From NCBI RefSeq assembly GCF_040436315.1, contig NZ_AP031572.1:2170001-2234000 (forward strand): 64,000 nucleotides of DNA, in the 5' to 3' direction. The notes beneath the pieces were generated by a model that saw only the letters and a list, made by a program, of their open reading frames with translations, did no database searches and had not been told where the DNA came from. This document shows, piece after piece, positions 1 through 64,000 of this stretch. Numbering within the stretch: position 1 is the stretch's first letter; each line of letters opens with the position of its first letter. Origin of the DNA: Synechocystis sp. LKSZ1 (GTDB lineage Bacteria > Cyanobacteriota > Cyanobacteriia > Cyanobacteriales > Microcystaceae). Made by a program: the position numbers and the translations under genes.

Positions 1-1042
1 CTTGTAAATAGAGATAACGATAAGACTGTCCATCATCCAATGTTTCCCAACGATAATTAATAGCACGAGCCCCGACAGGCCAAAAAAATGCAGGACTACC
101 ATTTTCATCTTTTTTACAGAGATTGAGGGGAGGAATCCCTTTATTAACATCTACAGTATAGTCAAAGGCAATCCTGAGCATCATTGGTAAATACCACGGA
201 GATAAGTGATTTTTATCGGCAATAATTATTTGATATTCTGTCTTGGGAGTAAAATAGCCCTTGTTTTTTAATTGAGGGTTAATATCGGTTCCTAGAGAAA
301 AATGCAACTGCCAAATCAATAGGAATACAATATAAAAACTTCCTAAAGAAAACCCACAGGCGTATAAACATTTCTTCCAATGTGGCCAAATTCCCCAGTA
401 CAAAACTGGAAATAGCAAGAGAAGGATTCCGCCTTGGTATTTTGTCGTTACCGTAAATGCAAAACTAATACCTAGACCAATAGAAAAAAGAATTAACTTA
501 AAGTTAACCCTTTGCCATCGTAAGGCCAATAAAAAAAATAAAATAGTCAAACAAACAAACAGCATCAGTGGGGCATCAAGCATGGCCCCTCGAGAATGGA
601 CAATCAAGGCATTATCAAATAAATAAAGAAGACTTAATGTGAAAGAAATAAAATAATTTTGAGTTAACAATAATAAAATTAATAAAAAAATAGCTGGTGT
701 TAACCAAGCACACAAAACAGGAAGTAGACGATAACCAGCAAAGGAAAAATTCTTAGGGAATTCTCCAACTTTTTCAAGATCAATAAATTGATCAGAGAGA
801 ATATTAGCTTTGATGATTTTTTCGCCCAGGGCAATTAGCATATGTCCCAAAGGAGGATGTTCATGTAAAAAGAAGATATGATTTAAGTATTTTTGAGCAC
901 TAGCAATATAGTAGTTTTCATCCCAGAAAGCTCCTGCTGGATAGTCATAATTACGAAAATAATTAAAATAAGAAATAATTAAGACAATAATAAATATCAT
1001 CAACGTTAACTGTGTTGATTTTTTGAGCGAATAAATTTTCAT
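1..1042 (-). CDS. GT39/PMT-family membrane glycosyltransferase (C-terminal part cut by window edge)
   Basis: Translating the minus strand from an ATG at 1042 gives an open frame of 347 codons that runs off the window. It is a polytopic membrane protein. After a first membrane helix (about residues 12-26) comes an acidic pair (D41-E42, in FWDENYYIASAQKYL) and then HPPLG at 62-66. This is the arrangement of the first periplasmic loop of dolichyl-phosphate-mannose protein mannosyltransferases and related lipid-carrier-dependent glycosyltransferases, where the acidic residue is catalytic. More hydrophobic helices follow. The likely role is transfer of a sugar from a polyprenyl-phosphate donor on the outer face of the membrane; the acceptor is unknown. 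No strong ribosome site precedes the ATG. The gene is much more A+T-rich than its neighbours, which suggests acquisition by transfer. The family is fairly sure, the substrate is not. Confidence 0.8.
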   Translation of the reverse strand, partial: MKIYSLKKSTQLTLMIFIIVLIISYFNYFRNYDYPAGAFWDENYYIASAQKYLNHIFFLHEHPPLGHMLIALGEKIIKANILSDQFIDLEKVGEFPKNFSFAGYRLLPVLCAWLTPAIFLLILLLLTQNYFISFTLSLLYLFDNALIVHSRGAMLDAPLMLFVCLTILFFLLALRWQRVNFKLILFSIGLGISFAFTVTTKYQGGILLLLFPVLYWGIWPHWKKCLYACGFSLGSFYIVFLLIWQLHFSLGTDINPQLKNKGYFTPKTEYQIIIADKNHLSPWYLPMMLRIAFDYTVDVNKGIPPLNLCKKDENGSPAFFWPVGARAINYRWETLDDGQSYRYLYLQ

Positions 1043-1291
1043 ATAAATCAGTCCAATAACTATTTTCAAGCCTAACCTCAGTAATAAACCCAGGCATAAC
1101 TACTTAACAAGATTTAACGCTCAACTAGTTCAAAATATTAGATCAATAATTGACTTATCTATCCTTATATTTATCTTTTCAAGAAAATCTTAAGCTTTTT
1201 TCGGATATTATAATAAATAATGAAATCATCCTTTTGGGGCATCATTGTTCTGATGGCTCTGTAGTTTTTCTTTTAGGAATTTTCCTGAAAT

Positions 1292-1471
1292 ATGACACCC
1301 TCCAAGCTAGAAATGGCTACATCCACTTCCTCCAATGGATTTTTCTCTTCCTCACCGGGACTACTTTCTCGCTTGCTTGGGAACTTAGATCAACATCTAC
1401 GGAGGCGTGTCCGACTTGAGGAAAAGCAACGAAGAATTAAGCAAGCAGAATGCAAGGCTCGCCGAACTTGA
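1292..1471 (+). CDS. possible small basic protein, perhaps a broken gene
   Basis: An ATG at 1292, 12 bases after an AGGAA (1275-1279), opens a 59-codon frame. The product has a serine-rich start and a strongly basic, helical tail (RLEEKQRRIKQAECKARRT). It ends at TGA 1469-1471. The same frame then continues for 23 more sensible codons (IKTRYRIPIIQYQLDLS...) to a TAG at 1541-1543. This suggests that either the gene ends at the first stop or a longer 83-residue protein has been interrupted. It is convergent with mdh, whose stop is at 1540. I do not recognise a family. Two other frames here (from 1150 and 1407) have no better support. Confidence 0.3.
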   Translation: MTPSKLEMATSTSSNGFFSSSPGLLSRLLGNLDQHLRRRVRLEEKQRRIKQAECKARRT

Positions 1472-1539
1472 ATCAAAACTCGATATCGTATTCCAATCAT
1501 CCAATACCAACTCGACCTCAGTGGCCCCACTGATAACAA

Positions 1540-2526
1540 TTAGCCGCTCTGCTGGGCCTGCTCTAAATTTTGTCGTACCGAGGCAGCCGAGCGATGCAGG
1601 GCCTCGATTTCCGATTCAGTTAATTGAACTTCTAGAATATTTTCGACGCCCCGACAACCCAAGCGACAAGGAACCCCCAGAAAAATATCCCTTAATCCGT
1701 ATTCTCCCTGGAGATAAGCCGCCGCCGGCAGGAGTCGGGACTGGTTATTCAGAATGGACGCAATCATCGTACAGGCCGATGCCGCTGGCGCGTAGTAGGC
1801 CCCGCCGGTTTGCAAAAGTTGGACAATCTCGGCCCCACCGTTGCGCGTTCGTTCGACCAATTGCTCGATAATAGCTGGTTCTATCAATTCCGTAATTGGC
1901 ACTCCCCGGACAGTACAGTAACGGGGGAGGGGGAGCATCAGGTCGCCGTGGCCCCCTAAAACCAACGTGCTAATGTCCCTAGGACAAACTCCCAAATAAC
2001 CAGCAATAAAGGCTTGGAGTCTTGAGGCGTCTAGGACACCGGCCATCCCCATCACTCGCTGAGGCTCTAGGCCCGTCACCTGCCAAGTCAGGTAGGTCAT
2101 TACATCCAGGGGATTGGTAATCACCAAAAACAAGGCCTGGGGCGAATACTGCTGGGCCTGGCGGGCCGCCTCCACCACAATACTGGCGTTAAGGTGCAGC
2201 AGATCATCCCGGCTCATTCCCGGTTTACGGGCCAGGCCGGCGGTAATCACGACAATACCAGAGCCGGCAGTGTCCTCGTAGGTATTGGTGCCAATAATCT
2301 TGCTATGGTTTTCTTCCACACTCTGGGCCGCCATTAAGTCCAAGGCGATTCCCTGGGGCAGGCCCGGCACAATATCCAGTAAAACCACATCCGCTAAATT
2401 CTGGGCCAGAATCCGCTGGGCTAAGGTTCGCCCCACATTGCCAGCACCAATAATCGCCACTTGATGGGCCTGGCAGGCAATGCCAAAATCACGGAGTTGT
2501 GATGTGCTACCGGCAAGATTGGGCAT
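1540..2526 (-). CDS. mdh: malate dehydrogenase (NAD-dependent, LDH/MDH family)
   Basis: Interconverts malate and oxaloacetate in the cytoplasm, feeding the incomplete cyanobacterial TCA pathway. The 328-residue protein has the Rossmann motif GAGNVG near residue 27 and an aspartate at the end of strand two (VVLLDI), which favours NAD over NADP. The mobile loop reads GLARKPGMSRDDLL, with the arginines typical of malate rather than lactate specificity. The ITNPLDVMTYL stretch and the catalytic-histidine motif GGHGDLMLPL are also present. The start at 2526 has GGAGG seven bases upstream. It lies 19 bases downstream of ndhO on the same strand, so the two are probably cotranscribed; the same pairing is known from Synechocystis (citH beside ssl1690). 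The N-terminal 20 residues before the Rossmann fold are slightly longer than usual. Confidence 0.93.
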   Translation of the reverse strand: MPNLAGSTSQLRDFGIACQAHQVAIIGAGNVGRTLAQRILAQNLADVVLLDIVPGLPQGIALDLMAAQSVEENHSKIIGTNTYEDTAGSGIVVITAGLARKPGMSRDDLLHLNASIVVEAARQAQQYSPQALFLVITNPLDVMTYLTWQVTGLEPQRVMGMAGVLDASRLQAFIAGYLGVCPRDISTLVLGGHGDLMLPLPRYCTVRGVPITELIEPAIIEQLVERTRNGGAEIVQLLQTGGAYYAPAASACTMIASILNNQSRLLPAAAYLQGEYGLRDIFLGVPCRLGCRGVENILEVQLTESEIEALHRSAASVRQNLEQAQQSG

Positions 2527-2545
2527 TAGACAACCTCCACGGGGT

Positions 2546-2764
2546 TTAAGCCGTAACTTCTAGCTGGTCAACGCGGAGCCAGACGTTAGGGGTAGGAACA
2601 TAAAAGCGAATCAAGGCGTAGTCTTCTTTCAGGTCTAGTACCTCTCCTTTGCTCTCAAACAAATAGCTAGGAAAGCGCGTATCACTCGCTTGGGCCTCTA
2701 GACTATTAGCTAGTTTTTCTTGAATGACGCGAACTAAAGCACCTTTTTTAATTTTAGGGGTCAT
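2546..2764 (-). CDS. ndhO: NAD(P)H-quinone oxidoreductase subunit O (NdhO)
   Basis: Small peripheral subunit of the cyanobacterial and chloroplast NDH-1 complex, which runs cyclic electron flow around photosystem I and respiration at the thylakoid membrane. The 72-residue product matches the family along its whole length: a basic [19 protein letters not shown] start, the conserved [17 protein letters not shown] core and the [14 protein letters not shown] end. The family is usually about 70-75 residues, so it is complete. The ATG has a GGAG about nine bases upstream. It is the first gene of a probable ndhO-mdh transcript. The promoter should lie in the non-coding stretch upstream (2765 onward). 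Confidence 0.94.
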
Positions 2765-3314
2765 GGAACGACTCTCCAGCCAGATTTAAGCAATTGCAAA
2801 TAAATTGTGACACACCCATTCGTTTTTGTAATTCTTATTTTTTGGCCCCAATCTCCCCTCACAATCCCCACGTTTTCCCCAGATTGTCCCCGGACTACTC
2901 TGGTTTCTCCCCAAGCTTGGCCCATCGATACTTGCACCTGGAGGGGATTTTCCGGCTCTCATCTCTAGGGATAGGGCTACTACTGTTGGCAATTGCCCTA
3001 GGGGTAGTAGGCCCAATTCTCGGAATACTTTGACTTGGGGAATGTCCTGGGAAGCAAGACTGGAAGGACGGCATACGGAGTTCATGTTGAGTTTTGTAAC
3101 AAAAAGGTGCCCTAAAGCCCTATTCCTTCGTTCTCAAAAAAGTAATCCTGCTTTTGACTTAACTTTTTGTAGCATTGACAAGCTGGGGGATTCCTCGCTA
3201 CAAATAATGGGCACACAAAGAATCAACACCCCGTTGTTAGTCGTTAAGTTGTCTCTGGATCTCGACTGAGACCGTAGCGGCGACGGAGTTGCTTGGGATT
3301 AGATTGAGGTGAAT
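2765..3314. other. 550-base intergenic region between ndhO (minus) and the DUF2811 gene (plus)
   Basis: I see no convincing gene here. It should hold divergent promoters for ndhO-mdh and for the plus-strand genes. An imperfect hairpin lies at 2974-3014 (GGGCTACTAC pairing with GTAGTAGGCCC, one bulged base). A TTG-initiated frame (2794-3033) ending in a hydrophobic tail overlaps that hairpin but has no ATG or GTG start and no ribosome site. Confidence 0.5.
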
Positions 3315-3539
3315 ATGGATACTTCGGTGAGTATTTTTGCGGAAATTCCGGAAGACTTGCACGCATCACTGACCAAATATATGGAGAAACACCCGAGTTG
3401 GGATCTTGACCGGGTCTTTTCTGCCGCTCTTTCCTTATTTTTGCTGCAAAATGAGGGCAGTTACGGTGGTCAGGCTTCGGCTAATTATCGGGCCTGTGCC
3501 CGTGTCTACCTGGAAACCCTCTTTCAGTCTCAGGAATAA
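3315..3539 (+). CDS. DUF2811 family small protein
   Basis: A 74-residue cyanobacterial protein of unknown function. It shows the conserved pattern of the DUF2811 family: an N-terminal VSIFAEIPEDLHASL, then a WDLDRVFSAALSLFLLQN core and a closing RVYLETLF. The pattern is reminiscent of ribbon-helix-helix-like small proteins, but no function is established. A GTG in frame at 3309 is possible, but GAGG at 3306-3309 overlaps it and is well placed (5 bases) for the ATG at 3315, so I choose the ATG. It precedes pth by about 107 bases on the same strand. Confidence 0.85.
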   Translation: MDTSVSIFAEIPEDLHASLTKYMEKHPSWDLDRVFSAALSLFLLQNEGSYGGQASANYRACARVYLETLFQSQE

Positions 3540-3646
3540 CCGTTGGAGAGCAAGGCCCTAGGCAAACATCATCAGTCATTACTGGTTAGTGACTCGGCTC
3601 AGGGCCAACCCTCGGACAAACGATAACTAGCGCTCAACCTTATTTC

Positions 3647-4246
3647 ATGGCTGAAATGCCCCTTATTCCCCGTCTTATTGTCGGCCTGGGTAACCCCGAG
3701 GCCAAATATCACCAAACCCGCCACAATATTGGCTTTGAAGCGGTGGACACCCTCACCCAAAGTTGGCACTTTAGCTGGCAAGAGCACCGTCGCTTCCATG
3801 GTTGGTTTACAGAGGGCCTGGTTTCTGGCAAAAAAGTTGCCCTCTTGAAACCCAGTACCTACATGAATCGCTCGGGTCAAGCCGTGCGGGCCGTCCTAGA
3901 TTGGTACAAACTACCGCCGGAATCCCTCCTGGTTATCTACGACGATATGGACCTCCCCATTGGCCGGCTCCGGCTCCGGCTCTCTGGGTCAGCAGGAGGC
4001 CATAACGGCATGAAGTCGATTATTAGCCATGTGGGCGGGGAGAATTTTCCGCGTCTGCGTTTGGGCATTGGCAAGGCCCTGGATAAAACCCTGACAACGT
4101 CCCACGTCCTGGGACAATTTACTCCAGAGGAGCTTCCCCAGGTGAATCAAAGTCTGAAATTGGCGGTAGAAGCTGTGGAGTATAGTCTAGGTCAGGGGAT
4201 TGAAAAAACGATGAGTCTTTACAATAGTCGCGCGGTGGTGACTTAA
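3647..4246 (+). CDS. pth: peptidyl-tRNA hydrolase
   Basis: Releases tRNA from peptidyl-tRNAs that drop off the ribosome; an essential cytosolic enzyme. The 199-residue length is normal. The sequence starts with LIVGLGNPEAKYHQTRHNIG, containing the substrate-binding asparagine and catalytic histidine. It then has KPSTYMNRSGQAV (conserved asparagine), IYDDMDLPIG (catalytic-network aspartate) and GSAGGHNGMKSI (second conserved histidine and asparagine). All key residues are present. It is followed 64 bases downstream by the PSRP-3 gene, a neighbourhood also known in Synechocystis, so the two translation-related genes may share a transcript. Confidence 0.96.
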   Translation: MAEMPLIPRLIVGLGNPEAKYHQTRHNIGFEAVDTLTQSWHFSWQEHRRFHGWFTEGLVSGKKVALLKPSTYMNRSGQAVRAVLDWYKLPPESLLVIYDDMDLPIGRLRLRLSGSAGGHNGMKSIISHVGGENFPRLRLGIGKALDKTLTTSHVLGQFTPEELPQVNQSLKLAVEAVEYSLGQGIEKTMSLYNSRAVVT

Positions 4247-4310
4247 GCTATAATCGAGAACTGCCGTAACTTAAAGTTCAAATCATCCTGTGAATTTGTT
4301 GGAGGGGTCA

Positions 4311-4622
4311 TTGGAGACCAAATTTATTCTAAAAGTCCTTTGGTTGGATCAAAATGTCGCCATTGCCGTTGATCAGGTGGTCGGAAAAGGAACCAGTCCA
4401 CTGACAGCCTATTTCTTTTGGCCGCGCCATGATGCTTGGCAACAACTAAAAGATGAGCTAGAAGCCAAACATTGGATTGCAGAAAGTGATCGTATCGAAG
4501 TGCTCAACCAAGCGACTGAGGTGATCAACTTCTGGCAAGACCTAAAAAACCAAAACAAGCAAATTTCTATGGCGGAAGCCCAAGGCAAATTTCCAGAAGT
4601 TGTTTTTAGCGGCAGTAACTAA
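4311..4622 (+). CDS. ycf65: ribosomal protein PSRP-3 / Ycf65
   Basis: Small-subunit ribosomal protein shared by cyanobacteria and plastids (plastid-specific ribosomal protein 3). The core is [18 protein letters not shown] followed by [20 protein letters not shown] and the [16 protein letters not shown] helix, all family hallmarks. An upstream GTG (4290) is in frame and would give 110 residues. However, a strong GGAGG at 4301-4305 sits five bases before a TTG at 4311. Starting there gives 103 residues beginning just before the conserved TKFILKVLW, which is where homologues begin. I therefore place the start at the TTG; only the start is uncertain. A hairpin followed by a weak U-tract closes the gene at about 4701-4728. 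Confidence 0.9.
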
Positions 4623-4700
4623 GTCAGTATTGAAATAGAAGAGTGCCAGCCAGAATGCCAGCGGGATGTCTGCCTGAATAAAGCACTTAGGTTAAGGATG

Positions 4701-4728
4701 AGGACAGACGAGTTCTGTCCTTTGATTG
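4701..4728 (+). terminator. likely terminator of pth-ycf65
   Basis: AGGACAGA (4701-4708) pairs perfectly with TCTGTCCT (4714-4721) across a five-base loop and is followed by TTGATTGT. The U-tract is imperfect, so efficiency is uncertain. Confidence 0.55.
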
Positions 4729-5067
4729 TATAAAGGGAATCTGGAGAGCAATTATGAGCTAGGATATGTCATTTTGTAAATTTTTTGCTAATAATAATGA
4801 CAGTGTATTTTGACAAGCAAGGTCAAACGCTTGAGAGTTAACCCTTGGGGTTGACTCATAATTTTAAAAATTGACAAGCGGGGTTAGCTCAAGCCCCTCG
4901 AACTTGTCAGGCGTTCATTCCCTGCGTGAAAAACCTAACGGTGTCTCACCAAAGCGGTTTTCAAGGGTCTCGTCTTGTAGGACAATGAGATTCCATAACG
5001 CAAAACCCTAAACGTCTCTTTTAGAAATCTTGCCTTTGATTTTCGTTAAGCAAGAGGATTTAATCCC
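4729..5067 (+). promoter_or_regulatory. psbD: psbD upstream region with two hairpins
   Basis: This non-coding stretch must contain the psbD promoter and leader. Two inverted repeats stand out. The first is GAGTTAACCC (4835-4844) pairing with GGGTTGACTC (4848-4857), ten pairs including one G-U, with a three-base loop. The second is TGACAAG (4872-4878) with CTTGTCA (4903-4909), with an inner GGGG (4880-4883)/CCCC (4894-4897). TTGACA occurs at 4810-4815 and again at 4871-4876, but no well-spaced -10 box is clear. A GAGG (5054-5057) about ten bases before the ATG serves psbD. Whether the hairpins lie in the leader RNA or act as DNA operators cannot be decided from sequence. Confidence 0.5.
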
Positions 5068-6126
5068 ATGACTATTGCAGTCGGACGCGCCCCAGTAGAA
5101 AGAGGCTGGTTTGATGCCCTTGATGACTGGTTAAAGCGCGATCGTTTCGTCTTCATTGGTTGGTCTGGTCTGTTGCTCTTCCCCTGCGCCTTCTTGGCCC
5201 TGGGCGGTTGGCTCACCGGTACCACCTTCGTTACCTCCTGGTACACCCACGGTTTGGCTAGCTCCTATCTCGAAGGGGCCAACTTCCTCACCGTTGCCGT
5301 TTCTTCTCCTGCGGATGCCTTTGGTCACTCCCTGCTCTTCCTCTGGGGGCCGGAAGCCCAAGGTAACTTCACCCGCTGGTGTCAAATTGGTGGTCTGTGG
5401 CCCTTCGTTGCCCTCCATGGTGCCTTCGGTCTGATCGGCTTTATGCTCCGTCAGTTCGAGATCGCCCGTCTGGTCGGCATTCGTCCTTACAACGCCATTG
5501 CCTTCTCTGGCCCCATCTCGGTTTTCGTCAGTGTTTTCCTGATGTACCCCTTGGGCCAGTCTAGCTGGTTCTTTGCTCCTAGCTTTGGCGTCGCTGGCAT
5601 CTTCCGCTTCATTCTCTTCCTGCAAGGCTTCCACAACTGGACGCTGAACCCCTTCCACATGATGGGAGTTGCAGGGATTCTGGGCGGTGCTCTGCTCTGC
5701 GCTATTCATGGTGCGACGGTGGAAAACACCCTGTTTGAAGATGGTGACCAAGCCAACACCTTCCGGGCGTTTGAGCCGACCCAAGCCGAGGAAACCTATT
5801 CCATGGTGACGGCGAACCGTTTCTGGTCTCAAATCTTTGGGATTGCCTTTTCCAACAAACGCTGGTTGCACTTCTTCATGCTGTTTGTGCCGGTGACGGG
5901 TCTGTGGATGAGTTCCGTGGGCATCGTCGGTCTGGCGTTGAACCTGCGGGCCTACGACTTTGTCTCCCAGGAATTACGAGCAGCGGAAGATCCCGAATTT
6001 GAGACCTTCTACACCAAAAATATTCTGTTGAACGAAGGGATGCGCGCCTGGATGGCCCCCCAAGATCAACCCCACGAAAACTTCATCTTCCCTGAGGAGG
6101 TACTCCCCCGTGGTAACGCTCTCTAA
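5068..6126 (+). CDS. psbD: photosystem II reaction centre protein D2
   Basis: D2 forms the photosystem II core heterodimer with D1 in the thylakoid membrane and binds half of the reaction-centre chlorophylls, the primary quinone QA and a share of the non-heme iron ligands. The 352-residue length is standard. The N-terminus ([21 protein letters not shown]), the [13 protein letters not shown] helix with its histidine ligand, the [15 protein letters not shown] stromal loop and the [15 protein letters not shown] helix with the second iron-ligand histidine are all intact. No disruption is visible. It overlaps psbC by 17 bases (6110-6126), the classic arrangement in cyanobacteria and plastids, which couples synthesis of D2 and CP43. 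Confidence 0.98.
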
Positions 6127-7492
6127 TACTCCTGCAATGGGAGGCCGTGACATCGAATCGACCGGCTTTGCTTGGTGGTCGGGTAACGCCCGTCTAATCA
6201 ACCTCTCTGGTAAACTGCTCGGTGCGCACGTCGCCCACGCTGGCCTGATTGTCTTCTGGGCTGGGGCCATGACCCTTTTTGAAGTGGCCCACTTCATTCC
6301 CGAAAAACCCATGTACGAGCAGGGTTTGATTCTGCTTCCCCACATTGCTACCCTTGGTTGGGGCGTTGGCCCTGGTGGTGAAGTGGTGGATACCTTCCCC
6401 TACTTTGTGGTTGGGGTTCTACACCTGATTTCCTCCGCCGTTCTCGGTTTCGGTGGCATTTATCACGCTCTGCGTGGCCCTGAAACCCTAGAGGAATATT
6501 CCAGCTTCTTTGGTTACGACTGGAAAGATAAGAACCAAATGACCAATATCATTGGTTATCACTTAATCTTGCTCGGTTGTGGTGCCCTCCTCTTGGTCTT
6601 CAAGGCCATGTTCTTTGGCGGCGTCTATGATACCTGGGCTCCCGGTGGCGGTGATGTTCGGGTCATCACTAACCCGACGTTAAATCCGGCGACTATCTTT
6701 GGTTACCTGATCAAAGCGCCTTTTGGTGGCGAAGGCTGGATCGTCAGCGTCAACAACATGGAAGATATCATCGGTGGTCACATTTGGATCGGTCTGATCT
6801 GTATTTCCGGTGGTATCTGGCATATCCTGACCAAACCCTTTGGCTGGGCCCGTCGTGCTTTCATCTGGTCTGGGGAAGCCTATCTTTCCTACAGTCTCGG
6901 TGCCCTGTCTATGATGGGCTTTATTGCTTCGGTCTTTGTTTGGTTTAACAATACGGCTTATCCCAGCGAATTCTATGGCCCTACGGGCATGGAAGCCTCC
7001 CAATCCCAGGCTTTTACCTTCCTGGTGCGTGACCAACGCATGGGGGCCAATATCGCCTCAGCCCAAGGTCCCACTGGTCTGGGTAAATACCTAATGCGCT
7101 CTCCCACAGGGGAAATCATCTTTGGTGGTGAAACCATGCGCTTCTGGGATTTCCGTGGCCCTTGGTTGGAACCCCTCCGCGGTCCTAATGGCTTGGATCT
7201 CGATAAACTTCGTAATGATATTCAGCCCTGGCAAGTCCGCCGTGCCGCTGAATACATGACCCACGCTCCCCTCGGTTCCTTGAACTCTGTGGGTGGGGTA
7301 ATCACCGATGTTAACTCCTTTAACTACGTGTCTCCCCGCGCTTGGTTGGCGACCTCTCACTTTGTTCTAGGTTTCTTCTTTCTTGTTGGACACCTCTGGC
7401 ATGCTGGTCGTGCTCGGGCGGCTGCCGCTGGTTTTGAAAAAGGAATCGACCGTGAAACAGAACCGACTCTGTTTATGCCCGATCTTGACTAG
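6110..7492 (+). CDS. psbC: photosystem II CP43 antenna protein
   Basis: CP43 is a six-helix chlorophyll-a inner antenna of photosystem II that also supplies ligands to the oxygen-evolving manganese cluster. The 460-residue frame begins at a GTG (6110) inside psbD, nine bases after the GAGGAGG at 6094-6100; this is the known alternative start of the family. The body is complete, including the large lumenal loop with [14 protein letters not shown], whose glutamate ligates the Mn cluster and whose arginine hydrogen-bonds to it. The C-terminus [19 protein letters not shown] is typical. A strong terminator follows 26 bases after the stop codon. Confidence 0.98.
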
Positions 7493-7518
7493 GTTATAGC
7501 CTAATCACTAAACTCATC

Positions 7519-7547
7519 ACTCCTGCCTACGGGTAGGAGTTTTTTTA
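7519..7547 (+). terminator. intrinsic terminator of psbDC
   Basis: ACTCCTGCC (7519-7527) pairs with GGTAGGAGT (7532-7540), nine pairs with one G-U, around a small TACG loop. It is followed directly by a run of seven T. This is a textbook rho-independent terminator 26 bases after psbC. Confidence 0.85.
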
Positions 7548-7614
7548 TGATTGAAATAAAAATATTACGCGATGTGCAACTATAGCTATTAAAACTTGGG
7601 TGGGAGGGGAACCC

Positions 7615-7646
7615 ATTTACCGCGCTTCTACGAAAGAAGGGTAAAT
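7615..7646. other. long imperfect hairpin between psbC and the WYL gene
   Basis: ATTTACC (7615-7621) pairs with GGTAAAT (7640-7646), and inside it CTTCT (7625-7629) pairs with AGAAG (7635-7639), with a three-base GCG bulge. There is no U-tract on either side. It lies in the 3' region shared by the convergent psbC and WYL-regulator genes. Confidence 0.45.
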
Positions 7647-7751
7647 TGTCTAGCCAGGAAGATAGACTGCCCATCCGTCTTCCCGGATACGGCGACTGAG
7701 GAAATTAATGTGGTCTCAGTATTAAACATGATGGAGGCTGAGGAGTAGGCG

Positions 7752-9209
7752 TTAGGAGTAGAGGGCCGCTATTTTTTGAGACTCCTGTTGCATCTCTTGG
7801 CGTAGGCTCATGGGAAACAGAACTTCGACGTTGGCCCCCCAGGCCCGCAGACGCATGATGACGTTGTAATCTCCCTCACGGTAATCTACCCGACAGTAAA
7901 CGGAATTGGTGGACAATTTGGAGAGCAATCGTTGGTAGCGGGGATCGATGAGACTCTCTCGCCTCAAGATGCGCTCTACTTCCTCAACGGAAAGTCTGCG
8001 AAATAACTCGTCTCGCTCCGTCCCTAAAATATAACGTGCGTGAAAATACTGATTAAACCGTAGAAGCATTGTCTGCTTGGGCCGAAAGAAATCAAAGCCC
8101 CAGGCCTCTGCTTTGAGGGAATGGATGATGTCCGGAGTTAATTCACTACAATAGGCTTGGTATTTTTGAGCGCGTTTGTCTGGCTCCGTCAGCAGGTAGA
8201 GTTGTTTTTCTAACTCATTCAGGGGCTGTCCAGGATGAGTAAAAACAGTCAGGGCCTGCCGCAGGTCGGGGGACTGCCAAGTAATGGGGGTCAGGGCCTT
8301 AATACGGTCTAGGCGGAAATCGTACCAGTTCCAACGGCCGGGTTGGGGATTTTGACCAAAGGCAAAGAGATAGGGAACACGTTGAGAATAGTAGAGACAA
8401 ACGGGATAAGTATAGTACTTAGCTGAGCTTTCATGGTCTTCAAAGTTACTTGCACTAAAATACTCCAGGGTAATAGGCGGGATCAGGTCTTGACTCCATG
8501 CGACCTTGAGGGATTGGCGGAGTTGCTCGATGTGAGGGGAGAGCCGGTGGTGGATAATGTATTCGAGGTCAAGGAAAAAGCGCTGTTCTCCCCTAATTTT
8601 TTCCCCAAAATCCTGAAGAAAATCCGCCAAATCATTAATGACTAAGTTGCCCAGGGCCGAAACGCCCACTTCAGCAGGGGGATCAATGAAGGGCGGGGGA
8701 TTAATTTTTTGGTAATAGCGCTCGTTTCTGTTGTTGCGGTGAGCCGTAGAATTACGGAGATACCCCTGGTCACAGAGTCGCTCAAAATCATTCCAAAGAC
8801 TTTTGCGGGAAACTGCGAACAGCGGCTTATGATTCAGTAAATTGTCTAACTGCTCTGGTGTAAAGCCAGGATAGCGCTGGAGAAAGTGTTGTTTCCACTG
8901 GCTTAGGGCTTCCGGTTGAAAATAGTCATCCAACCAGTCTTGGATCGACCGTTGACAGCGACAGTGAGGATGATGGTTTTTGATACGGTGAATGGCATCC
9001 GTTTTATGGACTTGCTCAAAGCCAGGAAAGAACTGCTCTAGCCATTGATTAAAACTAAAGAGAGCCTCTAGATCGAGGTGATGGTCACCGTAGAGGTAAT
9101 CGAGAATAATCCAGAGACGAAAGGCCTTGGGTAAGTTTTGTTTGAGGCCATATCGCGCTAGCTTATCAAGAATTTCAATCGTCGGCGAAATCGGCCAGGT
9201 ATCACTCAT
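7752..9209 (-). CDS. WYL-domain transcriptional regulator, resembling the TIGR03985 CRISPR-associated family
   Basis: A 485-residue protein. A winged-helix-like segment (about residues 120-165, with LFAVSRKSLWNDFERLCDQGYLR) is followed by a WYL-type sensor region (about 260-420) with YYSQRVPYLFAFG and the FHARYILGTERDELF signature. A WCX-like C-terminus follows (SVYCRVDYREGDYNVIMRLRAWGANVEVLFP). This layout and these motifs fit the cyanobacterial family TIGR03985, annotated as CRISPR-associated and including, as I recall, the Synechocystis pSYSA regulator Sll7009. WYL domains bind ligands, often nucleotides or nucleic acid, and control defence loci. No CRISPR array or cas gene is in the window, so its target here is unknown. 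It stands alone, convergent with psbC and divergent from the CHAT gene. The WYL call is fairly sure; the exact subfamily is from memory. Confidence 0.7.
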   Translation of the reverse strand: MSDTWPISPTIEILDKLARYGLKQNLPKAFRLWIILDYLYGDHHLDLEALFSFNQWLEQFFPGFEQVHKTDAIHRIKNHHPHCRCQRSIQDWLDDYFQPEALSQWKQHFLQRYPGFTPEQLDNLLNHKPLFAVSRKSLWNDFERLCDQGYLRNSTAHRNNRNERYYQKINPPPFIDPPAEVGVSALGNLVINDLADFLQDFGEKIRGEQRFFLDLEYIIHHRLSPHIEQLRQSLKVAWSQDLIPPITLEYFSASNFEDHESSAKYYTYPVCLYYSQRVPYLFAFGQNPQPGRWNWYDFRLDRIKALTPITWQSPDLRQALTVFTHPGQPLNELEKQLYLLTEPDKRAQKYQAYCSELTPDIIHSLKAEAWGFDFFRPKQTMLLRFNQYFHARYILGTERDELFRRLSVEEVERILRRESLIDPRYQRLLSKLSTNSVYCRVDYREGDYNVIMRLRAWGANVEVLFPMSLRQEMQQESQKIAALYS

Positions 9210-9384
9210 AGAAACGATCTAAGAAGGGGCAACCATATCACCATACCGCCACCTGGAAAAGGCTCTTTCCATGAACATGACATAGTAATTCAGGTTAATT
9301 GAAGGAAGGTCTTTTTGCTCTGTCTGTAGAACAATCCGGTGGTGTTAGGGTGGGAGAATGGCCTCTTGATCTAGCTGAATCCCT

Positions 9385-12123
9385 ATGCCTGTTAAGCGTG
9401 ATCCTCCTTCTCTTTTGTTGTCACTCATGGCCCTAGGGGCCACTGTCTTCTTGGTTTTTGATTCGGGGCAGTGGGCAACGAGTCAACCCAGTGAGAATCC
9501 CCAACTTCTTTACCATCAAGGCCTACAGAAATTTAATGCCGAACAACTTCCTGCGGCCATTGAACTCTGGCAACGGGCCTTGCAAGGTTACCGCCACAGT
9601 AATAACCGTAAGGGCATCGGAGATACTCTCTATCAACTTGGCTTTGCTTACTATTGGATAGAACAGTACGAACTTGCTATTGCCGCTTACCAGGAGAGCT
9701 TAACCTTGGCTGAAGCCCTGGGGGACCAACAACGTCAGGCAACGCTGTGGGGCTATTTAGGCGATGTTTATTTCTACCAGAAAAATTATTCTCAGGCCAT
9801 TAAGGCCTGTCAACGCAGTCTTCCCTTGGCCGAGGCGAGCCAAGACCAGACCCGCCAGTGGTTTTCGACCTATCGCCTGGGGGAGGCCTACTATGCCCTT
9901 AAGGAATACCGCTCAGCCCTGGTTTACTATCAACACAGTCTAGACTTGGCCAAAACCCTGGGGGATCGCCAACTGGAAAGAATTGCCCTATCCGGTATGG
10001 GTCAGACCTACGTGCGCTTGGAATGGTATCGACCGGCTTTTGAGGCCTTGCAACGGGAACTGAGCCTCAGTCAAGGGTTGGGTGATCCCAAGCCAATGGC
10101 CGATAGCTTGCAACTCCTGGGATTTGTGGCCTATTGGCTGAATGATTATCGCCAGGCCATTCAATACTATGAGCAAAGCCTGGATCTAGCCCGGCCAACC
10201 CAGCAGAGCAAGACCGAACAATTGGCTCTGAGTGGTTTAGGGGACACCTATTTTTTTGTGGGAGATTATGACCAGGCCCTAGCCTATCACCAGGCTAGTT
10301 TGCAGATAGCAACAACCCTCAATAATCCCGACGTTTTGGCGACTCTCTACAATGCCCTGGGGGGTGACTACTATATGCTTGACCAACCGGATCAGGCGAT
10401 TGCCTACTACGAAAAATCCCTTACCCTGACGAAATCCTTGGCGACCCAGGGCAATAACTATGCCAACAGTTTATCCGGCTTGGGCCAAGTCTATTTTGAG
10501 CAAAAGCACTATAGCCAAGCCTTGAGTCTCTTTCAAGAAAGTCGGGCAGTCTATCGTCGCCTCGGCAATCACTATAACGAAGGGGCCGTCCTGAGTAACC
10601 TGGGTCATGTTTATCTCCAACTGAAACAGTACGACTCCGCCATTCAGGCCTTTCAAAAACGGCTGGCTCTCTCTGAATCCATGCAGGAACGCTATGGCCA
10701 GGCCCAGGCCCTGGGAGAATTGGGATTAGCCTTAATCCTCAAAAAAGATTACGTCCCAGCGGAAAAGCACCTTCGGGCCAGCCTTGCCATTTCCGAAGCC
10801 ATCCGCGAAAAGTTGGGCAACCAAGACCAACTCAAGGTCTCTTTTTTTGATACTCAAACCTCTATTTATCGACTGTTGCAACTGGTACTGGTCGCCCAAA
10901 ATCAGCCAGAAGCGGCCCTGGAAATTGCCGAACGGGGTAGAGCTCGGGCCTTTGCAGATCTGCTCGCTCAACAAATTCATTCCCCCTCTTTTCGTTCTAC
11001 GCTCACCGCCCCCAATTTGGCCCAAATTCGCCAAACTGTCCAACGGGAACAGGCGACGGTGGTGCAATATTCCCTGATCAATGAAGCTAATAAACTCTAC
11101 ATCTGGGTCATCCCACCCCAGGGCCCAATCCAATTTCGGCAGATCGATCTCGAGGGACTTCCCCAGCCCGACCTCCGTGATACCGTTAACCGAGCACGGC
11201 GAGCGGTTCATCGGCTCCAGGCCCCTTCTCCTAACCCGGCCCCCGTCGCCGGCAATCCCCTACGTCAGCTAGAGCAACTCCTAATTGAACCCATTGCTGA
11301 TTTCCTACCCACAGATCCTCGACAGGCGGTGATTTTCATTCCCCAAGGCGAACTCTTCTCTGTCCCCTTTGCGGCCCTCACCAATGCCCAAGGCCAGGCC
11401 CTAGTAGAGCGCTATACTATCCGGACGATGCCTTCCCTGCAGGCCCTGGCTCTGGGTCAAGACCTGGCTCAACAACGCCACAGACAATCCCCAGCCCAAC
11501 TCGCCCTTGTTGTCGGGAATCCCCAACTGGCCCCAGCCCTGCAACAACCCCCCTACAACCTTGTGCCCTTGCCCCATGCGGAAGCGGAAGCCCAGGCCAT
11601 TGCCCCTCTTTTGGGAACCCGTCCGTTGCTCGGTTCTGAGGCTACGCCAACAACCCTGACCTCCCTGGTCACCCAAGCCAGGATTATTCATCTGGCCACC
11701 CACGGTCTACTCGATAATTTTCGCCAGGGAGGACTACCCGGAGCCATCGCCTTAGCCCCGGAGGGCGACCACAATGGCCTATGGACCGCGAATGATATTG
11801 TCAAACTACTTCTTAAGGCGGATCTCGTTGTCCTAAGTGCTTGTAATACTGGCCAGGGGAAAATTACCGGCGATGGGGTACTCGGCCTATCTCGGGCCTG
11901 GTTGACGGCAGGCGCACGGAGTTTAGTCGTTTCCCTGTGGTCAGTTCCTGATGAACCCACAGCTCTGTTGATGACGCAGTTTTACCAGAATTTGGCTCGG
12001 GGCCAGGATAGTGCTTTGGCCCTGCGCCAAGCCATGCTGACTGTTAAACAACAATATCCTGAACCCGTCAACTGGGCCGGTTTTATTTTGATGGGAGAAA
12101 GCTTTCCGCTGGCAATTCCCTGA
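9385..12123 (+). CDS. secreted TPR-CHAT protein (caspase-like peptidase domain)
   Basis: A 912-residue protein. A hydrophobic N-terminal segment (about residues 9-26) looks like a signal peptide or anchor. Residues about 40-480 are a long run of tetratricopeptide units of the kind LGDVYFYQKNYSQAIKACQ, around ten or more, forming a superhelical binding platform. The C-terminal third is a CHAT domain, the clan CD (caspase/separase-like) peptidase fold, with the catalytic dyad in place: H773 in IHLATHG and C820 in LSACNTG. CHAT proteins cleave partner proteins, and some bacterial members are effectors triggered by a sensor. The substrate here is unknown and no obvious partner gene adjoins it. 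TPR-CHAT proteins are common in cyanobacteria, often in several copies. Confidence 0.9.
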   Translation: MPVKRDPPSLLLSLMALGATVFLVFDSGQWATSQPSENPQLLYHQGLQKFNAEQLPAAIELWQRALQGYRHSNNRKGIGDTLYQLGFAYYWIEQYELAIAAYQESLTLAEALGDQQRQATLWGYLGDVYFYQKNYSQAIKACQRSLPLAEASQDQTRQWFSTYRLGEAYYALKEYRSALVYYQHSLDLAKTLGDRQLERIALSGMGQTYVRLEWYRPAFEALQRELSLSQGLGDPKPMADSLQLLGFVAYWLNDYRQAIQYYEQSLDLARPTQQSKTEQLALSGLGDTYFFVGDYDQALAYHQASLQIATTLNNPDVLATLYNALGGDYYMLDQPDQAIAYYEKSLTLTKSLATQGNNYANSLSGLGQVYFEQKHYSQALSLFQESRAVYRRLGNHYNEGAVLSNLGHVYLQLKQYDSAIQAFQKRLALSESMQERYGQAQALGELGLALILKKDYVPAEKHLRASLAISEAIREKLGNQDQLKVSFFDTQTSIYRLLQLVLVAQNQPEAALEIAERGRARAFADLLAQQIHSPSFRSTLTAPNLAQIRQTVQREQATVVQYSLINEANKLYIWVIPPQGPIQFRQIDLEGLPQPDLRDTVNRARRAVHRLQAPSPNPAPVAGNPLRQLEQLLIEPIADFLPTDPRQAVIFIPQGELFSVPFAALTNAQGQALVERYTIRTMPSLQALALGQDLAQQRHRQSPAQLALVVGNPQLAPALQQPPYNLVPLPHAEAEAQAIAPLLGTRPLLGSEATPTTLTSLVTQARIIHLATHGLLDNFRQGGLPGAIALAPEGDHNGLWTANDIVKLLLKADLVVLSACNTGQGKITGDGVLGLSRAWLTAGARSLVVSLWSVPDEPTALLMTQFYQNLARGQDSALALRQAMLTVKQQYPEPVNWAGFILMGESFPLAIP

Positions 12124-12259
12124 GCAAATACGGCACAATGTCGAGGTCAAGCAGAGCAGGAAAAATGTTTATAAAATCACAACACGATTCTATGTACTTT
12201 ACCGTTGGGAGGTAGGGTAACCCAAAGCTCAAATTCGGGGCAAAAATAACTAATCTATA

Positions 12260-13423
12260 CTACAAGCTTTCAACAAAGTGATGAATGCGTTCCAGGCCTT
12301 GCTGAATGGTACTTAAATCCGTGGCATAGGACAAGCGAATGCAATGATCATCGCCAAAAGCTGCACCGGGAATCACCGCTACCTGTTGCTGTTCCAGCAA
12401 TGCTTGGGTAAAGGCTAAGGAATTCAGGCCAGTTTGGGAGACATCTACAAACACATAGAAGGCCCCCATGGGGGTAGCACAACTCAGGCGAGGGGTTTGG
12501 TTAATACCAGCCACCATGACTTGACGACGCTCGGCAAAGGCCCTGACCATCTCTTGAACGCAATCCTGAGAATCGGTGAGGGCCGCGATGGCCCCGTACT
12601 GGGCAAAGGTACAAACGTTGGAGGTGCTATGGCCCTGGATCGTGCTACAGGCCTCAATCAAATCTCGAGGGCCAGCCAGATAGCCCACCCGCCAGCCGGT
12701 CATAGAATAACTCTTGGCAAACCCATTGCTGATGATGGTACGGGCAAAAGCCTCGGAACTCACGGCCCCAATGCTCAGGTGTTCAGCCCCGTCGTAGAGA
12801 ATTTTTTCGTAGATCTCATCGGAAACCACCCAAATACCGGCCTCAATCACCACCTCCGCTAAGGCCCGAATTTCTGAGGGTGTGTAAACGGTGCCAGTGG
12901 GATTCGAGGGGGAATTGAGGATAAAGAGTTTGGTGCGCGGGGTCAGGGTCTGGCGCAGTTGTTCGGGGGTAATTTTGTAGTTGGTGGCCGCAGTGGTAGG
13001 AACAATCACGGGCTGGCCCTCGGCCAACTTAACCATTTCGGGGTAACTGAGCCAGTAGGGGGCCGGAATAATTACCTCGTCCCCCGCTTCAATCATCGCC
13101 AACATCAGGTTAAACAGAGAGTGTTTACCGCCATTGGTCACCATCACGTTAGGGACCTCGTAGGGCAGTTGGTTATCCCGTTGTAATTTTTCAGCAATGG
13201 CCTGGCGTAGGGCCGGTTCTCCCGCAGCAGGGCCATACTTGGTTTTTCCCTGATCCAGGGCCAACTTCGCCGCTGCCACAATATGGGCCGGGGTCGCAAA
13301 ATCCGGCTCTCCCGCCGTGAAGCTACAGACATCGATCCCCTGGGAGCGCAGGGCCTTGGCCTTGGCGGTGATTTCAAGGGTAATGGAGGGGGTGACTTGG
13401 CTGACGCGCTGGGTAAATGGCAT
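12260..13423 (-). CDS. aspC: aspartate aminotransferase (class I, PLP-dependent)
   Basis: Transfers amino groups between aspartate and 2-oxoglutarate using pyridoxal phosphate. Conserved elements are [14 protein letters not shown], the NGGKHSLFN and [11 protein letters not shown] loops, NSPSNPTGT, the SDEIYE aspartate/tyrosine contact, the PLP lysine in [16 protein letters not shown], and a C-terminal IRLSYAT arginine contact to the substrate carboxylate. It belongs to the I-gamma group typical of cyanobacteria. An in-frame start 48 bases further upstream (13471) exists, but homologues begin at [10 protein letters not shown], so I use the ATG at 13423 (387 residues). It lies downstream of gltA on the same strand; aspC, gltA and sixA are also neighbours in Synechocystis, joining oxaloacetate chemistry in one locus. 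Confidence 0.92.
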
Positions 13424-13580
13424 GGTAACGTTTCCCGGAATCAGTGGAGGGGCCATCGGACGACGACCCACAAGAAGAGAGCCTGTTGTTATTGTGCTAC
13501 CGCGGGGGGTGAAGGTTGCGGTTGCGGAGTCAAGGGAGACTCAATTATCAACTAACCTTGATTTTTCGGCCAGGGGCATT

Positions 13581-14762
13581 CTAAGCAGAAACCGTCCCAG
13601 GATCTCGATCCACCACTCGCTCGGCCATGGGAATGTAGGCTAGGTTGTGGTCGCCGACGTAGATTTGGGTGGGACGATAAATCTTATTCACGGTTAACTG
13701 TTCCTTCCAGTGGGCTAACCAACCGGCTACCCGCGCAATGGCAAAAATAGGCGTAAACAGGTCAGCCGGAATACCCAGTTTGCGGTAGAGCAGGCCAGAG
13801 TAGAAATCGACGTTGGGATAAATTCCCTTTTCACGACCAATGTACTCTTCTACGACGTTTTCCAGTTCCACGGCCACATCGTAGTATTCGTCGTGGCCCA
13901 TTTTTGCAAACAACTGTTCGGCTAGATCTTGCAGAATCGTGGCCCGGGGGTCTTTAACCTTATAAACCCGGTGACCAAAGCCCATAATTTTTTGCTTGTT
14001 AGCCAGACAACGCTCGACGTAGGGCCGCACATTCTCCACAGAGCCAATTTCTTCGAGCATATTCAGCACTTCTTCGTTGGCCCCGCCGTGGAGAGGGCCG
14101 GCCAACGTTCCCACGGCCGAAGCAATCACCGCATAGGGGTCGGTCAAGGTCGAGGCCGTCACGCGAGCTGAAAAGGTAGAGGCGTTCATGGTGTGCTCGG
14201 CGTGGAGCGTCAAACAAACATCAAAAATCTGGGCCGCCAGGGGATCGGGGCGACGCTCCGTCAGCATATAGAGGAAATTGGCCGCGTAGTTGAGGTCATC
14301 GTTGGGCTGGATCGGGTCATTGCCCTTACGGATCATGTGGAATGCCGCCACCATGGTCGGAATCTTTGCCAAAAGCCGGACGACGGCCGCGCGGATGTAG
14401 TTGGGATTATCCAAGGCCCGGCGGGAATAGAACAAGCCCAGGGCGGCGGCGGAGGTTTGCAGAGCATCCATGGGATGACCCGTACCGGGGAAACATTTCA
14501 TCATGTCCCGGATATGGTACTTGATGCGGCGATGGTAACGAATTTCGGTTTCAAAGTCTTCAAGTTCTTCTTGGGTGGGCAGTTTACCCCAGATGAGCAG
14601 ATAGGCGGTTTCAATAAAACTGCTTTTTTCTGCCAATTCCTCAATCCGAATTCCCCGGTATTCCAGAATGCCCTTTTCCCCATCGACATGACTGACACGG
14701 GATTTGGCCGCTGGTACACCTGCTAGACCGTCTCGAAATTCATTACTTGTCATGATCATCAT
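13581..14762 (-). CDS. gltA: citrate synthase
   Basis: Condenses acetyl-CoA and oxaloacetate to citrate, the entry to the oxidative TCA branch that supplies 2-oxoglutarate for nitrogen assimilation. It is a 393-residue short-type enzyme. The catalytic residues are visible: one histidine in GPLHGGAN, a second in GFGHRVYKVKDPRA, and the aspartate in YPNVDFYSGLLY. The oxaloacetate- and CoA-contacting stretches LHAEHTMNAS and VAGWLAHWKEQ are also intact. Several methionines crowd the start (ATGs at 14762, 14759, 14753). An AGG seven bases before 14762 makes that the best choice, with two residues of uncertainty. It lies upstream of aspC on the same strand and downstream of sixA. Confidence 0.95.
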   Translation of the reverse strand: MMIMTSNEFRDGLAGVPAAKSRVSHVDGEKGILEYRGIRIEELAEKSSFIETAYLLIWGKLPTQEELEDFETEIRYHRRIKYHIRDMMKCFPGTGHPMDALQTSAAALGLFYSRRALDNPNYIRAAVVRLLAKIPTMVAAFHMIRKGNDPIQPNDDLNYAANFLYMLTERRPDPLAAQIFDVCLTLHAEHTMNASTFSARVTASTLTDPYAVIASAVGTLAGPLHGGANEEVLNMLEEIGSVENVRPYVERCLANKQKIMGFGHRVYKVKDPRATILQDLAEQLFAKMGHDEYYDVAVELENVVEEYIGREKGIYPNVDFYSGLLYRKLGIPADLFTPIFAIARVAGWLAHWKEQLTVNKIYRPTQIYVGDHNLAYIPMAERVVDRDPGTVSA

Positions 14763-14853
14763 CAATCTACCTAATCAAGGTCAGGAGCAAAGATACAAAT
14801 TATGGAGGCCACCTTAGCGTAAAATAGCCCCCTTTTGTTGAACCAGTATTCCC

Positions 14854-15348
14854 CTACAAAATCCAGCGGGGAGAGAGCAACAAAAACATTTGAGCGTTCC
14901 CCAGAGAAGCGGCCGAGTCAGGGAGACTGAGGCCGATAATACCGGCTTTTTTGAGGATTAATTTATCTTGAAATTGACCCCACACCAAGGACTCTGCCCA
15001 GGCCCCTAGATCCGGTTGATGACCCACCAGGGCCAGCTTGCTATCGGCTTGATTGTAGGAAGAAGCCGTTAACCAATTCAGCCAATCTTGTAACAGACCG
15101 CCGGGCGCTAAGGTGTCATGGGTTTCTAAATGATGGCTCAGGCCAGCGGCCAGGAGTATTTGGGCCGTCTGCTGGGCCCGGCTGAGGGGACTACTGAGAA
15201 TCGCGTCAACGACCAGACCCCGATTTTGGAGTTGCAGGGCCACCTGCTGGGTTTTGATTTCCCCTTTGCGGGTGAGGGGCCGCTCTGCATCCTGGTCGTA
15301 ATCAAGGCGGTCGGCGGCAATGCCATGACGAATCAAGTAAAGTTTCAC
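14854..15348 (-). CDS. sixA: phosphohistidine phosphatase SixA
   Basis: Small histidine-phosphatase-superfamily enzyme (164 residues) that removes phosphate from phosphohistidine in HPt or kinase proteins. The phospho-accepting motif LIRHG is at residues 5-9. The second conserved arginine lies in SSPLSRAQQTAQI and the second histidine in ALVGHQPDLG. The start is a GTG at 15348, directly before KLYLIRHG, where the family begins. It lies upstream of gltA on the same strand. Confidence 0.9.
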   Translation of the reverse strand: MKLYLIRHGIAADRLDYDQDAERPLTRKGEIKTQQVALQLQNRGLVVDAILSSPLSRAQQTAQILLAAGLSHHLETHDTLAPGGLLQDWLNWLTASSYNQADSKLALVGHQPDLGAWAESLVWGQFQDKLILKKAGIIGLSLPDSAASLGNAQMFLLLSPRWIL

Positions 15349-15438
15349 AGAGTTAATACAGAGTTAATGAGGAGTAATGCTTAATTTTGTTGGGTTTTTA
15401 TCCTAACATTGAGCGGGCCAGGGCCTAAAAGACTGGCT

Positions 15439-16356
15439 CTAGGCCAGAATATGCTTGAGAGACGCCTGGAGGGTCGGGTATTGGAATTGAAAACCCGCGG
15501 CCTGGGTGGCCTGGGGCAATACCTGCTGGCCCTCTAGCACCAGTTTGGCCGCTTCCCCGAGTAATAACTCTAGGGCCAGTTCCGGTACCGGCAACCAAGA
15601 GGGCCGTTTTAACACCTGGCCCAGGGTCTGACAAAATTCGACCATCCGTACTGGATTGGGCGCGGTGGCATTGAAGGTTCCTTGAACTTCCGGCTGGGTC
15701 AAAGCAAACTGGATCAAGCGCAGGAGATCCTCTTGATCAATCCAAGAAAACCATTGCTGGCCACTGCCAATCGGCCCCCCCGCAAAGAGTTGAAAGGGTG
15801 GCAACATCTTAGCCAAGGCCCCACCGTTCCCCAAAACAATCCCTAATCGCAGAATCACTAAACGCACCCCCAAGGATTCGACTTGTTTGGCCGCTGATTC
15901 CCAGGCCTGGCAGACTTGGGCCAGAAAATCTGTCCCGGCTGGACTGGTTTCTGTAAAACTCGCGGTTTCACTGGTGCCGTAGTAGCCAATGGCCGAAGTG
16001 CTAATCAAAACTTGGGGCTTCTGGGTGGCCTGGCCAATGGCTTCCACCAATTTTTGAGTGGCCAATTGGCGACTGTCTAGAATTCTTTGCTTGTAGGCGG
16101 CATTCCAACGTTCTGAAATCGGTTCCCCCGCCAGGTTAATTACGGCGTCACTCCCCTCCAGGGCTGCTTGCCAGGGCCCAGATACCGTCGCTTGGTAGGG
16201 AATAATTGTAAGGTCGCTAAATTGGCGGGTGGGAAAAAGTTGCTGGGCCCTATCGAGATTACGGACTAGTAAAACTAAGCTATGACCGGCTTGACTGAGC
16301 TGACGAACTAAGGACTGGCCGACAAAGCCCGTTGCGCCAGTAATCACAATTTTCAT
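15439..16356 (-). CDS. TIGR01777 family NAD(P)-dependent epimerase/dehydratase-like protein
   Basis: A 305-residue extended short-chain dehydrogenase. The Rossmann motif GATGFVG is at residues 7-13. The family signature [19 protein letters not shown], the STSAIGYYG segment and the C-terminal DUF1731-type end ([20 protein letters not shown]) define the TIGR01777 (YfcH/SulA-like) family. The substrate is not established; plant and cyanobacterial members have been linked to cell or plastid division, but I would not infer that here. It is divergent from the GGDEF-EAL gene, with 76 bases between the starts. Confidence 0.88.
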
Positions 16357-16432
16357 AGGTTCTTTCTTAATATTTTCCCCGCAACCATAGCATAGAAGGA
16401 GAGGGGGCGTCCTTGGGGGAATCGGCCTTAAG

Positions 16433-19400
16433 ATGAAGCTAGGCCTAGGCGCGTGGGGAAATATGTCAGGTATCTGGTTTGTATTAGTCTTGTTCCCAAT
16501 CCGTGCCGCTAATATTTTTAGTACGATTCCCTGCTTGGCACCTCAACTTAGCCTAGGTTTTTTCGCGGTGAAGGCAGACCTCGCCGGCTGGATAGGATTT
16601 AGTGCAGGCTTTCTCGTCGCCTTACTCGGAAGTATCGGGGTAAGTCTTTTTATCTATCATCGCCTGGTCTTTAAGAAAACCGTCGAAAGAAATCTCTTCA
16701 AGCTCCGCAAAACCAGTGAACAACTGGGAGAGCGCGTTAAGGAAATGCGCTGTCTGATAGCGTTAGCCGAGCTATCTCAGCAGTCGGACATGGCCATAGG
16801 AACGTTGTTGCAAGGATGTGTTGCGCAAATTCCGCCGGCCTTCTATCGACCGGAATTAACCGGGGCCCTCATCGCCTTCAAAGGGCAAGTCTACAGAACA
16901 GAGAATTACCGAGAAACGCCCTGGCTACTGCGGGAGGTCGTCACCATCAATGGCCAATCCCAGGGCTATTTGGAAGCCTCCCTTTCCCAAGAAATCGGCT
17001 TTTTAGAGGAAGAGCGGACGTTGATGCAGACGCTGGCTCGATTTCTGAGCCGAATGTTGGAATTAAAGGAAGCTGAACAGGCCTTAAAAATGAGTGAGCG
17101 CAACTACCGAGAAATTTTTAACGCCACCGACGAGTCAATTTTTATTCATGAGGCTGATACCGGCAAAATTCTTGATGTCAATGAGGCGATGCTCCGTACC
17201 TACGGCTATACCAGCAAAGATACGGTGGTAAAGCTCAATATTAGTGAATTTAGCGTTAACGAACCCCCCTATACCCAACAGCAGGCCCAGGCCTATCTCC
17301 AGAAGGCCCTTGCTGAAGGGCCACAGGTATTTGAGTGGTTAGCGAAGAAAAACAATGGGGACAAATTTTGGGTAGAAGTGGCCCTGCGGGCCGCGGATAT
17401 TGCCGGCCAAACTCGCATCCTCGCCGTAGTCAGGAATATTGAGGAGCGTAAACAACAGGTTCAAAAAATTCAATATCTAGCCCGTCTTTACGGTACCTTG
17501 AGTCAAGTTAATCAAGCAATTATTACCCAGCGACAGAGTGAGCAGTTATTTCAATCCATCTGTAATGTTGCTGAGGCTGTGGGACAATTTCGGCTCGTTT
17601 GGGTGGGCCTAATCGACCCTGCTAACCGCCAGATTAAACCCGTAGCGGCGGCAGGAGCGACCCAAGACTACCTGATAGATATCCCAATTAGTATTGACGA
17701 TGTGCCCACAGGCTGGGGGCCAACCGGACTTGCCGCCCGCGAAAATCGTCTCGTGATCTGCAAAGATATCCAGCGAGATCCGAGCATGCTCCCCTGGCGA
17801 GCAAAGGCTCTAGCCTTTGGCTTGTATTCCTCGGCGGCGGTTCCTCTGCATCAGGGCGGTAGGGTGATTGGGGTGCTGACCTTTTACGCCGCAGAAGTGG
17901 GGTTTTTCACTACCGATGAACAGGGCCTTTTACAAGAAATTGGTGACGATATTTCCTTCGCCCTAGATGCCATTCAATCCGCCCAGGAACATCAGCAAGG
18001 CGCACAGAAACTCCAGGCCAACGAAGAGCGGCTACGTCTGGCCCTGGAAGCTGCCAACCAAGGCCTCTATGATGTCAATGTCCAAACCGGAGAAGCCATC
18101 GTCTCTCCCCAGTATGCCACCATGCTAGGGTATGACCCCGAAACCTTTGTCGAAACCAATCAGCAGTGGCTAGACCGACTCCATTCCGATGATCGAGAAG
18201 CAGTGGGGGCCACCTATCAAGCCTATATCCAGGGCCACCTACCGGAGTACCGAGTGGAATTCCGTCAGCGCACGGCACAAGGGGACTGGAAGTGGATTTT
18301 GTCCCTCGGCAAAATTGTGGAGTGGGACTCAGAGGGCCGGCCCCTACGGATGTTAGGCACCCACACCGATATTACGGAGCGCAAAGCTGCAGAAGCGGCC
18401 ATCGAACGTCTGGCCTACTACGACCTGCTGACCGGCCTGCCCAACCGTCGTTTATTGCTAGATCGATTACAAACGGCCCTGGCCCTGGCCCAGCGGACGG
18501 GCCAGTATGGTGCGGTGTTATTTGTTGATCTTGACCGCTTTAAAACCCTCAATGACGCTCGGGGCCATCAAATTGGAGATCAATTACTGACTCTGATGGC
18601 CCAACGACTCCAACAATCCCTCCGTCAGGCTGATACGATTGCTCGTTTTGGTGGCGATGAATTTGTGGTGCTATTGCCCGAACTGGCAGATCAATCGGAA
18701 CTGGCGGCTCGTTTAGGTTGGGGGGTAGCAGAGAAAATTCGGTCTCAGATGGCAGTCCCTTTCCTGTGCGATAACGAGGAAGTGATCATTGGCGTTAGCA
18801 TCGGGATTACAGTTTTTCCCAAAGCCTCCGAAACCTTGGATAACCTGCTGAAGGAAGCCGATACCGCCATGTACCAGGCCAAAGCGGCCGGTCGTAATAC
18901 CATTCGGCTCTTTGAAAGGCGGATGCAACTAGAGGCCGAATCGCGCTTTGCCCTAGAACGAGAACTCCGGCAAGCCATCGCTCAACAGCAGTTTCGGGTT
19001 TACCTACAACCCCAGGTCAATCGAGAGGGCCGGGTGGTCGGAGCGGAAGCCTTAATTCGTTGGCAACATCCCAGTCGGGGCCTGGTTCCCCCGATGGCCT
19101 TTATCCCAGTGGCAGAAGAAACCGGTCTGATCGCGGCCCTGGGGGAATGGGTTCTACAGGAGGCCTGCTACTATCTAAAACAACTCGAAACCAGCCATCC
19201 CGACTTCCATGTATCGGTTAATGTCAGTCCCCACCAATTTCGCCAGCCTAATTTTGTGGCCAACCTGCAGCAATTGCTGGCCCAGACAGCGGTTAACCCA
19301 GCTCGTTTGATCTTAGAAGTTACTGAAAGCCTAATTATTGAGGATATCCACCAGGCGATTACCACCATGGCCGATCTCCAGGCCCTGGGCATCCACTTCT

Positions 19401-19723
19401 CCATTGATGATTTTGGGACGGGCTACTCTTCCCTGGGGTACCTCAAGCAACTCCCCCTCAATGAGCTCAAAATCGATAGGAGCTTTGTTCAAGACGTCAC
19501 CCAAGACCCCAACGACTCGGTGATTGTCGAAGCGGTGATCTCCGTTGCCCATCACTTCAACCTAGCGGTGGTGGCCGAAGGGGTGGAAACCCAGGAACAA
19601 GTGAACTTTCTCCAGTCCCACAACTGTGATTATTACCAAGGCTACTTCTACGGTCGACCAGTCCCCATGGCGGAGTTTGGCCAATTTTTGACCAAGCCAA
19701 GGGATAGATACCTTCTGGGCTAA
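16433..19723 (+). CDS. membrane PAS-GAF-PAS-GGDEF-EAL c-di-GMP signalling protein
   Basis: A 1096-residue bifunctional c-di-GMP enzyme. Two hydrophobic segments at the N-terminus (about residues 13-30 and 52-80) should anchor it, followed by a coiled-coil-like stretch. Then come a PAS domain (about 220-335, [13 protein letters not shown]), a GAF domain (about 350-500), a second PAS with PAC (about 525-640), GGDEF and EAL. The cyclase site GGDEF is at 740-744 and intact, with a product-inhibition RxxD (R731-D734) correctly placed five residues before it. The EAL motif (872-874, in [11 protein letters not shown]) and the [11 protein letters not shown] segment are also intact, so both synthesis and breakdown are possible. 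It probably controls surface attachment, motility or phototaxis. The GAF lacks the Cys-His motif of bilin-binding domains. Confidence 0.93.
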
Positions 19724-19741
19724 CAAGAGCAGAGGTTGTTC

Positions 19742-20251
19742 CTAGACTCTAGGCAATTGAATAAGGGCCTGGACAATCTCGTAAATACTTTCCTCCCGAG
19801 CGGGTTTTGAGGCATTACTGACTAGTTGTCTGCCCACCACATGGGAACCGAGATGGGCCAACTGCACTCGCAGGGCCATCAAGACTTCATAGCCCCCACC
19901 GCCCGAATGGCTGGCAATAGCAATGGGACGACCGTTGAAAAGGCGACGAAAATCCTCTCCATAGACAGATAACCAAGCAATAACATTAGTGAGTACCGGA
20001 GGAATAGAACCGTTATATTCCGGCGAACAAATAATCCACCAAGGCGCTGAACCGAGTTGGTGAATTAGGGGCGGCAAAATTGAGGGAAAGCCTTCCTTTT
20101 GTTTTTGGCGCGGGGTAAAGAGGGGCAAGGGCACTGTCGTGAGATCCAATACTTCAGTTGTTAGGCCCTGAGCCATACCGGCAACGGCAAAACGTTCCGC
20201 GAGCTTTAGGTTTTCACCATTACTGGCGCTGATGACGAGGAGCTTTGTCAT
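19742..20251 (-). CDS. NADPH-dependent FMN reductase family protein
   Basis: A 169-residue flavodoxin-like oxidoreductase. The N-terminal phosphate-binding turn ISASNGENLKLAE and the flavin-contacting SPEYNGSIPPVLTNVIAWLS are the family markers, followed by a glycine-rich SHSGGGGYEV. Members reduce FMN, azo compounds, quinones or chromate with NAD(P)H. The physiological substrate cannot be told from sequence. Its stop lies 18 bases from the stop of the convergent GGDEF-EAL gene. Confidence 0.85.
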   Translation of the reverse strand: MTKLLVISASNGENLKLAERFAVAGMAQGLTTEVLDLTTVPLPLFTPRQKQKEGFPSILPPLIHQLGSAPWWIICSPEYNGSIPPVLTNVIAWLSVYGEDFRRLFNGRPIAIASHSGGGGYEVLMALRVQLAHLGSHVVGRQLVSNASKPAREESIYEIVQALIQLPRV

Positions 20252-20340
20252 TACCTTATAGGGAAACTAGAATGCTTGAAAATTTCTCCCATTATGACCC
20301 ATCCCTTAACAGAAGAGTTAACTCTTGTTATGCTGACCCG

Positions 20341-20850
20341 CTAGGGATGGATCAGGACAGAAACACCTAGGTCTGTCCACTCAAAGAGCCATTGGGCATG
20401 GTCAACTGCAACATTAATGCAACCATGACTAACGGGAGTACCAAAACGATGATGCCAGTCGGCCCCATGGATGGCGTAGCCGTGATGGAAATACATGACA
20501 TAGGGAACATTGGGCCGATCATAATCAGCCCCACGCATCCGGTCTTCTCGCAGTTTTCGCTGAATAGTGAACAGCCCTGTTGGCGTGGGGGTTTGGGATT
20601 TACCTGTGGAGACAATGACGGCATAGATGGGGGTTTTCCCTTGCCAAGCAATGAGACGTTGGTGAGCTAAGTCAACTTCTAGCCAACGCTGCTCGGAATG
20701 CTTCAGAGTGGCGATCTGTTCGGCTAGGCTTAGGGAAGGAGGCTCGGCCGGGCTGGGAAGGAGGCAAAGGCCGAACATTGTTAAAGATAAAACGGATACG
20801 ATTAGAATCTTCTCGGTGGGTCGGCATAACTGAGGGGAGCGGAATGACAT
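20341..20850 (-). CDS. L,D-transpeptidase (YkuD/ErfK family), exported
   Basis: A 169-residue cell-wall enzyme. A hydrophobic signal-like segment (about residues 15-35) precedes a short periplasmic linker and the YkuD catalytic domain. The domain shows VSTGKSQTPTPTG, then AIHGADWHHRFGTPVSHGCINV, which contains the conserved HG histidine and the SHGC(I/V)N catalytic cysteine. Such enzymes form 3-3 peptidoglycan crosslinks or attach proteins to the wall. The domain is complete and about as short as the family allows. It lies between an FMN reductase and a small membrane-protein gene on the same strand; I infer no common pathway. Confidence 0.9.
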   Translation of the reverse strand: MSFRSPQLCRPTEKILIVSVLSLTMFGLCLLPSPAEPPSLSLAEQIATLKHSEQRWLEVDLAHQRLIAWQGKTPIYAVIVSTGKSQTPTPTGLFTIQRKLREDRMRGADYDRPNVPYVMYFHHGYAIHGADWHHRFGTPVSHGCINVAVDHAQWLFEWTDLGVSVLIHP

Positions 20851-20905
20851 GGTGTCCCTTCCAAACGAGGACTAATAGAGTCGTCGGTGTCCTTGAGGGG
20901 GGGGA

Positions 20906-21190
20906 CTAATAATCCCGTGCATCTTGGTAGAGGTAAAAGTTAAACACTTCAAAGACTCCCCCCACCAGACTACAGGTGGCGCCGATAATCAGCAGGCCGG
21001 GTAGGGCCGAACCATCCCCAAAAATGATCAAAAATTGGAGTAGAAGTAAGGTGGCCGCTTGGCCGAGGGCCGTTAACCAGGGAATCCAACTGAGCAACCA
21101 TAGTCCCGTCAAGAGAGAACTGACGACCACAATAGGCAGAGCAAAGCTAAAGAAAAGGGCCAGGCTTAGGGAACGAACGAGATTAGACAT
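20906..21190 (-). CDS. small membrane protein of unknown function
   Basis: A 94-residue, strongly hydrophobic protein with about three membrane segments (LALFFSFALPIVVVSSLL, LTALGQAATLLLLQFLIIFG, LPGLLIIGATCSLVGGVFEV) and a short charged C-terminus. A longer frame from 21214 is possible, but an AGGAG nine bases before the ATG at 21190 decides the start. I do not recognise a named family. The 240 bases upstream, shared with maf on the other strand, should hold promoters for both. Confidence 0.7.
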   Translation of the reverse strand: MSNLVRSLSLALFFSFALPIVVVSSLLTGLWLLSWIPWLTALGQAATLLLLQFLIIFGDGSALPGLLIIGATCSLVGGVFEVFNFYLYQDARDY

Positions 21191-21455
21191 CGTAGTTATC
21201 TCCTGATGGATCATGTATTCTCAGGAAGAAAACACTTGATACGCTATGGACTACCCCTACCTTAGTTTGAGTTCCTCCTTTTCGCGCAATCTTTGCTGGA
21301 ATAGTTATAAATCTTAAGTTTTTATTAAAAAGCTTTGTGAATCCAGTTAAAGAGTTATGAAGATAGCACACGAAAAGATATATGTTGTCACAATTTGAGA
21401 CAATACTCGGGCTTCAGAGAAAGATACAGTAAAGATAAATGCTTTCTTTCTACTA

Positions 21456-22052
21456 ATGTCTGTACCGTTATTTGTCCTCGCTTCTGCTTCGCCTGCCCGC
21501 AAACGTTTACTTGAATCTGTGGGCATTCAGCCCCTGGTCAAGCCCAGTTTTTTTGATGAAACTCTTGTGGTTGCAGAGGATACCATCTCCTTGGTGGAAG
21601 GATTAGCCCTCGCCAAGGCCAAAACTGTAGCCCCAGATTTTCCCCAGGCCCTGGTGTTGGGTTGTGATTCTCTCCTGGTGGTTGAGGGCCAGGCCTACGG
21701 AAAACCGACGGATGCCGCCACGGCCGTTGCTCGCTGGCAAACCATGCGGGGCAAAATTGGGGAGTTATACACTGGCCATGCCTTGATCGATGTAGAGCAG
21801 GACAAAACCATTTGCCGCACGGGTCTTACCCATGTCCACTTTGCACCGGTCGAAGACGCAATAATTCAGGCCTACGTGGCCAGTGGGGAACCTCTCCAGT
21901 GCGCTGGGGCCTTTGCGCTAGAAGGGAAAGGAGGTGCTTTAATTGAGCGGATTGAAGGATGCCATAGTAACGTCATTGGCCTGAGCTTACCCCTGCTCCG
22001 ACAAATGCTAGAAAATTTAGGCTATAGCATTGCCGATTTTTGGCCCTGTTAA
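21456..22052 (+). CDS. maf: Maf-type nucleoside triphosphate pyrophosphatase
   Basis: House-cleaning enzyme that hydrolyses non-canonical or excess nucleoside triphosphates to the monophosphate and pyrophosphate. The 198-residue protein has the Maf hallmark [12 protein letters not shown], the FDETLV segment, the catalytic aspartate in [17 protein letters not shown], and the C-terminal [10 protein letters not shown] and [13 protein letters not shown] blocks. A weak hairpin follows at about 22089-22103 (AACAAG/CTTGTT, then TTG), possibly a terminator. Confidence 0.92.
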
Positions 22053-22189
22053 GCGGTCTTTTCAATGTCAAAAAGGCATAACAAAAACAACAAGAGTCTT
22101 GTTTTGTGAAGTTAAATATCAGGATGGGATTAGGGTCGGAATTCTCCTAAATAATAGAAAAGTAACGCTCAGTCCAGCGAATCAAAATT

Positions 22190-22714
22190 ATGAATAGTGT
22201 CATTCGTCCTTTTTCTTCCTCCTTAAATTGGCCAGCCTGGGTAATGGGATGCCTAGGCTTCTGGCTGAGTGCCAGCTTAGTGCTGGATTTAATTGTGATG
22301 CCGAGTCTCTTTGCTGCTGGCATGATGGGGCAAGGCAGTTTTGTCGAGGCCGGTTATTTTATCTTTGGGCTATTTAATCGAGTTGAACTCCTCTGTGCTG
22401 CCGTCATTCTTTCCGGTCTATTTTGGCTTCGTCATAGCCAAGCCGGAGACGCAAGCATCAAGCCTCTTACTCTGATTTTGGCGGGCCTACTGTTACTGAT
22501 CGCCCTGAGCTATACCTACGGCCTAACACCGGCCCTGAGCGGCCTAGGCTTTGAGATGACTCGCTTTAACGCTGAGGCGGGACTACCGGCAACCATGATG
22601 CCTCTGCATGGACTGTACTGGAGTTTAGAAAGCCTTAAATTGCTGGCAGGCGTTTTGTTGTTAGCTCAATGCTGGTCAAGTGTTCTCCGCCACCAAACCA
22701 GTGTTTCCAGCTAG
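22190..22714 (+). CDS. conserved four-helix membrane protein (DUF4149-like)
   Basis: A 174-residue integral membrane protein with four predicted helices: about residues 12-35, 55-80, 90-110 and 140-160. The first helix region (FWLSASLVLDLIVMPSLF) and the following NRVELL recall the DUF4149/TMEM205-like group found in cyanobacteria. The function is unknown. It stands 100 bases upstream of gpmI on the same strand. Confidence 0.65.
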   Translation: MNSVIRPFSSSLNWPAWVMGCLGFWLSASLVLDLIVMPSLFAAGMMGQGSFVEAGYFIFGLFNRVELLCAAVILSGLFWLRHSQAGDASIKPLTLILAGLLLLIALSYTYGLTPALSGLGFEMTRFNAEAGLPATMMPLHGLYWSLESLKLLAGVLLLAQCWSSVLRHQTSVSS

Positions 22715-22815
22715 GGTGCGAGCCGGAATAGCACAAACTGGGGAAAAATTCAGCAGAATCTAAGCCACAATGATATTATCTAGGGTCATAGAGATGTCGT
22801 AAAAGCAATGGGGCA

Positions 22816-24420
22816 ATGAAAATGGCACAAGCACCTGTGTCTCCGGTGGTGCTAGTTATCCTAGACGGCTGGGGTTATCGACCCGATCAACGGGCCAATG
22901 CAATCGCCTTAGCACAAACACCCGTCATGGATAGTCTATTTACAACCTATCCCCATACTTTCATTCACACGTCCGGCAAAGATGTTGGCCTGCCCAAGGG
23001 GCAAATGGGCAATTCTGAAGTGGGCCACCTTAATTTAGGGGCTGGGCGGGTCGTTCCCCAGGAATTAGTTCGCATCAGCGATGCGGTGGAGGATGGTTCT
23101 CTGTTCCATAATCCAGAATTAGTCGAAGTTTGCAATCAAGTACGCGACAAAAAAGGTAAACTGCATCTGATTGGTCTGTGTTCTGACGGTGGCGTCCATT
23201 CTCACCTCGATCATTTGCTGGGCCTACTAGATTTAGCTAAGCTCCAAGGCCTGACCAATGTCTGTGTTCATGCCATCACCGATGGCCGCGACACGGCGAC
23301 GACCGAAGGCATCAATGCCATCCAGACTATTCAGGCCCACATCGATAAAATTGGGGTGGGTCGCATTGTCACCGTCAGCGGACGCTACTTTGCCATGGAT
23401 CGTGACCGCCGCTGGGACCGGGTGGAAAAGGCCTATCGTATTCTCACCCAAAATAATGTCGGGGATGGGCGCACGGCAGCTCAAGTCTTAAAGGACTTTT
23501 ACGCCCAAGACATTACCGATGAATTTATTCCGCCCACGCGTATTGCCCCCGGAGCGGTCGAGGCCAATGATGGCATTATCTTCTTCAATTTCCGTCCTGA
23601 CCGGGCCCGTCAACTATGCTACGCTTTCCTGATGCCGGGCTTTGATGGCTTTGAGCGAGAGCGGATTACCCCCCTGAGTTTTGTTACCTTTACCCAGTAC
23701 GATCCCCGATTGCCGGTGAAAGTGGCCTTTCCACCGCAAAATCTTAACAACATTTTGGGAGAAATCATTGCCCGTGAAGGCCTGAAGCAGTTTCGCACCG
23801 CAGAAACCGAAAAATATCCCCACGTCACCTACTTTTTCAACGGCGGCCTGGAACAGCCTTTTCCGGGAGAAGAGCGGGAACTCATCCAAAGTCCGATGGT
23901 GGCCACCTACGATCTGGCCCCCCAGATGTCGGCAGAAGCCGTGACCGATGTGGTCTGCCAGGCTATTGCCAAGGGCATTTATTCACTGATTGTGGTCAAC
24001 TATGCCAACCCCGATATGGTCGGGCACACAGGGAATTTGACCGCCGCCATTGAGGCCATTGAGACCGTTGATATCGCCATCGGTCGGCTCCTGCAAAGTG
24101 CCAGTCGCCAGGGAGGAACGGTACTGATTACCGCTGACCATGGTAATGCGGAGTATATGAGCGATGAAGCGGGTAATCCCTGGACGGCCCACACAACTAA
24201 TCCCGTTCCTTTTATTGTGGTAGAAGGAGAAGGACGTAAAATCCCTGGGCATGGGGGCCAAGTGCAATTGCGGGAGAATGGCCGCCTGGCCGATGTTGCT
24301 CCAACCATTCTCGATATCCTAAAATTACCTAAGCCAGTGGAAATGACGGGGACGTCTCTGATCGAGCCTTGTCTGGTGGAAATGAAACCGAACCGCACCC
24401 CCGTTAACTTAGCCCGTTAG
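22816..24420 (+). CDS. gpmI: cofactor-independent phosphoglycerate mutase
   Basis: Interconverts 3- and 2-phosphoglycerate, the step that diverts Calvin-cycle carbon toward lower glycolysis; in cyanobacteria this enzyme is a control point. The 534-residue alkaline-phosphatase-fold protein carries VILDGWGYRPD (metal aspartate), the phosphoserine motif GNSEVGHLNLGAGR (serine 67 in this numbering), ITDGRDT, SGRYFAMDRDRRW, FRPDRARQL, and the C-terminal metal site NYANPDMVGHTG and ITADHGNAEYM. It is complete. An ATG two codons later is an equally good start. It is followed 47 bases later by secG. Confidence 0.96.
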   Translation: MKMAQAPVSPVVLVILDGWGYRPDQRANAIALAQTPVMDSLFTTYPHTFIHTSGKDVGLPKGQMGNSEVGHLNLGAGRVVPQELVRISDAVEDGSLFHNPELVEVCNQVRDKKGKLHLIGLCSDGGVHSHLDHLLGLLDLAKLQGLTNVCVHAITDGRDTATTEGINAIQTIQAHIDKIGVGRIVTVSGRYFAMDRDRRWDRVEKAYRILTQNNVGDGRTAAQVLKDFYAQDITDEFIPPTRIAPGAVEANDGIIFFNFRPDRARQLCYAFLMPGFDGFERERITPLSFVTFTQYDPRLPVKVAFPPQNLNNILGEIIAREGLKQFRTAETEKYPHVTYFFNGGLEQPFPGEERELIQSPMVATYDLAPQMSAEAVTDVVCQAIAKGIYSLIVVNYANPDMVGHTGNLTAAIEAIETVDIAIGRLLQSASRQGGTVLITADHGNAEYMSDEAGNPWTAHTTNPVPFIVVEGEGRKIPGHGGQVQLRENGRLADVAPTILDILKLPKPVEMTGTSLIEPCLVEMKPNRTPVNLAR

Positions 24421-24467
24421 GTTAGTTTTCCTAACTCCATCCTCCGCCCCATCTTAATGTATTACCC

Positions 24468-24701
24468 ATGACCCTTATTGCACTACTTCGTTTAATCTGG
24501 ATTGCCTCTGCGGGGCTTCTCACTGTACTCGTTTTACTCCATAGCCCGAAAGGGGATGGGCTCGGTGGCATTGGCGGCCAGGCCCAATTATTTTCCAGTG
24601 CTAAAAGTGCGGAAAAGACCCTGAACCAAGTCACTTGGACTCTCAGTAGTATTTTTGTAGGCTTAACCATTATTCTCAGTGCGAACTGGCTGGCCAAGTA
24701 A
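24468..24701 (+). CDS. secG: preprotein translocase subunit SecG
   Basis: Small accessory subunit of the SecYEG channel. The 77-residue protein has two membrane helices joined by the family signature loop LLHSPKGDGLGGIGGQAQLFSS. The length is typical for cyanobacteria. It follows gpmI by 47 bases, an arrangement I also associate with other cyanobacteria, and its end overlaps the next gene by 23 bases, suggesting coupled translation. Confidence 0.92.
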   Translation: MTLIALLRLIWIASAGLLTVLVLLHSPKGDGLGGIGGQAQLFSSAKSAEKTLNQVTWTLSSIFVGLTIILSANWLAK

Positions 24702-25470
24702 CCGGCGACGATATTGGTTTTGGGGCAGCTTGTTGGTCGTTCTCATCGTCTTTTTCTCGCTGGCCTCTTCTCCAGTCAGACTTCTAGCCCAGAATTCTCA
24801 ACCGAATCCCCGACCAAGTCATCCCCTTCCCGCATCCCTCCGGCCCTATCAGGCTAGCTCCCCGGAGGGAGATTATTTTGAGCAAATTCGGCCCTCCCCC
24901 TACGGCTACCTCATCTGGTCGCGTTTTCCCGTAACGGTTTACATCGAAAAAAGCCAGGAACCGTCAGATGGCAGGGCCAGCCAGCAACGGTTTCAGCAGT
25001 GGACTCAGGCGGTTCAACAGGCCCTGGGCGACTGGAAGGCCTATTTATCATTGCAGGAAGTCAATGACCCAGCCCAGGCGGATATTCAGATTTATCGTCG
25101 TGAGCCCCCCTTGGGCGTCCATCGCGATCCCAGTACCGGGCAGGTGCAAATCCCCAGGGCCCGCAATGCCCAAACCCGCTACGAAATTTATCAAAGTTTT
25201 ACCCAACCAGCGCTGCTTCTACACCGCATGGTGATCGAAATTAAGCCCGGTATGGGTCCCCAGTCGATTTTAGCGACAGCCCGCCATGAAATCGGCCATG
25301 CCCTCGGCCTGTGGGGTCATAGTCCAGTGGCAAAAGACGTGCTTTATTTTTCCCAAACAGCCCAGTCACCCCCCATTTCCCAACGAGATATTGCCACCCT
25401 AATTAAGGTTTATCAACAGCCGACCCAGTTAGGCTGGCCGTTGGTTAGCGGTAGGGAAACGGCCCCTTAA
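24679..25470 (+). CDS. exported metzincin-like zinc metalloprotease
   Basis: A 263-residue protein. An N-terminal hydrophobic stretch (about residues 13-36, after a basic start) suggests a signal peptide or anchor. The C-terminal domain contains HEIGHALGLWGH at 203-214, the full zinc motif HExxHxxGxxxH of metzincins (matrixin/peptidase M10 type), with the glutamate as general base. The Met-turn is not obvious: the segment after the motif (VAKDVLYFSQ) has leucine-tyrosine where a methionine would be expected, as in some cyanobacterial relatives. The substrate is unknown. The only upstream start is a GTG at 24679 inside secG, without a clear ribosome site, so translation may be coupled to secG. 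It could start at a TTG near 24730, which would shorten the signal region. Confidence 0.8.
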   Translation: MRTGWPSNRRRYWFWGSLLVVLIVFFSLASSPVRLLAQNSQPNPRPSHPLPASLRPYQASSPEGDYFEQIRPSPYGYLIWSRFPVTVYIEKSQEPSDGRASQQRFQQWTQAVQQALGDWKAYLSLQEVNDPAQADIQIYRREPPLGVHRDPSTGQVQIPRARNAQTRYEIYQSFTQPALLLHRMVIEIKPGMGPQSILATARHEIGHALGLWGHSPVAKDVLYFSQTAQSPPISQRDIATLIKVYQQPTQLGWPLVSGRETAP

Positions 25471-25486
25471 CGGGGCCAGCGTAAAC

Positions 25487-26572
25487 CTAGCGAATTTTAT
25501 AGATAGTATTTTCGTCGTCGAGTTGTTCCACAATCACAATCATGTTTTCCTCTTCCAGGGCCAAGAGTCGAGATTTTAAGATTTTTTGATCGCATTTGAG
25601 TTTCATCAATAGATCCATGAAACTAGCCTGGCCCCGCTTCATCAAGTGATTGAGAATAGCTAAATCCGTTTCTTCCGTCGCTTTTGTGGGGTCTGTAACG
25701 GGACTATCAACCGGGGCAGTTTCTTCGTCGCTAAAATTCATCGGACTATGATAGCCTGGCATTTCTAACGATAAATTGAGCCCTTCTTTGCGAACGCGCA
25801 GGTCAAAGTAAGCAACGGCTTTAACGGCCTGCCAAAAGGGAATCAGTAGGGCCCCAAACAGCAAAGTTAGAGGGAGATCAATCAAGGAAGCAAATTCTTC
25901 CCCTTCGCCAATAATAGCGGTAACTAGCGTTCCTAAATTACTAACGATACTAATCGGAATGGTGATTAAAACCGCGATAAAAAATACCAACTGCAAGGAA
26001 AAGACGTAGCCCTTGGTTAGTTGCCAACTACGCTGAATAGCTTCCATGGGTTTTAAATTGGGTTCAATAGCTAAACAAATTTCCGTCAACGAGAGACGAG
26101 AATAGAGCCAGATATAGCCGAAGAAAAAAGCAATCACAAAAACCATCACGCCTAAAACCAGGAGGGCCGAAATAACAAAATTTCCTCCTCCCAGGCCAGA
26201 GAAAAGTAACCCAGCAATAACGCCCACGAGAATCCCGACAATCACAAAACCGAGCAGGGCCAGCATCAGAAATAGCCCCATGGCGATGGAGGCGACGAGG
26301 AAATACCAAAGCTTGGGCATTACCTGACGACGGGCTTCTAGGATCGATTCAGGTTGTTCCTGGGCCTCTTGAAAGGCCAAACGACCCAGCAATCCTTGGA
26401 TAGCTAAAAACTTAGCCCAGCCGTAAACTGGCACAAAAACCCAGAGATAGGCTCTAAAGGCCTCGCCAAAGTAGTTTTTAAAATGGTCTCGATAAATACG
26501 CAGGCCCCCAGTCACAATATCCCCAACACTGAGTTTGCCCTGGGCGGCTCCAGTACTGTAATGACGAGTCAT
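25487..26572 (-). CDS. multi-pass membrane protein (DUF975-like) with C-terminal cytoplasmic tail
   Basis: A 361-residue protein. The first 270 residues hold about six hydrophobic helices, preceded by a DIVTGGLRIYRDHFKNYF amphipathic start and containing IQRSWQLTKGYVFSLQL, features of the DUF975/GlpM-type bacterial membrane family. The last 80 residues are soluble and charged, with a winged-helix-like stretch (AILNHLMKRGQASFMDLLM...LLALEEENMIVIV). No enzymatic motif is visible. It is divergent from the SpoIIM-like gene with only 66 bases between the starts; these two families often sit together in bacteria, which suggests a shared membrane function. Confidence 0.65.
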   Translation of the reverse strand: MTRHYSTGAAQGKLSVGDIVTGGLRIYRDHFKNYFGEAFRAYLWVFVPVYGWAKFLAIQGLLGRLAFQEAQEQPESILEARRQVMPKLWYFLVASIAMGLFLMLALLGFVIVGILVGVIAGLLFSGLGGGNFVISALLVLGVMVFVIAFFFGYIWLYSRLSLTEICLAIEPNLKPMEAIQRSWQLTKGYVFSLQLVFFIAVLITIPISIVSNLGTLVTAIIGEGEEFASLIDLPLTLLFGALLIPFWQAVKAVAYFDLRVRKEGLNLSLEMPGYHSPMNFSDEETAPVDSPVTDPTKATEETDLAILNHLMKRGQASFMDLLMKLKCDQKILKSRLLALEEENMIVIVEQLDDENTIYKIR

Positions 26573-26638
26573 AGCTAAAATTCCCTATTGCTTTTGCTGT
26601 TATGGTAGAAGCAAATTCTTCTCCTGCGCGTTTTTTTC

Positions 26639-27610
26639 ATGAATCTTCGTCGTTGGTTAGCCCGCCGTGACCCAAACTGGCAAGAATTGGGGCATCTGTT
26701 AGATCTCGCAGAAAAAAAAGGTCTTAAGGCCCTTTCGGGCCAAGATATTCAACACCTGGCTAGCCTCTATCGTTCCACCTCCGCTGACCTGGCCCGGGCC
26801 AAAACGGTGGGGCTAGGGCCGACCCTGATTCAATCCCTACAACAACTCACTAGCCGGGCCTATAGCCAAATTTATCAAGGTTCCCGCCACCAGGAATGGC
26901 AGGCCGTTGCTGAATTTTACCGCTGGCGCTTGCCCCTGGTGATGCAACAAACCTTTCCCTATACACTGGTGGCCACCGTGATTTTTCTGCTGGGGGGCCT
27001 GATCGCCTATGTCTATAGCCAACGGGATCCGAGTTTTATGGCCCTGGTGGTGCCTCAAGACCTAATTACCCTGGTGCGAGACGAAAACAAGCTCTGGATG
27101 GGGTCAATTTTGGGATCGGAACCCCTGGCCTCTAGCAATATTATGATCAATAACTTGCTGGTGTCCTTTCGGGTGGTGGCGGGGGGAATCACGGCGGGCC
27201 TCTTCACCGTCTATGCCCTCTTTTACAATGGCCTGCTGATCGGGGCCATCGGCGCTTTAGTGGGCCAGCACCAACTGGCTTTTCCCTTTTGGGCCTTTGT
27301 TTTTCCCCACGGGGCTCTGGAATTACCGGCCATTTTTCTAGCAGGAGGAGCCGGTTTGTTGATTGCCCAGGCCCTGCTCTGGCCTGGCCGCTATAGTCGC
27401 CTAGCAGCCCTCAAACAAAACAGCTATCAAGCGGCCCAACTGGTCTTTGGGGTGGTACCGCTCCTCTTCATTGCCGGCGTGATTGAAGGCTTTATTTCTC
27501 CCAGTCTCTGGATGCCAAGTCCTTTGAAATATGTCCTGGGAGTTAGCCTATTCCTCCTGCTGTTGACCTACGGCCGTCGTTCTGAGTCAGGGGTTAGCCC
27601 CGGCAACTAA
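26639..27610 (+). CDS. stage II sporulation protein M-like membrane protein (SpoIIM/DUF95)
   Basis: A 323-residue protein. Residues 1-100 are cytoplasmic and helical, followed by about six membrane helices. The segment ASSNIMINNLLVSFRVVAGG and the PHGALELPAIFLAGGAGL block are the core motifs of the SpoIIM superfamily. In Bacillus the family works in engulfment with wall hydrolases. In non-sporulating bacteria it occurs in a membrane gene cluster with DUF975-like, RDD and MoxR proteins of unknown role. Only the divergent DUF975-like partner is present here. Confidence 0.88.
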   Translation: MNLRRWLARRDPNWQELGHLLDLAEKKGLKALSGQDIQHLASLYRSTSADLARAKTVGLGPTLIQSLQQLTSRAYSQIYQGSRHQEWQAVAEFYRWRLPLVMQQTFPYTLVATVIFLLGGLIAYVYSQRDPSFMALVVPQDLITLVRDENKLWMGSILGSEPLASSNIMINNLLVSFRVVAGGITAGLFTVYALFYNGLLIGAIGALVGQHQLAFPFWAFVFPHGALELPAIFLAGGAGLLIAQALLWPGRYSRLAALKQNSYQAAQLVFGVVPLLFIAGVIEGFISPSLWMPSPLKYVLGVSLFLLLLTYGRRSESGVSPGN

Positions 27611-27641
27611 GGCAATTACTCACAAAGTTTATACCGGCAAG

Positions 27642-27659
27642 TCCCCCAGTCTTGGGGGA
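27642..27659. repeat. small inverted repeat after the SpoIIM-like gene
   Basis: TCCCCCA (27642-27648) pairs with TGGGGGA (27653-27659) around a four-base loop. No U-tract follows. G/C-run hairpins of this kind are frequent dispersed intergenic elements in cyanobacteria; it may act as a processing or termination element between the convergent genes. Confidence 0.5.
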
Positions 27660-27742
27660 GGTAGGGGGCTTAGTAGCGGGATTCTTTTTCTTGCGTATGC
27701 GTACTGTCTAATACCCAATCTCTGCAACCTGACCCCACCCAT

Positions 27743-27763
27743 CCTCCCCTTGTTAAGGGGAGG
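27743..27763. repeat. perfect hairpin, probably a dispersed cyanobacterial intergenic repeat
   Basis: CCTCCCCTT (27743-27751) pairs perfectly with AAGGGGAGG (27755-27763) around GTT. The flank continues as GTGCCGTAGGCGGAGGGG. The CTCCCCTT...AAGGGGAGGTGCC theme matches what I know of short palindromic repeats scattered in cyanobacterial genomes. It lies between the convergent SpoIIM-like gene and kaiC. Confidence 0.55.
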
Positions 27764-27848
27764 TGCCGTAGGCGGAGGGGTAAAAATTTGTCGCTCTAAT
27801 TTGAAGAATTGGTCTAACCTCCTTTGAGGTTATTGGCTCACCAAGCAC

Positions 27849-29411
27849 CTACTCTTCAATGGTTTTATCCCTCACGCCCCGGACAATACGGGACAACTCG
27901 GATTTTTCGTCTACACTGACACGAGTCGGAGAACCACTAATAATGCGCTCGTAGTTGCGGAAGGAATCCTTAATTTCGGCCCCATCGTGGCTAATACTAT
28001 ACTCCCGAATTCCCTTATCGTGCCAAGAGCCTCGCATCTTGAAGACGTTAAGAGCCCGGGACATTTCCCCCCGAATTTCGACGTATTGCAACATGATAAT
28101 CGTATCGGTGATGGTGGAAATATGGGACTCGGTAATGGAATGGGCTCCCATAAACTGATCCGTTGTATTGGTGAAAAAGCCGGTAATTTCCTCCTGTTTG
28201 GCATAGCCCGTCACACCGATCACAAATTGTCGGAAGGCGTTATTGGTCACGCCCCGTGCTAGGGCCGAGAGGGAATCAATGGCGATGCGGGAGGGTTTAA
28301 ATTCAGAAATTTCTGACTTGATCATTTGTAGATGATCCTCTAGACCGGCCGACTCGGGATAGGTACAGAGCAGTTTGAGTAGGCCCTTTTGCTCCATTTC
28401 TTCAAAGTCAATACCCCAGGAAGACGCATTACGGGAGAGTTGGGCCCGCGATTCTTCGTAGGCAAAGAGAATGGCCCGTTCCCCTTGACGACAGCCTTCC
28501 TGTAAAAATTTGCTGACCAGCAGGGTTTTGCCCGTCCCCGTGGCCCCAGTAGCCAAAATAATCGAATCCCGGAAAAAGCCACCACCGCACATTTCATCTA
28601 GGGTTTTAACACCGGAGGAAATTCGAGTATTAGAAGAGCGTTGAGTCAAGCGCATGGCCCCCAGCGGAAAGATATTTATCCCATCATGGGTAATTGTGAA
28701 GGGATATTCTCCCTTCATGTGGGTTGTTCCTCGCAATTTAAGGATTTCCACTGTCCGGCGTCGTCGTTCGCCTTCGAGGACATTTCTCAGAATGACCACG
28801 TTATCCGATACGAATTCCTCTACGCCAAAGCGAGCTATGGGGCCGTACTCCTCAATCCGCTCCGTGGTCATGATCGAAGTGACCTGCAACTGCTTGAGGC
28901 GGGCCACCAAACGGAAAATTTCCCGTCGCACCACCGAAGCCGCATCGTATTGCTGAAAAACTGCTGTGACGGAGTCAATGGAAACCAATTTTGCCTTGTA
29001 TTTACGGACTGCGTACTGAATTCGTTCGATCAGGGCCGAAAGGTCAAAGCTCCCCACGACTTCCTGTCCCTCGGGATCAGGAGAGGCATCGAGAATAAAA
29101 AATTTGCCTTCATCAATCAGTTGTTGGAGATCCCAGCCAAAACTATAGGCATTTTGGATAATATCGGTGGGGGATTCCTCAAAGGTGATAAACAGGCCAG
29201 GATAGTCAAAATGTAGAATCCCATGGTAAAGAAACTGAACCGCCAGCAGGGTCTTCCCTGTCCCCGATGTCCCACTCACCAGGGTTGTCCGTCCGATGGG
29301 CAGGCCCCCATGGGTAATTTCATCAAAACCTTCGATGATCGTCTGCATTTTCTGGACTCCTTTGCGGGGAGTCTGGGGACGATTTTGATCATTAACAATG
29401 GGTTGATTCAT
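27849..29411 (-). CDS. kaiC: circadian clock ATPase/autokinase KaiC
   Basis: The central clock protein: a hexameric double RecA-like ATPase whose daily phosphorylation cycle, driven by KaiA and KaiB, times gene expression. The 520 residues hold two domains. CI has Walker A GTSGTGKTLL and the FITFEESPTD catalytic glutamates. CII has Walker A GATGTGKTLL and FAYEESRAQL. The autophosphorylation pair is present as S432-T433 in ESHISTITDT, shifted by one from S431/T432 of S. elongatus. The C-terminal A-loop and tail follow GMR-type residues. The gene is last in kaiA-kaiB-kaiC on the minus strand, 97 bases after kaiB, which leaves room for an extra promoter. The 3' side meets a repeat-rich convergent gap. 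Confidence 0.98.
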   Translation of the reverse strand: MNQPIVNDQNRPQTPRKGVQKMQTIIEGFDEITHGGLPIGRTTLVSGTSGTGKTLLAVQFLYHGILHFDYPGLFITFEESPTDIIQNAYSFGWDLQQLIDEGKFFILDASPDPEGQEVVGSFDLSALIERIQYAVRKYKAKLVSIDSVTAVFQQYDAASVVRREIFRLVARLKQLQVTSIMTTERIEEYGPIARFGVEEFVSDNVVILRNVLEGERRRRTVEILKLRGTTHMKGEYPFTITHDGINIFPLGAMRLTQRSSNTRISSGVKTLDEMCGGGFFRDSIILATGATGTGKTLLVSKFLQEGCRQGERAILFAYEESRAQLSRNASSWGIDFEEMEQKGLLKLLCTYPESAGLEDHLQMIKSEISEFKPSRIAIDSLSALARGVTNNAFRQFVIGVTGYAKQEEITGFFTNTTDQFMGAHSITESHISTITDTIIMLQYVEIRGEMSRALNVFKMRGSWHDKGIREYSISHDGAEIKDSFRNYERIISGSPTRVSVDEKSELSRIVRGVRDKTIEE

Positions 29412-29508
29412 GTTTAAAATAAAATGGCTTTAAGGATTCACTATGACAGTTGGCTCTAAAAAAAGATTAAAATTGATGCTATCTGGGAAAAATAATCATC
29501 CCTCTCCC

Positions 29509-29823
29509 CTAGAGTTCACTTTCCCGCTCTCGGATTTCATCATAAAGTAAATCTAAACCAATCAAAACTTTTTCTCTATCTGAAAGGTCTCCAATAATTT
29601 TCCGCACGGGAGGGGGGAGAATTTTTGCCAGAGTTGGCGTCGCCAAAATTTTATCTTCCTCAGCCAATTGAGGGTTCTTGAGGACATCAATTACCTTGAG
29701 GGCATAGACTCCCTTGAATTCTTGCTCGAGGATATTTTTGAGCATTTTTAGGGCCCGGACAGAGTTGGGCGTATTGCCGGCCACGTAGAGTTTAAGGACG
29801 TAGGTTTTTTTAAAATTACTCAT
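29509..29823 (-). CDS. kaiB: circadian clock protein KaiB
   Basis: Thioredoxin-like, fold-switching protein that binds the KaiC CI ring at dusk, sequesters KaiA and signals to output kinases. Starting at [20 protein letters not shown] gives 104 residues, the normal length. The core [20 protein letters not shown] and the tail [20 protein letters not shown] are essentially invariant, including the C-terminal acidic residues. Longer in-frame starts exist (29829, 29865) but add a leader absent from the family. The ribosome site is weak. It is 77 bases downstream of kaiA. Confidence 0.97.
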
Positions 29824-29900
29824 AGTCATGATCCGAAGCAAGGGGTAAAGGAAAAATGGCAGCAATATTAAAGCTTGGTGAGGGCCAGACCCAAGCTGAC

Positions 29901-30809
29901 TTAGTCCGTCTGATAATATACATCAAAAGGTATATCTTCTCTCGGAATAGAGCGACGGTACATTTCGCCCAAGTGAGCCAGAATATCAATCAAGGCTAGG
30001 CGATAGTCCAGTAGAATTTCTTCACTCCGGCCCTCTAGTTTCAGGTGTTGAGAAAATTCATCCATTAACTCCATGTGAATTTCTAAGATTTGGGAAACAG
30101 AAATGTCAGCGAAAAAAGCCTTGTTAACAAACTGATCGATCAATTGATTAATATCAAAATCTTTGGCAAAATAGTTAAGAATAATTTCTCGATATTCGAC
30201 CCCCATTTGTTGCAAGAACTCTTTTCTATCGGAGGTCGATAGATTACGATAAAAATAGTTGGGGTTTCGTTTGTAATACACACCGAGGTATCCCAATCTT
30301 TCTTTGAGCTTGTCGGCTAGGCGGCGTTGTTGCAGGAGCAAAAAGCTCTGTTCCGAGTCTAACGCCTGGCTACCCTGGGGAGGGGGATGGTTGCGAGGAA
30401 GAGCACAACTCGGCCCGAGGTGGAGATAGTGGGTAATCGCCTGGTCAATCACTGCCGGTAGATGGGCCCACTGGGATTCCGGCAAATGAATTTCTGCATA
30501 GTGGTAAAGAATGGTTGTCGATTCTGTCGCATCGGGGGGGAAAGGGGAAGTATTTTGGGATTCTAGGATAATAATTGGAAGCAGACGGCCTTGTTCGTAG
30601 AGTTGATTAAAGAAGGGTCGAGCAGGACTATCATTGACCACAATTAAGCAATCAACATGTTCCGTGTAGTTACTTAGAAAGGTCATAAATTCCTTCAAAT
30701 CACTGAACCGCGTTAGACGATAGCGGTTGCCCTGGAGATGCACCAATACTTGCTGGGCGATGGCATCAGGAATGAAAAGACATAGATAGAGGGGGGACTG
30801 CATGGGCAT
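29901..30809 (-). CDS. kaiA: circadian clock protein KaiA
   Basis: Stimulates KaiC autophosphorylation by binding its A-loop. This is a full-length 302-residue KaiA: an N-terminal pseudo-receiver domain (about residues 5-135, [19 protein letters not shown]), a linker, and the C-terminal helical dimer domain (about 180-300) with [37 protein letters not shown] and [20 protein letters not shown]. It is not the short form of some filamentous species. It is first in the kai cluster. The 224 bases upstream, between it and the giant surface-protein gene on the same strand, should hold its promoter. Confidence 0.97.
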
Positions 30810-31033
30810 CTACAACGAAAAACAACGATATTTAAGGGATCGAGGCCAAGAAATGCCCAAGCATAACAAAAAGCAGGCGGATTCTAATAAGAACGTTAGC
30901 ATAATCTGCTAGAGAAGGAAAAGTATTGATTTTGTACTCTACTCCGTCCTGTTTCAAATGGCACCACCGGGGATAAGTTCTCTCTATTTGGCTTTGGTAC
31001 CGAATCTCCTAGTGAAGTTTAAGGGCTATGGGT

Positions 31034-34000
31034 TTAGGAAGCCTGAAATTGTAAAATCATGTCATTGTAGTCGAAGTCTCCTCCCCCCACTTGGTCTTCA
31101 AAACCAAAGAGATTGTTGCCCAAACGGGCCATGTGACTAAGACCATCAGGATTAGCCAAACCAAAAGAAAAGAAGGCCAGGGGCTTTTCTCCTCCCAAAT
31201 TATCGGGATTTTGGGTCAGAACCTCGGCAATGGTGGCATTAGGAATGATCACCATTCCGTAAATGTGGTTCCCCAAGAGGTTAATTATTTCTTGACGTGT
31301 GTTGAAGTTGTCGGGGGTGTTTAAGGGCACCCCGGTCAGTGGGTTTTGGGCCCGGGCTAAGGCCTGGCGTGTATAGCCGCTGTCTCCCGGTCGGACATCA
31401 ATGTGAGTATCTCCATCTAGATCTAGGCCGCCGGTTAAACTATCCACTTGATAGAGGGCAATCAAATTTTGATAAGCTGCTGCCCGACTCAAGGAGGCTT
31501 GCAGTGGCACCGTTTGACTCCAGGCCCCCGGCACCACCAAAGCATTGGAACCAATTTCAGCTGTGAGGCCAGCGAAGAAGAGGGATTGATAGCCCCGGCT
31601 TTCCCGAACAATTTGCGGTGTTTGCAGGGAAGACAGTTGCAGTTGGTTATCTGCTAGGGCATAGAGGACATAGGGCTGATTTGCCGTTAATTGGGAATTG
31701 GCCAAAGTACCGAAGAATTGCTGTTCTGAGGACACCAGGGCCTTGGGATCAATAAAACTCTGCTGGGCCAAGCCAGAGGTCAGGGCCTGACTGGCCGCAC
31801 TACCGTCATCTTGAAAAAGTACTTGCCTCAAATCCGGTTGGCTTAAGCGCTGTCGGGCTGCTTCGAGATAGCCGGAGTCGCCAGGGTTGAGGCCATCAAT
31901 TTGGCCCTGGGTGGAATCCACTGCCAACCAGCCCAGTTCATAGTTAGCTAGAGGGGCGTCAATCAGACGGAATTGAATTTGTCCATCCGCTGTCGTTGGG
32001 GCCAGCAAGGTCTGGTTATTCTCGGTGATCAGGCCCGGAATGGTTCGACTAATATAGCCCTGGGTTTTTACCAGGCCGTTGGCCACGCCATCGGCATCCC
32101 CCCGGCCACCGTCTTGAAGCGTGAGTTGAATACCGTTGGGGGTATCGCTCAGATGACTATTGGCGTAGGTAAAGACCGCACCGGTTTGGTTCTTGAACAG
32201 TAACGATTCGTATTGAGATGTCTGGGCATTGAAGTTAAAAAAGTCGTTAAAGTCCCCCGTGCCATCGGCTGCTATATCAATCTGGGCCTGGCCATTCGCC
32301 ACTGTTGTTGAAAAAGTTAGTTGTCCCACTAAACTATTTTCTACTGGCTCTTCTTCATAATGCCAGCGACGCATTTGTTCCCCATTGGCATTGGCCTGGA
32401 ATTGTAAATGTTTTGGCCCTGTTGGAGGCTCTAGGCTCTCCTCTGACAAAGAAACCAGCAGGCCAAACTGACGATTGCCGGTGTCAATACCATCATTCGG
32501 GACGATAACCGTCACACTTTTCTGGGTCTCTCCCGGTGCAAAGACCAGCCGACCGGCAACGGGTAAATAACGACCGCCCGCTTTTCCGTCTTCATCCACC
32601 GTTTGATAGCTCACCAAACTATATTTGTTTAAATTGCCACTGCGCTGAATTGAAAACGTTGCGAGGCCTGTTTGCTCAGCAACAATGGGATTAGAAATAA
32701 ATAACTGAGTCGGCGCATTCGGGTCACTAACCACCGTAGAATTAGGGACATTGGTTAAAGTTTGTTGACTCTCCAGTAGCGTATTTTCGGCATTGGCCGT
32801 GGTCGAGGGCAAAATAGTAGCCGGCGTATTCTTGCTAGGGGCAATATGGGCCGGGGGCTTAGCCTGATTAACTAACACCTTAGCGGCTGAGCTTTGGGAC
32901 GTATATTGATAATACTTTTCTCCATACTGATAAGTTGTGCCATCAGCCTGGAAATCGGTACTCAGAGCCAGATTATCAGCCTCATCCTGGAGAATAACCA
33001 GCGTATTATTACTGGATAGATTAGTGACCGTTAAGGCGTTCAGCGTTAAGGTATTCCCGCCATAGTTGCGGATGTCGATAACCTCAAAATCTTGCAGTCT
33101 GACCCCCGGTGCTAGGGTCGTCAGATCCCAGGCCTGACCGTTATAACCGTGGAGTTCCAGCACATCCAGGCCCGGCCCGCCATCCAGACGACGAAAATAG
33201 GTGTCCTTCAGCTCAACCCAATCATCGCCTGGCCCTGCATAGACGACATCCAGGCCCCCGCCGGTATAGATTTGGTCATCTCCCTGGCCGGCCACAAAAC
33301 TTTCCCCGGTGGCAGTACCGAGCATGACATCATCGCCGATAGTGCCCGTTTGATTCACCGTGTTATTAAAATCACTGCCAAACAGAACGTAGCTGAGGTT
33401 ATCGTTGTTTCCCGGGGCACCAATAATTAAGTCATCAAAACCATCGCCATTAATATCTTTCCCGCCACCGACGGCAATCCCAGCCTGGGAATTAGAAAGC
33501 CCAGTAATCGTAAAGCCCTGAGAAGGCTCAAGCTGAGTTAAATCCGCGAAGGGATAACCCAGTCCTATATCAGAACCAACAAGCCCTCCGAAAACGACAA
33601 AAGTAGCCCCTTGATTATTATTTGTAGTAGAAGCCCCAACTATTAAATCATCATAACCATCTCCATTCAGGTCTCCAGTATTGGTAAATTCATTAACTTG
33701 CGCGGGGGGAGTTGAGTAATTTTCATTCCAGTTTAATGTTGACAAAACCAAACTGGGTGCCGAGCGGCTAGATAGGCCTTGGGGTGTTCCATAGTATATG
33801 TAAATAGCGGAGATAACTGGACTAGAGTTTATGGATTTAACAAGTATCGCTATATCTTCCAGACCATCTCCATTAAAATCACCTATGGAATTCAACCTAT
33901 CAGCAGTTACATCCGCAAATCCAAAGTCATAAAGTTCGACAACCGTTGGTGTGGAAGGGGGATAAGAATAGAGAGAAAAGCCCCCTATATTATTATCGGT

Positions 34001-37000
34001 AGCAGTTGGAAGATTAATGGCTAGTTTACTATTGCCATCTCCATCAATATCTACTCCTGTTGCGGAGGTTACTGCTATCGAAGGAAGATTGCTGGACTGA
34101 GCAAAATTCGGTAATTTTCCACTCTGATTACCAAGGGAAATTAAATTACTTCCACTCGTACTAGCTAACAAGATGTCATCATAACCATCGCCGTTATAAT
34201 CTTGAATGGCAAAAGCCTTGGAAATACCTGCTAGTTGCGACAGAGAATTGGCATCAGGAATCATGGTTAATTGTTTCTGTCCACCCAATTCAATATTTCC
34301 CAATACCAAGTAAAAATTATTGCTATTGTCCAGAATACCAAGGTCTTCTAGTCCATCACCGTTGAAATCCCCAAGACTGATTAAGTCCTGAATAGTGGCA
34401 TTTTGAGCAGTAATGATTAAATCATCCGTGCCACTAGCGGCATCTAATAAATCCTTCGTGCTTTTGCCAAAAATAATCACTCCAATAGCGCTACCACCGG
34501 AAAAGACATCAGCAAATCCATCCCCATTAATGTCACCTAACATTCGCACAATAGTGCCATTACTTGAAATTTCCCCAAGCGGTGGCAGAGAGGAACTCAA
34601 AACCTCCATCCCGGTACTTCCTGTAGAGCGAACGAGATAAAGCTGATTATCTAAAACCGTACTGGCCGGAGTATAGCTGCTGGTTCCTGCTAATTGATTC
34701 GTCGTCCAGCCAATCGCGTTCGTAGAAGTACTGAGAAAAAGTGTTTGATCCGCATCAACAACATTGGTGGTATTGAGCAGATATAAGGCCTGGCTATCAC
34801 TCGTTAGGCTGGGTGTTTGTTCGGTACTTAAGCCTGGTACAGAAGTCAGTGACCACGACAAGTTACTGAGATCCGTCCCCGTCGTATAAGTTACATCAAC
34901 GCCCTGGCTAGGACTACTCTGAGTTCCAGTTTGATAGGCCAGGTAAAGTGTATTGTCTAAAACAGTGGCGCTCACAGCAGTAGGACTGGTTTGATTATCA
35001 GTACCATTGTTGTAGGTGACAGGATAAGCAGTAGACCAGGAATCACTCGATTGAGGATTGTCGGAATAGACATAAAGAATGCGACTACTACTATCTTGGG
35101 CTGTAAAAAAGGTGAATAAATGGTTTTGATAAAAAACCAGGGTTGGGGAATTAGTGGAAGTTTGCCCAGGAATTTGGTACTGAGGACTCCAGTTTTGCCC
35201 TCCATCCGTGCTGTACATAATATTCAGCAACGGGTCTAATCCCAGATAAGCCAGATAAAGCGTGCCTTGCTCATCCACGGCTAAGGAAGGCGAAACATTG
35301 GTGGCCCCATCCGCAAAAATCGGGACGGCTGGACTCCAGGTTTTGCCATTGTCTTGGCTGGTTGTCCAAAAAATCCCTTGATTAGTGCCTTCTCCCTTGA
35401 TGGCCATGTATAACGTTCCTTGATAACTGACCAGGGCCGTGGTTTCATTGGTACCTTGATTGGGAATCGCAGAATTGACAACCTTAAAGGTGCTAAACGC
35501 ATTGCCATCAATGACAAAGCCGTTGTCGGAAGAGACATCCGCCAGCTTAATACTGCCGTCATCTTTTAAATAAGTCTGGCCATAAACGGCATAGGCCTGT
35601 TGGGCATTGGGGGCCGTGATCATTAAATCATCAACATTATCGCCATTAAGATCACCGACACCTACCGCCGCTGTGCCAGCAATCTGGTAAGGCAGACTAC
35701 CATTTAGTAAAAAGGCCTTGTCACTACCCGTAACACTGAGATCAAAGAGATTCCCCGTGCCGTCTAAGGTGAGAGGGCCAAAAAGCAAATAGCTCTGTCC
35801 TGTACCATTACTGGCCTGGGGGGCCGTAATCAAAAAGTCTTGGTGCCCATCACCGTTGATGTCGCCGGGAAAGCTCACGACACTGCCAGCCTTGCTACTG
35901 GGGATGCCGCCATTAATGGTTAAGTTACTGACGGTATTGAGGAATTGCCTATTGGGATTTTGTGTGGCACTACCGCCCTTCAGCACATAGACCGCCCCGG
36001 CATTGGCATTAACCCCTAGGGCAGAGATGGCCAGATCCTTTTGCCCATCGCTATCGATGTCTTCGGAGGCCAAAGCAGATCCCGCTAAATAGTTAGCCGC
36101 AACACCGTTAGCAGCCGGAACATTGGGCCCGGCATAGCTCAAGGTCGGACTAGCAGATAATCCATTAGCACTACCCGCCAAAACATAAACCGCGCCAGCA
36201 GTAATCGGTGTTGCATCGGGAAATAGGCCCTGACTGTCACTGGGGAGTCCTTGCTGGCCCTGCCATTGGTTGTTAACCGAAATAGGATAGCCCGGTGCGC
36301 CAATAATCAAGTCGTCGTAATGATCGTTGCCGGCAAACGTCGTAGCTCCACCGACATAACTGGAAGCCGCCAGGGTATAACCGGCGGCCTCGCCGACCGT
36401 CACGGTTTGACTGGAACCATCGGCCTGTTTCGACGAAATAGGTTGGGTCTGGCCGCTATAGACAGTGTTCGCTGTTATAGGATTCGGTGGAGAACTGGGG
36501 CTGAATCCCTTGATCAAATAAACTTTACCCACCACAATCCCGTCACTATTCTTGGCCTGGGGGGCCCCGAAGGCAACGTCAGCATAGGTATCATTATCAA
36601 AATTACCCACTGTAACGGCGTATCCCGCCGCGCCCTCAGTATCTAAACCATTAAACACAAAGCCCATGTCCGACGGCGTTGTCGTTAAGCTAGCAACATC
36701 AATGATCTTGCCTTTATTAGTACTTAAATAACTGCCATAGATGACGTAGATGGCCCCGTTGCCATTGTTGGCATTGGCATCGCCAATCACTAGATCGGGA
36801 ATGTTTGTGGGATTCCCTGCGATGTATCCTGTGACCAAACTCAGGGCCAGATTATTTTTGGCAGTTCCCGCATCCGCCAGGCCAGTAATGAGAATACCAT
36901 CGGGATTGCCCAATAAATCCGTGGTCGTCAGGATATTTGTCTCCGTACCCTTGAGAGCATTGCCACCGGCGAAGAGAATTTGAACCGTACCATTGTTAAC

Positions 37001-40000
37001 GAGAGTTCCTTGATTATCGGTATAGCCCCGGTTGCCCAGGGCCACGTAGGCCAGGCTCCCATCTGAGTTAAAAGCACTCGTAGCCACCGCCCCAATCGCC
37101 GTGTTGTTGGTATTAATCACAAAGCCGCTATCAATATTGGCCAGGGATGCATCATTGGCCTCGGTGACAGTGGCAATCCCCAGCACTTGAGTGTCTAGAT
37201 AGTCAGTACTATTGGCCGCAACAGGGCCTCCTTGGTTGGGCAGAGCCAGGACGAAGGGGGGGGGAGTTACACTGCTTGCCACACCTTTGTTGTCTTTAAC
37301 GTACACCGTAATAGTGGGAGTACCCGAAAAAGTATTCCCGGTGGTATCAATAAACAAATTCAGGGTCTCGGTTTCCCCCCTAATCTGGTGATTTAAGCCA
37401 GAAAGACTAGCATTACGGCTATTGAGCAGTGTGGCCCCATCAGTAAAGGCCAGTTGACTACTATTGCCCATCGTTTCTCCCAGAATCACCCCGACCTGAT
37501 AGCCTCCGATAGCTGTGCCATCACCTTTCTGACCAACTCCCCAAAGGAGATTCGTATTACTCGATACTGTCACAGCAATGCCTGTAATTTCCTGGCCCTG
37601 GTAGCCCGTTAGGGTAATTTGAAAAATGCTGTCGGCGAGGCCATTGGGGAAAATCGTGGTTCCTCCTGGCGAATTGGTCACAGCCACGATGTCCCAAACT
37701 GGGTAATTGGCATCAGCCAGAATTGTCGGCACCACCTGAGGGATAGGATCAATCTGGCTAGGGGCCTGCCAAGTGCTAGAAGTACTATCCCAAAGACTGT
37801 AGTGAACCTCAGGGCCGGGGGGAACGGGGTCAACGTAGCGAGCTTGGTAATGATTACCAATTTGGTCAACACCCAAGGTGCCATCCACCAGATCATTGCC
37901 GTTGAGGTTCATCGCATCGGCCGCAGTTAAGCCAGAATTGCTGGATTCCGAAGCGGTCAGAATCTGATTATAAAAGGCCACTTCATCGATATAAATTGAT
38001 CCCCCGTTACCGACAATTGATAGTGTGCCAGAACTGATTTGGGGAAAGTTACTAAAACTGATATTGTCTAGACTCTCGACTAACTCACTATTCAGATACA
38101 AGGCAAGACTGTCTTGAGAAGCGTCATAGGTGCCGACGACGTAGTACCAAGTATTAATGTCAAGGGGTTGGGTCGTAATAATAGTTGAACTATCTGTATT
38201 GTTTAAGCTGAACCTTAACTGAGTATCGTTGACAGTAAAGAGAAAAATATCCGCCATAGAAACCACGTTGGGAATGGCGTTGAGACGAGGCAATTTAAAC
38301 CAGAATTCCACCGAAAACCCCTGGGAACTGAGGGGAATGGCCCCATTCAAGGTCAGGCCCCCACCCTCAAACAAAACGGCTGGATTAGGATCTCCCGTAT
38401 TGCCTGACTGCTCTAAGGCCCCCGGTTGATTCAGTTGAAATGAGCCGCTATATTGACCCTCGATCGTCGCAAATTCACCAGAATTGACGGCAGTTGGCCC
38501 TGTTAACTCTCCCAGACGCAAATAAACTTGGGGGTTATCATTTTCTATCAACGTACTATAGGAAGCGGGCTGGCTTTCTGTCCAGAAAATAGCTGGTTGG
38601 CCCTCAACATCCGTGATCCTCAGTTCACTAAAGGCATCGGGGCTTGTTTCCGCTAGCAGGGCCTGGGGAGTTGTCCATTGACTGCCATTCCAGCTTGACC
38701 AGTAAATTGTCGTTGTAGTCTCGCCAGTGCTGTTATCCGATTGGGTATTGAGCCAGGCCGCGATCAGGTCGCCATTGGGTAAGCTACCGAGCGCCACCTT
38801 TTGGTCTTGGCCGGGTTGTAAACTCGCAATGGGGGCCGCTACTGTCCATTGATTACCAGGCCCTAAAACCGAGTAGTAAATATCCGAGTTGGCAAGGGCG
38901 TTATTAATGGTCTGGGCCTGTTCACTAGTATAGTTTTGGCCGGGAATGAGCTGGAGGGGGACATTACGGGTGTCAACATTCACCCAAACGGCCACATTGG
39001 TCTGGGTTGGGCCATGGGTAATCAGAGCCGGGTCAGAATTAAGGCCCGCAACACCAGGAATGGTTGTCAGGGGAGAAACATCATTCTCACCAAAGGGATA
39101 GAAGGTGGTTTTGATGACCGAACTAGAATTGGCGGGGGTGGTCAGAACTTCAAACTTATTGATGGTAAAGGCATCGACCGTTTGGGCATTTTTATCTACC
39201 AAGCTATGGCCAGTAACGGGATTATAGGCAATGGACACCGCATCGCCTTGACCAATCAGTGCTTTCCCCACACTACGATTAGTGAAAGCGCCAATACTTA
39301 AAACTACAGAAAGATCACTCACTGTAACATCAGTAATCGAAGCGGTTTGATTATTAATCATTACCGTAAAATCTTGACCTGAAATGTTAGATTTTTGGGC
39401 TGATAGCAGGCGGTCAAAAGGAACGACTAGAGTCTGGCCTAGGCCATAGGCCTGATAGCTGTTATTACCCAGGGTCAGGTCGAGGAGAGACGGATTGACC
39501 AAATTATCCGAGGCCTGACTAGCGACTAAATTAGCGAAGGGTTGAATCCAGAATTGGGTTTGGGTCGGGTCAGTGAAGTAGAGATTAGTGCTGGGATTAT
39601 TGTTAACTAAGGAATAGCTAACCGTGACTTGATCGATGGAAGTAACCGTTGTTGCCAAGCTTAACGTGACGGTATTATTGGTTATGGCCAGGCCGGTGAC
39701 GGCGATGGATTTACCATTAATTGAGATGCTGAATTGATCAAGACTGGGCAAATTTTCTTGGGTTTGACTATTGCCTAAATCAGCCGAAAAACTGAGATAA
39801 ATTGAATCGTCACTCGCAATGGCAGAAAGGGGCAGAAGATAGGGGGCATCACTACTCCAGGCAATTAAAACTTGGCCTGAGTTGGTCAGGGCCAGGGCCG
39901 GAGGGCCGTCCTGAGCCAGATCATTATTCGTATTCGCGGCGATTTTATTGATAGTTGCTGAACTCCCAAAGGTGCTGTTGACACTACCGGCAGCAGTCGG

Positions 40001-42376
40001 CGGATTCGCACTACTGATGGAGAAAGCCGAGATCGGTTGATTATTGGCCGTTGTTAGAATATCTTCCGTGCCGCTGGGATTGTAGGTAACGGTGTAAATT
40101 TCACCGGCGGGAAGACTGGAAGCTAGGGTTAACACCAGACTTTTGGCGTTAATTTGGATAGCAGAGGAAGCCGGGGATAATTGCAGGGTAGTATTGTTCG
40201 TAGTTGTGATCGTGAAAAAGTCAGGATCAGGAATACTTTGGGGATTTAAGGGTGTGTTAAAGTTAATGGCTATTTGTTGAGCATTATTCTCGTAAAGAGA
40301 TTGAGTTCCCCGTGTCGGATCGTAGGTATAGGTAATATTTTGTGAACTATTATTGGTTACGGTTACATGGGTAAAGTCATTCAGTTGATTGCCGCTATAG
40401 GTTACTGTAATCGGGTTAGGAATAGAGTCACTTAAAGGTTGATCATTGAGGGTTGCATAGGGAATAGCCTGTTCTAATCGCAGAATAATGGTATTGCCTT
40501 GAATAACGACATCAAACACAGGAATAGTGGACTGATTACCTTTTGCATCCTTAACCGTAACCGTGAAATCTGATGGCGTTAGGTTAAGGTTAGAGGCTAG
40601 GTCTGTGGTGAAGTTAATCGTCAGTAAGGTGCCATCAACACTCGCCGTTGGTGATGAAGCTGTAGAGATTGCAGGTAGGACGAAGGACGCTGATTCAGGA
40701 TTCGGGGTTAGGTTCCAGGTAAAAGTTGGAAATCCCGCCCATCTAGTACTAAACAAGCCCCCCAAAGTACTAATTGTTAAATTAAAGGGAAAGCCAAGCG
40801 TGAAGGTATCACCATCTTTATCCTGCAAGTTAATGGTAAAGTCTAGAAATACACCGAGGGAACCCGCTAGTTTTAAAAGGTAGGGAATCGAAATGGTCGT
40901 ATCAACCCCAGCAGTAATAGGAATGCCTAATAAAAGTGATTCTACTTCGAGAGGATCATCTAATTTTTTGGAATCAATCGCGAGGGCAATACTGTCAGCA
41001 ATATCTGCAATAACCGCAACACCAAGAGCCAAGGGGTCAGGAATCGATGTGGCTAAAAAGGCTGTGGTCAGATCTCCAGTAGAACTAAAAACAGGAATAA
41101 GAGGAGGCTCATAACTAGGATTTTTATCGTTAGGAGCGGCTTGCCATTGGAAGGAAATACCCGCATTCCCAAATAGGTTAGCAGTGAAACCTATCTTACC
41201 CAAAGGGCCACTGGTTGGAGCGACTAAGGGATAGGTGAACGTGACGGTTACCCCGAGACTGCCGGTCTCTAGAGCGAGGGGAAACTTGCCAGCACTATCT
41301 GGTTGATTAAAGGTATAGAGTGTCGCCAGTGTAACGGATAAACCTAAATCCTTTTGCAGTGGACCGTCATCGTCACTACGGCCTTTCTTGCTTAGCCGGC
41401 TCTTCGCATCACCTGTTGTATTTAACCCTAGAGTTGCAACGGCATTTAATAACAAATCCCCTGCTGTAGAGGGAAGATTATTTGGACCACCAAACAGACT
41501 CCACTCCGGATTACTTTTAAGCAAAGAGGTCTGGAGTGTCCCCGATAAATTAAACCCTAAGTTATTAAATAAAGCTTTAGTCTTTTTAGGGCCTTCTTCT
41601 TGATTATTTTGTTGATTTTGTTGGTTTTGTTGGTTTGGCTTGAAGAAAGCAAGAAAAGCCTGAAATAATGACAGAGAAAAGTTCTGAGACGTATTACCAT
41701 TCCAATTAGCGGCAATTTTGGTTTTGGCTTCCGATACCGTTAAGACGGAATAGCTGGCCTTCGGGGAATTTATCCTCTGATTGACATACAGAGAGGATGG
41801 TTTAGCGGCCTGGTTGATTAAAGAACTGCTCGCGCCATTACCAGAATTGGAAGGATTACTAAACTGACTGCTGGAAACCGAAAAGGATTGATAGTATAAA
41901 TCAGTATCTTCTCGAACACCCTGATTGCTGGCCTGATCTGTATTCACTTTCTGGCCAACGACCACAACTTCTGTCGTGCCTTGATTGTTGTAGGTAATGG
42001 CCCTGGGCTCTAGATCTGCAACCGCATCGGCTGTCAGGGCCTGGGGCCGATTTAACCATTGCAAGCCGCCGCTGGCATTGTATTGCGCCGCCGTATAGAA
42101 AAAATTGCTCTCATTCTCACTGCCCTGCTGATAAACTACCGCTAGGCCTGGGGCCGGTTGCTCATTTCCTGTGATCAAGGTCTCGCTGGCGAGCAAGTTT
42201 AGACCAGTGACCTTTTGTTGCCCGACCTCAGCGATCACTTGGGCCTCTATCCAAGTCGCGGCATTATCATCGTAGACAGCATGCCAAATTGCTGCATCCT
42301 CGACCCAAACAACGTGGGTAACGCCAGCGGCATCCGTGGTGATAGCAGAAAGATGGTCAGTCAAACTAATGGACAT
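31034..42376 (-). CDS. giant mosaic surface/exported protein (SwmB-like, LamG, FG-GAP, BNR, RTX, Calx-beta, DUF4114)
   Basis: 3780 residues, no stop or frameshift. There is no signal peptide. Modules in order: a beta-rich N-terminal part including a Q/N-rich linker (about 245-262); several SwmB/flagellar-associated-repeat-like beta domains (about 575-1080, e.g. SNLNLTPSDFTVTVKDAKG); a LamG/concanavalin-like domain (about 1310-1475); FG-GAP repeats (about 1835-2270, GDINGDGHQDFLITAPQA); BNR/sialidase-type repeats (about 2325-2590, YSTDGGQNWSP); more FG-GAP (about 2605-3000); a small RTX calcium block (about 3008-3075); a Calx-beta domain (about 3215-3315); and a C-terminal DUF4114 (about 3715-3780, GFEDQVGGGDFDYNDM). 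RTX nonapeptides with no signal peptide point to type I secretion. The role is probably cell-surface adhesion, S-layer or swimming-type structure; the ligand is unknown. It lies directly upstream of kaiA on the same strand, with a 224-base gap. Confidence 0.85.
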   Translation of the reverse strand: MSISLTDHLSAITTDAAGVTHVVWVEDAAIWHAVYDDNAATWIEAQVIAEVGQQKVTGLNLLASETLITGNEQPAPGLAVVYQQGSENESNFFYTAAQYNASGGLQWLNRPQALTADAVADLEPRAITYNNQGTTEVVVVGQKVNTDQASNQGVREDTDLYYQSFSVSSSQFSNPSNSGNGASSSLINQAAKPSSLYVNQRINSPKASYSVLTVSEAKTKIAANWNGNTSQNFSLSLFQAFLAFFKPNQQNQQNQQNNQEEGPKKTKALFNNLGFNLSGTLQTSLLKSNPEWSLFGGPNNLPSTAGDLLLNAVATLGLNTTGDAKSRLSKKGRSDDDGPLQKDLGLSVTLATLYTFNQPDSAGKFPLALETGSLGVTVTFTYPLVAPTSGPLGKIGFTANLFGNAGISFQWQAAPNDKNPSYEPPLIPVFSSTGDLTTAFLATSIPDPLALGVAVIADIADSIALAIDSKKLDDPLEVESLLLGIPITAGVDTTISIPYLLKLAGSLGVFLDFTINLQDKDGDTFTLGFPFNLTISTLGGLFSTRWAGFPTFTWNLTPNPESASFVLPAISTASSPTASVDGTLLTINFTTDLASNLNLTPSDFTVTVKDAKGNQSTIPVFDVVIQGNTIILRLEQAIPYATLNDQPLSDSIPNPITVTYSGNQLNDFTHVTVTNNSSQNITYTYDPTRGTQSLYENNAQQIAINFNTPLNPQSIPDPDFFTITTTNNTTLQLSPASSAIQINAKSLVLTLASSLPAGEIYTVTYNPSGTEDILTTANNQPISAFSISSANPPTAAGSVNSTFGSSATINKIAANTNNDLAQDGPPALALTNSGQVLIAWSSDAPYLLPLSAIASDDSIYLSFSADLGNSQTQENLPSLDQFSISINGKSIAVTGLAITNNTVTLSLATTVTSIDQVTVSYSLVNNNPSTNLYFTDPTQTQFWIQPFANLVASQASDNLVNPSLLDLTLGNNSYQAYGLGQTLVVPFDRLLSAQKSNISGQDFTVMINNQTASITDVTVSDLSVVLSIGAFTNRSVGKALIGQGDAVSIAYNPVTGHSLVDKNAQTVDAFTINKFEVLTTPANSSSVIKTTFYPFGENDVSPLTTIPGVAGLNSDPALITHGPTQTNVAVWVNVDTRNVPLQLIPGQNYTSEQAQTINNALANSDIYYSVLGPGNQWTVAAPIASLQPGQDQKVALGSLPNGDLIAAWLNTQSDNSTGETTTTIYWSSWNGSQWTTPQALLAETSPDAFSELRITDVEGQPAIFWTESQPASYSTLIENDNPQVYLRLGELTGPTAVNSGEFATIEGQYSGSFQLNQPGALEQSGNTGDPNPAVLFEGGGLTLNGAIPLSSQGFSVEFWFKLPRLNAIPNVVSMADIFLFTVNDTQLRFSLNNTDSSTIITTQPLDINTWYYVVGTYDASQDSLALYLNSELVESLDNISFSNFPQISSGTLSIVGNGGSIYIDEVAFYNQILTASESSNSGLTAADAMNLNGNDLVDGTLGVDQIGNHYQARYVDPVPPGPEVHYSLWDSTSSTWQAPSQIDPIPQVVPTILADANYPVWDIVAVTNSPGGTTIFPNGLADSIFQITLTGYQGQEITGIAVTVSSNTNLLWGVGQKGDGTAIGGYQVGVILGETMGNSSQLAFTDGATLLNSRNASLSGLNHQIRGETETLNLFIDTTGNTFSGTPTITVYVKDNKGVASSVTPPPFVLALPNQGGPVAANSTDYLDTQVLGIATVTEANDASLANIDSGFVINTNNTAIGAVATSAFNSDGSLAYVALGNRGYTDNQGTLVNNGTVQILFAGGNALKGTETNILTTTDLLGNPDGILITGLADAGTAKNNLALSLVTGYIAGNPTNIPDLVIGDANANNGNGAIYVIYGSYLSTNKGKIIDVASLTTTPSDMGFVFNGLDTEGAAGYAVTVGNFDNDTYADVAFGAPQAKNSDGIVVGKVYLIKGFSPSSPPNPITANTVYSGQTQPISSKQADGSSQTVTVGEAAGYTLAASSYVGGATTFAGNDHYDDLIIGAPGYPISVNNQWQGQQGLPSDSQGLFPDATPITAGAVYVLAGSANGLSASPTLSYAGPNVPAANGVAANYLAGSALASEDIDSDGQKDLAISALGVNANAGAVYVLKGGSATQNPNRQFLNTVSNLTINGGIPSSKAGSVVSFPGDINGDGHQDFLITAPQASNGTGQSYLLFGPLTLDGTGNLFDLSVTGSDKAFLLNGSLPYQIAGTAAVGVGDLNGDNVDDLMITAPNAQQAYAVYGQTYLKDDGSIKLADVSSDNGFVIDGNAFSTFKVVNSAIPNQGTNETTALVSYQGTLYMAIKGEGTNQGIFWTTSQDNGKTWSPAVPIFADGATNVSPSLAVDEQGTLYLAYLGLDPLLNIMYSTDGGQNWSPQYQIPGQTSTNSPTLVFYQNHLFTFFTAQDSSSRILYVYSDNPQSSDSWSTAYPVTYNNGTDNQTSPTAVSATVLDNTLYLAYQTGTQSSPSQGVDVTYTTGTDLSNLSWSLTSVPGLSTEQTPSLTSDSQALYLLNTTNVVDADQTLFLSTSTNAIGWTTNQLAGTSSYTPASTVLDNQLYLVRSTGSTGMEVLSSSLPPLGEISSNGTIVRMLGDINGDGFADVFSGGSAIGVIIFGKSTKDLLDAASGTDDLIITAQNATIQDLISLGDFNGDGLEDLGILDNSNNFYLVLGNIELGGQKQLTMIPDANSLSQLAGISKAFAIQDYNGDGYDDILLASTSGSNLISLGNQSGKLPNFAQSSNLPSIAVTSATGVDIDGDGNSKLAINLPTATDNNIGGFSLYSYPPSTPTVVELYDFGFADVTADRLNSIGDFNGDGLEDIAILVKSINSSPVISAIYIYYGTPQGLSSRSAPSLVLSTLNWNENYSTPPAQVNEFTNTGDLNGDGYDDLIVGASTTNNNQGATFVVFGGLVGSDIGLGYPFADLTQLEPSQGFTITGLSNSQAGIAVGGGKDINGDGFDDLIIGAPGNNDNLSYVLFGSDFNNTVNQTGTIGDDVMLGTATGESFVAGQGDDQIYTGGGLDVVYAGPGDDWVELKDTYFRRLDGGPGLDVLELHGYNGQAWDLTTLAPGVRLQDFEVIDIRNYGGNTLTLNALTVTNLSSNNTLVILQDEADNLALSTDFQADGTTYQYGEKYYQYTSQSSAAKVLVNQAKPPAHIAPSKNTPATILPSTTANAENTLLESQQTLTNVPNSTVVSDPNAPTQLFISNPIVAEQTGLATFSIQRSGNLNKYSLVSYQTVDEDGKAGGRYLPVAGRLVFAPGETQKSVTVIVPNDGIDTGNRQFGLLVSLSEESLEPPTGPKHLQFQANANGEQMRRWHYEEEPVENSLVGQLTFSTTVANGQAQIDIAADGTGDFNDFFNFNAQTSQYESLLFKNQTGAVFTYANSHLSDTPNGIQLTLQDGGRGDADGVANGLVKTQGYISRTIPGLITENNQTLLAPTTADGQIQFRLIDAPLANYELGWLAVDSTQGQIDGLNPGDSGYLEAARQRLSQPDLRQVLFQDDGSAASQALTSGLAQQSFIDPKALVSSEQQFFGTLANSQLTANQPYVLYALADNQLQLSSLQTPQIVRESRGYQSLFFAGLTAEIGSNALVVPGAWSQTVPLQASLSRAAAYQNLIALYQVDSLTGGLDLDGDTHIDVRPGDSGYTRQALARAQNPLTGVPLNTPDNFNTRQEIINLLGNHIYGMVIIPNATIAEVLTQNPDNLGGEKPLAFFSFGLANPDGLSHMARLGNNLFGFEDQVGGGDFDYNDMILQFQAS

Positions 42377-42512
42377 ACAGTGTTCTTAGCCTGAGGGGAG
42401 GAGACAGACTCAAGCCTAGCGTAGGCTTCCGTATATTTACCGAAGGGCCAAATTTGCTCAAGACTTCTTAACAGTTAGGCAAGACAACGATGAAAACCAT
42501 CCCAACAAGAGC

Positions 42513-43220
42513 ATGAAGCAATTCTTAAACCATGCCAATATTTTGGCTCTGCTATTGAGTGGGGTTGCCGGTTTTGTCGATGCCACCAGTTTTTTAGGCC
42601 TTAATCATTTATTCACGGCCCATATCACCGGTAACTTAGTGGTGGCAGTGACAGACTTTGTTGGCGTCGGGCCAAAAATCACCTGGATTAGACTGACGAT
42701 TATTCCTCTCTTTATGGCAGCGGTGATGGGCAGTACTCTCTTTTCTCGATTCCGGGCCATCCGCCCTTTCCATTTTTTCTGGCTGGAGGCCAGTAGCCTC
42801 TTAGTCTTTACTGGCTTTTGCCTAATTTACAGCGGTTTGAATACTTCGCCGCTGAAGGATTTGGCCCTATTCTTGGCGGGTTCCCTGGGCGTTATTTCCA
42901 TGGGGATTCACAACACTGCCATGCGGGAAACCTTGGGGAATTTAGCGCCGACTACAGCTATGACTAATAATTTAACCCAGTTCACCATGGATCTCTCCTC
43001 CTTTAGCCTGATTCAACTATCACCCCAAGTTTCTCCTCTAGTCTCGGAATATTCGGCCCTGCAACAACGATTAGGAAAATTCGGTAGTTCTTTATTAGGA
43101 TTTAGCCTCGGGGCCATGGTGGGAGGCCTATTAACCCATTATTTTGGCTTTGGGCCTTTGCTGTTGCCGACTTTGACGATGGCGGGACTGGCCCTCCAGA
43201 GCCAAGTAAAGGAGCGATAA
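42513..43220 (+). CDS. YoaK family (DUF1275) membrane protein
   Basis: A 235-residue protein with about six membrane helices. The start ALLLSGVAGFVDATSFLGLNHLFTAHITGN is the DUF1275 signature, and later segments (GVISMGIHNTAMRE, TAMTNNLTQF) also match. The family is widespread in bacteria with no assigned function; transport has been suggested. It is divergent from the giant protein gene, with 136 bases between their starts. Confidence 0.88.
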   Translation: MKQFLNHANILALLLSGVAGFVDATSFLGLNHLFTAHITGNLVVAVTDFVGVGPKITWIRLTIIPLFMAAVMGSTLFSRFRAIRPFHFFWLEASSLLVFTGFCLIYSGLNTSPLKDLALFLAGSLGVISMGIHNTAMRETLGNLAPTTAMTNNLTQFTMDLSSFSLIQLSPQVSPLVSEYSALQQRLGKFGSSLLGFSLGAMVGGLLTHYFGFGPLLLPTLTMAGLALQSQVKER

Positions 43221-43453
43221 CTGTGTGGCATTGAGAGATTTAGGACTAATCTTGTTCTTGCACATTTACCTCACATGGCTTTCTGGTTATTGGTGCTAAA
43301 CCTGTGGAGGGTTTGCCACATCAGTATTTTCTTTAGTCTCCAAGGTTTATCTAAAGATTTGTATATTTTTGGAAAGTTTTATCCTATCACTGCTTTTCCA
43401 ACTGAAATTTAGCGCTAGCCTGATAGGCGTGAAGGTTCTCAGTCTTTTCAGGT

Positions 43454-46400
43454 ATGAATATCCAGCAGTTTGATCTCTTTGGCGTTTACAGCTACTTAAC
43501 TCACTTCGCTACCCTGGAGTCCTTCTGGGGCCAGTTTGAAGCTATCTACGGCACGGGCTACGATTTTGCAGCGGCCGAGGCCCTGCGGCTGCAATGGGCC
43601 AACGGGGATTTTAGCCAGTTACCGGCTATCCAAGTTGTTGAAACCGAGTCCCTGGGAACGGCCTCTGGGGCCTATGCCCAGGCCAATAACACCATCTATT
43701 TGTCTGAGAGATTCCTGGCCACGGCTCCAGCCAGTGTGATTACGGCGGTGGTGTTGGAGGAGGTTGGCCATTTTGTCGATGTGCTAGTAAATGAGAGCGA
43801 TTCACCTGGGGATGAGGGGGAATATTTTGCCAACGTAGCGTTAAACCAAGATCTGTCAGAACTGAACTTAAGAAGACTGCAGGCTGAAAATGACTTAATT
43901 TTTATGGTGATTGAAGGACAAAATTTATTAGTAGAACAAGCGAATTTCACAGGAACCAACGGAAATAATACAATTCTAGGAACCGCAGAGGATGACACGA
44001 TCAATCCAGGATTGGGTAATGACAAAGTAGATGGAGGAGCGGGAAATGACTTATTGATAGTGGATTATTCTAGTAATGCCTACAATGGAACCTCACCTAA
44101 CGCAGGCATCAGAAGCTATATCTACAACAATAGTACGTCTGGATTCAATGGTTCTTACAGTGCTTACTATAACTCTGGCTATGATGATGACTATATTAGC
44201 TTCTCTGGCATAGAGCGCTTTCATATTACGGGAACTATAGCGAATGATGACATTGAAACTGGTGATGGAGATGATGTTATCAATAGTGGTGATGGTAACG
44301 ATACCATTAATGCGAATGACGGTAATGATGTGATTAATGCAGGTGATGGAGATGATGTTATTGATAACAACAATGGAATTGATACAATAGATGCTGGTCA
44401 AGGAATAGATCGACTCATCAATGGTAATTTTGGTACGATAACAACGGGACTTAGCTTTGATGAAACGGGAACAACTCATTCCGCCATTTCACTACCCAAT
44501 GGTAGCATCGCTAAAAATATTGAGTATTTTACAAATCTAATAACAGGTAATGGCAATGATGTCATTAACTACAGCCAACGCACTGATAATGATTTAAAAA
44601 CTGGTGGTGGAGACGACACAATTAATCCAGGATTAGGCTATGACAAAGTAGATGGAGGACTGGGCAATGATTTATTAATAGTAAATTATTCTAGTAATAC
44701 TTACAATGGAACCTCACCTAACGCAGGCATCAGAAGCTCTATTTACAACAATAGTACCTCTGGCTTTAATGGTTCTTACAGTGCCGATTATAACTCTGGC
44801 TATGATAATGACTACATTAGCTTCTCTGGCATAGAGCGCTTTCATATTACGGGAACAGTAGCCAATGATGACATTGAAACTGGCGATGGAGATGATGTTA
44901 TCAATAGTGGCGGTGGTAACGATACCATTAATGTGAATGATGGTAATGATATAGTTAATGCAGGCGATGGAGATGATGTTATTGATAACAACAATGGAAT
45001 TGATACGATAGATGCTGGCCAGGGAATAGACCGACTCATCAATGGTAATTTTGGTACGATAACAACGGGACTTAGCTTTGATGAAACGGGAACAACTCAT
45101 TCCGCCATTTCACTACCCAATGGTAGCATCGCTAAAAATATTGAGTATTTTACAAATCTAATAACAGGCAATAGTGATGATGTCATTAACTACAGCCAAC
45201 GCACTGATAATGATTTAAAAACTGGTGGTGGAGACGACACAATTAATCCAGGATTAGGCTATGACAAAGTAGATGGAGGACTGGGCAATGATTTATTAAT
45301 AGTGGATTATTCTAGTAATACTTACAATGGAACCTCCCCTAAAGCAGGCATCAGAAGCTCTATTTACAACAATAGTACGTCTGGATTCAATGGTTCTTAC
45401 AGTGCCGATTATAACTCTGGCTATGATAATGACTACATTAGCTTCTCTGGCATAGAGCGCTTTCATATTACGGGAACAGTAGCCAATGATGACATTGAAA
45501 CTGGTGATGGAGATGATGTTATCAATAGTGGCGGTGGTAACGATACCATTAATGCGAATGACGGTAACGATATAGTTAATGCAGGCGATGGAGATGATGT
45601 TATTGATAATAATAATGGAATTGATACGATAGATGCTGGTCAGGGAATAGACCGACTCATCAATGGTAATTTTGGTACGATAACAACGGGACTTAGCTTT
45701 GATGAAGCTGGAACAACTCATTCCGCCATTTCACTACCCAATGGTAGCATCGCTAAAAATATTGAGTATTTTACAAATCTGATAACAGGTAATGGCAATG
45801 ATGTTATTACCTACAGCCAACGCACTGATAATGATTTAAAAACTGGTGGTGGAGACGACACAATTAATCCAGGATTAGGCTATGACAAAGTAGATGGAGG
45901 ACTGGGCAATGATTTATTAATAGTGGATTATTCTAGTAATACCTACAATGGAACCTCCCCTAAAGCAGGCATCAGAAGCTCTATTTACAACAATAGTACG
46001 TCTGGATTCAATGGTTCTTACAGTGCCGATTATAACTCTGGCTATGATAATGACTACATTAGCTTCTCTGGCATAGAGCGCTTTCATATTACGGGAACAG
46101 TAGCCAATGATGACATTGAAACTGGTGATGGAGATGATGTTATCAATGGTGGCGGTGGTAAAGATTCTCTTTATGGAAATAATGGCAATGATTCTTACAT
46201 TCTGAATGTCAATAATGCTGCGGGTAGCGTAATCTATGATTCAATAGGCAACGACAGATTAACGTTAAATGGTACTCAGATTTCCCTAGTTAAAGCTGAA
46301 GTAGGTAAAGTGGGTTTAGGTCGTTTAAATCAGACATTAATTATCGATCTAAATCAAGATGGTATTTTAGATGCCAATACCGATCTTAGTATTGAAAAAT

Positions 46401-47416
46401 TTTATAACGATCCATTTTCCAGTACGCCAGGTAGTGGATTTTTGGAAACAGTTGATAATCTATCGGGATTGGATATAATCCAAACAATCGTGCAAAATAA
46501 TTTTCCTAGCCTCAGCATTCAAGATTCGGCTATTTGGGAAGGAAACAGCGGCACTAAAAATTTAACTTTCACTGTTACTCTTTCTCCGGCCAGTCTTCAG
46601 CCTGTAACCGTTAAGTTTGCAACATCTACCCCAAGCGGCCATACCGCAACCTCGAATGTGGATTTCACGGCTACCAATGGCACTCTTACCATTCCTGCAG
46701 GCCAACTGACCGGCCAGATTAATGTGCCGATTATTGGCGATACTACCAACGAGAATAGCGAAACCTTTGTGGTCAATCTGAGTAATGCCAGCAATGCTGT
46801 TATCCAAAAATCTCAAGCCATTGGCACGATTGAACAGGATGATACCCCGACCAGTCCCCTGGTGTTGACGGGAGGTACTGTCCAGATTGCCTACGTGGCC
46901 TACTACGGCCGGCCGGGTGATCCCGGTGGTCTAGCCTTTTGGAATCAAGTCTTTGGTTCTCAGCCGGTGGTCTTTGGAAGTCCTGAGTTTGAAACCCTAG
47001 CCAATAACTTTGGGACGGGCAGTGAGGCCAACCGTCTCTATGGGGCTTTGAGTAATCGCGACAAGGTCAAAAAAGTCTATAACTTGGCCTTTAATCGAGA
47101 TCCAGAGCAAGGCGGTTGGGACTTCTGGACAGGCCTGTTGGATCAAAACAAAGTCACGCCAGTCAATTTTGCTTTGGCCGTGGCCCTGGGGGCCAGTAAT
47201 GGAGAAGAGCCCGATCTCACTATTCTTCGCAATAAGGTAGCCAGTGCTGATTTAATTAGCAAGGCCATTGATACGCCTCTAGAACGCCAGGCGACTTCTG
47301 GCCCCAGCAATGAGGTCTTTGGTCGCAATTGGTTGGCCCCCTTTGGCGATACCAGTGCTTCCCTCTACGCCGCTGAAACGGCCCTGGCTCAGTTTGTAGC
47401 CAGTGCAGGCTTCTAG
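43454..47416 (+). CDS. RTX-type calcium-binding exported protein with 207-residue tandem repeats, Calx-beta and DUF4214
   Basis: 1320 residues, no signal peptide. The N-terminal domain (about 1-160) contains VVLEEVGHFVDVLVN and DSPGDEGEYFANVAL, which looks like a degenerate zincin: a glutamate and histidine are kept but the first histidine of HExxH is replaced. Residues about 183-902 are 3.5 near-identical 207-residue units, each with an unusual serine/asparagine/tyrosine-rich segment (YNGTSPNAGIRSYIYNN) and RTX nonapeptides (GDGDDVI). A Calx-beta domain (about 1016-1130) and a C-terminal DUF4214 domain (about 1143-1283, QIAYVAYYGRPGDPGGLAFW) follow. RTX repeats plus DUF4214 point to type I secretion and a surface location. 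The repeat block is less G+C-rich than either end. It could be an adhesin, S-layer-associated protein or modified protease; I cannot choose. Confidence 0.85.
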   Translation: MNIQQFDLFGVYSYLTHFATLESFWGQFEAIYGTGYDFAAAEALRLQWANGDFSQLPAIQVVETESLGTASGAYAQANNTIYLSERFLATAPASVITAVVLEEVGHFVDVLVNESDSPGDEGEYFANVALNQDLSELNLRRLQAENDLIFMVIEGQNLLVEQANFTGTNGNNTILGTAEDDTINPGLGNDKVDGGAGNDLLIVDYSSNAYNGTSPNAGIRSYIYNNSTSGFNGSYSAYYNSGYDDDYISFSGIERFHITGTIANDDIETGDGDDVINSGDGNDTINANDGNDVINAGDGDDVIDNNNGIDTIDAGQGIDRLINGNFGTITTGLSFDETGTTHSAISLPNGSIAKNIEYFTNLITGNGNDVINYSQRTDNDLKTGGGDDTINPGLGYDKVDGGLGNDLLIVNYSSNTYNGTSPNAGIRSSIYNNSTSGFNGSYSADYNSGYDNDYISFSGIERFHITGTVANDDIETGDGDDVINSGGGNDTINVNDGNDIVNAGDGDDVIDNNNGIDTIDAGQGIDRLINGNFGTITTGLSFDETGTTHSAISLPNGSIAKNIEYFTNLITGNSDDVINYSQRTDNDLKTGGGDDTINPGLGYDKVDGGLGNDLLIVDYSSNTYNGTSPKAGIRSSIYNNSTSGFNGSYSADYNSGYDNDYISFSGIERFHITGTVANDDIETGDGDDVINSGGGNDTINANDGNDIVNAGDGDDVIDNNNGIDTIDAGQGIDRLINGNFGTITTGLSFDEAGTTHSAISLPNGSIAKNIEYFTNLITGNGNDVITYSQRTDNDLKTGGGDDTINPGLGYDKVDGGLGNDLLIVDYSSNTYNGTSPKAGIRSSIYNNSTSGFNGSYSADYNSGYDNDYISFSGIERFHITGTVANDDIETGDGDDVINGGGGKDSLYGNNGNDSYILNVNNAAGSVIYDSIGNDRLTLNGTQISLVKAEVGKVGLGRLNQTLIIDLNQDGILDANTDLSIEKFYNDPFSSTPGSGFLETVDNLSGLDIIQTIVQNNFPSLSIQDSAIWEGNSGTKNLTFTVTLSPASLQPVTVKFATSTPSGHTATSNVDFTATNGTLTIPAGQLTGQINVPIIGDTTNENSETFVVNLSNASNAVIQKSQAIGTIEQDDTPTSPLVLTGGTVQIAYVAYYGRPGDPGGLAFWNQVFGSQPVVFGSPEFETLANNFGTGSEANRLYGALSNRDKVKKVYNLAFNRDPEQGGWDFWTGLLDQNKVTPVNFALAVALGASNGEEPDLTILRNKVASADLISKAIDTPLERQATSGPSNEVFGRNWLAPFGDTSASLYAAETALAQFVASAGF
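44000..46160 (+). repeat. 621-bp in-frame tandem repeat, about 3.5 copies
   Basis: Unit starts, marked by AT(C/T)AATCCAGGATT, are at 44000, 44621, 45242 and 45863, spaced exactly 621 bases (207 codons). The fourth copy stops matching at about 46160. Units two to four differ at only a few positions, while unit one is slightly more diverged, which indicates recent unequal duplication. Confidence 0.95.
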
Positions 47417-47421
47417 TCAAA

Positions 47422-47444
47422 GAAAAACCTTCCCCAGGGAAGGC
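47422..47444 (-). terminator. terminator of psb30, possibly bidirectional
   Basis: CCTTCC (47428-47433) pairs with GGAAGG (47438-47443) around a four-base loop. Read on the minus strand it is followed by TTTTTCTTT, a good U-tract for psb30. On the plus strand the tail is only CTTTCTG, a weaker end for the RTX gene. Confidence 0.75.
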
Positions 47445-47475
47445 TTTCTGAAAAAGGAGGACGACACAACTGTCT

Positions 47476-47595
47476 CTACAGGTCGCCACCCCGAAAAGCA
47501 AGCACGAAAACAATGGCAGGGCCAGCGATCATAATCAGAGAAACAAAGGTCAATTGGAAAATGGGTTCTAAATTAAGGGCGGCTATTAACTCCAT
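47476..47595 (-). CDS. psb30: photosystem II protein Psb30 (Ycf12)
   Basis: Single-helix photosystem II subunit located near PsbJ and cytochrome b559 that stabilises the complex. The 39-residue product is a short N-terminus ([14 protein letters not shown]), one membrane helix ([20 protein letters not shown]) and the conserved RGGDL end, matching Psb30 in length and pattern. An AGGAG six bases before the ATG at 47595 decides the start; a longer frame from 47724 has no such site. It is convergent with the RTX gene and closes with a strong terminator. Confidence 0.88.
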
Positions 47596-47757
47596 AAGTT
47601 CTCCTGAAGGATGCTTAATTTGACTTGGTATTATATAAGGTTGCAGGTGGAAACCGAAAGAAAACCACTGTCTATCATAGCTGGCCTGGTTTCGCTCTCT
47701 TTCAGCTAAGACATAAAAATACATAAACTTTTGTTACAACACTGGAGTTGAACCGTC

Positions 47758-48105
47758 ATGGCCCATTGGCAATGTATCCAGGGGTGTGGGGCCTGCTGTC
47801 ACCTCGACCCCACAGATCGTCCCGAGCTAGCCGATTACCTTAGCCCGGAGGAATTGACCCTCTACCTGAGCTTGGTGGGAGAGGGGGGCTGGTGCATTCA
47901 CTACAACGCCGAAACCCGGCAGTGTCAGATTTACGACCAGCGCCCTCGTTTTTGCCGCGTTTTGCCGGAAACCTTCGAGGCCATGTTTGGCATTCCCCCC
48001 GAAGATTTTAATGATTTTGCCATTGATTGTTGTCATCAGCAGATCGAGGGGGTCTATGGCCCCGAGAGTGAGGTGCTGGCCCGCTACCAGCAAGCCACTG
48101 CCTAG
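47758..48105 (+). CDS. YkgJ-family cysteine-cluster protein
   Basis: A 115-residue protein with the YkgJ pattern of cysteines: CIQGCGACC at the N-terminus, then [22 protein letters not shown] and a late DCCH. The cysteines probably bind a metal or iron-sulfur cluster. The family function is not established. The stop codon shares a CTAG with the stop of convergent gltD (48102-48105). Confidence 0.85.
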
Positions 48106-49586
48106 GGTAGGTCTGTTTCCCCCATCAGATACAGGTCACAGGCCTTGGCAGCTCCCCGGCCTTCATTAAAGGCCCAAACCACTAAACTCTGGCCCCGACG
48201 GCAATCCCCAGCGGCAAAAACACCAGGAATGCTAGTTTCGTAGTGGCCATAGTCAGCTTTGACGTTACCCCGAGCATCCTGTTCTAGATTTAAGGTCTTG
48301 AGCAATCCTTCTTCTGGGCCGACAAAACCCATGGCCAACAGGACTAATTGGGCTGGCCGGACTTGTTCTGTACCAGCAATCGGTTGGGGCACGAATTGGC
48401 CTTTTTCATTTTTCTGCCATTGGATATCGACGGTATGCACGGCTTTGACTCGGCCCTGGTCATCCCCTTCAAAGTGGGTGGCAGTGGTGAGATAGGCCCG
48501 GGGGTCATGGCCAAAAACCGCTTCGGCTTCCTCTTGGCCGTAGTCCAGTTTATAGACCTTGGGCCATTCCGGCCAGGGGTTATTGGTCGCGCGCTCTAGG
48601 GGGGGTTTGGGCATAATTTCGAGCTGAACCACACTGCGACAGTGATGACGTAAAGACGTTCCCACGCAGTCGGTGCCCGTATCACCGCCGCCGATAATCA
48701 CCACATCTTTATCCTGGGCAGAAATAAAATCTGGCCCTGGGGCCTTGTCTAAGATGGCTTTGGTATTGGCCGTGAGAAAGTCCATGGCGAAATGAATCCC
48801 CTGGAGGTGACGGCCTTCGATGGGTAGATCCCGCGGCCGAGTTGAGCCGGTACACAAAATAATGGCATCGTAGTCCTGTCGTAGAGTTTCTACCGGTAGG
48901 TCTTTCCCAATTTCTGTATTACAAATAAAGGTGACGCCCTCCGCTTCTAGAACTTGCAGGCGACGAAGAACCACGGCTTCCTTATCCAGTTTCATGTTGG
49001 GGATGCCGTACATCAACAAACCACCGGGGCGATCCGCCCGTTCGTAAACGGTGACCCAATGGCCGGCCTTATTGAGTTGGGCCGCCGCTGATAGGCCTGC
49101 TGGCCCTGAGCCAATGATCGCCACTTTTTTGCCGGTGCGCCGGGCTGGTGGTTCCGGGGTGATCCAGCCTTCTTGCCATCCCTTGTCGATGATGGAATAT
49201 TCAATATTTTTGATTGTCACTGGCGGATTATTAATGCCCAAGACACAGGCCCCTTCACAGGGGGCAGGGCAGACGCGGCCGGTAAATTCCGGAAAGTTAT
49301 TGGTTTTATGTAAACGGTCTAGGGCCTCACGCCAGAGGCCCCGGTAAACCAAGTCATTAAATTCAGGAATCAGGTTATTAATCGGGCAACCACTGGCCAT
49401 GCCGCTGAGCACCGTCCCGGTGTGGCAGAAGGGGGTGCCACAGTCCATGCAGCGGGCCCCCTGGATTCGCAGGTTGTCATCGGGCATGGGCAAATGAAAT
49501 TCATCCCAGTTGCGCAGGCGGGTGGGGGGAGCCAACTCTTGGGGGAGTTCGCGGGCATATTCTAAAAAGCCAGTAGGTTTTCCCAT
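48102..49586 (-). CDS. gltD: NADPH-glutamate synthase small subunit
   Basis: Supplies electrons from NADPH to the large GOGAT subunit, which makes glutamate from glutamine and 2-oxoglutarate. The N-terminal iron-sulfur region has [21 protein letters not shown] and [12 protein letters not shown]. The FAD site is [10 protein letters not shown] and the NADPH site [10 protein letters not shown], followed by the C-terminal [18 protein letters not shown]. An in-frame extension to 49658 exists, but homologues begin at [10 protein letters not shown], so I use the ATG at 49586 (494 residues, the usual length). No gltB is in the window, so the subunit genes are not adjacent. It is divergent from the copper ATPase gene. 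Confidence 0.94.
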
Positions 49587-49815
49587 AGGTCTCAATTCAC
49601 AAGGGGGGAGGGTTAACTTGATAGGGAGACGATACCTTCCCCTCAAGTTAGGGGACAAATTTCAGTGTAGTTGACCCTTCTTTGTATTGTTTACTGCTTT
49701 TATCGGCATTTGTTGGCCTTGTTTTTTTTTCTTTACAACCCACGGCAACCGCTACAATGGAGCCTCGGCTTTAGCCCTAGCTTTGTGCTTTGTTTCTTGA
49801 TCAATCGGGTTTTCT

Positions 49816-52155
49816 ATGGTTCAACCCCTGTCTGCTCCCAGTCTGTCCAAGCCCCCTTCAGAAATTCCTCTGGCTCTGGCGGCCCTTGATGTCAAAGGGA
49901 TGAAATGTGCCGGCTGTGTGCGGGCGGTGGAGCGACAACTCACCCAAAATCCTGGTGTCCTTGCCGCTAATGTGAATCTAGTAACAGAGGTGGCCGTGGT
50001 GCAGTACGAGGTCGATTGTCTGGAGCCAGCGGCCCTGGCGGAGTATTTAACCCAGCGGGGCTTTCCCAGCCAAGTCCGAGCCGGGGCCAAGACGGGCCCT
50101 GGGATTACCGAGGCGGATCAGGCCCTGCAACAGCAACGCCGAGACCTGATCGTAGCAGCCGGTCTACTCTTCTTTTCTGGCCTAGGTCATTTGGAACACC
50201 TGGGCGGGCCGGTGGTTCCCTTCCTCAGTCGTTTGGAATTTCATTGGCTATTGGCTACCCTGGCCCTCTTGATTCCGGGACGGGATATTTTTCTGGATGG
50301 TTGGCGCAGTCTCCGCCAGGGTTTTCCTAATATGAATACCCTAGTGGCCCTGGGGACGGGCAGTGCTTATCTTGCTAGCAGTTTGGCTTTTTGTTTTCCC
50401 CAATGGGGCTGGCAATGCTTCTTTGATGAACCCGTGATGCTGTTGGGCTTTATCCTGCTGGGACGGCATTTGGAAGGCAGAGCCCGCCACCGAGCGCGAG
50501 CGGCCTTGACCAGTCTAATGGCCCTGCAACCGGCCACGGCCCGTCTGCTGGGACGGGATCTAGAAAGCGATGGCATTGAAATTCCTGTCGAACAGGTGCG
50601 GCTGGGGGAATGGATTCGCGTCTTGCCGGGAGAAAAAATTCCCGTTGATGGCCGAGTGGTTGCCGGTTACAGCACCGTGGATGAATCCCTGGTTACGGGA
50701 GAATCCCTACCGGTGCTCAAGCAAGTCGGCGACCGAGTCATGGCCGGCAGTTGCAATCAGTCCAGCCTCTTGACCCTAGAGACGACTCAAGTGGGCCAGA
50801 ATACGACCCTCGCCCAAATTATTCAGTCGGTGGCGGAGGCCCAAACCCGCAAGGCCCCGATCCAAAAATTAGTGGATACCATCGCCGGTTACTTCGCCTA
50901 CGGCGTGATGCTGATTGCACTCCTGACTTTTCTGTTTTGGTTGCTCTGGGGCACCCAACTGTTTCCGCAAGTATTGACGCTAACCCCTGCCCATACGGGG
51001 ATGGCCTCGATGGCAATGACAACTCAGGGGACCCCAATACTGCTCAGTCTGCGGTTGGCCATTGCCGTTCTGGTGGTGGCCTGCCCCTGTGCCTTGGGCC
51101 TGGCGACGCCAACGGCCATTTTGGTAGGCACGGGAGTCGGGGCCGAACGGGGGCTACTGATCAAAGGCGGCGATGTTCTCGAAAAAAGCCAGCAGTTAAC
51201 CACTATTGTTTTTGACAAGACCGGAACCCTGACCCAGGGCCGGCCAAGCATTACCGACTACCTACTGTTTAGCGACCTCGCCCCGGATGACCTCCTGCAA
51301 TTGCTGGCTTCCCTGGAAGTGGGCACTCGCCATCCCCTGGCCCAGGCGATTGTGGCGGCGGCCGAGGCCCGTCATCTGCCCCTGCTCACCGCGACAGATT
51401 TCCACACGGAACCGGGGTTGGGCGTCCAGGCCTGTCTTGGTCCTGATACCTACTACGCTGGTAACCTGGCTTGGCTTCAGGGCCATGACATCACCCTTCT
51501 CTCAGCCGTTGCCCCCCGGCCCGAAACCCTGATCTATCTGGCCAAAAATCAAACCTGTCTGGGGGCCATTGCCCTAGCCGATCCCATTCGTCTCGATGCC
51601 CGAGAAACCATACAGGCCCTCCAGCAAAGAGGCCTGAAAACCATCTTACTGACGGGAGACCAAGAAAGCGTGGCCCAGGCCGTGGCTGCCCCCTTGGGTC
51701 TGACCCAGGTCTATGCCCAGGTTAGTCCTGCAGAAAAAGTCGCCGTGATCCAGGCCCTGCAAGCAACGGAAGTGGTGGCCATGGTGGGGGATGGCATTAA
51801 CGATGCCCCAGCCCTGGCCCAAGCGGATGTGGGAATTTCCCTGCGGGGGGCCACAGAGGTGGCTCTAGAAACCGCTGATATTGTTCTGATGACGGGCCAG
51901 TTAAAGGCGGTGGTGACGGCCCTGGCCTTGAGCGAAGCAACCGTGGCTAAAATTCGACAAAATTTGGTCTGGGCCCTGGGCTACAACCTGTTGGCAATTC
52001 CCCTGGCGGCCGGGGCCCTGTTACCCCGTTGGGGCCTGACCTTGAGTCCGGCCCTGGCTGCTGGCCTGATGGCCCTGAGTTCGGTGCTGGTGGTGACCAA
52101 CTCCCTTACCCTGCGTCGTTGGGTTGCCCCAGGAACTGGAGCTGATCATGGCTGA
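49816..52155 (+). CDS. ctaA: copper-transporting P1B-type ATPase (CtaA-like)
   Basis: A 779-residue membrane pump driven by ATP. The N-terminal heavy-metal domain has GMKCAGC (C31, C34). Eight membrane helices are expected. The ion-binding CPC is at 423-425 in [12 protein letters not shown], the phosphorylated D467 in DKTGTLT, and [16 protein letters not shown] closes the hinge. Later segments match the Cu+ group. The N-terminal CAGC and surrounding sequence resemble CtaA, the cyanobacterial plasma-membrane importer that feeds copper to plastocyanin and oxidase, more than thylakoid PacS (CAAC). This choice is by recollection and less sure than the family. It overlaps the convergent phosphatase gene by ten bases. 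Confidence 0.88.
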
Positions 52156-52634
52156 GATTCTGTTGAGAGTTTGTTCTTGAGCTCTTCCACTAGGGTCTGA
52201 CAGCCATCTTCCAAGAGGGTAATCACCTTTTCAAAGCCCTCTGGGCCACCGTAGTAGGGGTCGGGGACTTCTGTTTCTCGATGGTTCTGGGCATAGTCGC
52301 AGAATAGCTTAACTTTGCTATGGTAGCGCCCCGTACTATCTAGAGAGAGAATATCCCGTTGATTTTCCCGATCCATGGCTAAAATCAGGTCAAATTCCCG
52401 AAAATCGGCCCACTCGAATTGTCTGGCCCTGCCTGTCACCGGATAACCCCGTTGTTGCAGGCTAGCGGCCATACGTCGATCCGGGGGTGCACCGATGTGG
52501 TATCCCGACGTGCCAGCGGAATCGCAATAGATACTGCCGTCCAGGCCTGCTTCGGCCAAGTGTTGATTCATGATGTTTTCGGCGGCGGGAGAACGGCAAA
52601 TATTCCCCAAACAGACAAACAAAATTTTATACAT
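52146..52634 (-). CDS. low-molecular-weight protein-tyrosine phosphatase
   Basis: A 162-residue cytosolic phosphatase. The P-loop CLGNICRSP is at residues 8-16, with nucleophilic cysteine and arginine, and the general-acid aspartate lies in VPDPYYGG. Bacterial members dephosphorylate tyrosine kinases of exopolysaccharide export and other targets; in Synechocystis the homologue (slr0328) has been tied to photosystem regulation. There is no cognate kinase nearby. The gene is convergent with and overlaps the copper ATPase end. Confidence 0.92.
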
Positions 52635-52785
52635 ACCGGCCTCTCGACAAAACTTTCCCTAGATTAGCTTGTCTGGAAGCCAGGCCTGGATTTTCTGGGG
52701 CCGGGATAGAGTATTGGTTGAGGGGGCCAAGCTAACGGTAAACTAAGTAACACGATTGACCCTTCCTCGCCGATTTTCTGCCCCT

Positions 52786-54201
52786 ATGCAAAGACAGCGC
52801 TGGCTTTTGTTCTTAATTTTTTTGCTCGCGATCGCCGCAGGCGTTGTGTTAGTCACCATTCCCCTCCAACTTGGCCTCGACTTGAGGGGAGGCGCCCAAC
52901 TTACCATTGAAGTCCGGCCGACCAAGGAGGTTAGCCAGATCAATGCGGAAGACCTCTCCGCCGTGAAAACCGTCATTGAAAATCGGGTCAATGCCCTAGG
53001 CGTTTCGGAACCCTTTGTCCAGACAGTGGGCCAAAACAAAGTGGTGGTGCAACTGCCCGGTGTGACCGACCCGAGCCAAGCGGAACGCATTCTGGGGGGA
53101 ACAGCCCAATTAGAATTTCGCCAGCAACGCCAGGGGACAGAAGGAGAATTCCAGGCTGAATACAGTATTAAGCGCCAAATTGATGGCCAGTTGGAACTGC
53201 TCCGCCGTCAGAGCAGTAGTCCCGAAAATAATGAAAAATTTCAGCAATTGCTCCAGGATCAGCAACGCAGTAATGCGGCCCTGTTGGCCCTGTTTGACCC
53301 CATTGGCCTAACAGGCAAGAACTTGAAGGATGCCCGGCCTTCCCCCACCCAAGCGGGTAATGCCTGGGAAGTGGCCCTGCGCTTTGATGATGAAGGGGGG
53401 AAAAAGTTTGCCGAACTGACCAAAAACGTGGCAGGAACGGGCCGCAGTTTAGGGATTTTCTTGGATAACAACTTGATCAGTGCGCCGGTGGTGGGCGTCG
53501 AATTTGCGGCCACGGGGATTACGGGAGGGGCCGCCGTGATTACCGGCAACTTCACCGTTGAAACCGCCAATGATTTAGCCGTGCAATTGCGTGGTGGCTC
53601 TTTACCCTTTCCGGTTGCTGTGGTGGAAAACCGGACGGTGGGGGCCAGTTTAGGCCAGGACAGTATCCGGCGCAGTATCGTCGCCGGGGTCGTTGGGTTA
53701 ATATTAGTGCTCGTCTTTATGGCAGTGTACTATCGCCTACCCGGCCTGATTGCCGATGTATCCCTGATGATCTATGCCCTGCTCAGTTTAGCGGCCTTTG
53801 CTCTAGTGGGGGTTACGCTCACCTTACCGGGGATTGCAGGCTTTATTTTAAGTATCGGCATGGCGGTGGATGCCAACGTCTTGATTTTTGAGCGGACGCG
53901 GGAAGAGCTCCGGGCGGGTAATACCCTCTATCGCTCCGTGGAATCGGGATTCTATCGAGCCTTTTCTAGCATTCTCGATGGCAACGTCACCACCCTAATT
54001 GCCTGTGCGGCTCTTTTCTGGTTCGGTTCTGGTCTAGTCAAAGGGTTTGCGTTAACCCTGGCCATTGGGGTAGTTATCAGCATGTTTACCGCCATCACCT
54101 GTAGTCGTACCTTACTGCTATTGGTCGTTTTAAATATTCCTAAGGTGCGCCAGAATCCTACACTCTTTTGTCCTAATGTGTCCGCTGTGGCTAAGTCCTA
54201 G
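52786..54201 (+). CDS. secD: protein translocase subunit SecD
   Basis: Uses proton motive force to complete export through SecYEG. The 471-residue protein has a first helix, the D1 signature LGLDLRGGAQL, the periplasmic P1 domain with GTAQLEFRQQ, and five C-terminal helices with SIGMAVDANVLIFERTREE. A TTG start 30 bases upstream is in frame, but the ATG at 52786, right before the basic-hydrophobic first helix, fits the family. It is followed 44 bases later by secF. One HIP1 octamer (GCGATCGC) sits inside at 52828-52835. Confidence 0.95.
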   Translation: MQRQRWLLFLIFLLAIAAGVVLVTIPLQLGLDLRGGAQLTIEVRPTKEVSQINAEDLSAVKTVIENRVNALGVSEPFVQTVGQNKVVVQLPGVTDPSQAERILGGTAQLEFRQQRQGTEGEFQAEYSIKRQIDGQLELLRRQSSSPENNEKFQQLLQDQQRSNAALLALFDPIGLTGKNLKDARPSPTQAGNAWEVALRFDDEGGKKFAELTKNVAGTGRSLGIFLDNNLISAPVVGVEFAATGITGGAAVITGNFTVETANDLAVQLRGGSLPFPVAVVENRTVGASLGQDSIRRSIVAGVVGLILVLVFMAVYYRLPGLIADVSLMIYALLSLAAFALVGVTLTLPGIAGFILSIGMAVDANVLIFERTREELRAGNTLYRSVESGFYRAFSSILDGNVTTLIACAALFWFGSGLVKGFALTLAIGVVISMFTAITCSRTLLLLVVLNIPKVRQNPTLFCPNVSAVAKS

Positions 54202-54245
54202 GATCGTTTAGTTATCAATTACGTTGTTAAGTAAGGAATCCCAAA

Positions 54246-55181
54246 ATGTACTTAAATTTATTCAAGTGGGAAAAGCTCTGGTGGACGCTTTCTGTACTCT
54301 TCATTGTCTTAGGACTGATTGCCATGGCTATTTCCTGGACTCAATTCGGTTGGCCGATTAAGCCGGGCCTGGATTTCATTGGTGGGACGCGCTTACAACT
54401 GCAATTAGTCTGTGCCAAGGATAAAAGTTGTCCTGCCCCCATTGATGTGGCCCAAGTACGCGATGTATTAACAGAAGAGGGATTAGGTAATAGTACCCTA
54501 CAGGTGATTGAAAACTATACTTTAGCCATCCGCAGTCAGACCCTGGATGTGAACCAACGGAATCAGATTCAGCAGTCTCTCAGTCGTAAGGTGGGAAAAT
54601 TTGATGCGGAAACCATTCAAATTGATACCGTTGGCCCCACCATTGGGAAAGAATTATTTCAATCCGGTAGCATTGCTTTTGTCCTATCCCTGCTGGGCAT
54701 CATTGTGTATTTAGCAGTCAGGTTCCAATGGGACTATGCCTTTTTTGCGGTGCTGGCCCTCATCCATGATGTACTAGTGACAGCCGGGGCCTTTGCTTTG
54801 CTGAGTCTGATGGCCGGGGTCGAGATCGACAGTTTATTTCTGGTTTCTTTGTTGACCATTATCGGTTTTTCTGTGAATGACACGGTTGTCATCTATGACC
54901 GCATCCGGGAAACCCTAACCCTCAATCCCAATGATTCGGTAAATGAAATTGTCGAGGCAGCCGTTAATCAAACCCTATCGCGTTCTATCAATACAACCCT
55001 AACGGCTTTATTACCCTTGATCGCTATTTTCTTCTTTGGCGGCGAAACCTTGAAGTTTTTTGCCCTGGCCCTAATCATTGGCTTTACTAGCGGAGCCTAC
55101 TCCAGCATTTTTATTGCCAGTACTCTCTGGGCTTGGTGGCGGAATCGTCGCAATTCAGGGAAACAGACCGCTCCAGCCTAG
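54246..55181 (+). CDS. secF: protein translocase subunit SecF
   Basis: Partner of SecD. It has 311 residues with six helices; the signature GLDFIGGTRLQLQL after helix one, ALIHDVLVTAGAFAL, and IGFSVNDTVVIYDRIRETL are intact. It is cotranscribed with secD. The stop codon shares CTAG (55178-55181) with the stop of convergent ccdA. Confidence 0.95.
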   Translation: MYLNLFKWEKLWWTLSVLFIVLGLIAMAISWTQFGWPIKPGLDFIGGTRLQLQLVCAKDKSCPAPIDVAQVRDVLTEEGLGNSTLQVIENYTLAIRSQTLDVNQRNQIQQSLSRKVGKFDAETIQIDTVGPTIGKELFQSGSIAFVLSLLGIIVYLAVRFQWDYAFFAVLALIHDVLVTAGAFALLSLMAGVEIDSLFLVSLLTIIGFSVNDTVVIYDRIRETLTLNPNDSVNEIVEAAVNQTLSRSINTTLTALLPLIAIFFFGGETLKFFALALIIGFTSGAYSSIFIASTLWAWWRNRRNSGKQTAPA

Positions 55182-55927
55182 GGAGACTCAACTCCCCCAA
55201 GGGGTAAGCGGAAGAGGAGCGATAACAGGCCAAAACTAATTAAGACCATGCCACTAATGGGGTTAAGCCAGCGACTCCACTGTCGCAGGGCCAAGAGCCG
55301 TTTCAAGGCCCCGGTAAAGAGGCCGACTACAACCAACGGCAACACATAGCCCAGGGTATAGGCCAAGAGCAGGCCGGCTCCCAGCAACAGATCCTGGGTT
55401 CCTGCCACCCAGACCAGCAGACTGCCTAAGACGGGAGTGCTACAGGGCGAGGCCACCAGGCCAAAGGTCAAACCGATCAGATAAGAACGCAGGGCCGGGG
55501 GAAAATCTGCCTGAATCCAGTCGGTACTGCCCAGACTAGGAAAACGTAGGGGAATCAGCTCTAACAGATTGAGGCCCATAATAATGGCGATGAGGCTCAC
55601 CAGCAGGGGGAGGCCCCAACCAATTTGGCCATAGACTTGGCCCAAGGCGGCGGCCATTAAGCCTAGGCCGGCTAATGTCGTTGCTAGGCCTAGAGCAAAC
55701 CACAGAGATTGCCACGAGCGTTGACCTGGGCCTTGTTGGTCATAACCGCCGATATAGGCAATGGTCAAGGGGAGCATGGAAAGCATACAGGGCGTCAGGC
55801 TAGTGAGTAGGCCCGCTCCCCAGATTAGGGCCAGACTCCAGGGGGTCAAATGGGTTAATTGCTCACTGACCAAGTTATTGGCCCACTGTTGTACATAAAA
55901 GAGAGCCGTATTCAGGGTTTCCAGCAT
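55178..55927 (-). CDS. ccdA: cytochrome c biogenesis protein CcdA
   Basis: Membrane thiol transporter that passes reducing equivalents from cytosolic thioredoxin to the lumen for cytochrome c haem attachment. It has 249 residues and six helices. The two redox cysteines are in SLTPCMLSMLPLTIAYIGGY and GLVASPCSTPVLGSLLVW, each followed by the helix-breaking proline of the family. It starts eight bases after the stop of the DUF3370 gene, so the two form an operon. Confidence 0.92.
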   Translation of the reverse strand: MLETLNTALFYVQQWANNLVSEQLTHLTPWSLALIWGAGLLTSLTPCMLSMLPLTIAYIGGYDQQGPGQRSWQSLWFALGLATTLAGLGLMAAALGQVYGQIGWGLPLLVSLIAIIMGLNLLELIPLRFPSLGSTDWIQADFPPALRSYLIGLTFGLVASPCSTPVLGSLLVWVAGTQDLLLGAGLLLAYTLGYVLPLVVVGLFTGALKRLLALRQWSRWLNPISGMVLISFGLLSLLFRLPLGGVESP

Positions 55928-55935
55928 GGCGAGGA

Positions 55936-57351
55936 TTAACGGCGTAGGAGGCCGCCATAATAGAGTTCTTCAGTTTTGACGGTAATCACCTGGGGCGGTG
56001 TGGCATCGGGAGGATAGAGAAAATCGAGGCTGACGTGGCGTTTTTCCCCAGGCTCAAGGTTTAGCATAATCAAAGGACTGCCCATCTGGCCTTGACGTTG
56101 GGTGATGTGAAAATAGCGGTCTTGGACCTGGCCCTGGTCATCCTGGTAGCTTACCTTCACGGTACCCCGGAAAAAAACTTGACCATTGGGATTACTCAGG
56201 AAGAAAAGCCGGTCTTTGTACTGGTCTTGCTTGAGGGGGGTCTGTAAGCTGAGGCTAACACTCTGGCGACTCTTGGTGCCATTGTAGAGCGGTAGATCGA
56301 GTTGGTAGTGAACCCCATAGTTACCGTTGGCCAGATAGGCTGTATCTGGGTAGCGGGCCAGCATCGGCGCACTCTGAATTTGGCTCGTGCCGTGGGTGCC
56401 GACATCCAGGGTACTCAGGGGATAGGAAAAGGACTGCCCGCGGCTAGGAATGCTCAGGACATTAGTTCCGGGGCGATCCAGGAGGGCCCCTTTCCACTCT
56501 GAGCCCAGGGAGATGCCCGCAACCCGGCCATAGATGGGTCGGGAGTAAGCACTGCGCTGAATTTGCTCTGGGGGAGTCGGGGCCTTATCTCGGGGCGTTG
56601 CCAGGCGGCCTCGGACGAGGAGGGCTTCCCAATCTGCCTGGGAAGGCGGCCGTAGTTTGGGGGGAGTCGGTTTTTGTTCCTTGGCCGAGGCAATGGTTTC
56701 CGGTAATTCCTGAATGGCCTGCATCGCTAGGTTTGCCATATAGACTGGGCCATCACTCTCTAGACGAAGGTAGGTGGAACGGGCGTTACTCCGTGGGATG
56801 GGGAGGGTAAAGAGAAGACGGGTCTGGCCAGGGCCAATAATAATTTGGCTAGGAAAGCTGGTTTGGCTTTTGCCCCGTAAAATGCTGCTCATCAAGCGAG
56901 AACCTGGCCCGGAAAAGACTTGGCCCTTGGGATCTTCCACCAGGGAAGGGAGTTCAACAAAGGGGGCATCGGGAGAAGTGAGGTAACTGGCCCCTTGCAA
57001 AATCTTGACCCGTACAAAGCGATTGCTGGGATTAGAGACTAAAACCCCCTGGTAGAGGAGCCGGGAATCAAAGGGACGGGCAATATGATGGGAGAAAAAA
57101 TCAAAGCGACCGTTGAGGGGTTTGTTGAGGTGGGCCCGGGGGTCGTATTTCCCTTCCTGGGGATAGGTGGACAGGAGAATCCCATCGCCTACCACGACTT
57201 CGGGACTATTGCTATTGAAAACAGGTACATCGTTCAGTTGGCCGGGAAGGGGCCGAATTTCCTGGGGCTGGGTAATATATTCGGCCTGAATTGGAGGTAA
57301 AGGGGCCGTAACTACCTGGGCCAGCATCAGTGAAGGAAGGAACGATAGCAT
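55936..57351 (-). CDS. DUF3370 family exported protein
   Basis: A 471-residue protein of a cyanobacteria-specific family of unknown function. A hydrophobic start (MLSFLPSLMLAQVV) looks like a signal peptide, followed by the family opening EYITQPQEIRPLPGQLNDVP and the beta-rich body. GAGG a few bases before the ATG at 57351 fixes this start; a longer frame from 57429 has none. It is in an operon with ccdA, which places it in the envelope, but no enzymatic motif is seen. Confidence 0.85.
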   Translation of the reverse strand: MLSFLPSLMLAQVVTAPLPPIQAEYITQPQEIRPLPGQLNDVPVFNSNSPEVVVGDGILLSTYPQEGKYDPRAHLNKPLNGRFDFFSHHIARPFDSRLLYQGVLVSNPSNRFVRVKILQGASYLTSPDAPFVELPSLVEDPKGQVFSGPGSRLMSSILRGKSQTSFPSQIIIGPGQTRLLFTLPIPRSNARSTYLRLESDGPVYMANLAMQAIQELPETIASAKEQKPTPPKLRPPSQADWEALLVRGRLATPRDKAPTPPEQIQRSAYSRPIYGRVAGISLGSEWKGALLDRPGTNVLSIPSRGQSFSYPLSTLDVGTHGTSQIQSAPMLARYPDTAYLANGNYGVHYQLDLPLYNGTKSRQSVSLSLQTPLKQDQYKDRLFFLSNPNGQVFFRGTVKVSYQDDQGQVQDRYFHITQRQGQMGSPLIMLNLEPGEKRHVSLDFLYPPDATPPQVITVKTEELYYGGLLRR

Positions 57352-57512
57352 AGATATCCTCGGTGGGAGGTCAGAATAGGTCTGGTTTGCTTCCCTATTA
57401 AGATTGCTAGCTGGAACCCTTCTTGTCAAGTCATCGTCTAATCATCAATTTTGCCTCAGCGTGAGGAAAGGCCCCTCCGGCTCAACCCCATCAACCGCGC
57501 CATCTATGATGT

Positions 57513-60500
57513 CTACGGGGCCAGGAGCGTCTCGATCAGGGCCAGTAGTTCCTTTAACTTAACGGGTTTGCTGATGTATTCGTTGGCCCCTGCGGCTAAA
57601 CAGCGTTCCCGGTCTCCCTCCATGGCCAGGGCCGTGAGGGCAATAATCGGTGTCTGGGTCAGGTCAGGGTTGGCCCGAATCCGTTGGATGGCTTCTAGAC
57701 CACTAATGCGGGGCATTTGAATATCCATCAAAATCAAGTCGGGATGATGGGCCTCTGCCAGCGCAAGGGCTTCCTCACCATCCTTAGCGGAGAGCAGACG
57801 GTATCCCTTGACTTGTAGATAGCCGACCATCGTCAATGCATTAGCGGCATTATCCTCAGCCAATAGCAGGAGGGGGGGAGTGTCCCGCGCAGTCAAGGGA
57901 ATTGTTTTATCCGCGACGGCTTCTGGCTGTCGTTCCGAAGGTAGTGATACGCAGGGCAGGTCAATACTAAAGCAACTCCCCACCCCCACTTCGCTAGTTA
58001 AGCTCACCTGACCACCGTGGAGCTCGACCAAACGCTTGACCAGGGCCAGGCCTAAGCCAGTGCCTTCATATTGGCGATTCAGGTCGCTATCCACTTGTAT
58101 GAAGGGTTGAAACAACTTTTGAATGTCCTGATCGCTAATACCAATGCCCGTATCCTTCACAGCAATCCGCACAAAATCCGTCAAGGGGGGAGGCTCCGTT
58201 TGCAAAAAACGCTCCACGCTTTCTTGGGGTTGGCGATAAATACGGACACGGGTAATTCCCTCTTCCGTCGTGGTGGTTAGCGGCTGGGGAATATAACTAA
58301 CGGCTAGGGTTACGGTGCCCCCTGGGGGCGTAAACTTGACAGCATTATTCAACAGATTGATCAGTACCTGCCGAATCCGACGCTCATCCACCCACAGATC
58401 GGGCAGTCGGGCCGGGAACTGAGTCTCTAACTGAATTCCTTTTTGTGAGGCATGATGCTTGATAAAGTCCAGGCTCGATTGACACAGGGGAATCACTGGC
58501 GTCACAACCTGATCGAGCACCAGATGGCCGGCCTCAATCTTAGCTAGATCAAGAATATCGTTAATCAAAGACAGTAGATGACTGCCACTGCGCTCAATAG
58601 TAACGATGGCCTTACGTTGTTCTGGGGTTATGGCCCCAAAGATTTCCTCCTGTAGTCCTTCGGCCATGCCCAGAATGGCATTGAGGGGTGTTCGTAGTTC
58701 ATGGCTGGTATTGGCTAAAAATTCATCCTTGAGACGATTGGCTCGGGTTAATTCCTCGTTAGCCTGAGCCAACTGCTGGTTCCGTTCGTCGATCAGTTTT
58801 TGGGCCTGTTGCCGTTCCTGCAATTCCTGTTGTAACTGCTGAAAGAGGTCGGCCTGCTGAATGGCAATGGCCAATTGGTTAGACAGGTGCTGGCAAAAGT
58901 CGATTTCCTCCAGTTGCCACTGACGCGTTCGATGACACTGGTGCAGACAGAGCAGACCCCACAGTTGGCCCCCACAGAGGAGGGGCATCACCAAATTGGC
59001 CCGAACCTGAATTAAGGATAGGACATTAGTATGGCATTCCTCCAAATCATAGATATTTTCCATGGCGGCGTACCGCCCTTGTTGATAAAGGGGAGCGAAC
59101 TTATCCCCAAAGCAATGGTCATGGATATGAATACCCACCACGGATAAAATTCCCTCACCAAAGGACTCTGCAACAAATTCTCCGTCATCACAGCCCGAAT
59201 CGGGATAGAACTTAAAGATGCCCACCCGGTCCACCCCCATCACCACCCGAATTTCCTGGCAAGCGGTATCAAAGATCCTTTGCAAATCCAGGGATTGGCG
59301 AATGCGCTGGCTGATCTCCGCCAATAGAGTTGCCCGTTCCGCTCGTTGACGGCGGATGTCTTCTTCCTCAATCCACTCCGTAATATCCCGAGCAATGGCA
59401 AACATTTTATCCTCGCTAATTACCGTTCGCCATTCAAGCCAACGATAGGAGCCGTCCTGACAGCGATAGCGATTGGTGAAGTCAGGAATTGCTCGGTGAA
59501 CCATCAGTTCAGCGGCAATATCTTTGGTTTTTTGCCAGTCATCAGGGTGGACGTAATCCATGAAGTAGGCCCCCTCCAGTTCCGCCACCTCGTAGCCTAA
59601 AACCTCCGTCCATTGCTGGTTAACCCGTACAATTCGGCCATCTAAGGTGCCGATATACATCAGGTCAAGAGACAGGGAAAAGAAACGATTTAATTCCTCG
59701 GATTTGGCTTGGAAGGCCAACTCAGCCGCTTTCCGGGTTGTTAAGTCGAGTACGGTGCCAACGATTTGTACAACTTTTCCCGTTGCGTCTGTCAGGGGCT
59801 CTCCCCGAGCCAGGCAATAGCCGAGACTCCCGTCGGTTCGATAAAAACGGCATTCTATCTCGTAGGGCCTGGCCTGGCTAATGGCATTCTGTACCACTTG
59901 CGCATGGAGACTACGATCCTCTGGATGTAGAAGGGTTTGGAGTTCCTCAAAAGTCGGGGCTCCCAGGGCCTGGGGCCGGCCAAAAAGTCGGAAAATTTCC
60001 TCTGACCAAATACTCTCGCCCGTTGCCACATCAAACTCATAACTCCCCACTTGGGCAATACGTTGAGCCGTTCTGAGGTTGGCTTCCCGTTTGCGGAGTT
60101 GAATTTCTGCCCGTTTCTGCTCGGTGATATCGGTGAGCAGGGACATGGAACCCATAAATTGTCCTTGATCATCTAAAACAGGGCTAGCAGAAGCCAGGAC
60201 GAGAAGGGCCCTGCCATCGGGCCGACGGAGGGGGAGTTCATAGTGCTCACTGATCCCTTGCCGACGCCAAGCAAGATGCTGTTCCACGAAGGCCTGATCC
60301 TTATCCGCGACAAATTCAAACAAAGACCGCCCCGGCATGTCCTCAACACGGGTTCCCAGCATCGCCGCCAGAGCCGGATTACAAAACAGGGTTTTCGCGT
60401 CGGCATCAATCACCCAAATCCCTTCCAGGGCCGTTTCAAAAACTTGTCGATATTTGGCTTCACTGCGACGCAGGGCCAACTCGATGGTTTTACGTTCACT

Positions 60501-61694
60501 AATATCCCGAAAAATGCCTTGAATTAGGGTATGGTTCTGTACTTCAATCACTGAAGCGGTAATATCAACAGGCACTAACTCCCCATTCCGACAGAGAAAA
60601 TTAACGTCATGTACCTGGGAACGTCTTTGCTCGGCCAAGTCCTCAAAGGCCTGGATCACTTTCGGCACATCCTCAGGGTGATGGAGTTGGCTAAAATGCA
60701 TCCCCATTAATTCTGTCCGTGGGTAGCCGAGAAGCATTTCTGCCTTACGATTGACTTCTAAAATATAGCCTTGCTGATTGGCCAGAATGATGGCATCCCC
60801 AGCCCCTTCCATTAGGGCCTGGTAGCGAATTTTTTGGGCTTCTAGCTCTTCCGTTCGCTGGATCACCCGAGTTTCTAACTCTGTATTTAATCGTTGTAAT
60901 TCCAGTTCCGCTTCCGTCAGTTGGGTAATGTCCTGCACCGTTCCCTGACAAAAATAAGGAACACCCTCCTCGGTGTAGAGGGTTTCGCACTGCTCCTGGA
61001 GGTACTTAATGCGACCATCGGGCATCAGCAAACGATGCACAATGTCGTAGGGAAGGCCATTATCGAGGTGTTGCGTAAAGGCTTCGTTGACCCGTTCTCG
61101 ATCCTCTGGATGCACAAGGTCTAAGAACGCTTCGTAGGAAACCTCGAATTGCTCTGGATCTAACTCAAAGATCCGAAAGACTTCCTCCGACCAATAGGCC
61201 TGATGGCTTTGCAAGTCCATCTCCCAACTGCCAACGTGGGCGATTCGTTGGCTATCCCGTAACCGTTGGGCCGAAAGGGTGTTAGCCGTGCTGTCTGGGT
61301 TCAGGGCCTGGAGAAGATTATCCCGTGTGATCAGGCCCAGGAGATGGCCCTGCTCATCCAGGAGGGGGAGGCTCGGACAGCAATTTTGTTGAAATTTGCG
61401 AATGAGACGGAGGGGGTCATTTAATTCCCAGGGCCGCAGACTGGCCTGGAGGGGATGCAAGACCTCTGCTACAGTGACCGTTGCCAGGGCCTGATTTTGC
61501 ACCAGGGCCTCCACAATATCGCGCTCGGCTAACATGCCAACAATTTTTTCTTCGGCTATAACCAGCAAACAGCCGCAACGGGAGCCCAAGGGCCAACGTC
61601 CCAATTCTGTAATCACAGCCTGGAGGGTCATAGCCGGCGAGATCGTGACCGGATTGCGAATAATACTCGACTCAATGGCCTGGGGCGTGAGCAT
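57513..61694 (-). CDS. CBS-PAS-GAF hybrid histidine kinase with a cyanobacteriochrome-type GAF domain
   Basis: 1393 residues, no membrane segment. Order: two CBS motifs (about 10-130, adenosyl-ligand sensing); five PAS domains (about 145-265, 285-405, 415-530, 538-655, 663-780); a GAF domain (about 795-960); HisKA with phospho-accepting H998 in SHELRTPLN; HATPase with NAVKFTPPGG, DTGIGISDQD and GTGLGLAL; and a C-terminal receiver with phospho-accepting D1324 in LILMDIQMPR. The GAF has D859-H-C861-F and C887-H888 in ECHTNVLSLIQVRANLVMPLL, the two cysteine motifs of DXCF cyanobacteriochromes, so it probably binds phycocyanobilin/phycoviolobilin through C887 and forms a second link at C861. It is thus likely a light-sensing kinase. 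The CBS pair adds possible energy-state input. Output target unknown. It is 116 bases downstream of ftrV on the same strand. Confidence 0.85.
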   Translation of the reverse strand: MLTPQAIESSIIRNPVTISPAMTLQAVITELGRWPLGSRCGCLLVIAEEKIVGMLAERDIVEALVQNQALATVTVAEVLHPLQASLRPWELNDPLRLIRKFQQNCCPSLPLLDEQGHLLGLITRDNLLQALNPDSTANTLSAQRLRDSQRIAHVGSWEMDLQSHQAYWSEEVFRIFELDPEQFEVSYEAFLDLVHPEDRERVNEAFTQHLDNGLPYDIVHRLLMPDGRIKYLQEQCETLYTEEGVPYFCQGTVQDITQLTEAELELQRLNTELETRVIQRTEELEAQKIRYQALMEGAGDAIILANQQGYILEVNRKAEMLLGYPRTELMGMHFSQLHHPEDVPKVIQAFEDLAEQRRSQVHDVNFLCRNGELVPVDITASVIEVQNHTLIQGIFRDISERKTIELALRRSEAKYRQVFETALEGIWVIDADAKTLFCNPALAAMLGTRVEDMPGRSLFEFVADKDQAFVEQHLAWRRQGISEHYELPLRRPDGRALLVLASASPVLDDQGQFMGSMSLLTDITEQKRAEIQLRKREANLRTAQRIAQVGSYEFDVATGESIWSEEIFRLFGRPQALGAPTFEELQTLLHPEDRSLHAQVVQNAISQARPYEIECRFYRTDGSLGYCLARGEPLTDATGKVVQIVGTVLDLTTRKAAELAFQAKSEELNRFFSLSLDLMYIGTLDGRIVRVNQQWTEVLGYEVAELEGAYFMDYVHPDDWQKTKDIAAELMVHRAIPDFTNRYRCQDGSYRWLEWRTVISEDKMFAIARDITEWIEEEDIRRQRAERATLLAEISQRIRQSLDLQRIFDTACQEIRVVMGVDRVGIFKFYPDSGCDDGEFVAESFGEGILSVVGIHIHDHCFGDKFAPLYQQGRYAAMENIYDLEECHTNVLSLIQVRANLVMPLLCGGQLWGLLCLHQCHRTRQWQLEEIDFCQHLSNQLAIAIQQADLFQQLQQELQERQQAQKLIDERNQQLAQANEELTRANRLKDEFLANTSHELRTPLNAILGMAEGLQEEIFGAITPEQRKAIVTIERSGSHLLSLINDILDLAKIEAGHLVLDQVVTPVIPLCQSSLDFIKHHASQKGIQLETQFPARLPDLWVDERRIRQVLINLLNNAVKFTPPGGTVTLAVSYIPQPLTTTTEEGITRVRIYRQPQESVERFLQTEPPPLTDFVRIAVKDTGIGISDQDIQKLFQPFIQVDSDLNRQYEGTGLGLALVKRLVELHGGQVSLTSEVGVGSCFSIDLPCVSLPSERQPEAVADKTIPLTARDTPPLLLLAEDNAANALTMVGYLQVKGYRLLSAKDGEEALALAEAHHPDLILMDIQMPRISGLEAIQRIRANPDLTQTPIIALTALAMEGDRERCLAAGANEYISKPVKLKELLALIETLLAP

Positions 61695-61810
61695 TGTTCT
61701 CGGGACAAAAGCGTCTGCCTTAATTATCCCTTCCTAATCCCGAGGGCAACTGCTTTTAGGCAAAATTCGTGGTAATTACTTAGGCGAGAATTAGTGTTTG
61801 CGGTAATTAC

Positions 61811-62032
61811 CTAGATGAGAGTCAGTTCATTCTCCCGAAAATGGGCCTTAAAACGCTTGTCAAATTGCACCAGTACCGGCAGATTGGCACTAATCGGTCT
61901 CCCTTGCCATTCCGTTAGCACAGCAAGCACCTCCCCTTCTAAATCCTTGAGGTCAAAGGCCTCTGGCCGATGCTGGGGATGATGGTAAACAATAACGGAA
62001 CTGGTCACACGGACACGATCGCCAACTTTCAT
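61811..62032 (-). CDS. ftrV: ferredoxin-thioredoxin reductase variable subunit
   Basis: Variable (SH3-like) subunit that forms the heterodimer with the catalytic iron-sulfur subunit FtrC, passing electrons from ferredoxin to thioredoxin in light. The 73-residue product matches along its whole length: MKVGDRVRVTSSVIVYHHP, LEGEVLAVLTEWQGRPISAN, and VLVQFDKRFKAHFRENELTLI. It is complete. It is divergent from rpsN across 207 bases that should hold both promoters. Its stop overlaps a GGTAATTACC palindrome (61802-61811), and the related GGTAATTACT lies 31 bases further downstream (61771-61780). Confidence 0.94.
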   Translation of the reverse strand: MKVGDRVRVTSSVIVYHHPQHRPEAFDLKDLEGEVLAVLTEWQGRPISANLPVLVQFDKRFKAHFRENELTLI

Positions 62033-62239
62033 AACACTCTAGCTTTTGGTTTCTCTTTGATTCAAGGATGGGTCAATCAACCCCAAACAGCCTTAATATT
62101 CTGGCATAGGTTGGTGACGAACTTTTGCCCTGCAACAGTTTGTTACGGCCTTGAGTGGGAGAGGGTCTAGGAGAATCCCAAGCAATGTGATAGCATAGGA
62201 AACGCTGATTTTTAGATAAATTGCTAGTCCTAAGTCCCT

Positions 62240-62542
62240 ATGGCCAAAAAATCCATGATCGAGCGAGATAAGCGCCGCAGTCGCTTAGTCGCCAAGTATG
62301 CCGCCAAACGAGAAGCCTTAAAAGAAGAATTTCGCCAAGCTGAAACCCTCGAAGACAAACTCTTGGCCCACCAAAAAATTCAACAACTGCCCCGCAACAG
62401 TGCGCCTTCCCGCCGTCGTAATCGCTGTCAAGTCACGGGTCGTCCCCGTTCCTACTACCGTGATTTTGGCCTGTGCCGTAATGTGCTCCGGGAATGGGCC
62501 CACCAAGGCCTCCTGCCGGGGGTCGTCAAATCCAGTTGGTAA
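62240..62542 (+). CDS. rpsN: 30S ribosomal protein S14
   Basis: A 100-residue long-form S14 without the zinc-binding CXXC pairs of the short form. The signature [29 protein letters not shown] and the KSSW end are intact. In cyanobacteria rpsN lies outside the main ribosomal operon, as here. A strong terminator follows ten bases later. Confidence 0.97.
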
Positions 62543-62552
62543 GCTTGTACTT

Positions 62553-62584
62553 GGTCTCTACTCTGCTAGAGACCCCGTTTTTTT
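62553..62584 (+). terminator. intrinsic terminator of rpsN
   Basis: GGTCTCTA (62553-62560) pairs perfectly with TAGAGACC (62567-62574) around CTCTGC and is followed by CCGTTTTTTT. Classic rho-independent form. Confidence 0.9.
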
Positions 62585-62650
62585 AGGTCGCTTCCTTAGA
62601 AGCATCGATCATCTCCACAAGCATAGGAGCGACCTAAGCAGATTTTTTAA
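62584..62650. other. second hairpin directly after the rpsN terminator
   Basis: TAGGTCGCT (62584-62592) pairs with AGCGACCTA (62628-62636); inside, CCT/AGG extends the stem past one bulged T. Eight bases later a TTTTTT follows. It could be a backup terminator, the end of a short RNA, or a terminator for something on the minus strand. Confidence 0.4.
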
Positions 62651-63097
62651 CCTTCATATCCATCGTCTCTAGGCTGCCTAAGCAATGCTCCCCACATAAT
62701 GGCTGTCGAGCCGGAAAGACGGCCCTCTTGCTGGAGATGATAGCTTGGGTATCTGGATACACTTTCCCTTCGTTTTCGTTGACGGTAGTCTAGGCGATGG
62801 GCAATTAATCGCCGATTCCTATAGTTCTCTTTCCTTATACTAGGTGAAAGATGTCGATATATATCCATTGAGTTTTATCTCGAATATACTCATTTAGCTT
62901 TATTTAAAAGTAGCAAGACCCCATCATTTCTTCTTGGAACTCCCTTTTTCCAAGATTTCCTATGGCTAGGGGAAAGTTTTGACATGAATTTTCATTGATT
63001 TGAACTACAATAGGGGAGTCTTAAGGTATGAAGCTGGTTCGGTGCTGGTAACTTCCTAGCCCTATTCACTGGCTATAGGCCTGATTTAGGTGTGGTA
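62651..63097. other. 447 bases without a supported gene, upstream of the final kinase-like gene
   Basis: A minus-strand frame of 73 codons (62647-62868, arginine-rich) has no ribosome site and no family I know. The right half is A+T-rich and should carry the promoter of the plus-strand gene at 63098. TTGACA (62979-62984) and TACAAT (63006-63011) occur, but 21 bases apart, too far for a standard promoter. Confidence 0.4.
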
Positions 63098-64000
63098 ATG
63101 TCTCCAGAGAATACTGCGTTTCAGTTTTCGTCCGATTACATCCTGGCCTGTCCGCTAGATCAATTGTCTCCCGGCGCGCGAGAAACCAAACGCTTTGAGG
63201 CGATCCAGTCCCTGGGTTTGCTTGGTCAAGTTACCCTTCCCTGCTTTGACGAAGCCCTTCAGATTGTCTCTCAGGTTCTGCGCTTTCCCCTGGGGCAAGT
63301 TACCCTCCTGGTTCACGAACAAGCTTGGGTTAAGGCAGCCGTGGGTTTATCTATCCTGAATTTTTCCCATCCCTTGGCCCGCCAACAGCCATTACCCCGC
63401 CAGGATACCTTGGCTTCCTTGGTCGCCGATAGTCAGGCCCCGGTCTATTCGCCAAATCTGGCCACTGATCCGCTCTTTTGTCCGAGTGTTTTTCACCAAT
63501 ACTTGGGAATTCAGGCTTATATCGGTGTTCCCCTAATCACCCATAGTGGTCAGTGTATTGGCTGTTTAGAGGTGTTGGATCTTGTTCCTCACCCCTTCCT
63601 CGGCCACGAATTGGCCCTGATGAGTGTGACGGCCCGCTGGTGTATGGCGGAAATTGAGCGGGTAGCCTTGCCCAATACGCTTGTCACCAACGCCAGTCCA
63701 TCGCCCGTAACTGAAAAAACTGAATTTCTGGCCCCGCTGAAATTACAACTCCTTTACCAACTCATTCAGCAAACTCAGCCAGCTTTAACGGCAGTGATTG
63801 GTATGTCTCGGGTTCTTGCCAATGAGGTTTTTGGGCAACTCAATACGAAGCAACAGGAATATCTTGAAATTATTAACCATAGTGGCAAAACGATTCATAC
63901 CCTGATGGCAGAAATTCTCAGTTTAGAGGCCCCCGTCACCGCCTCATCCCACCGGCAGATTAGCCTAGTGGACGTGGGGATGCTTGCCCAACAGGTGATC
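63098..64000 (+). CDS. GAF-domain histidine-kinase-like protein lacking the phospho-accepting histidine (3' end outside window)
   Basis: Open frame of 301 codons from an ATG at 63098 to the window end; a GTG at 63092 is also in frame. Residues about 34-185 form a GAF domain: RETKRFEAIQSLGLLGQ, SLVADSQAPVYSPNLATDP and YLGIQAYIGVPLITHSGQCI are the pattern of GAF domains that bind small molecules or work as redox/light input modules. No Cys-His bilin motif is seen. From about residue 215 a HisKA-like dimerisation helix follows, LTAVIGMSRVLANEVFGQL then QQEYLEIINHSGKTIHTLMAEI. Aligned with the kinase at 57513-61694, the phospho-accepting histidine position is Q224 and the HELRTP block reads QQTQPA. 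If the ATPase domain beyond the edge is intact, it may be a pseudokinase or a partner kinase. Confidence 0.75.
   Translation, partial: MSPENTAFQFSSDYILACPLDQLSPGARETKRFEAIQSLGLLGQVTLPCFDEALQIVSQVLRFPLGQVTLLVHEQAWVKAAVGLSILNFSHPLARQQPLPRQDTLASLVADSQAPVYSPNLATDPLFCPSVFHQYLGIQAYIGVPLITHSGQCIGCLEVLDLVPHPFLGHELALMSVTARWCMAEIERVALPNTLVTNASPSPVTEKTEFLAPLKLQLLYQLIQQTQPALTAVIGMSRVLANEVFGQLNTKQQEYLEIINHSGKTIHTLMAEILSLEAPVTASSHRQISLVDVGMLAQQVI

Follow-up and report, generated by a model that had tools for sequence, protein, structure and literature searches.

The minus-strand open reading frame at 57513-61694 of the window (the whole 64,000-nucleotide stretch of Synechocystis sp. LKSZ1 DNA that was analysed) very probably encodes a hybrid histidine kinase of the DXCF cyanobacteriochrome (CBCR) type. 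This kind of protein is already known, and the window protein is a further example of it, with a rare loop. Since both cysteines of the class are present, in a slightly short arrangement common to few relatives, the protein probably functions as a kinase under light control, of a type already familiar. Its features are as follows:

57513..61694, minus strand: open reading frame of the hybrid histidine kinase, 1393 aa, ATG start
61275..61694, minus strand: N-terminal segment with the CBS pair, residues 1-140 (Pfam CBS, two stretches, E 7.8e-14)
60936..61199, minus strand: PAS 1, residues 166-253 (PAS_3, E 2.9e-21)
60495..60797, minus strand: PAS 2, residues 300-400 (PAS_9, E 8.5e-17)
60120..60425, minus strand: PAS 3, residues 424-525 (PAS_9, E 5.1e-16)
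59751..60008, minus strand: PAS 4, residues 563-648 (PAS_3, E 5.4e-16)
59409..59630, minus strand: PAS 5, residues 689-762 (PAS_3, E 5.9e-15)
58860..59288, minus strand: CBCR-type GAF, residues 803-945 (Pfam GAF, E 4.2e-21; AlphaFold2; Foldseek)
59109..59120, minus strand: DHCF motif, D859-F862, with the second cysteine C861 (aligned to TePixJ D492-F495)
59037..59051, minus strand: shortened loop before the bilin cysteine, YDLEE, residues 882-886 (two residues fewer, at TePixJ A517 and G518 by alignment)
59031..59036, minus strand: canonical bilin cysteine C887 and H888 (aligned to TePixJ C522 and H523)
58527..58730, minus strand: HisKA, residues 989-1056, phosphoacceptor H998 (Pfam and motif)
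57954..58388, minus strand: HATPase_c, residues 1103-1247, DTGIGI and GTGLGL boxes (Pfam and motif)
57534..57866, minus strand: receiver (Response_reg), residues 1277-1387, phosphoacceptor D1324 (Pfam and motif)

The Pfam scan gave the order CBS-PAS(x5)-GAF-HisKA-HATPase-receiver, with the PAS region resolved into five distinct segments that each exceed a Pfam cut-off, and bears out the fusion of CBS pair, five PAS domains, GAF and C-terminal receiver in one hybrid kinase that was claimed in the preliminary description. HisKA, HATPase_c and receiver are present with their H and D phosphoacceptors, as expected of a hybrid histidine kinase, and the H-box, N-box, G-boxes and the receiver D and K were all found. 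The same scan (E 0.01) found no PHY domain in the window protein, which sets it apart from canonical phytochromes with their PAS-GAF-PHY order. LOV blue-light sensors carry the flavin cysteine motif NCRFL; the pattern N[CR]R[FY]L had no match anywhere in the window protein, and nothing was found in support of the adenylate-state and redox inputs proposed earlier. The promoter scan gave 4 sites against 6.0 expected and the terminator scan 9 against 6.6.

The GAF domain matches TePixJ at D492, C494, F495, R507, C522, H523 and N535, so that the cysteine of its Asp-Xaa-Cys-Phe motif stands at the C494 position and its Cys-His pair at C522/H523. The motifs thus lie at the CBCR positions and not elsewhere, and the residues and codons given previously for D859-H-C861-F and C887-H888, 26 residues apart, proved correct (D859 59118-59120, C861 59112-59114, C887 59034-59036, H888 59031-59033; both cysteine codons are TGC). 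The AlphaFold2 model has a CBCR fold (pLDDT 90.3) with Foldseek matches to 6ob8, 3w2z and 4fof, and the top PDB sequence matches are CBCRs (6oap, E 1.8e-38; TePixJ 3vv4, E 8.6e-24). The cysteine positions and the predicted fold support the DXCF assignment already made in the preliminary description. A red/green (XRG) CBCR does not fit, as IHDHCF stands where WXDXXL would be and the DXCF cysteine is present. Cysteine was found at both positions in 199 of 289 GAFs (about 69 %; 288 distinct homologues and TePixJ, gathered by similarity to the window GAF and not a random sample), which argues against a chance match.

The spacing of the two cysteines is less ordinary. It is 26 residues in the window GAF and 28 in 186 of the 199 two-cysteine GAFs, TePixJ included; the preliminary description called the context typical and did not mention that the spacing is rare. 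The value of 28 is the usual one and, in the parts of the literature available, does not belong to the DXCF definition. Five solved CBCR chains compared by alignment likewise have a longer loop. In the model the two residues are missing where the strand leads into the Cys helix, and the cysteine is still second in the helix. In addition, the window GAF has V891 where TePixJ has Q526, a residue involved in bilin movement according to the available part of PMC6955287. The loop lacks two residues relative to TePixJ, and this could change how the bilin is seated.

The deletion first seemed unique to the window GAF and could have been the decay of one copy, but this was rejected when a wider sample gave six relatives with loops one or two residues shorter. 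Altogether 7 of the 289 GAFs, from five family-level groups, have such a loop directly before the bilin cysteine, and all seven carry both cysteines. This count is a lower bound and members may have been missed, because eight first-look candidates were scored per genome and the GAFs came from 30 loci and 60 further places. A profile of the seven was also run on three families of 63, 38 and 36 genomes, many of which overlap with the earlier class-wide sample; no further members turned up in the loci retrieved, which numbered up to 30 for each search and were a part of the listed matches. A single origin of the short loop is possible, though weakly supported (31 %).

The changed loop beside the attachment cysteine, together with the cysteine loss seen in homologues (4 of the 289 with only the second, 7 with neither), could mean that the GAF is a relict, bilin binding having been lost and only a role in dimerisation or signal relay being left. 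We consider this unlikely, as the six short-loop relatives (L345 to L350), 63-74 % identical and from four family-level groups other than that of the window, have retained the two cysteines as well as the residues at D859, R874 and H888, and as the genome has bilin genes, with a single Fe_bilin_red reductase and two heme oxygenases.

For a light-sensing kinase we propose that the GAF would take up phycocyanobilin, bonded through its A-ring at C887, and that an additional bond at C861, to the C10 bridge, would form in the shorter-wavelength state; the two-cysteine chemistry of DXCF CBCRs is taken from the available parts of PMC11284453 and PMC6955287. Some or all of the phycocyanobilin would probably be turned to phycoviolobilin. 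Light would flip the D ring and break or make the C861 bond, switching the protein between predicted violet/blue/teal and green/yellow states. The signal would travel along the helix that follows the GAF, reaching H998 and then D1324, and the phosphorelay would go on to a regulator on another protein; a possible candidate is a REC-GGDEF-EAL c-di-GMP enzyme such as adjoins several related kinases. The CBS and PAS domains may set or gate the kinase activity. We lean towards a DXCF-type CBCR hybrid kinase working in this way as a whole, i.e. with bilin, thiol switch, colours, phosphorelay and partner.

It is conceivable, though rather unlikely, that bilin is bound at C887 and photoconverts, but that C861, with C887 or the bilin displaced by the short loop, takes part only in the conversion of phycocyanobilin to phycoviolobilin, or is idle. 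There would then be no reversible C10 bond, and the photocycle would be green/teal or yellow/teal with no large blue shift. The spacing of 26 instead of 28 and the modelled loss between strand and Cys helix, with the cysteine still second in the helix, are consistent with this, as are the green/teal CBCRs lacking reversible Cys ligation reported in the part of PMC11284453 available and the teal/yellow CBCR DpxA described in that of PMC4937213. Against it stand the two cysteines retained in seven of seven short-loop GAFs, a weak argument since about 69 % (199/289) carry both anyway.

Returning to the proposed phosphorelay, a REC-GGDEF-EAL gene lies directly downstream of the kinase in three of the six short-loop loci (L346, L347 and L348) and none was found in the fetched loci L345, L349 and L350. 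Such a gene also directly follows the kinase in L059 and L061, though in L061 the match to the kinase does not begin before residue 951, and the CBCR GAF may thus be absent there. There is none beside the window kinase; the closest homologue in its genome (genome positions 90307-92013, 65 % identical) is unlinked and adjoins another hybrid kinase some 2.1 Mb distant on the contig. This, with the many further receiver matches in the genome, makes a working light sensor with another output, its receiver handing the phosphoryl group on to a different Hpt or regulator or else acting as a phosphate sink, a real possibility at somewhat short of even chances, set against the repeated adjacency in relatives. 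The available part of PMC7063779 held nothing relevant on c-di-GMP neighbours, and c-di-GMP as the output of the window kinase is a guess.

The CBS-PAS-GAF-kinase-receiver fusion was found again in relatives. L345 to L350 share with the window GAF the DHCF and CH motifs and a Cys-Cys spacing of 26 or 27, and differ in their PAS and GAF numbers; kinase and receiver were found by Pfam in L345, L346, L347, L349 and L350 (the C-terminal part of L348 lay outside the scan). CBS is present in L345, L347, L348 and L349 and not in L350; counting the window protein, five of six complete short-loop proteins have it, the L346 protein being broken off by a contig end. CBS as an exclusive marker of the short loop was ruled out, as it also heads the standard-loop kinases L172, L175 and L059 and is missing in L350. 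We regard as doubtful a separate, mostly CBS-led short-loop DXCF subclass, in which the shorter loop would change where the A-ring is attached with respect to the C10 thiol; spectral or redox-gated switching particular to the subclass would result, with coupling to c-di-GMP via a REC-GGDEF-EAL partner. A rare short loop with both cysteines in few relatives makes it possible to examine, in naturally occurring proteins, what displacement of the two thiol attachment points a DXCF photocycle tolerates.

With 27 matches, the genome is already rich in such GAFs and gains one probable two-colour sensor kinase. The paralogue at L172:3412-8433 (1673 aa) has the same CBS-PAS-GAF(DHCF, CH)-HK-REC layout and is 49 % identical over residues 6-541 and 57-60 % in the GAF, but has extra GAF domains and a spacing of 28. 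Among four genus-mates searched the best GAF was 56 % identical, compared to 60 % for this paralogue, and plasmids gave no match to the GAF at 1e-30. Of the flank genes queried in stretches of three genus-mates, the DUF3370-type gene alone was recovered, the query for the gene at 63092 being out of frame.

Compared to TePixJ (a DXCF CBCR; PDB 3vv4, 4glq, 6pru), the window GAF shares the aligned D-x-C-F and C-H, the equivalents of D492, R507, H523 and N535, and the fold, while TePixJ has the spacing of 28 and Q526 and is listed not as a kinase but as a methyl-accepting chemotaxis protein. The closest solved sequence, the GAF part of 6oap ("Dual sensor histidine kinase"), is from a histidine kinase like the window protein, but has DQYF in place of DHCF, and thus lacks the second cysteine, and a normal loop, TAGLTECH. 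DpxA, which we take to be of the DXCF class, is likened to the window protein by description, sequence and architecture aside. It is a teal/yellow CBCR with measured kinase activity, according to the part of PMC4937213 available.

Pfam searches of the whole hybrid histidine kinase and of pieces of it bore out the layout in the preliminary description: a CBS pair, five PAS domains, one GAF, HisKA, HATPase_c and a receiver. The cysteine and histidine codons were likewise found in the open reading frame where they had been placed. The six motifs listed are those of histidine kinases and receivers.

Features of the window kinase
57513-61694, minus strand: open reading frame, 1393 residues
59112-59114, minus strand: GAF codon of C861, the second cysteine
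59034-59036, minus strand: GAF codon of C887, the canonical bilin cysteine
59031-59033, minus strand: GAF codon of H888
SHELRTP, with H998: present
LINLLNNAVKF: present
DTGIGI: present
GTGLGL: present
LILMDIQMP, with D1324: present in the receiver
YISKPV: present

The absence of a LOV motif from the protein sequence is the sole result bearing on the redox and adenylate inputs that had also been suggested. Adjoining the kinase, a 484-aa GAF and kinase-like protein (63092-64000, plus strand, continuing to 1547 of L173, a locus of the same genome) reads QQTQPALTAVIG, by eye, at the place of SHELRTP in HisKA proteins, and would therefore probably be without a phosphoacceptor histidine. Elsewhere in the window, a giant repeat protein of 3780 aa, perhaps surface or secreted, combines FG-GAP, SWM, Calx-beta, Laminin_G_3 and DUF4114 domains (31034-42376, minus strand); near it, 43454-47416 (plus strand) encodes a protein of 1320 aa that contains RTX calcium-binding repeats, Calx-beta and DUF4214.

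The proposal that the GAF cysteines lie at the positions used by cyanobacteriochromes held when 288 distinct GAFs were aligned with the reference DXCF protein TePixJ. D859, C861, F862 and R874 fell on TePixJ D492, C494, F495 and R507, and C887, H888 and N900 on C522, H523 and N535, whereas V891 stands where TePixJ has Q526. By sequence, the closest solved structures were cyanobacteriochromes (6oap, 1.8e-38; 6bhn; 8k9o) among the best 60 of 83 distinct chains at E 0.001, and TePixJ (3vv4) matched at 8.6e-24. An AlphaFold2 model of the GAF (pLDDT 90.3, pTM 0.84, from an alignment of 14 sequences) was compared by Foldseek at E 0.001 or better, and the best 50 of 395 matches were cyanobacteriochromes, phytochromes and fluorescent proteins derived from them. 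Bilin should be present in the organism, since its genome encodes two heme oxygenases and a single ferredoxin-dependent bilin reductase (Fe_bilin_red family, 3e-78), which we infer to be PcyA. The canonical cysteine of TePixJ bonds C3-1 and the DXCF cysteine bonds C10 in the blue state (PMC11284453, PMC6955287); blue/green switching is typical of DXCF proteins (PMC11284453), and a teal/yellow cyanobacteriochrome is on record (PMC4937213).

The aligned GAFs came from tblastn at 1e-20 on 350 loci, which gave 374 pieces; five partial ones were dropped, none contained stops, and duplicates were removed. As the sample was collected by similarity to the window GAF, which it includes, the figures are counts and not frequencies. 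With TePixJ, 199 of 289 GAFs had cysteine at both positions, 79 the canonical cysteine alone, four the second alone and seven neither; in 186 of the 199 the two cysteines were 28 apart. Close homologues at L267, L309 and L265 have YH or DR in place of the canonical cysteine, and that of L265 also reads AHG where others read DHC; it is possible that these are natural variants.

Regardless of cysteine content, the distance from a conserved Ile to the canonical cysteine was 6 or 7 residues in seven of the 289 GAFs and 8 or more otherwise. This short loop is accompanied by a Cys-Cys spacing of 26 in the window protein, L179, L191 and L195, and of 27 in L178, L181 and L183; the GAF of L043 also has 27, but through a gap at another place. 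All seven keep both cysteines, which is not strong evidence, because the background is already 199/289. Identity to the window GAF is 63-74% among the six relatives, which share GRY-x-AM ahead of the loop. The seven are spread over family-level groups f1, f34, f44, f45 and f47. A tree built from 125 of 192 GAFs and three PDB chains (128 rows, loop columns left out) sets the seven apart from all the others by a single branch; as the SH-aLRT support of this branch is only 31, the short loop may have arisen once.

In the model of the window GAF the strand that leads into the loop runs to GAF residue 99, a three-residue helical turn follows at 102-104, and the helix carrying the cysteine (108) starts at 107. 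In a control modelled likewise, the standard-loop GAF of Nodosilinea nodulosa (L059), strand end, helix start and cysteine are at 96, 106 and 107. As predicted by these bilin-free models, the short loop is two residues less, with the position of the cysteine within the helix unchanged.

The domain fusion is not special, as the CBS-PAS-GAF-kinase-receiver layout was also seen in three of five relatives scanned: L172 of the window genome, L175 and L059. The L172 stretch (G000:C1:2526000-2540500) holds three kinase genes matching the window kinase within 14.5 kb: one is cut by the stretch start, and the other two, for 1673 and 1875 aa, lie next to each other. The window genome has 27 GAF matches; by eye, 10 of 26 aligned rows carry D-x-C-F and C-H, and an eleventh E-T-C-F and C-H. 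Class-wide, 116 of 388 genomes had a GAF match at 1e-50 or better, with eight candidates scored per genome. The open-licence literature (titles and abstract openings, subscription journals mostly absent) yielded no paper naming this protein type or the shortened loop. The probable DXCF hybrid kinase is of a known kind, and the addition is a small, conserved, predicted structural variation.

CBS domains are present in the window protein and, among the wider loci of the short-loop relatives (L345-L350), in L345, L347, L348 and L349; none was found in the L350 kinase, and the 5' part of the L346 kinase gene is cut off where the contig stops. L346 and L347 (by Pfam) and L348 (assigned by 72% identity) carry a REC-GGDEF-EAL gene immediately downstream of the kinase; no such gene was found in the fetched stretches of L345, L349 and L350. 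A scan at 1e-60 of the window and 97 loci at least 5.5 kb long, many of them non-cyanobacterial, placed such a gene directly after the kinases of L059 and L061 and also within L062 (63-73% identity). Weaker matches occurred in L072 (46%) and in L175 (34%), where the gene immediately precedes that of the kinase, and matches of 32-40% in L083, L104 and the window reading frame 16433-19723 (plus strand), a PAS-GAF-PAS-GGDEF-EAL protein of 1096 aa. The best match in the window genome is a 574-aa REC-GGDEF-EAL protein (90307-92013, 65% identical), whose gene comes after one for an 845-aa GAF-PAS-PAS-kinase-receiver protein. In L362 of the same genome (G000:C1:3355500-3371000), at 3415-9033, a REC-led 354-aa protein directly precedes a CBS-led 1510-aa GAF kinase; the pair sits in a run of signalling genes, in the order seen beside the short-loop kinases of L347 and L348.

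It is possible, judging from gene neighbourhoods, that the window kinase has its output through c-di-GMP. Control of c-di-GMP by cyanobacteriochromes is known from Cph2 and SesA (PMC5812497). In those proteins the GAF is fused to the c-di-GMP enzyme, whereas the window kinase would act via a phosphorelay.
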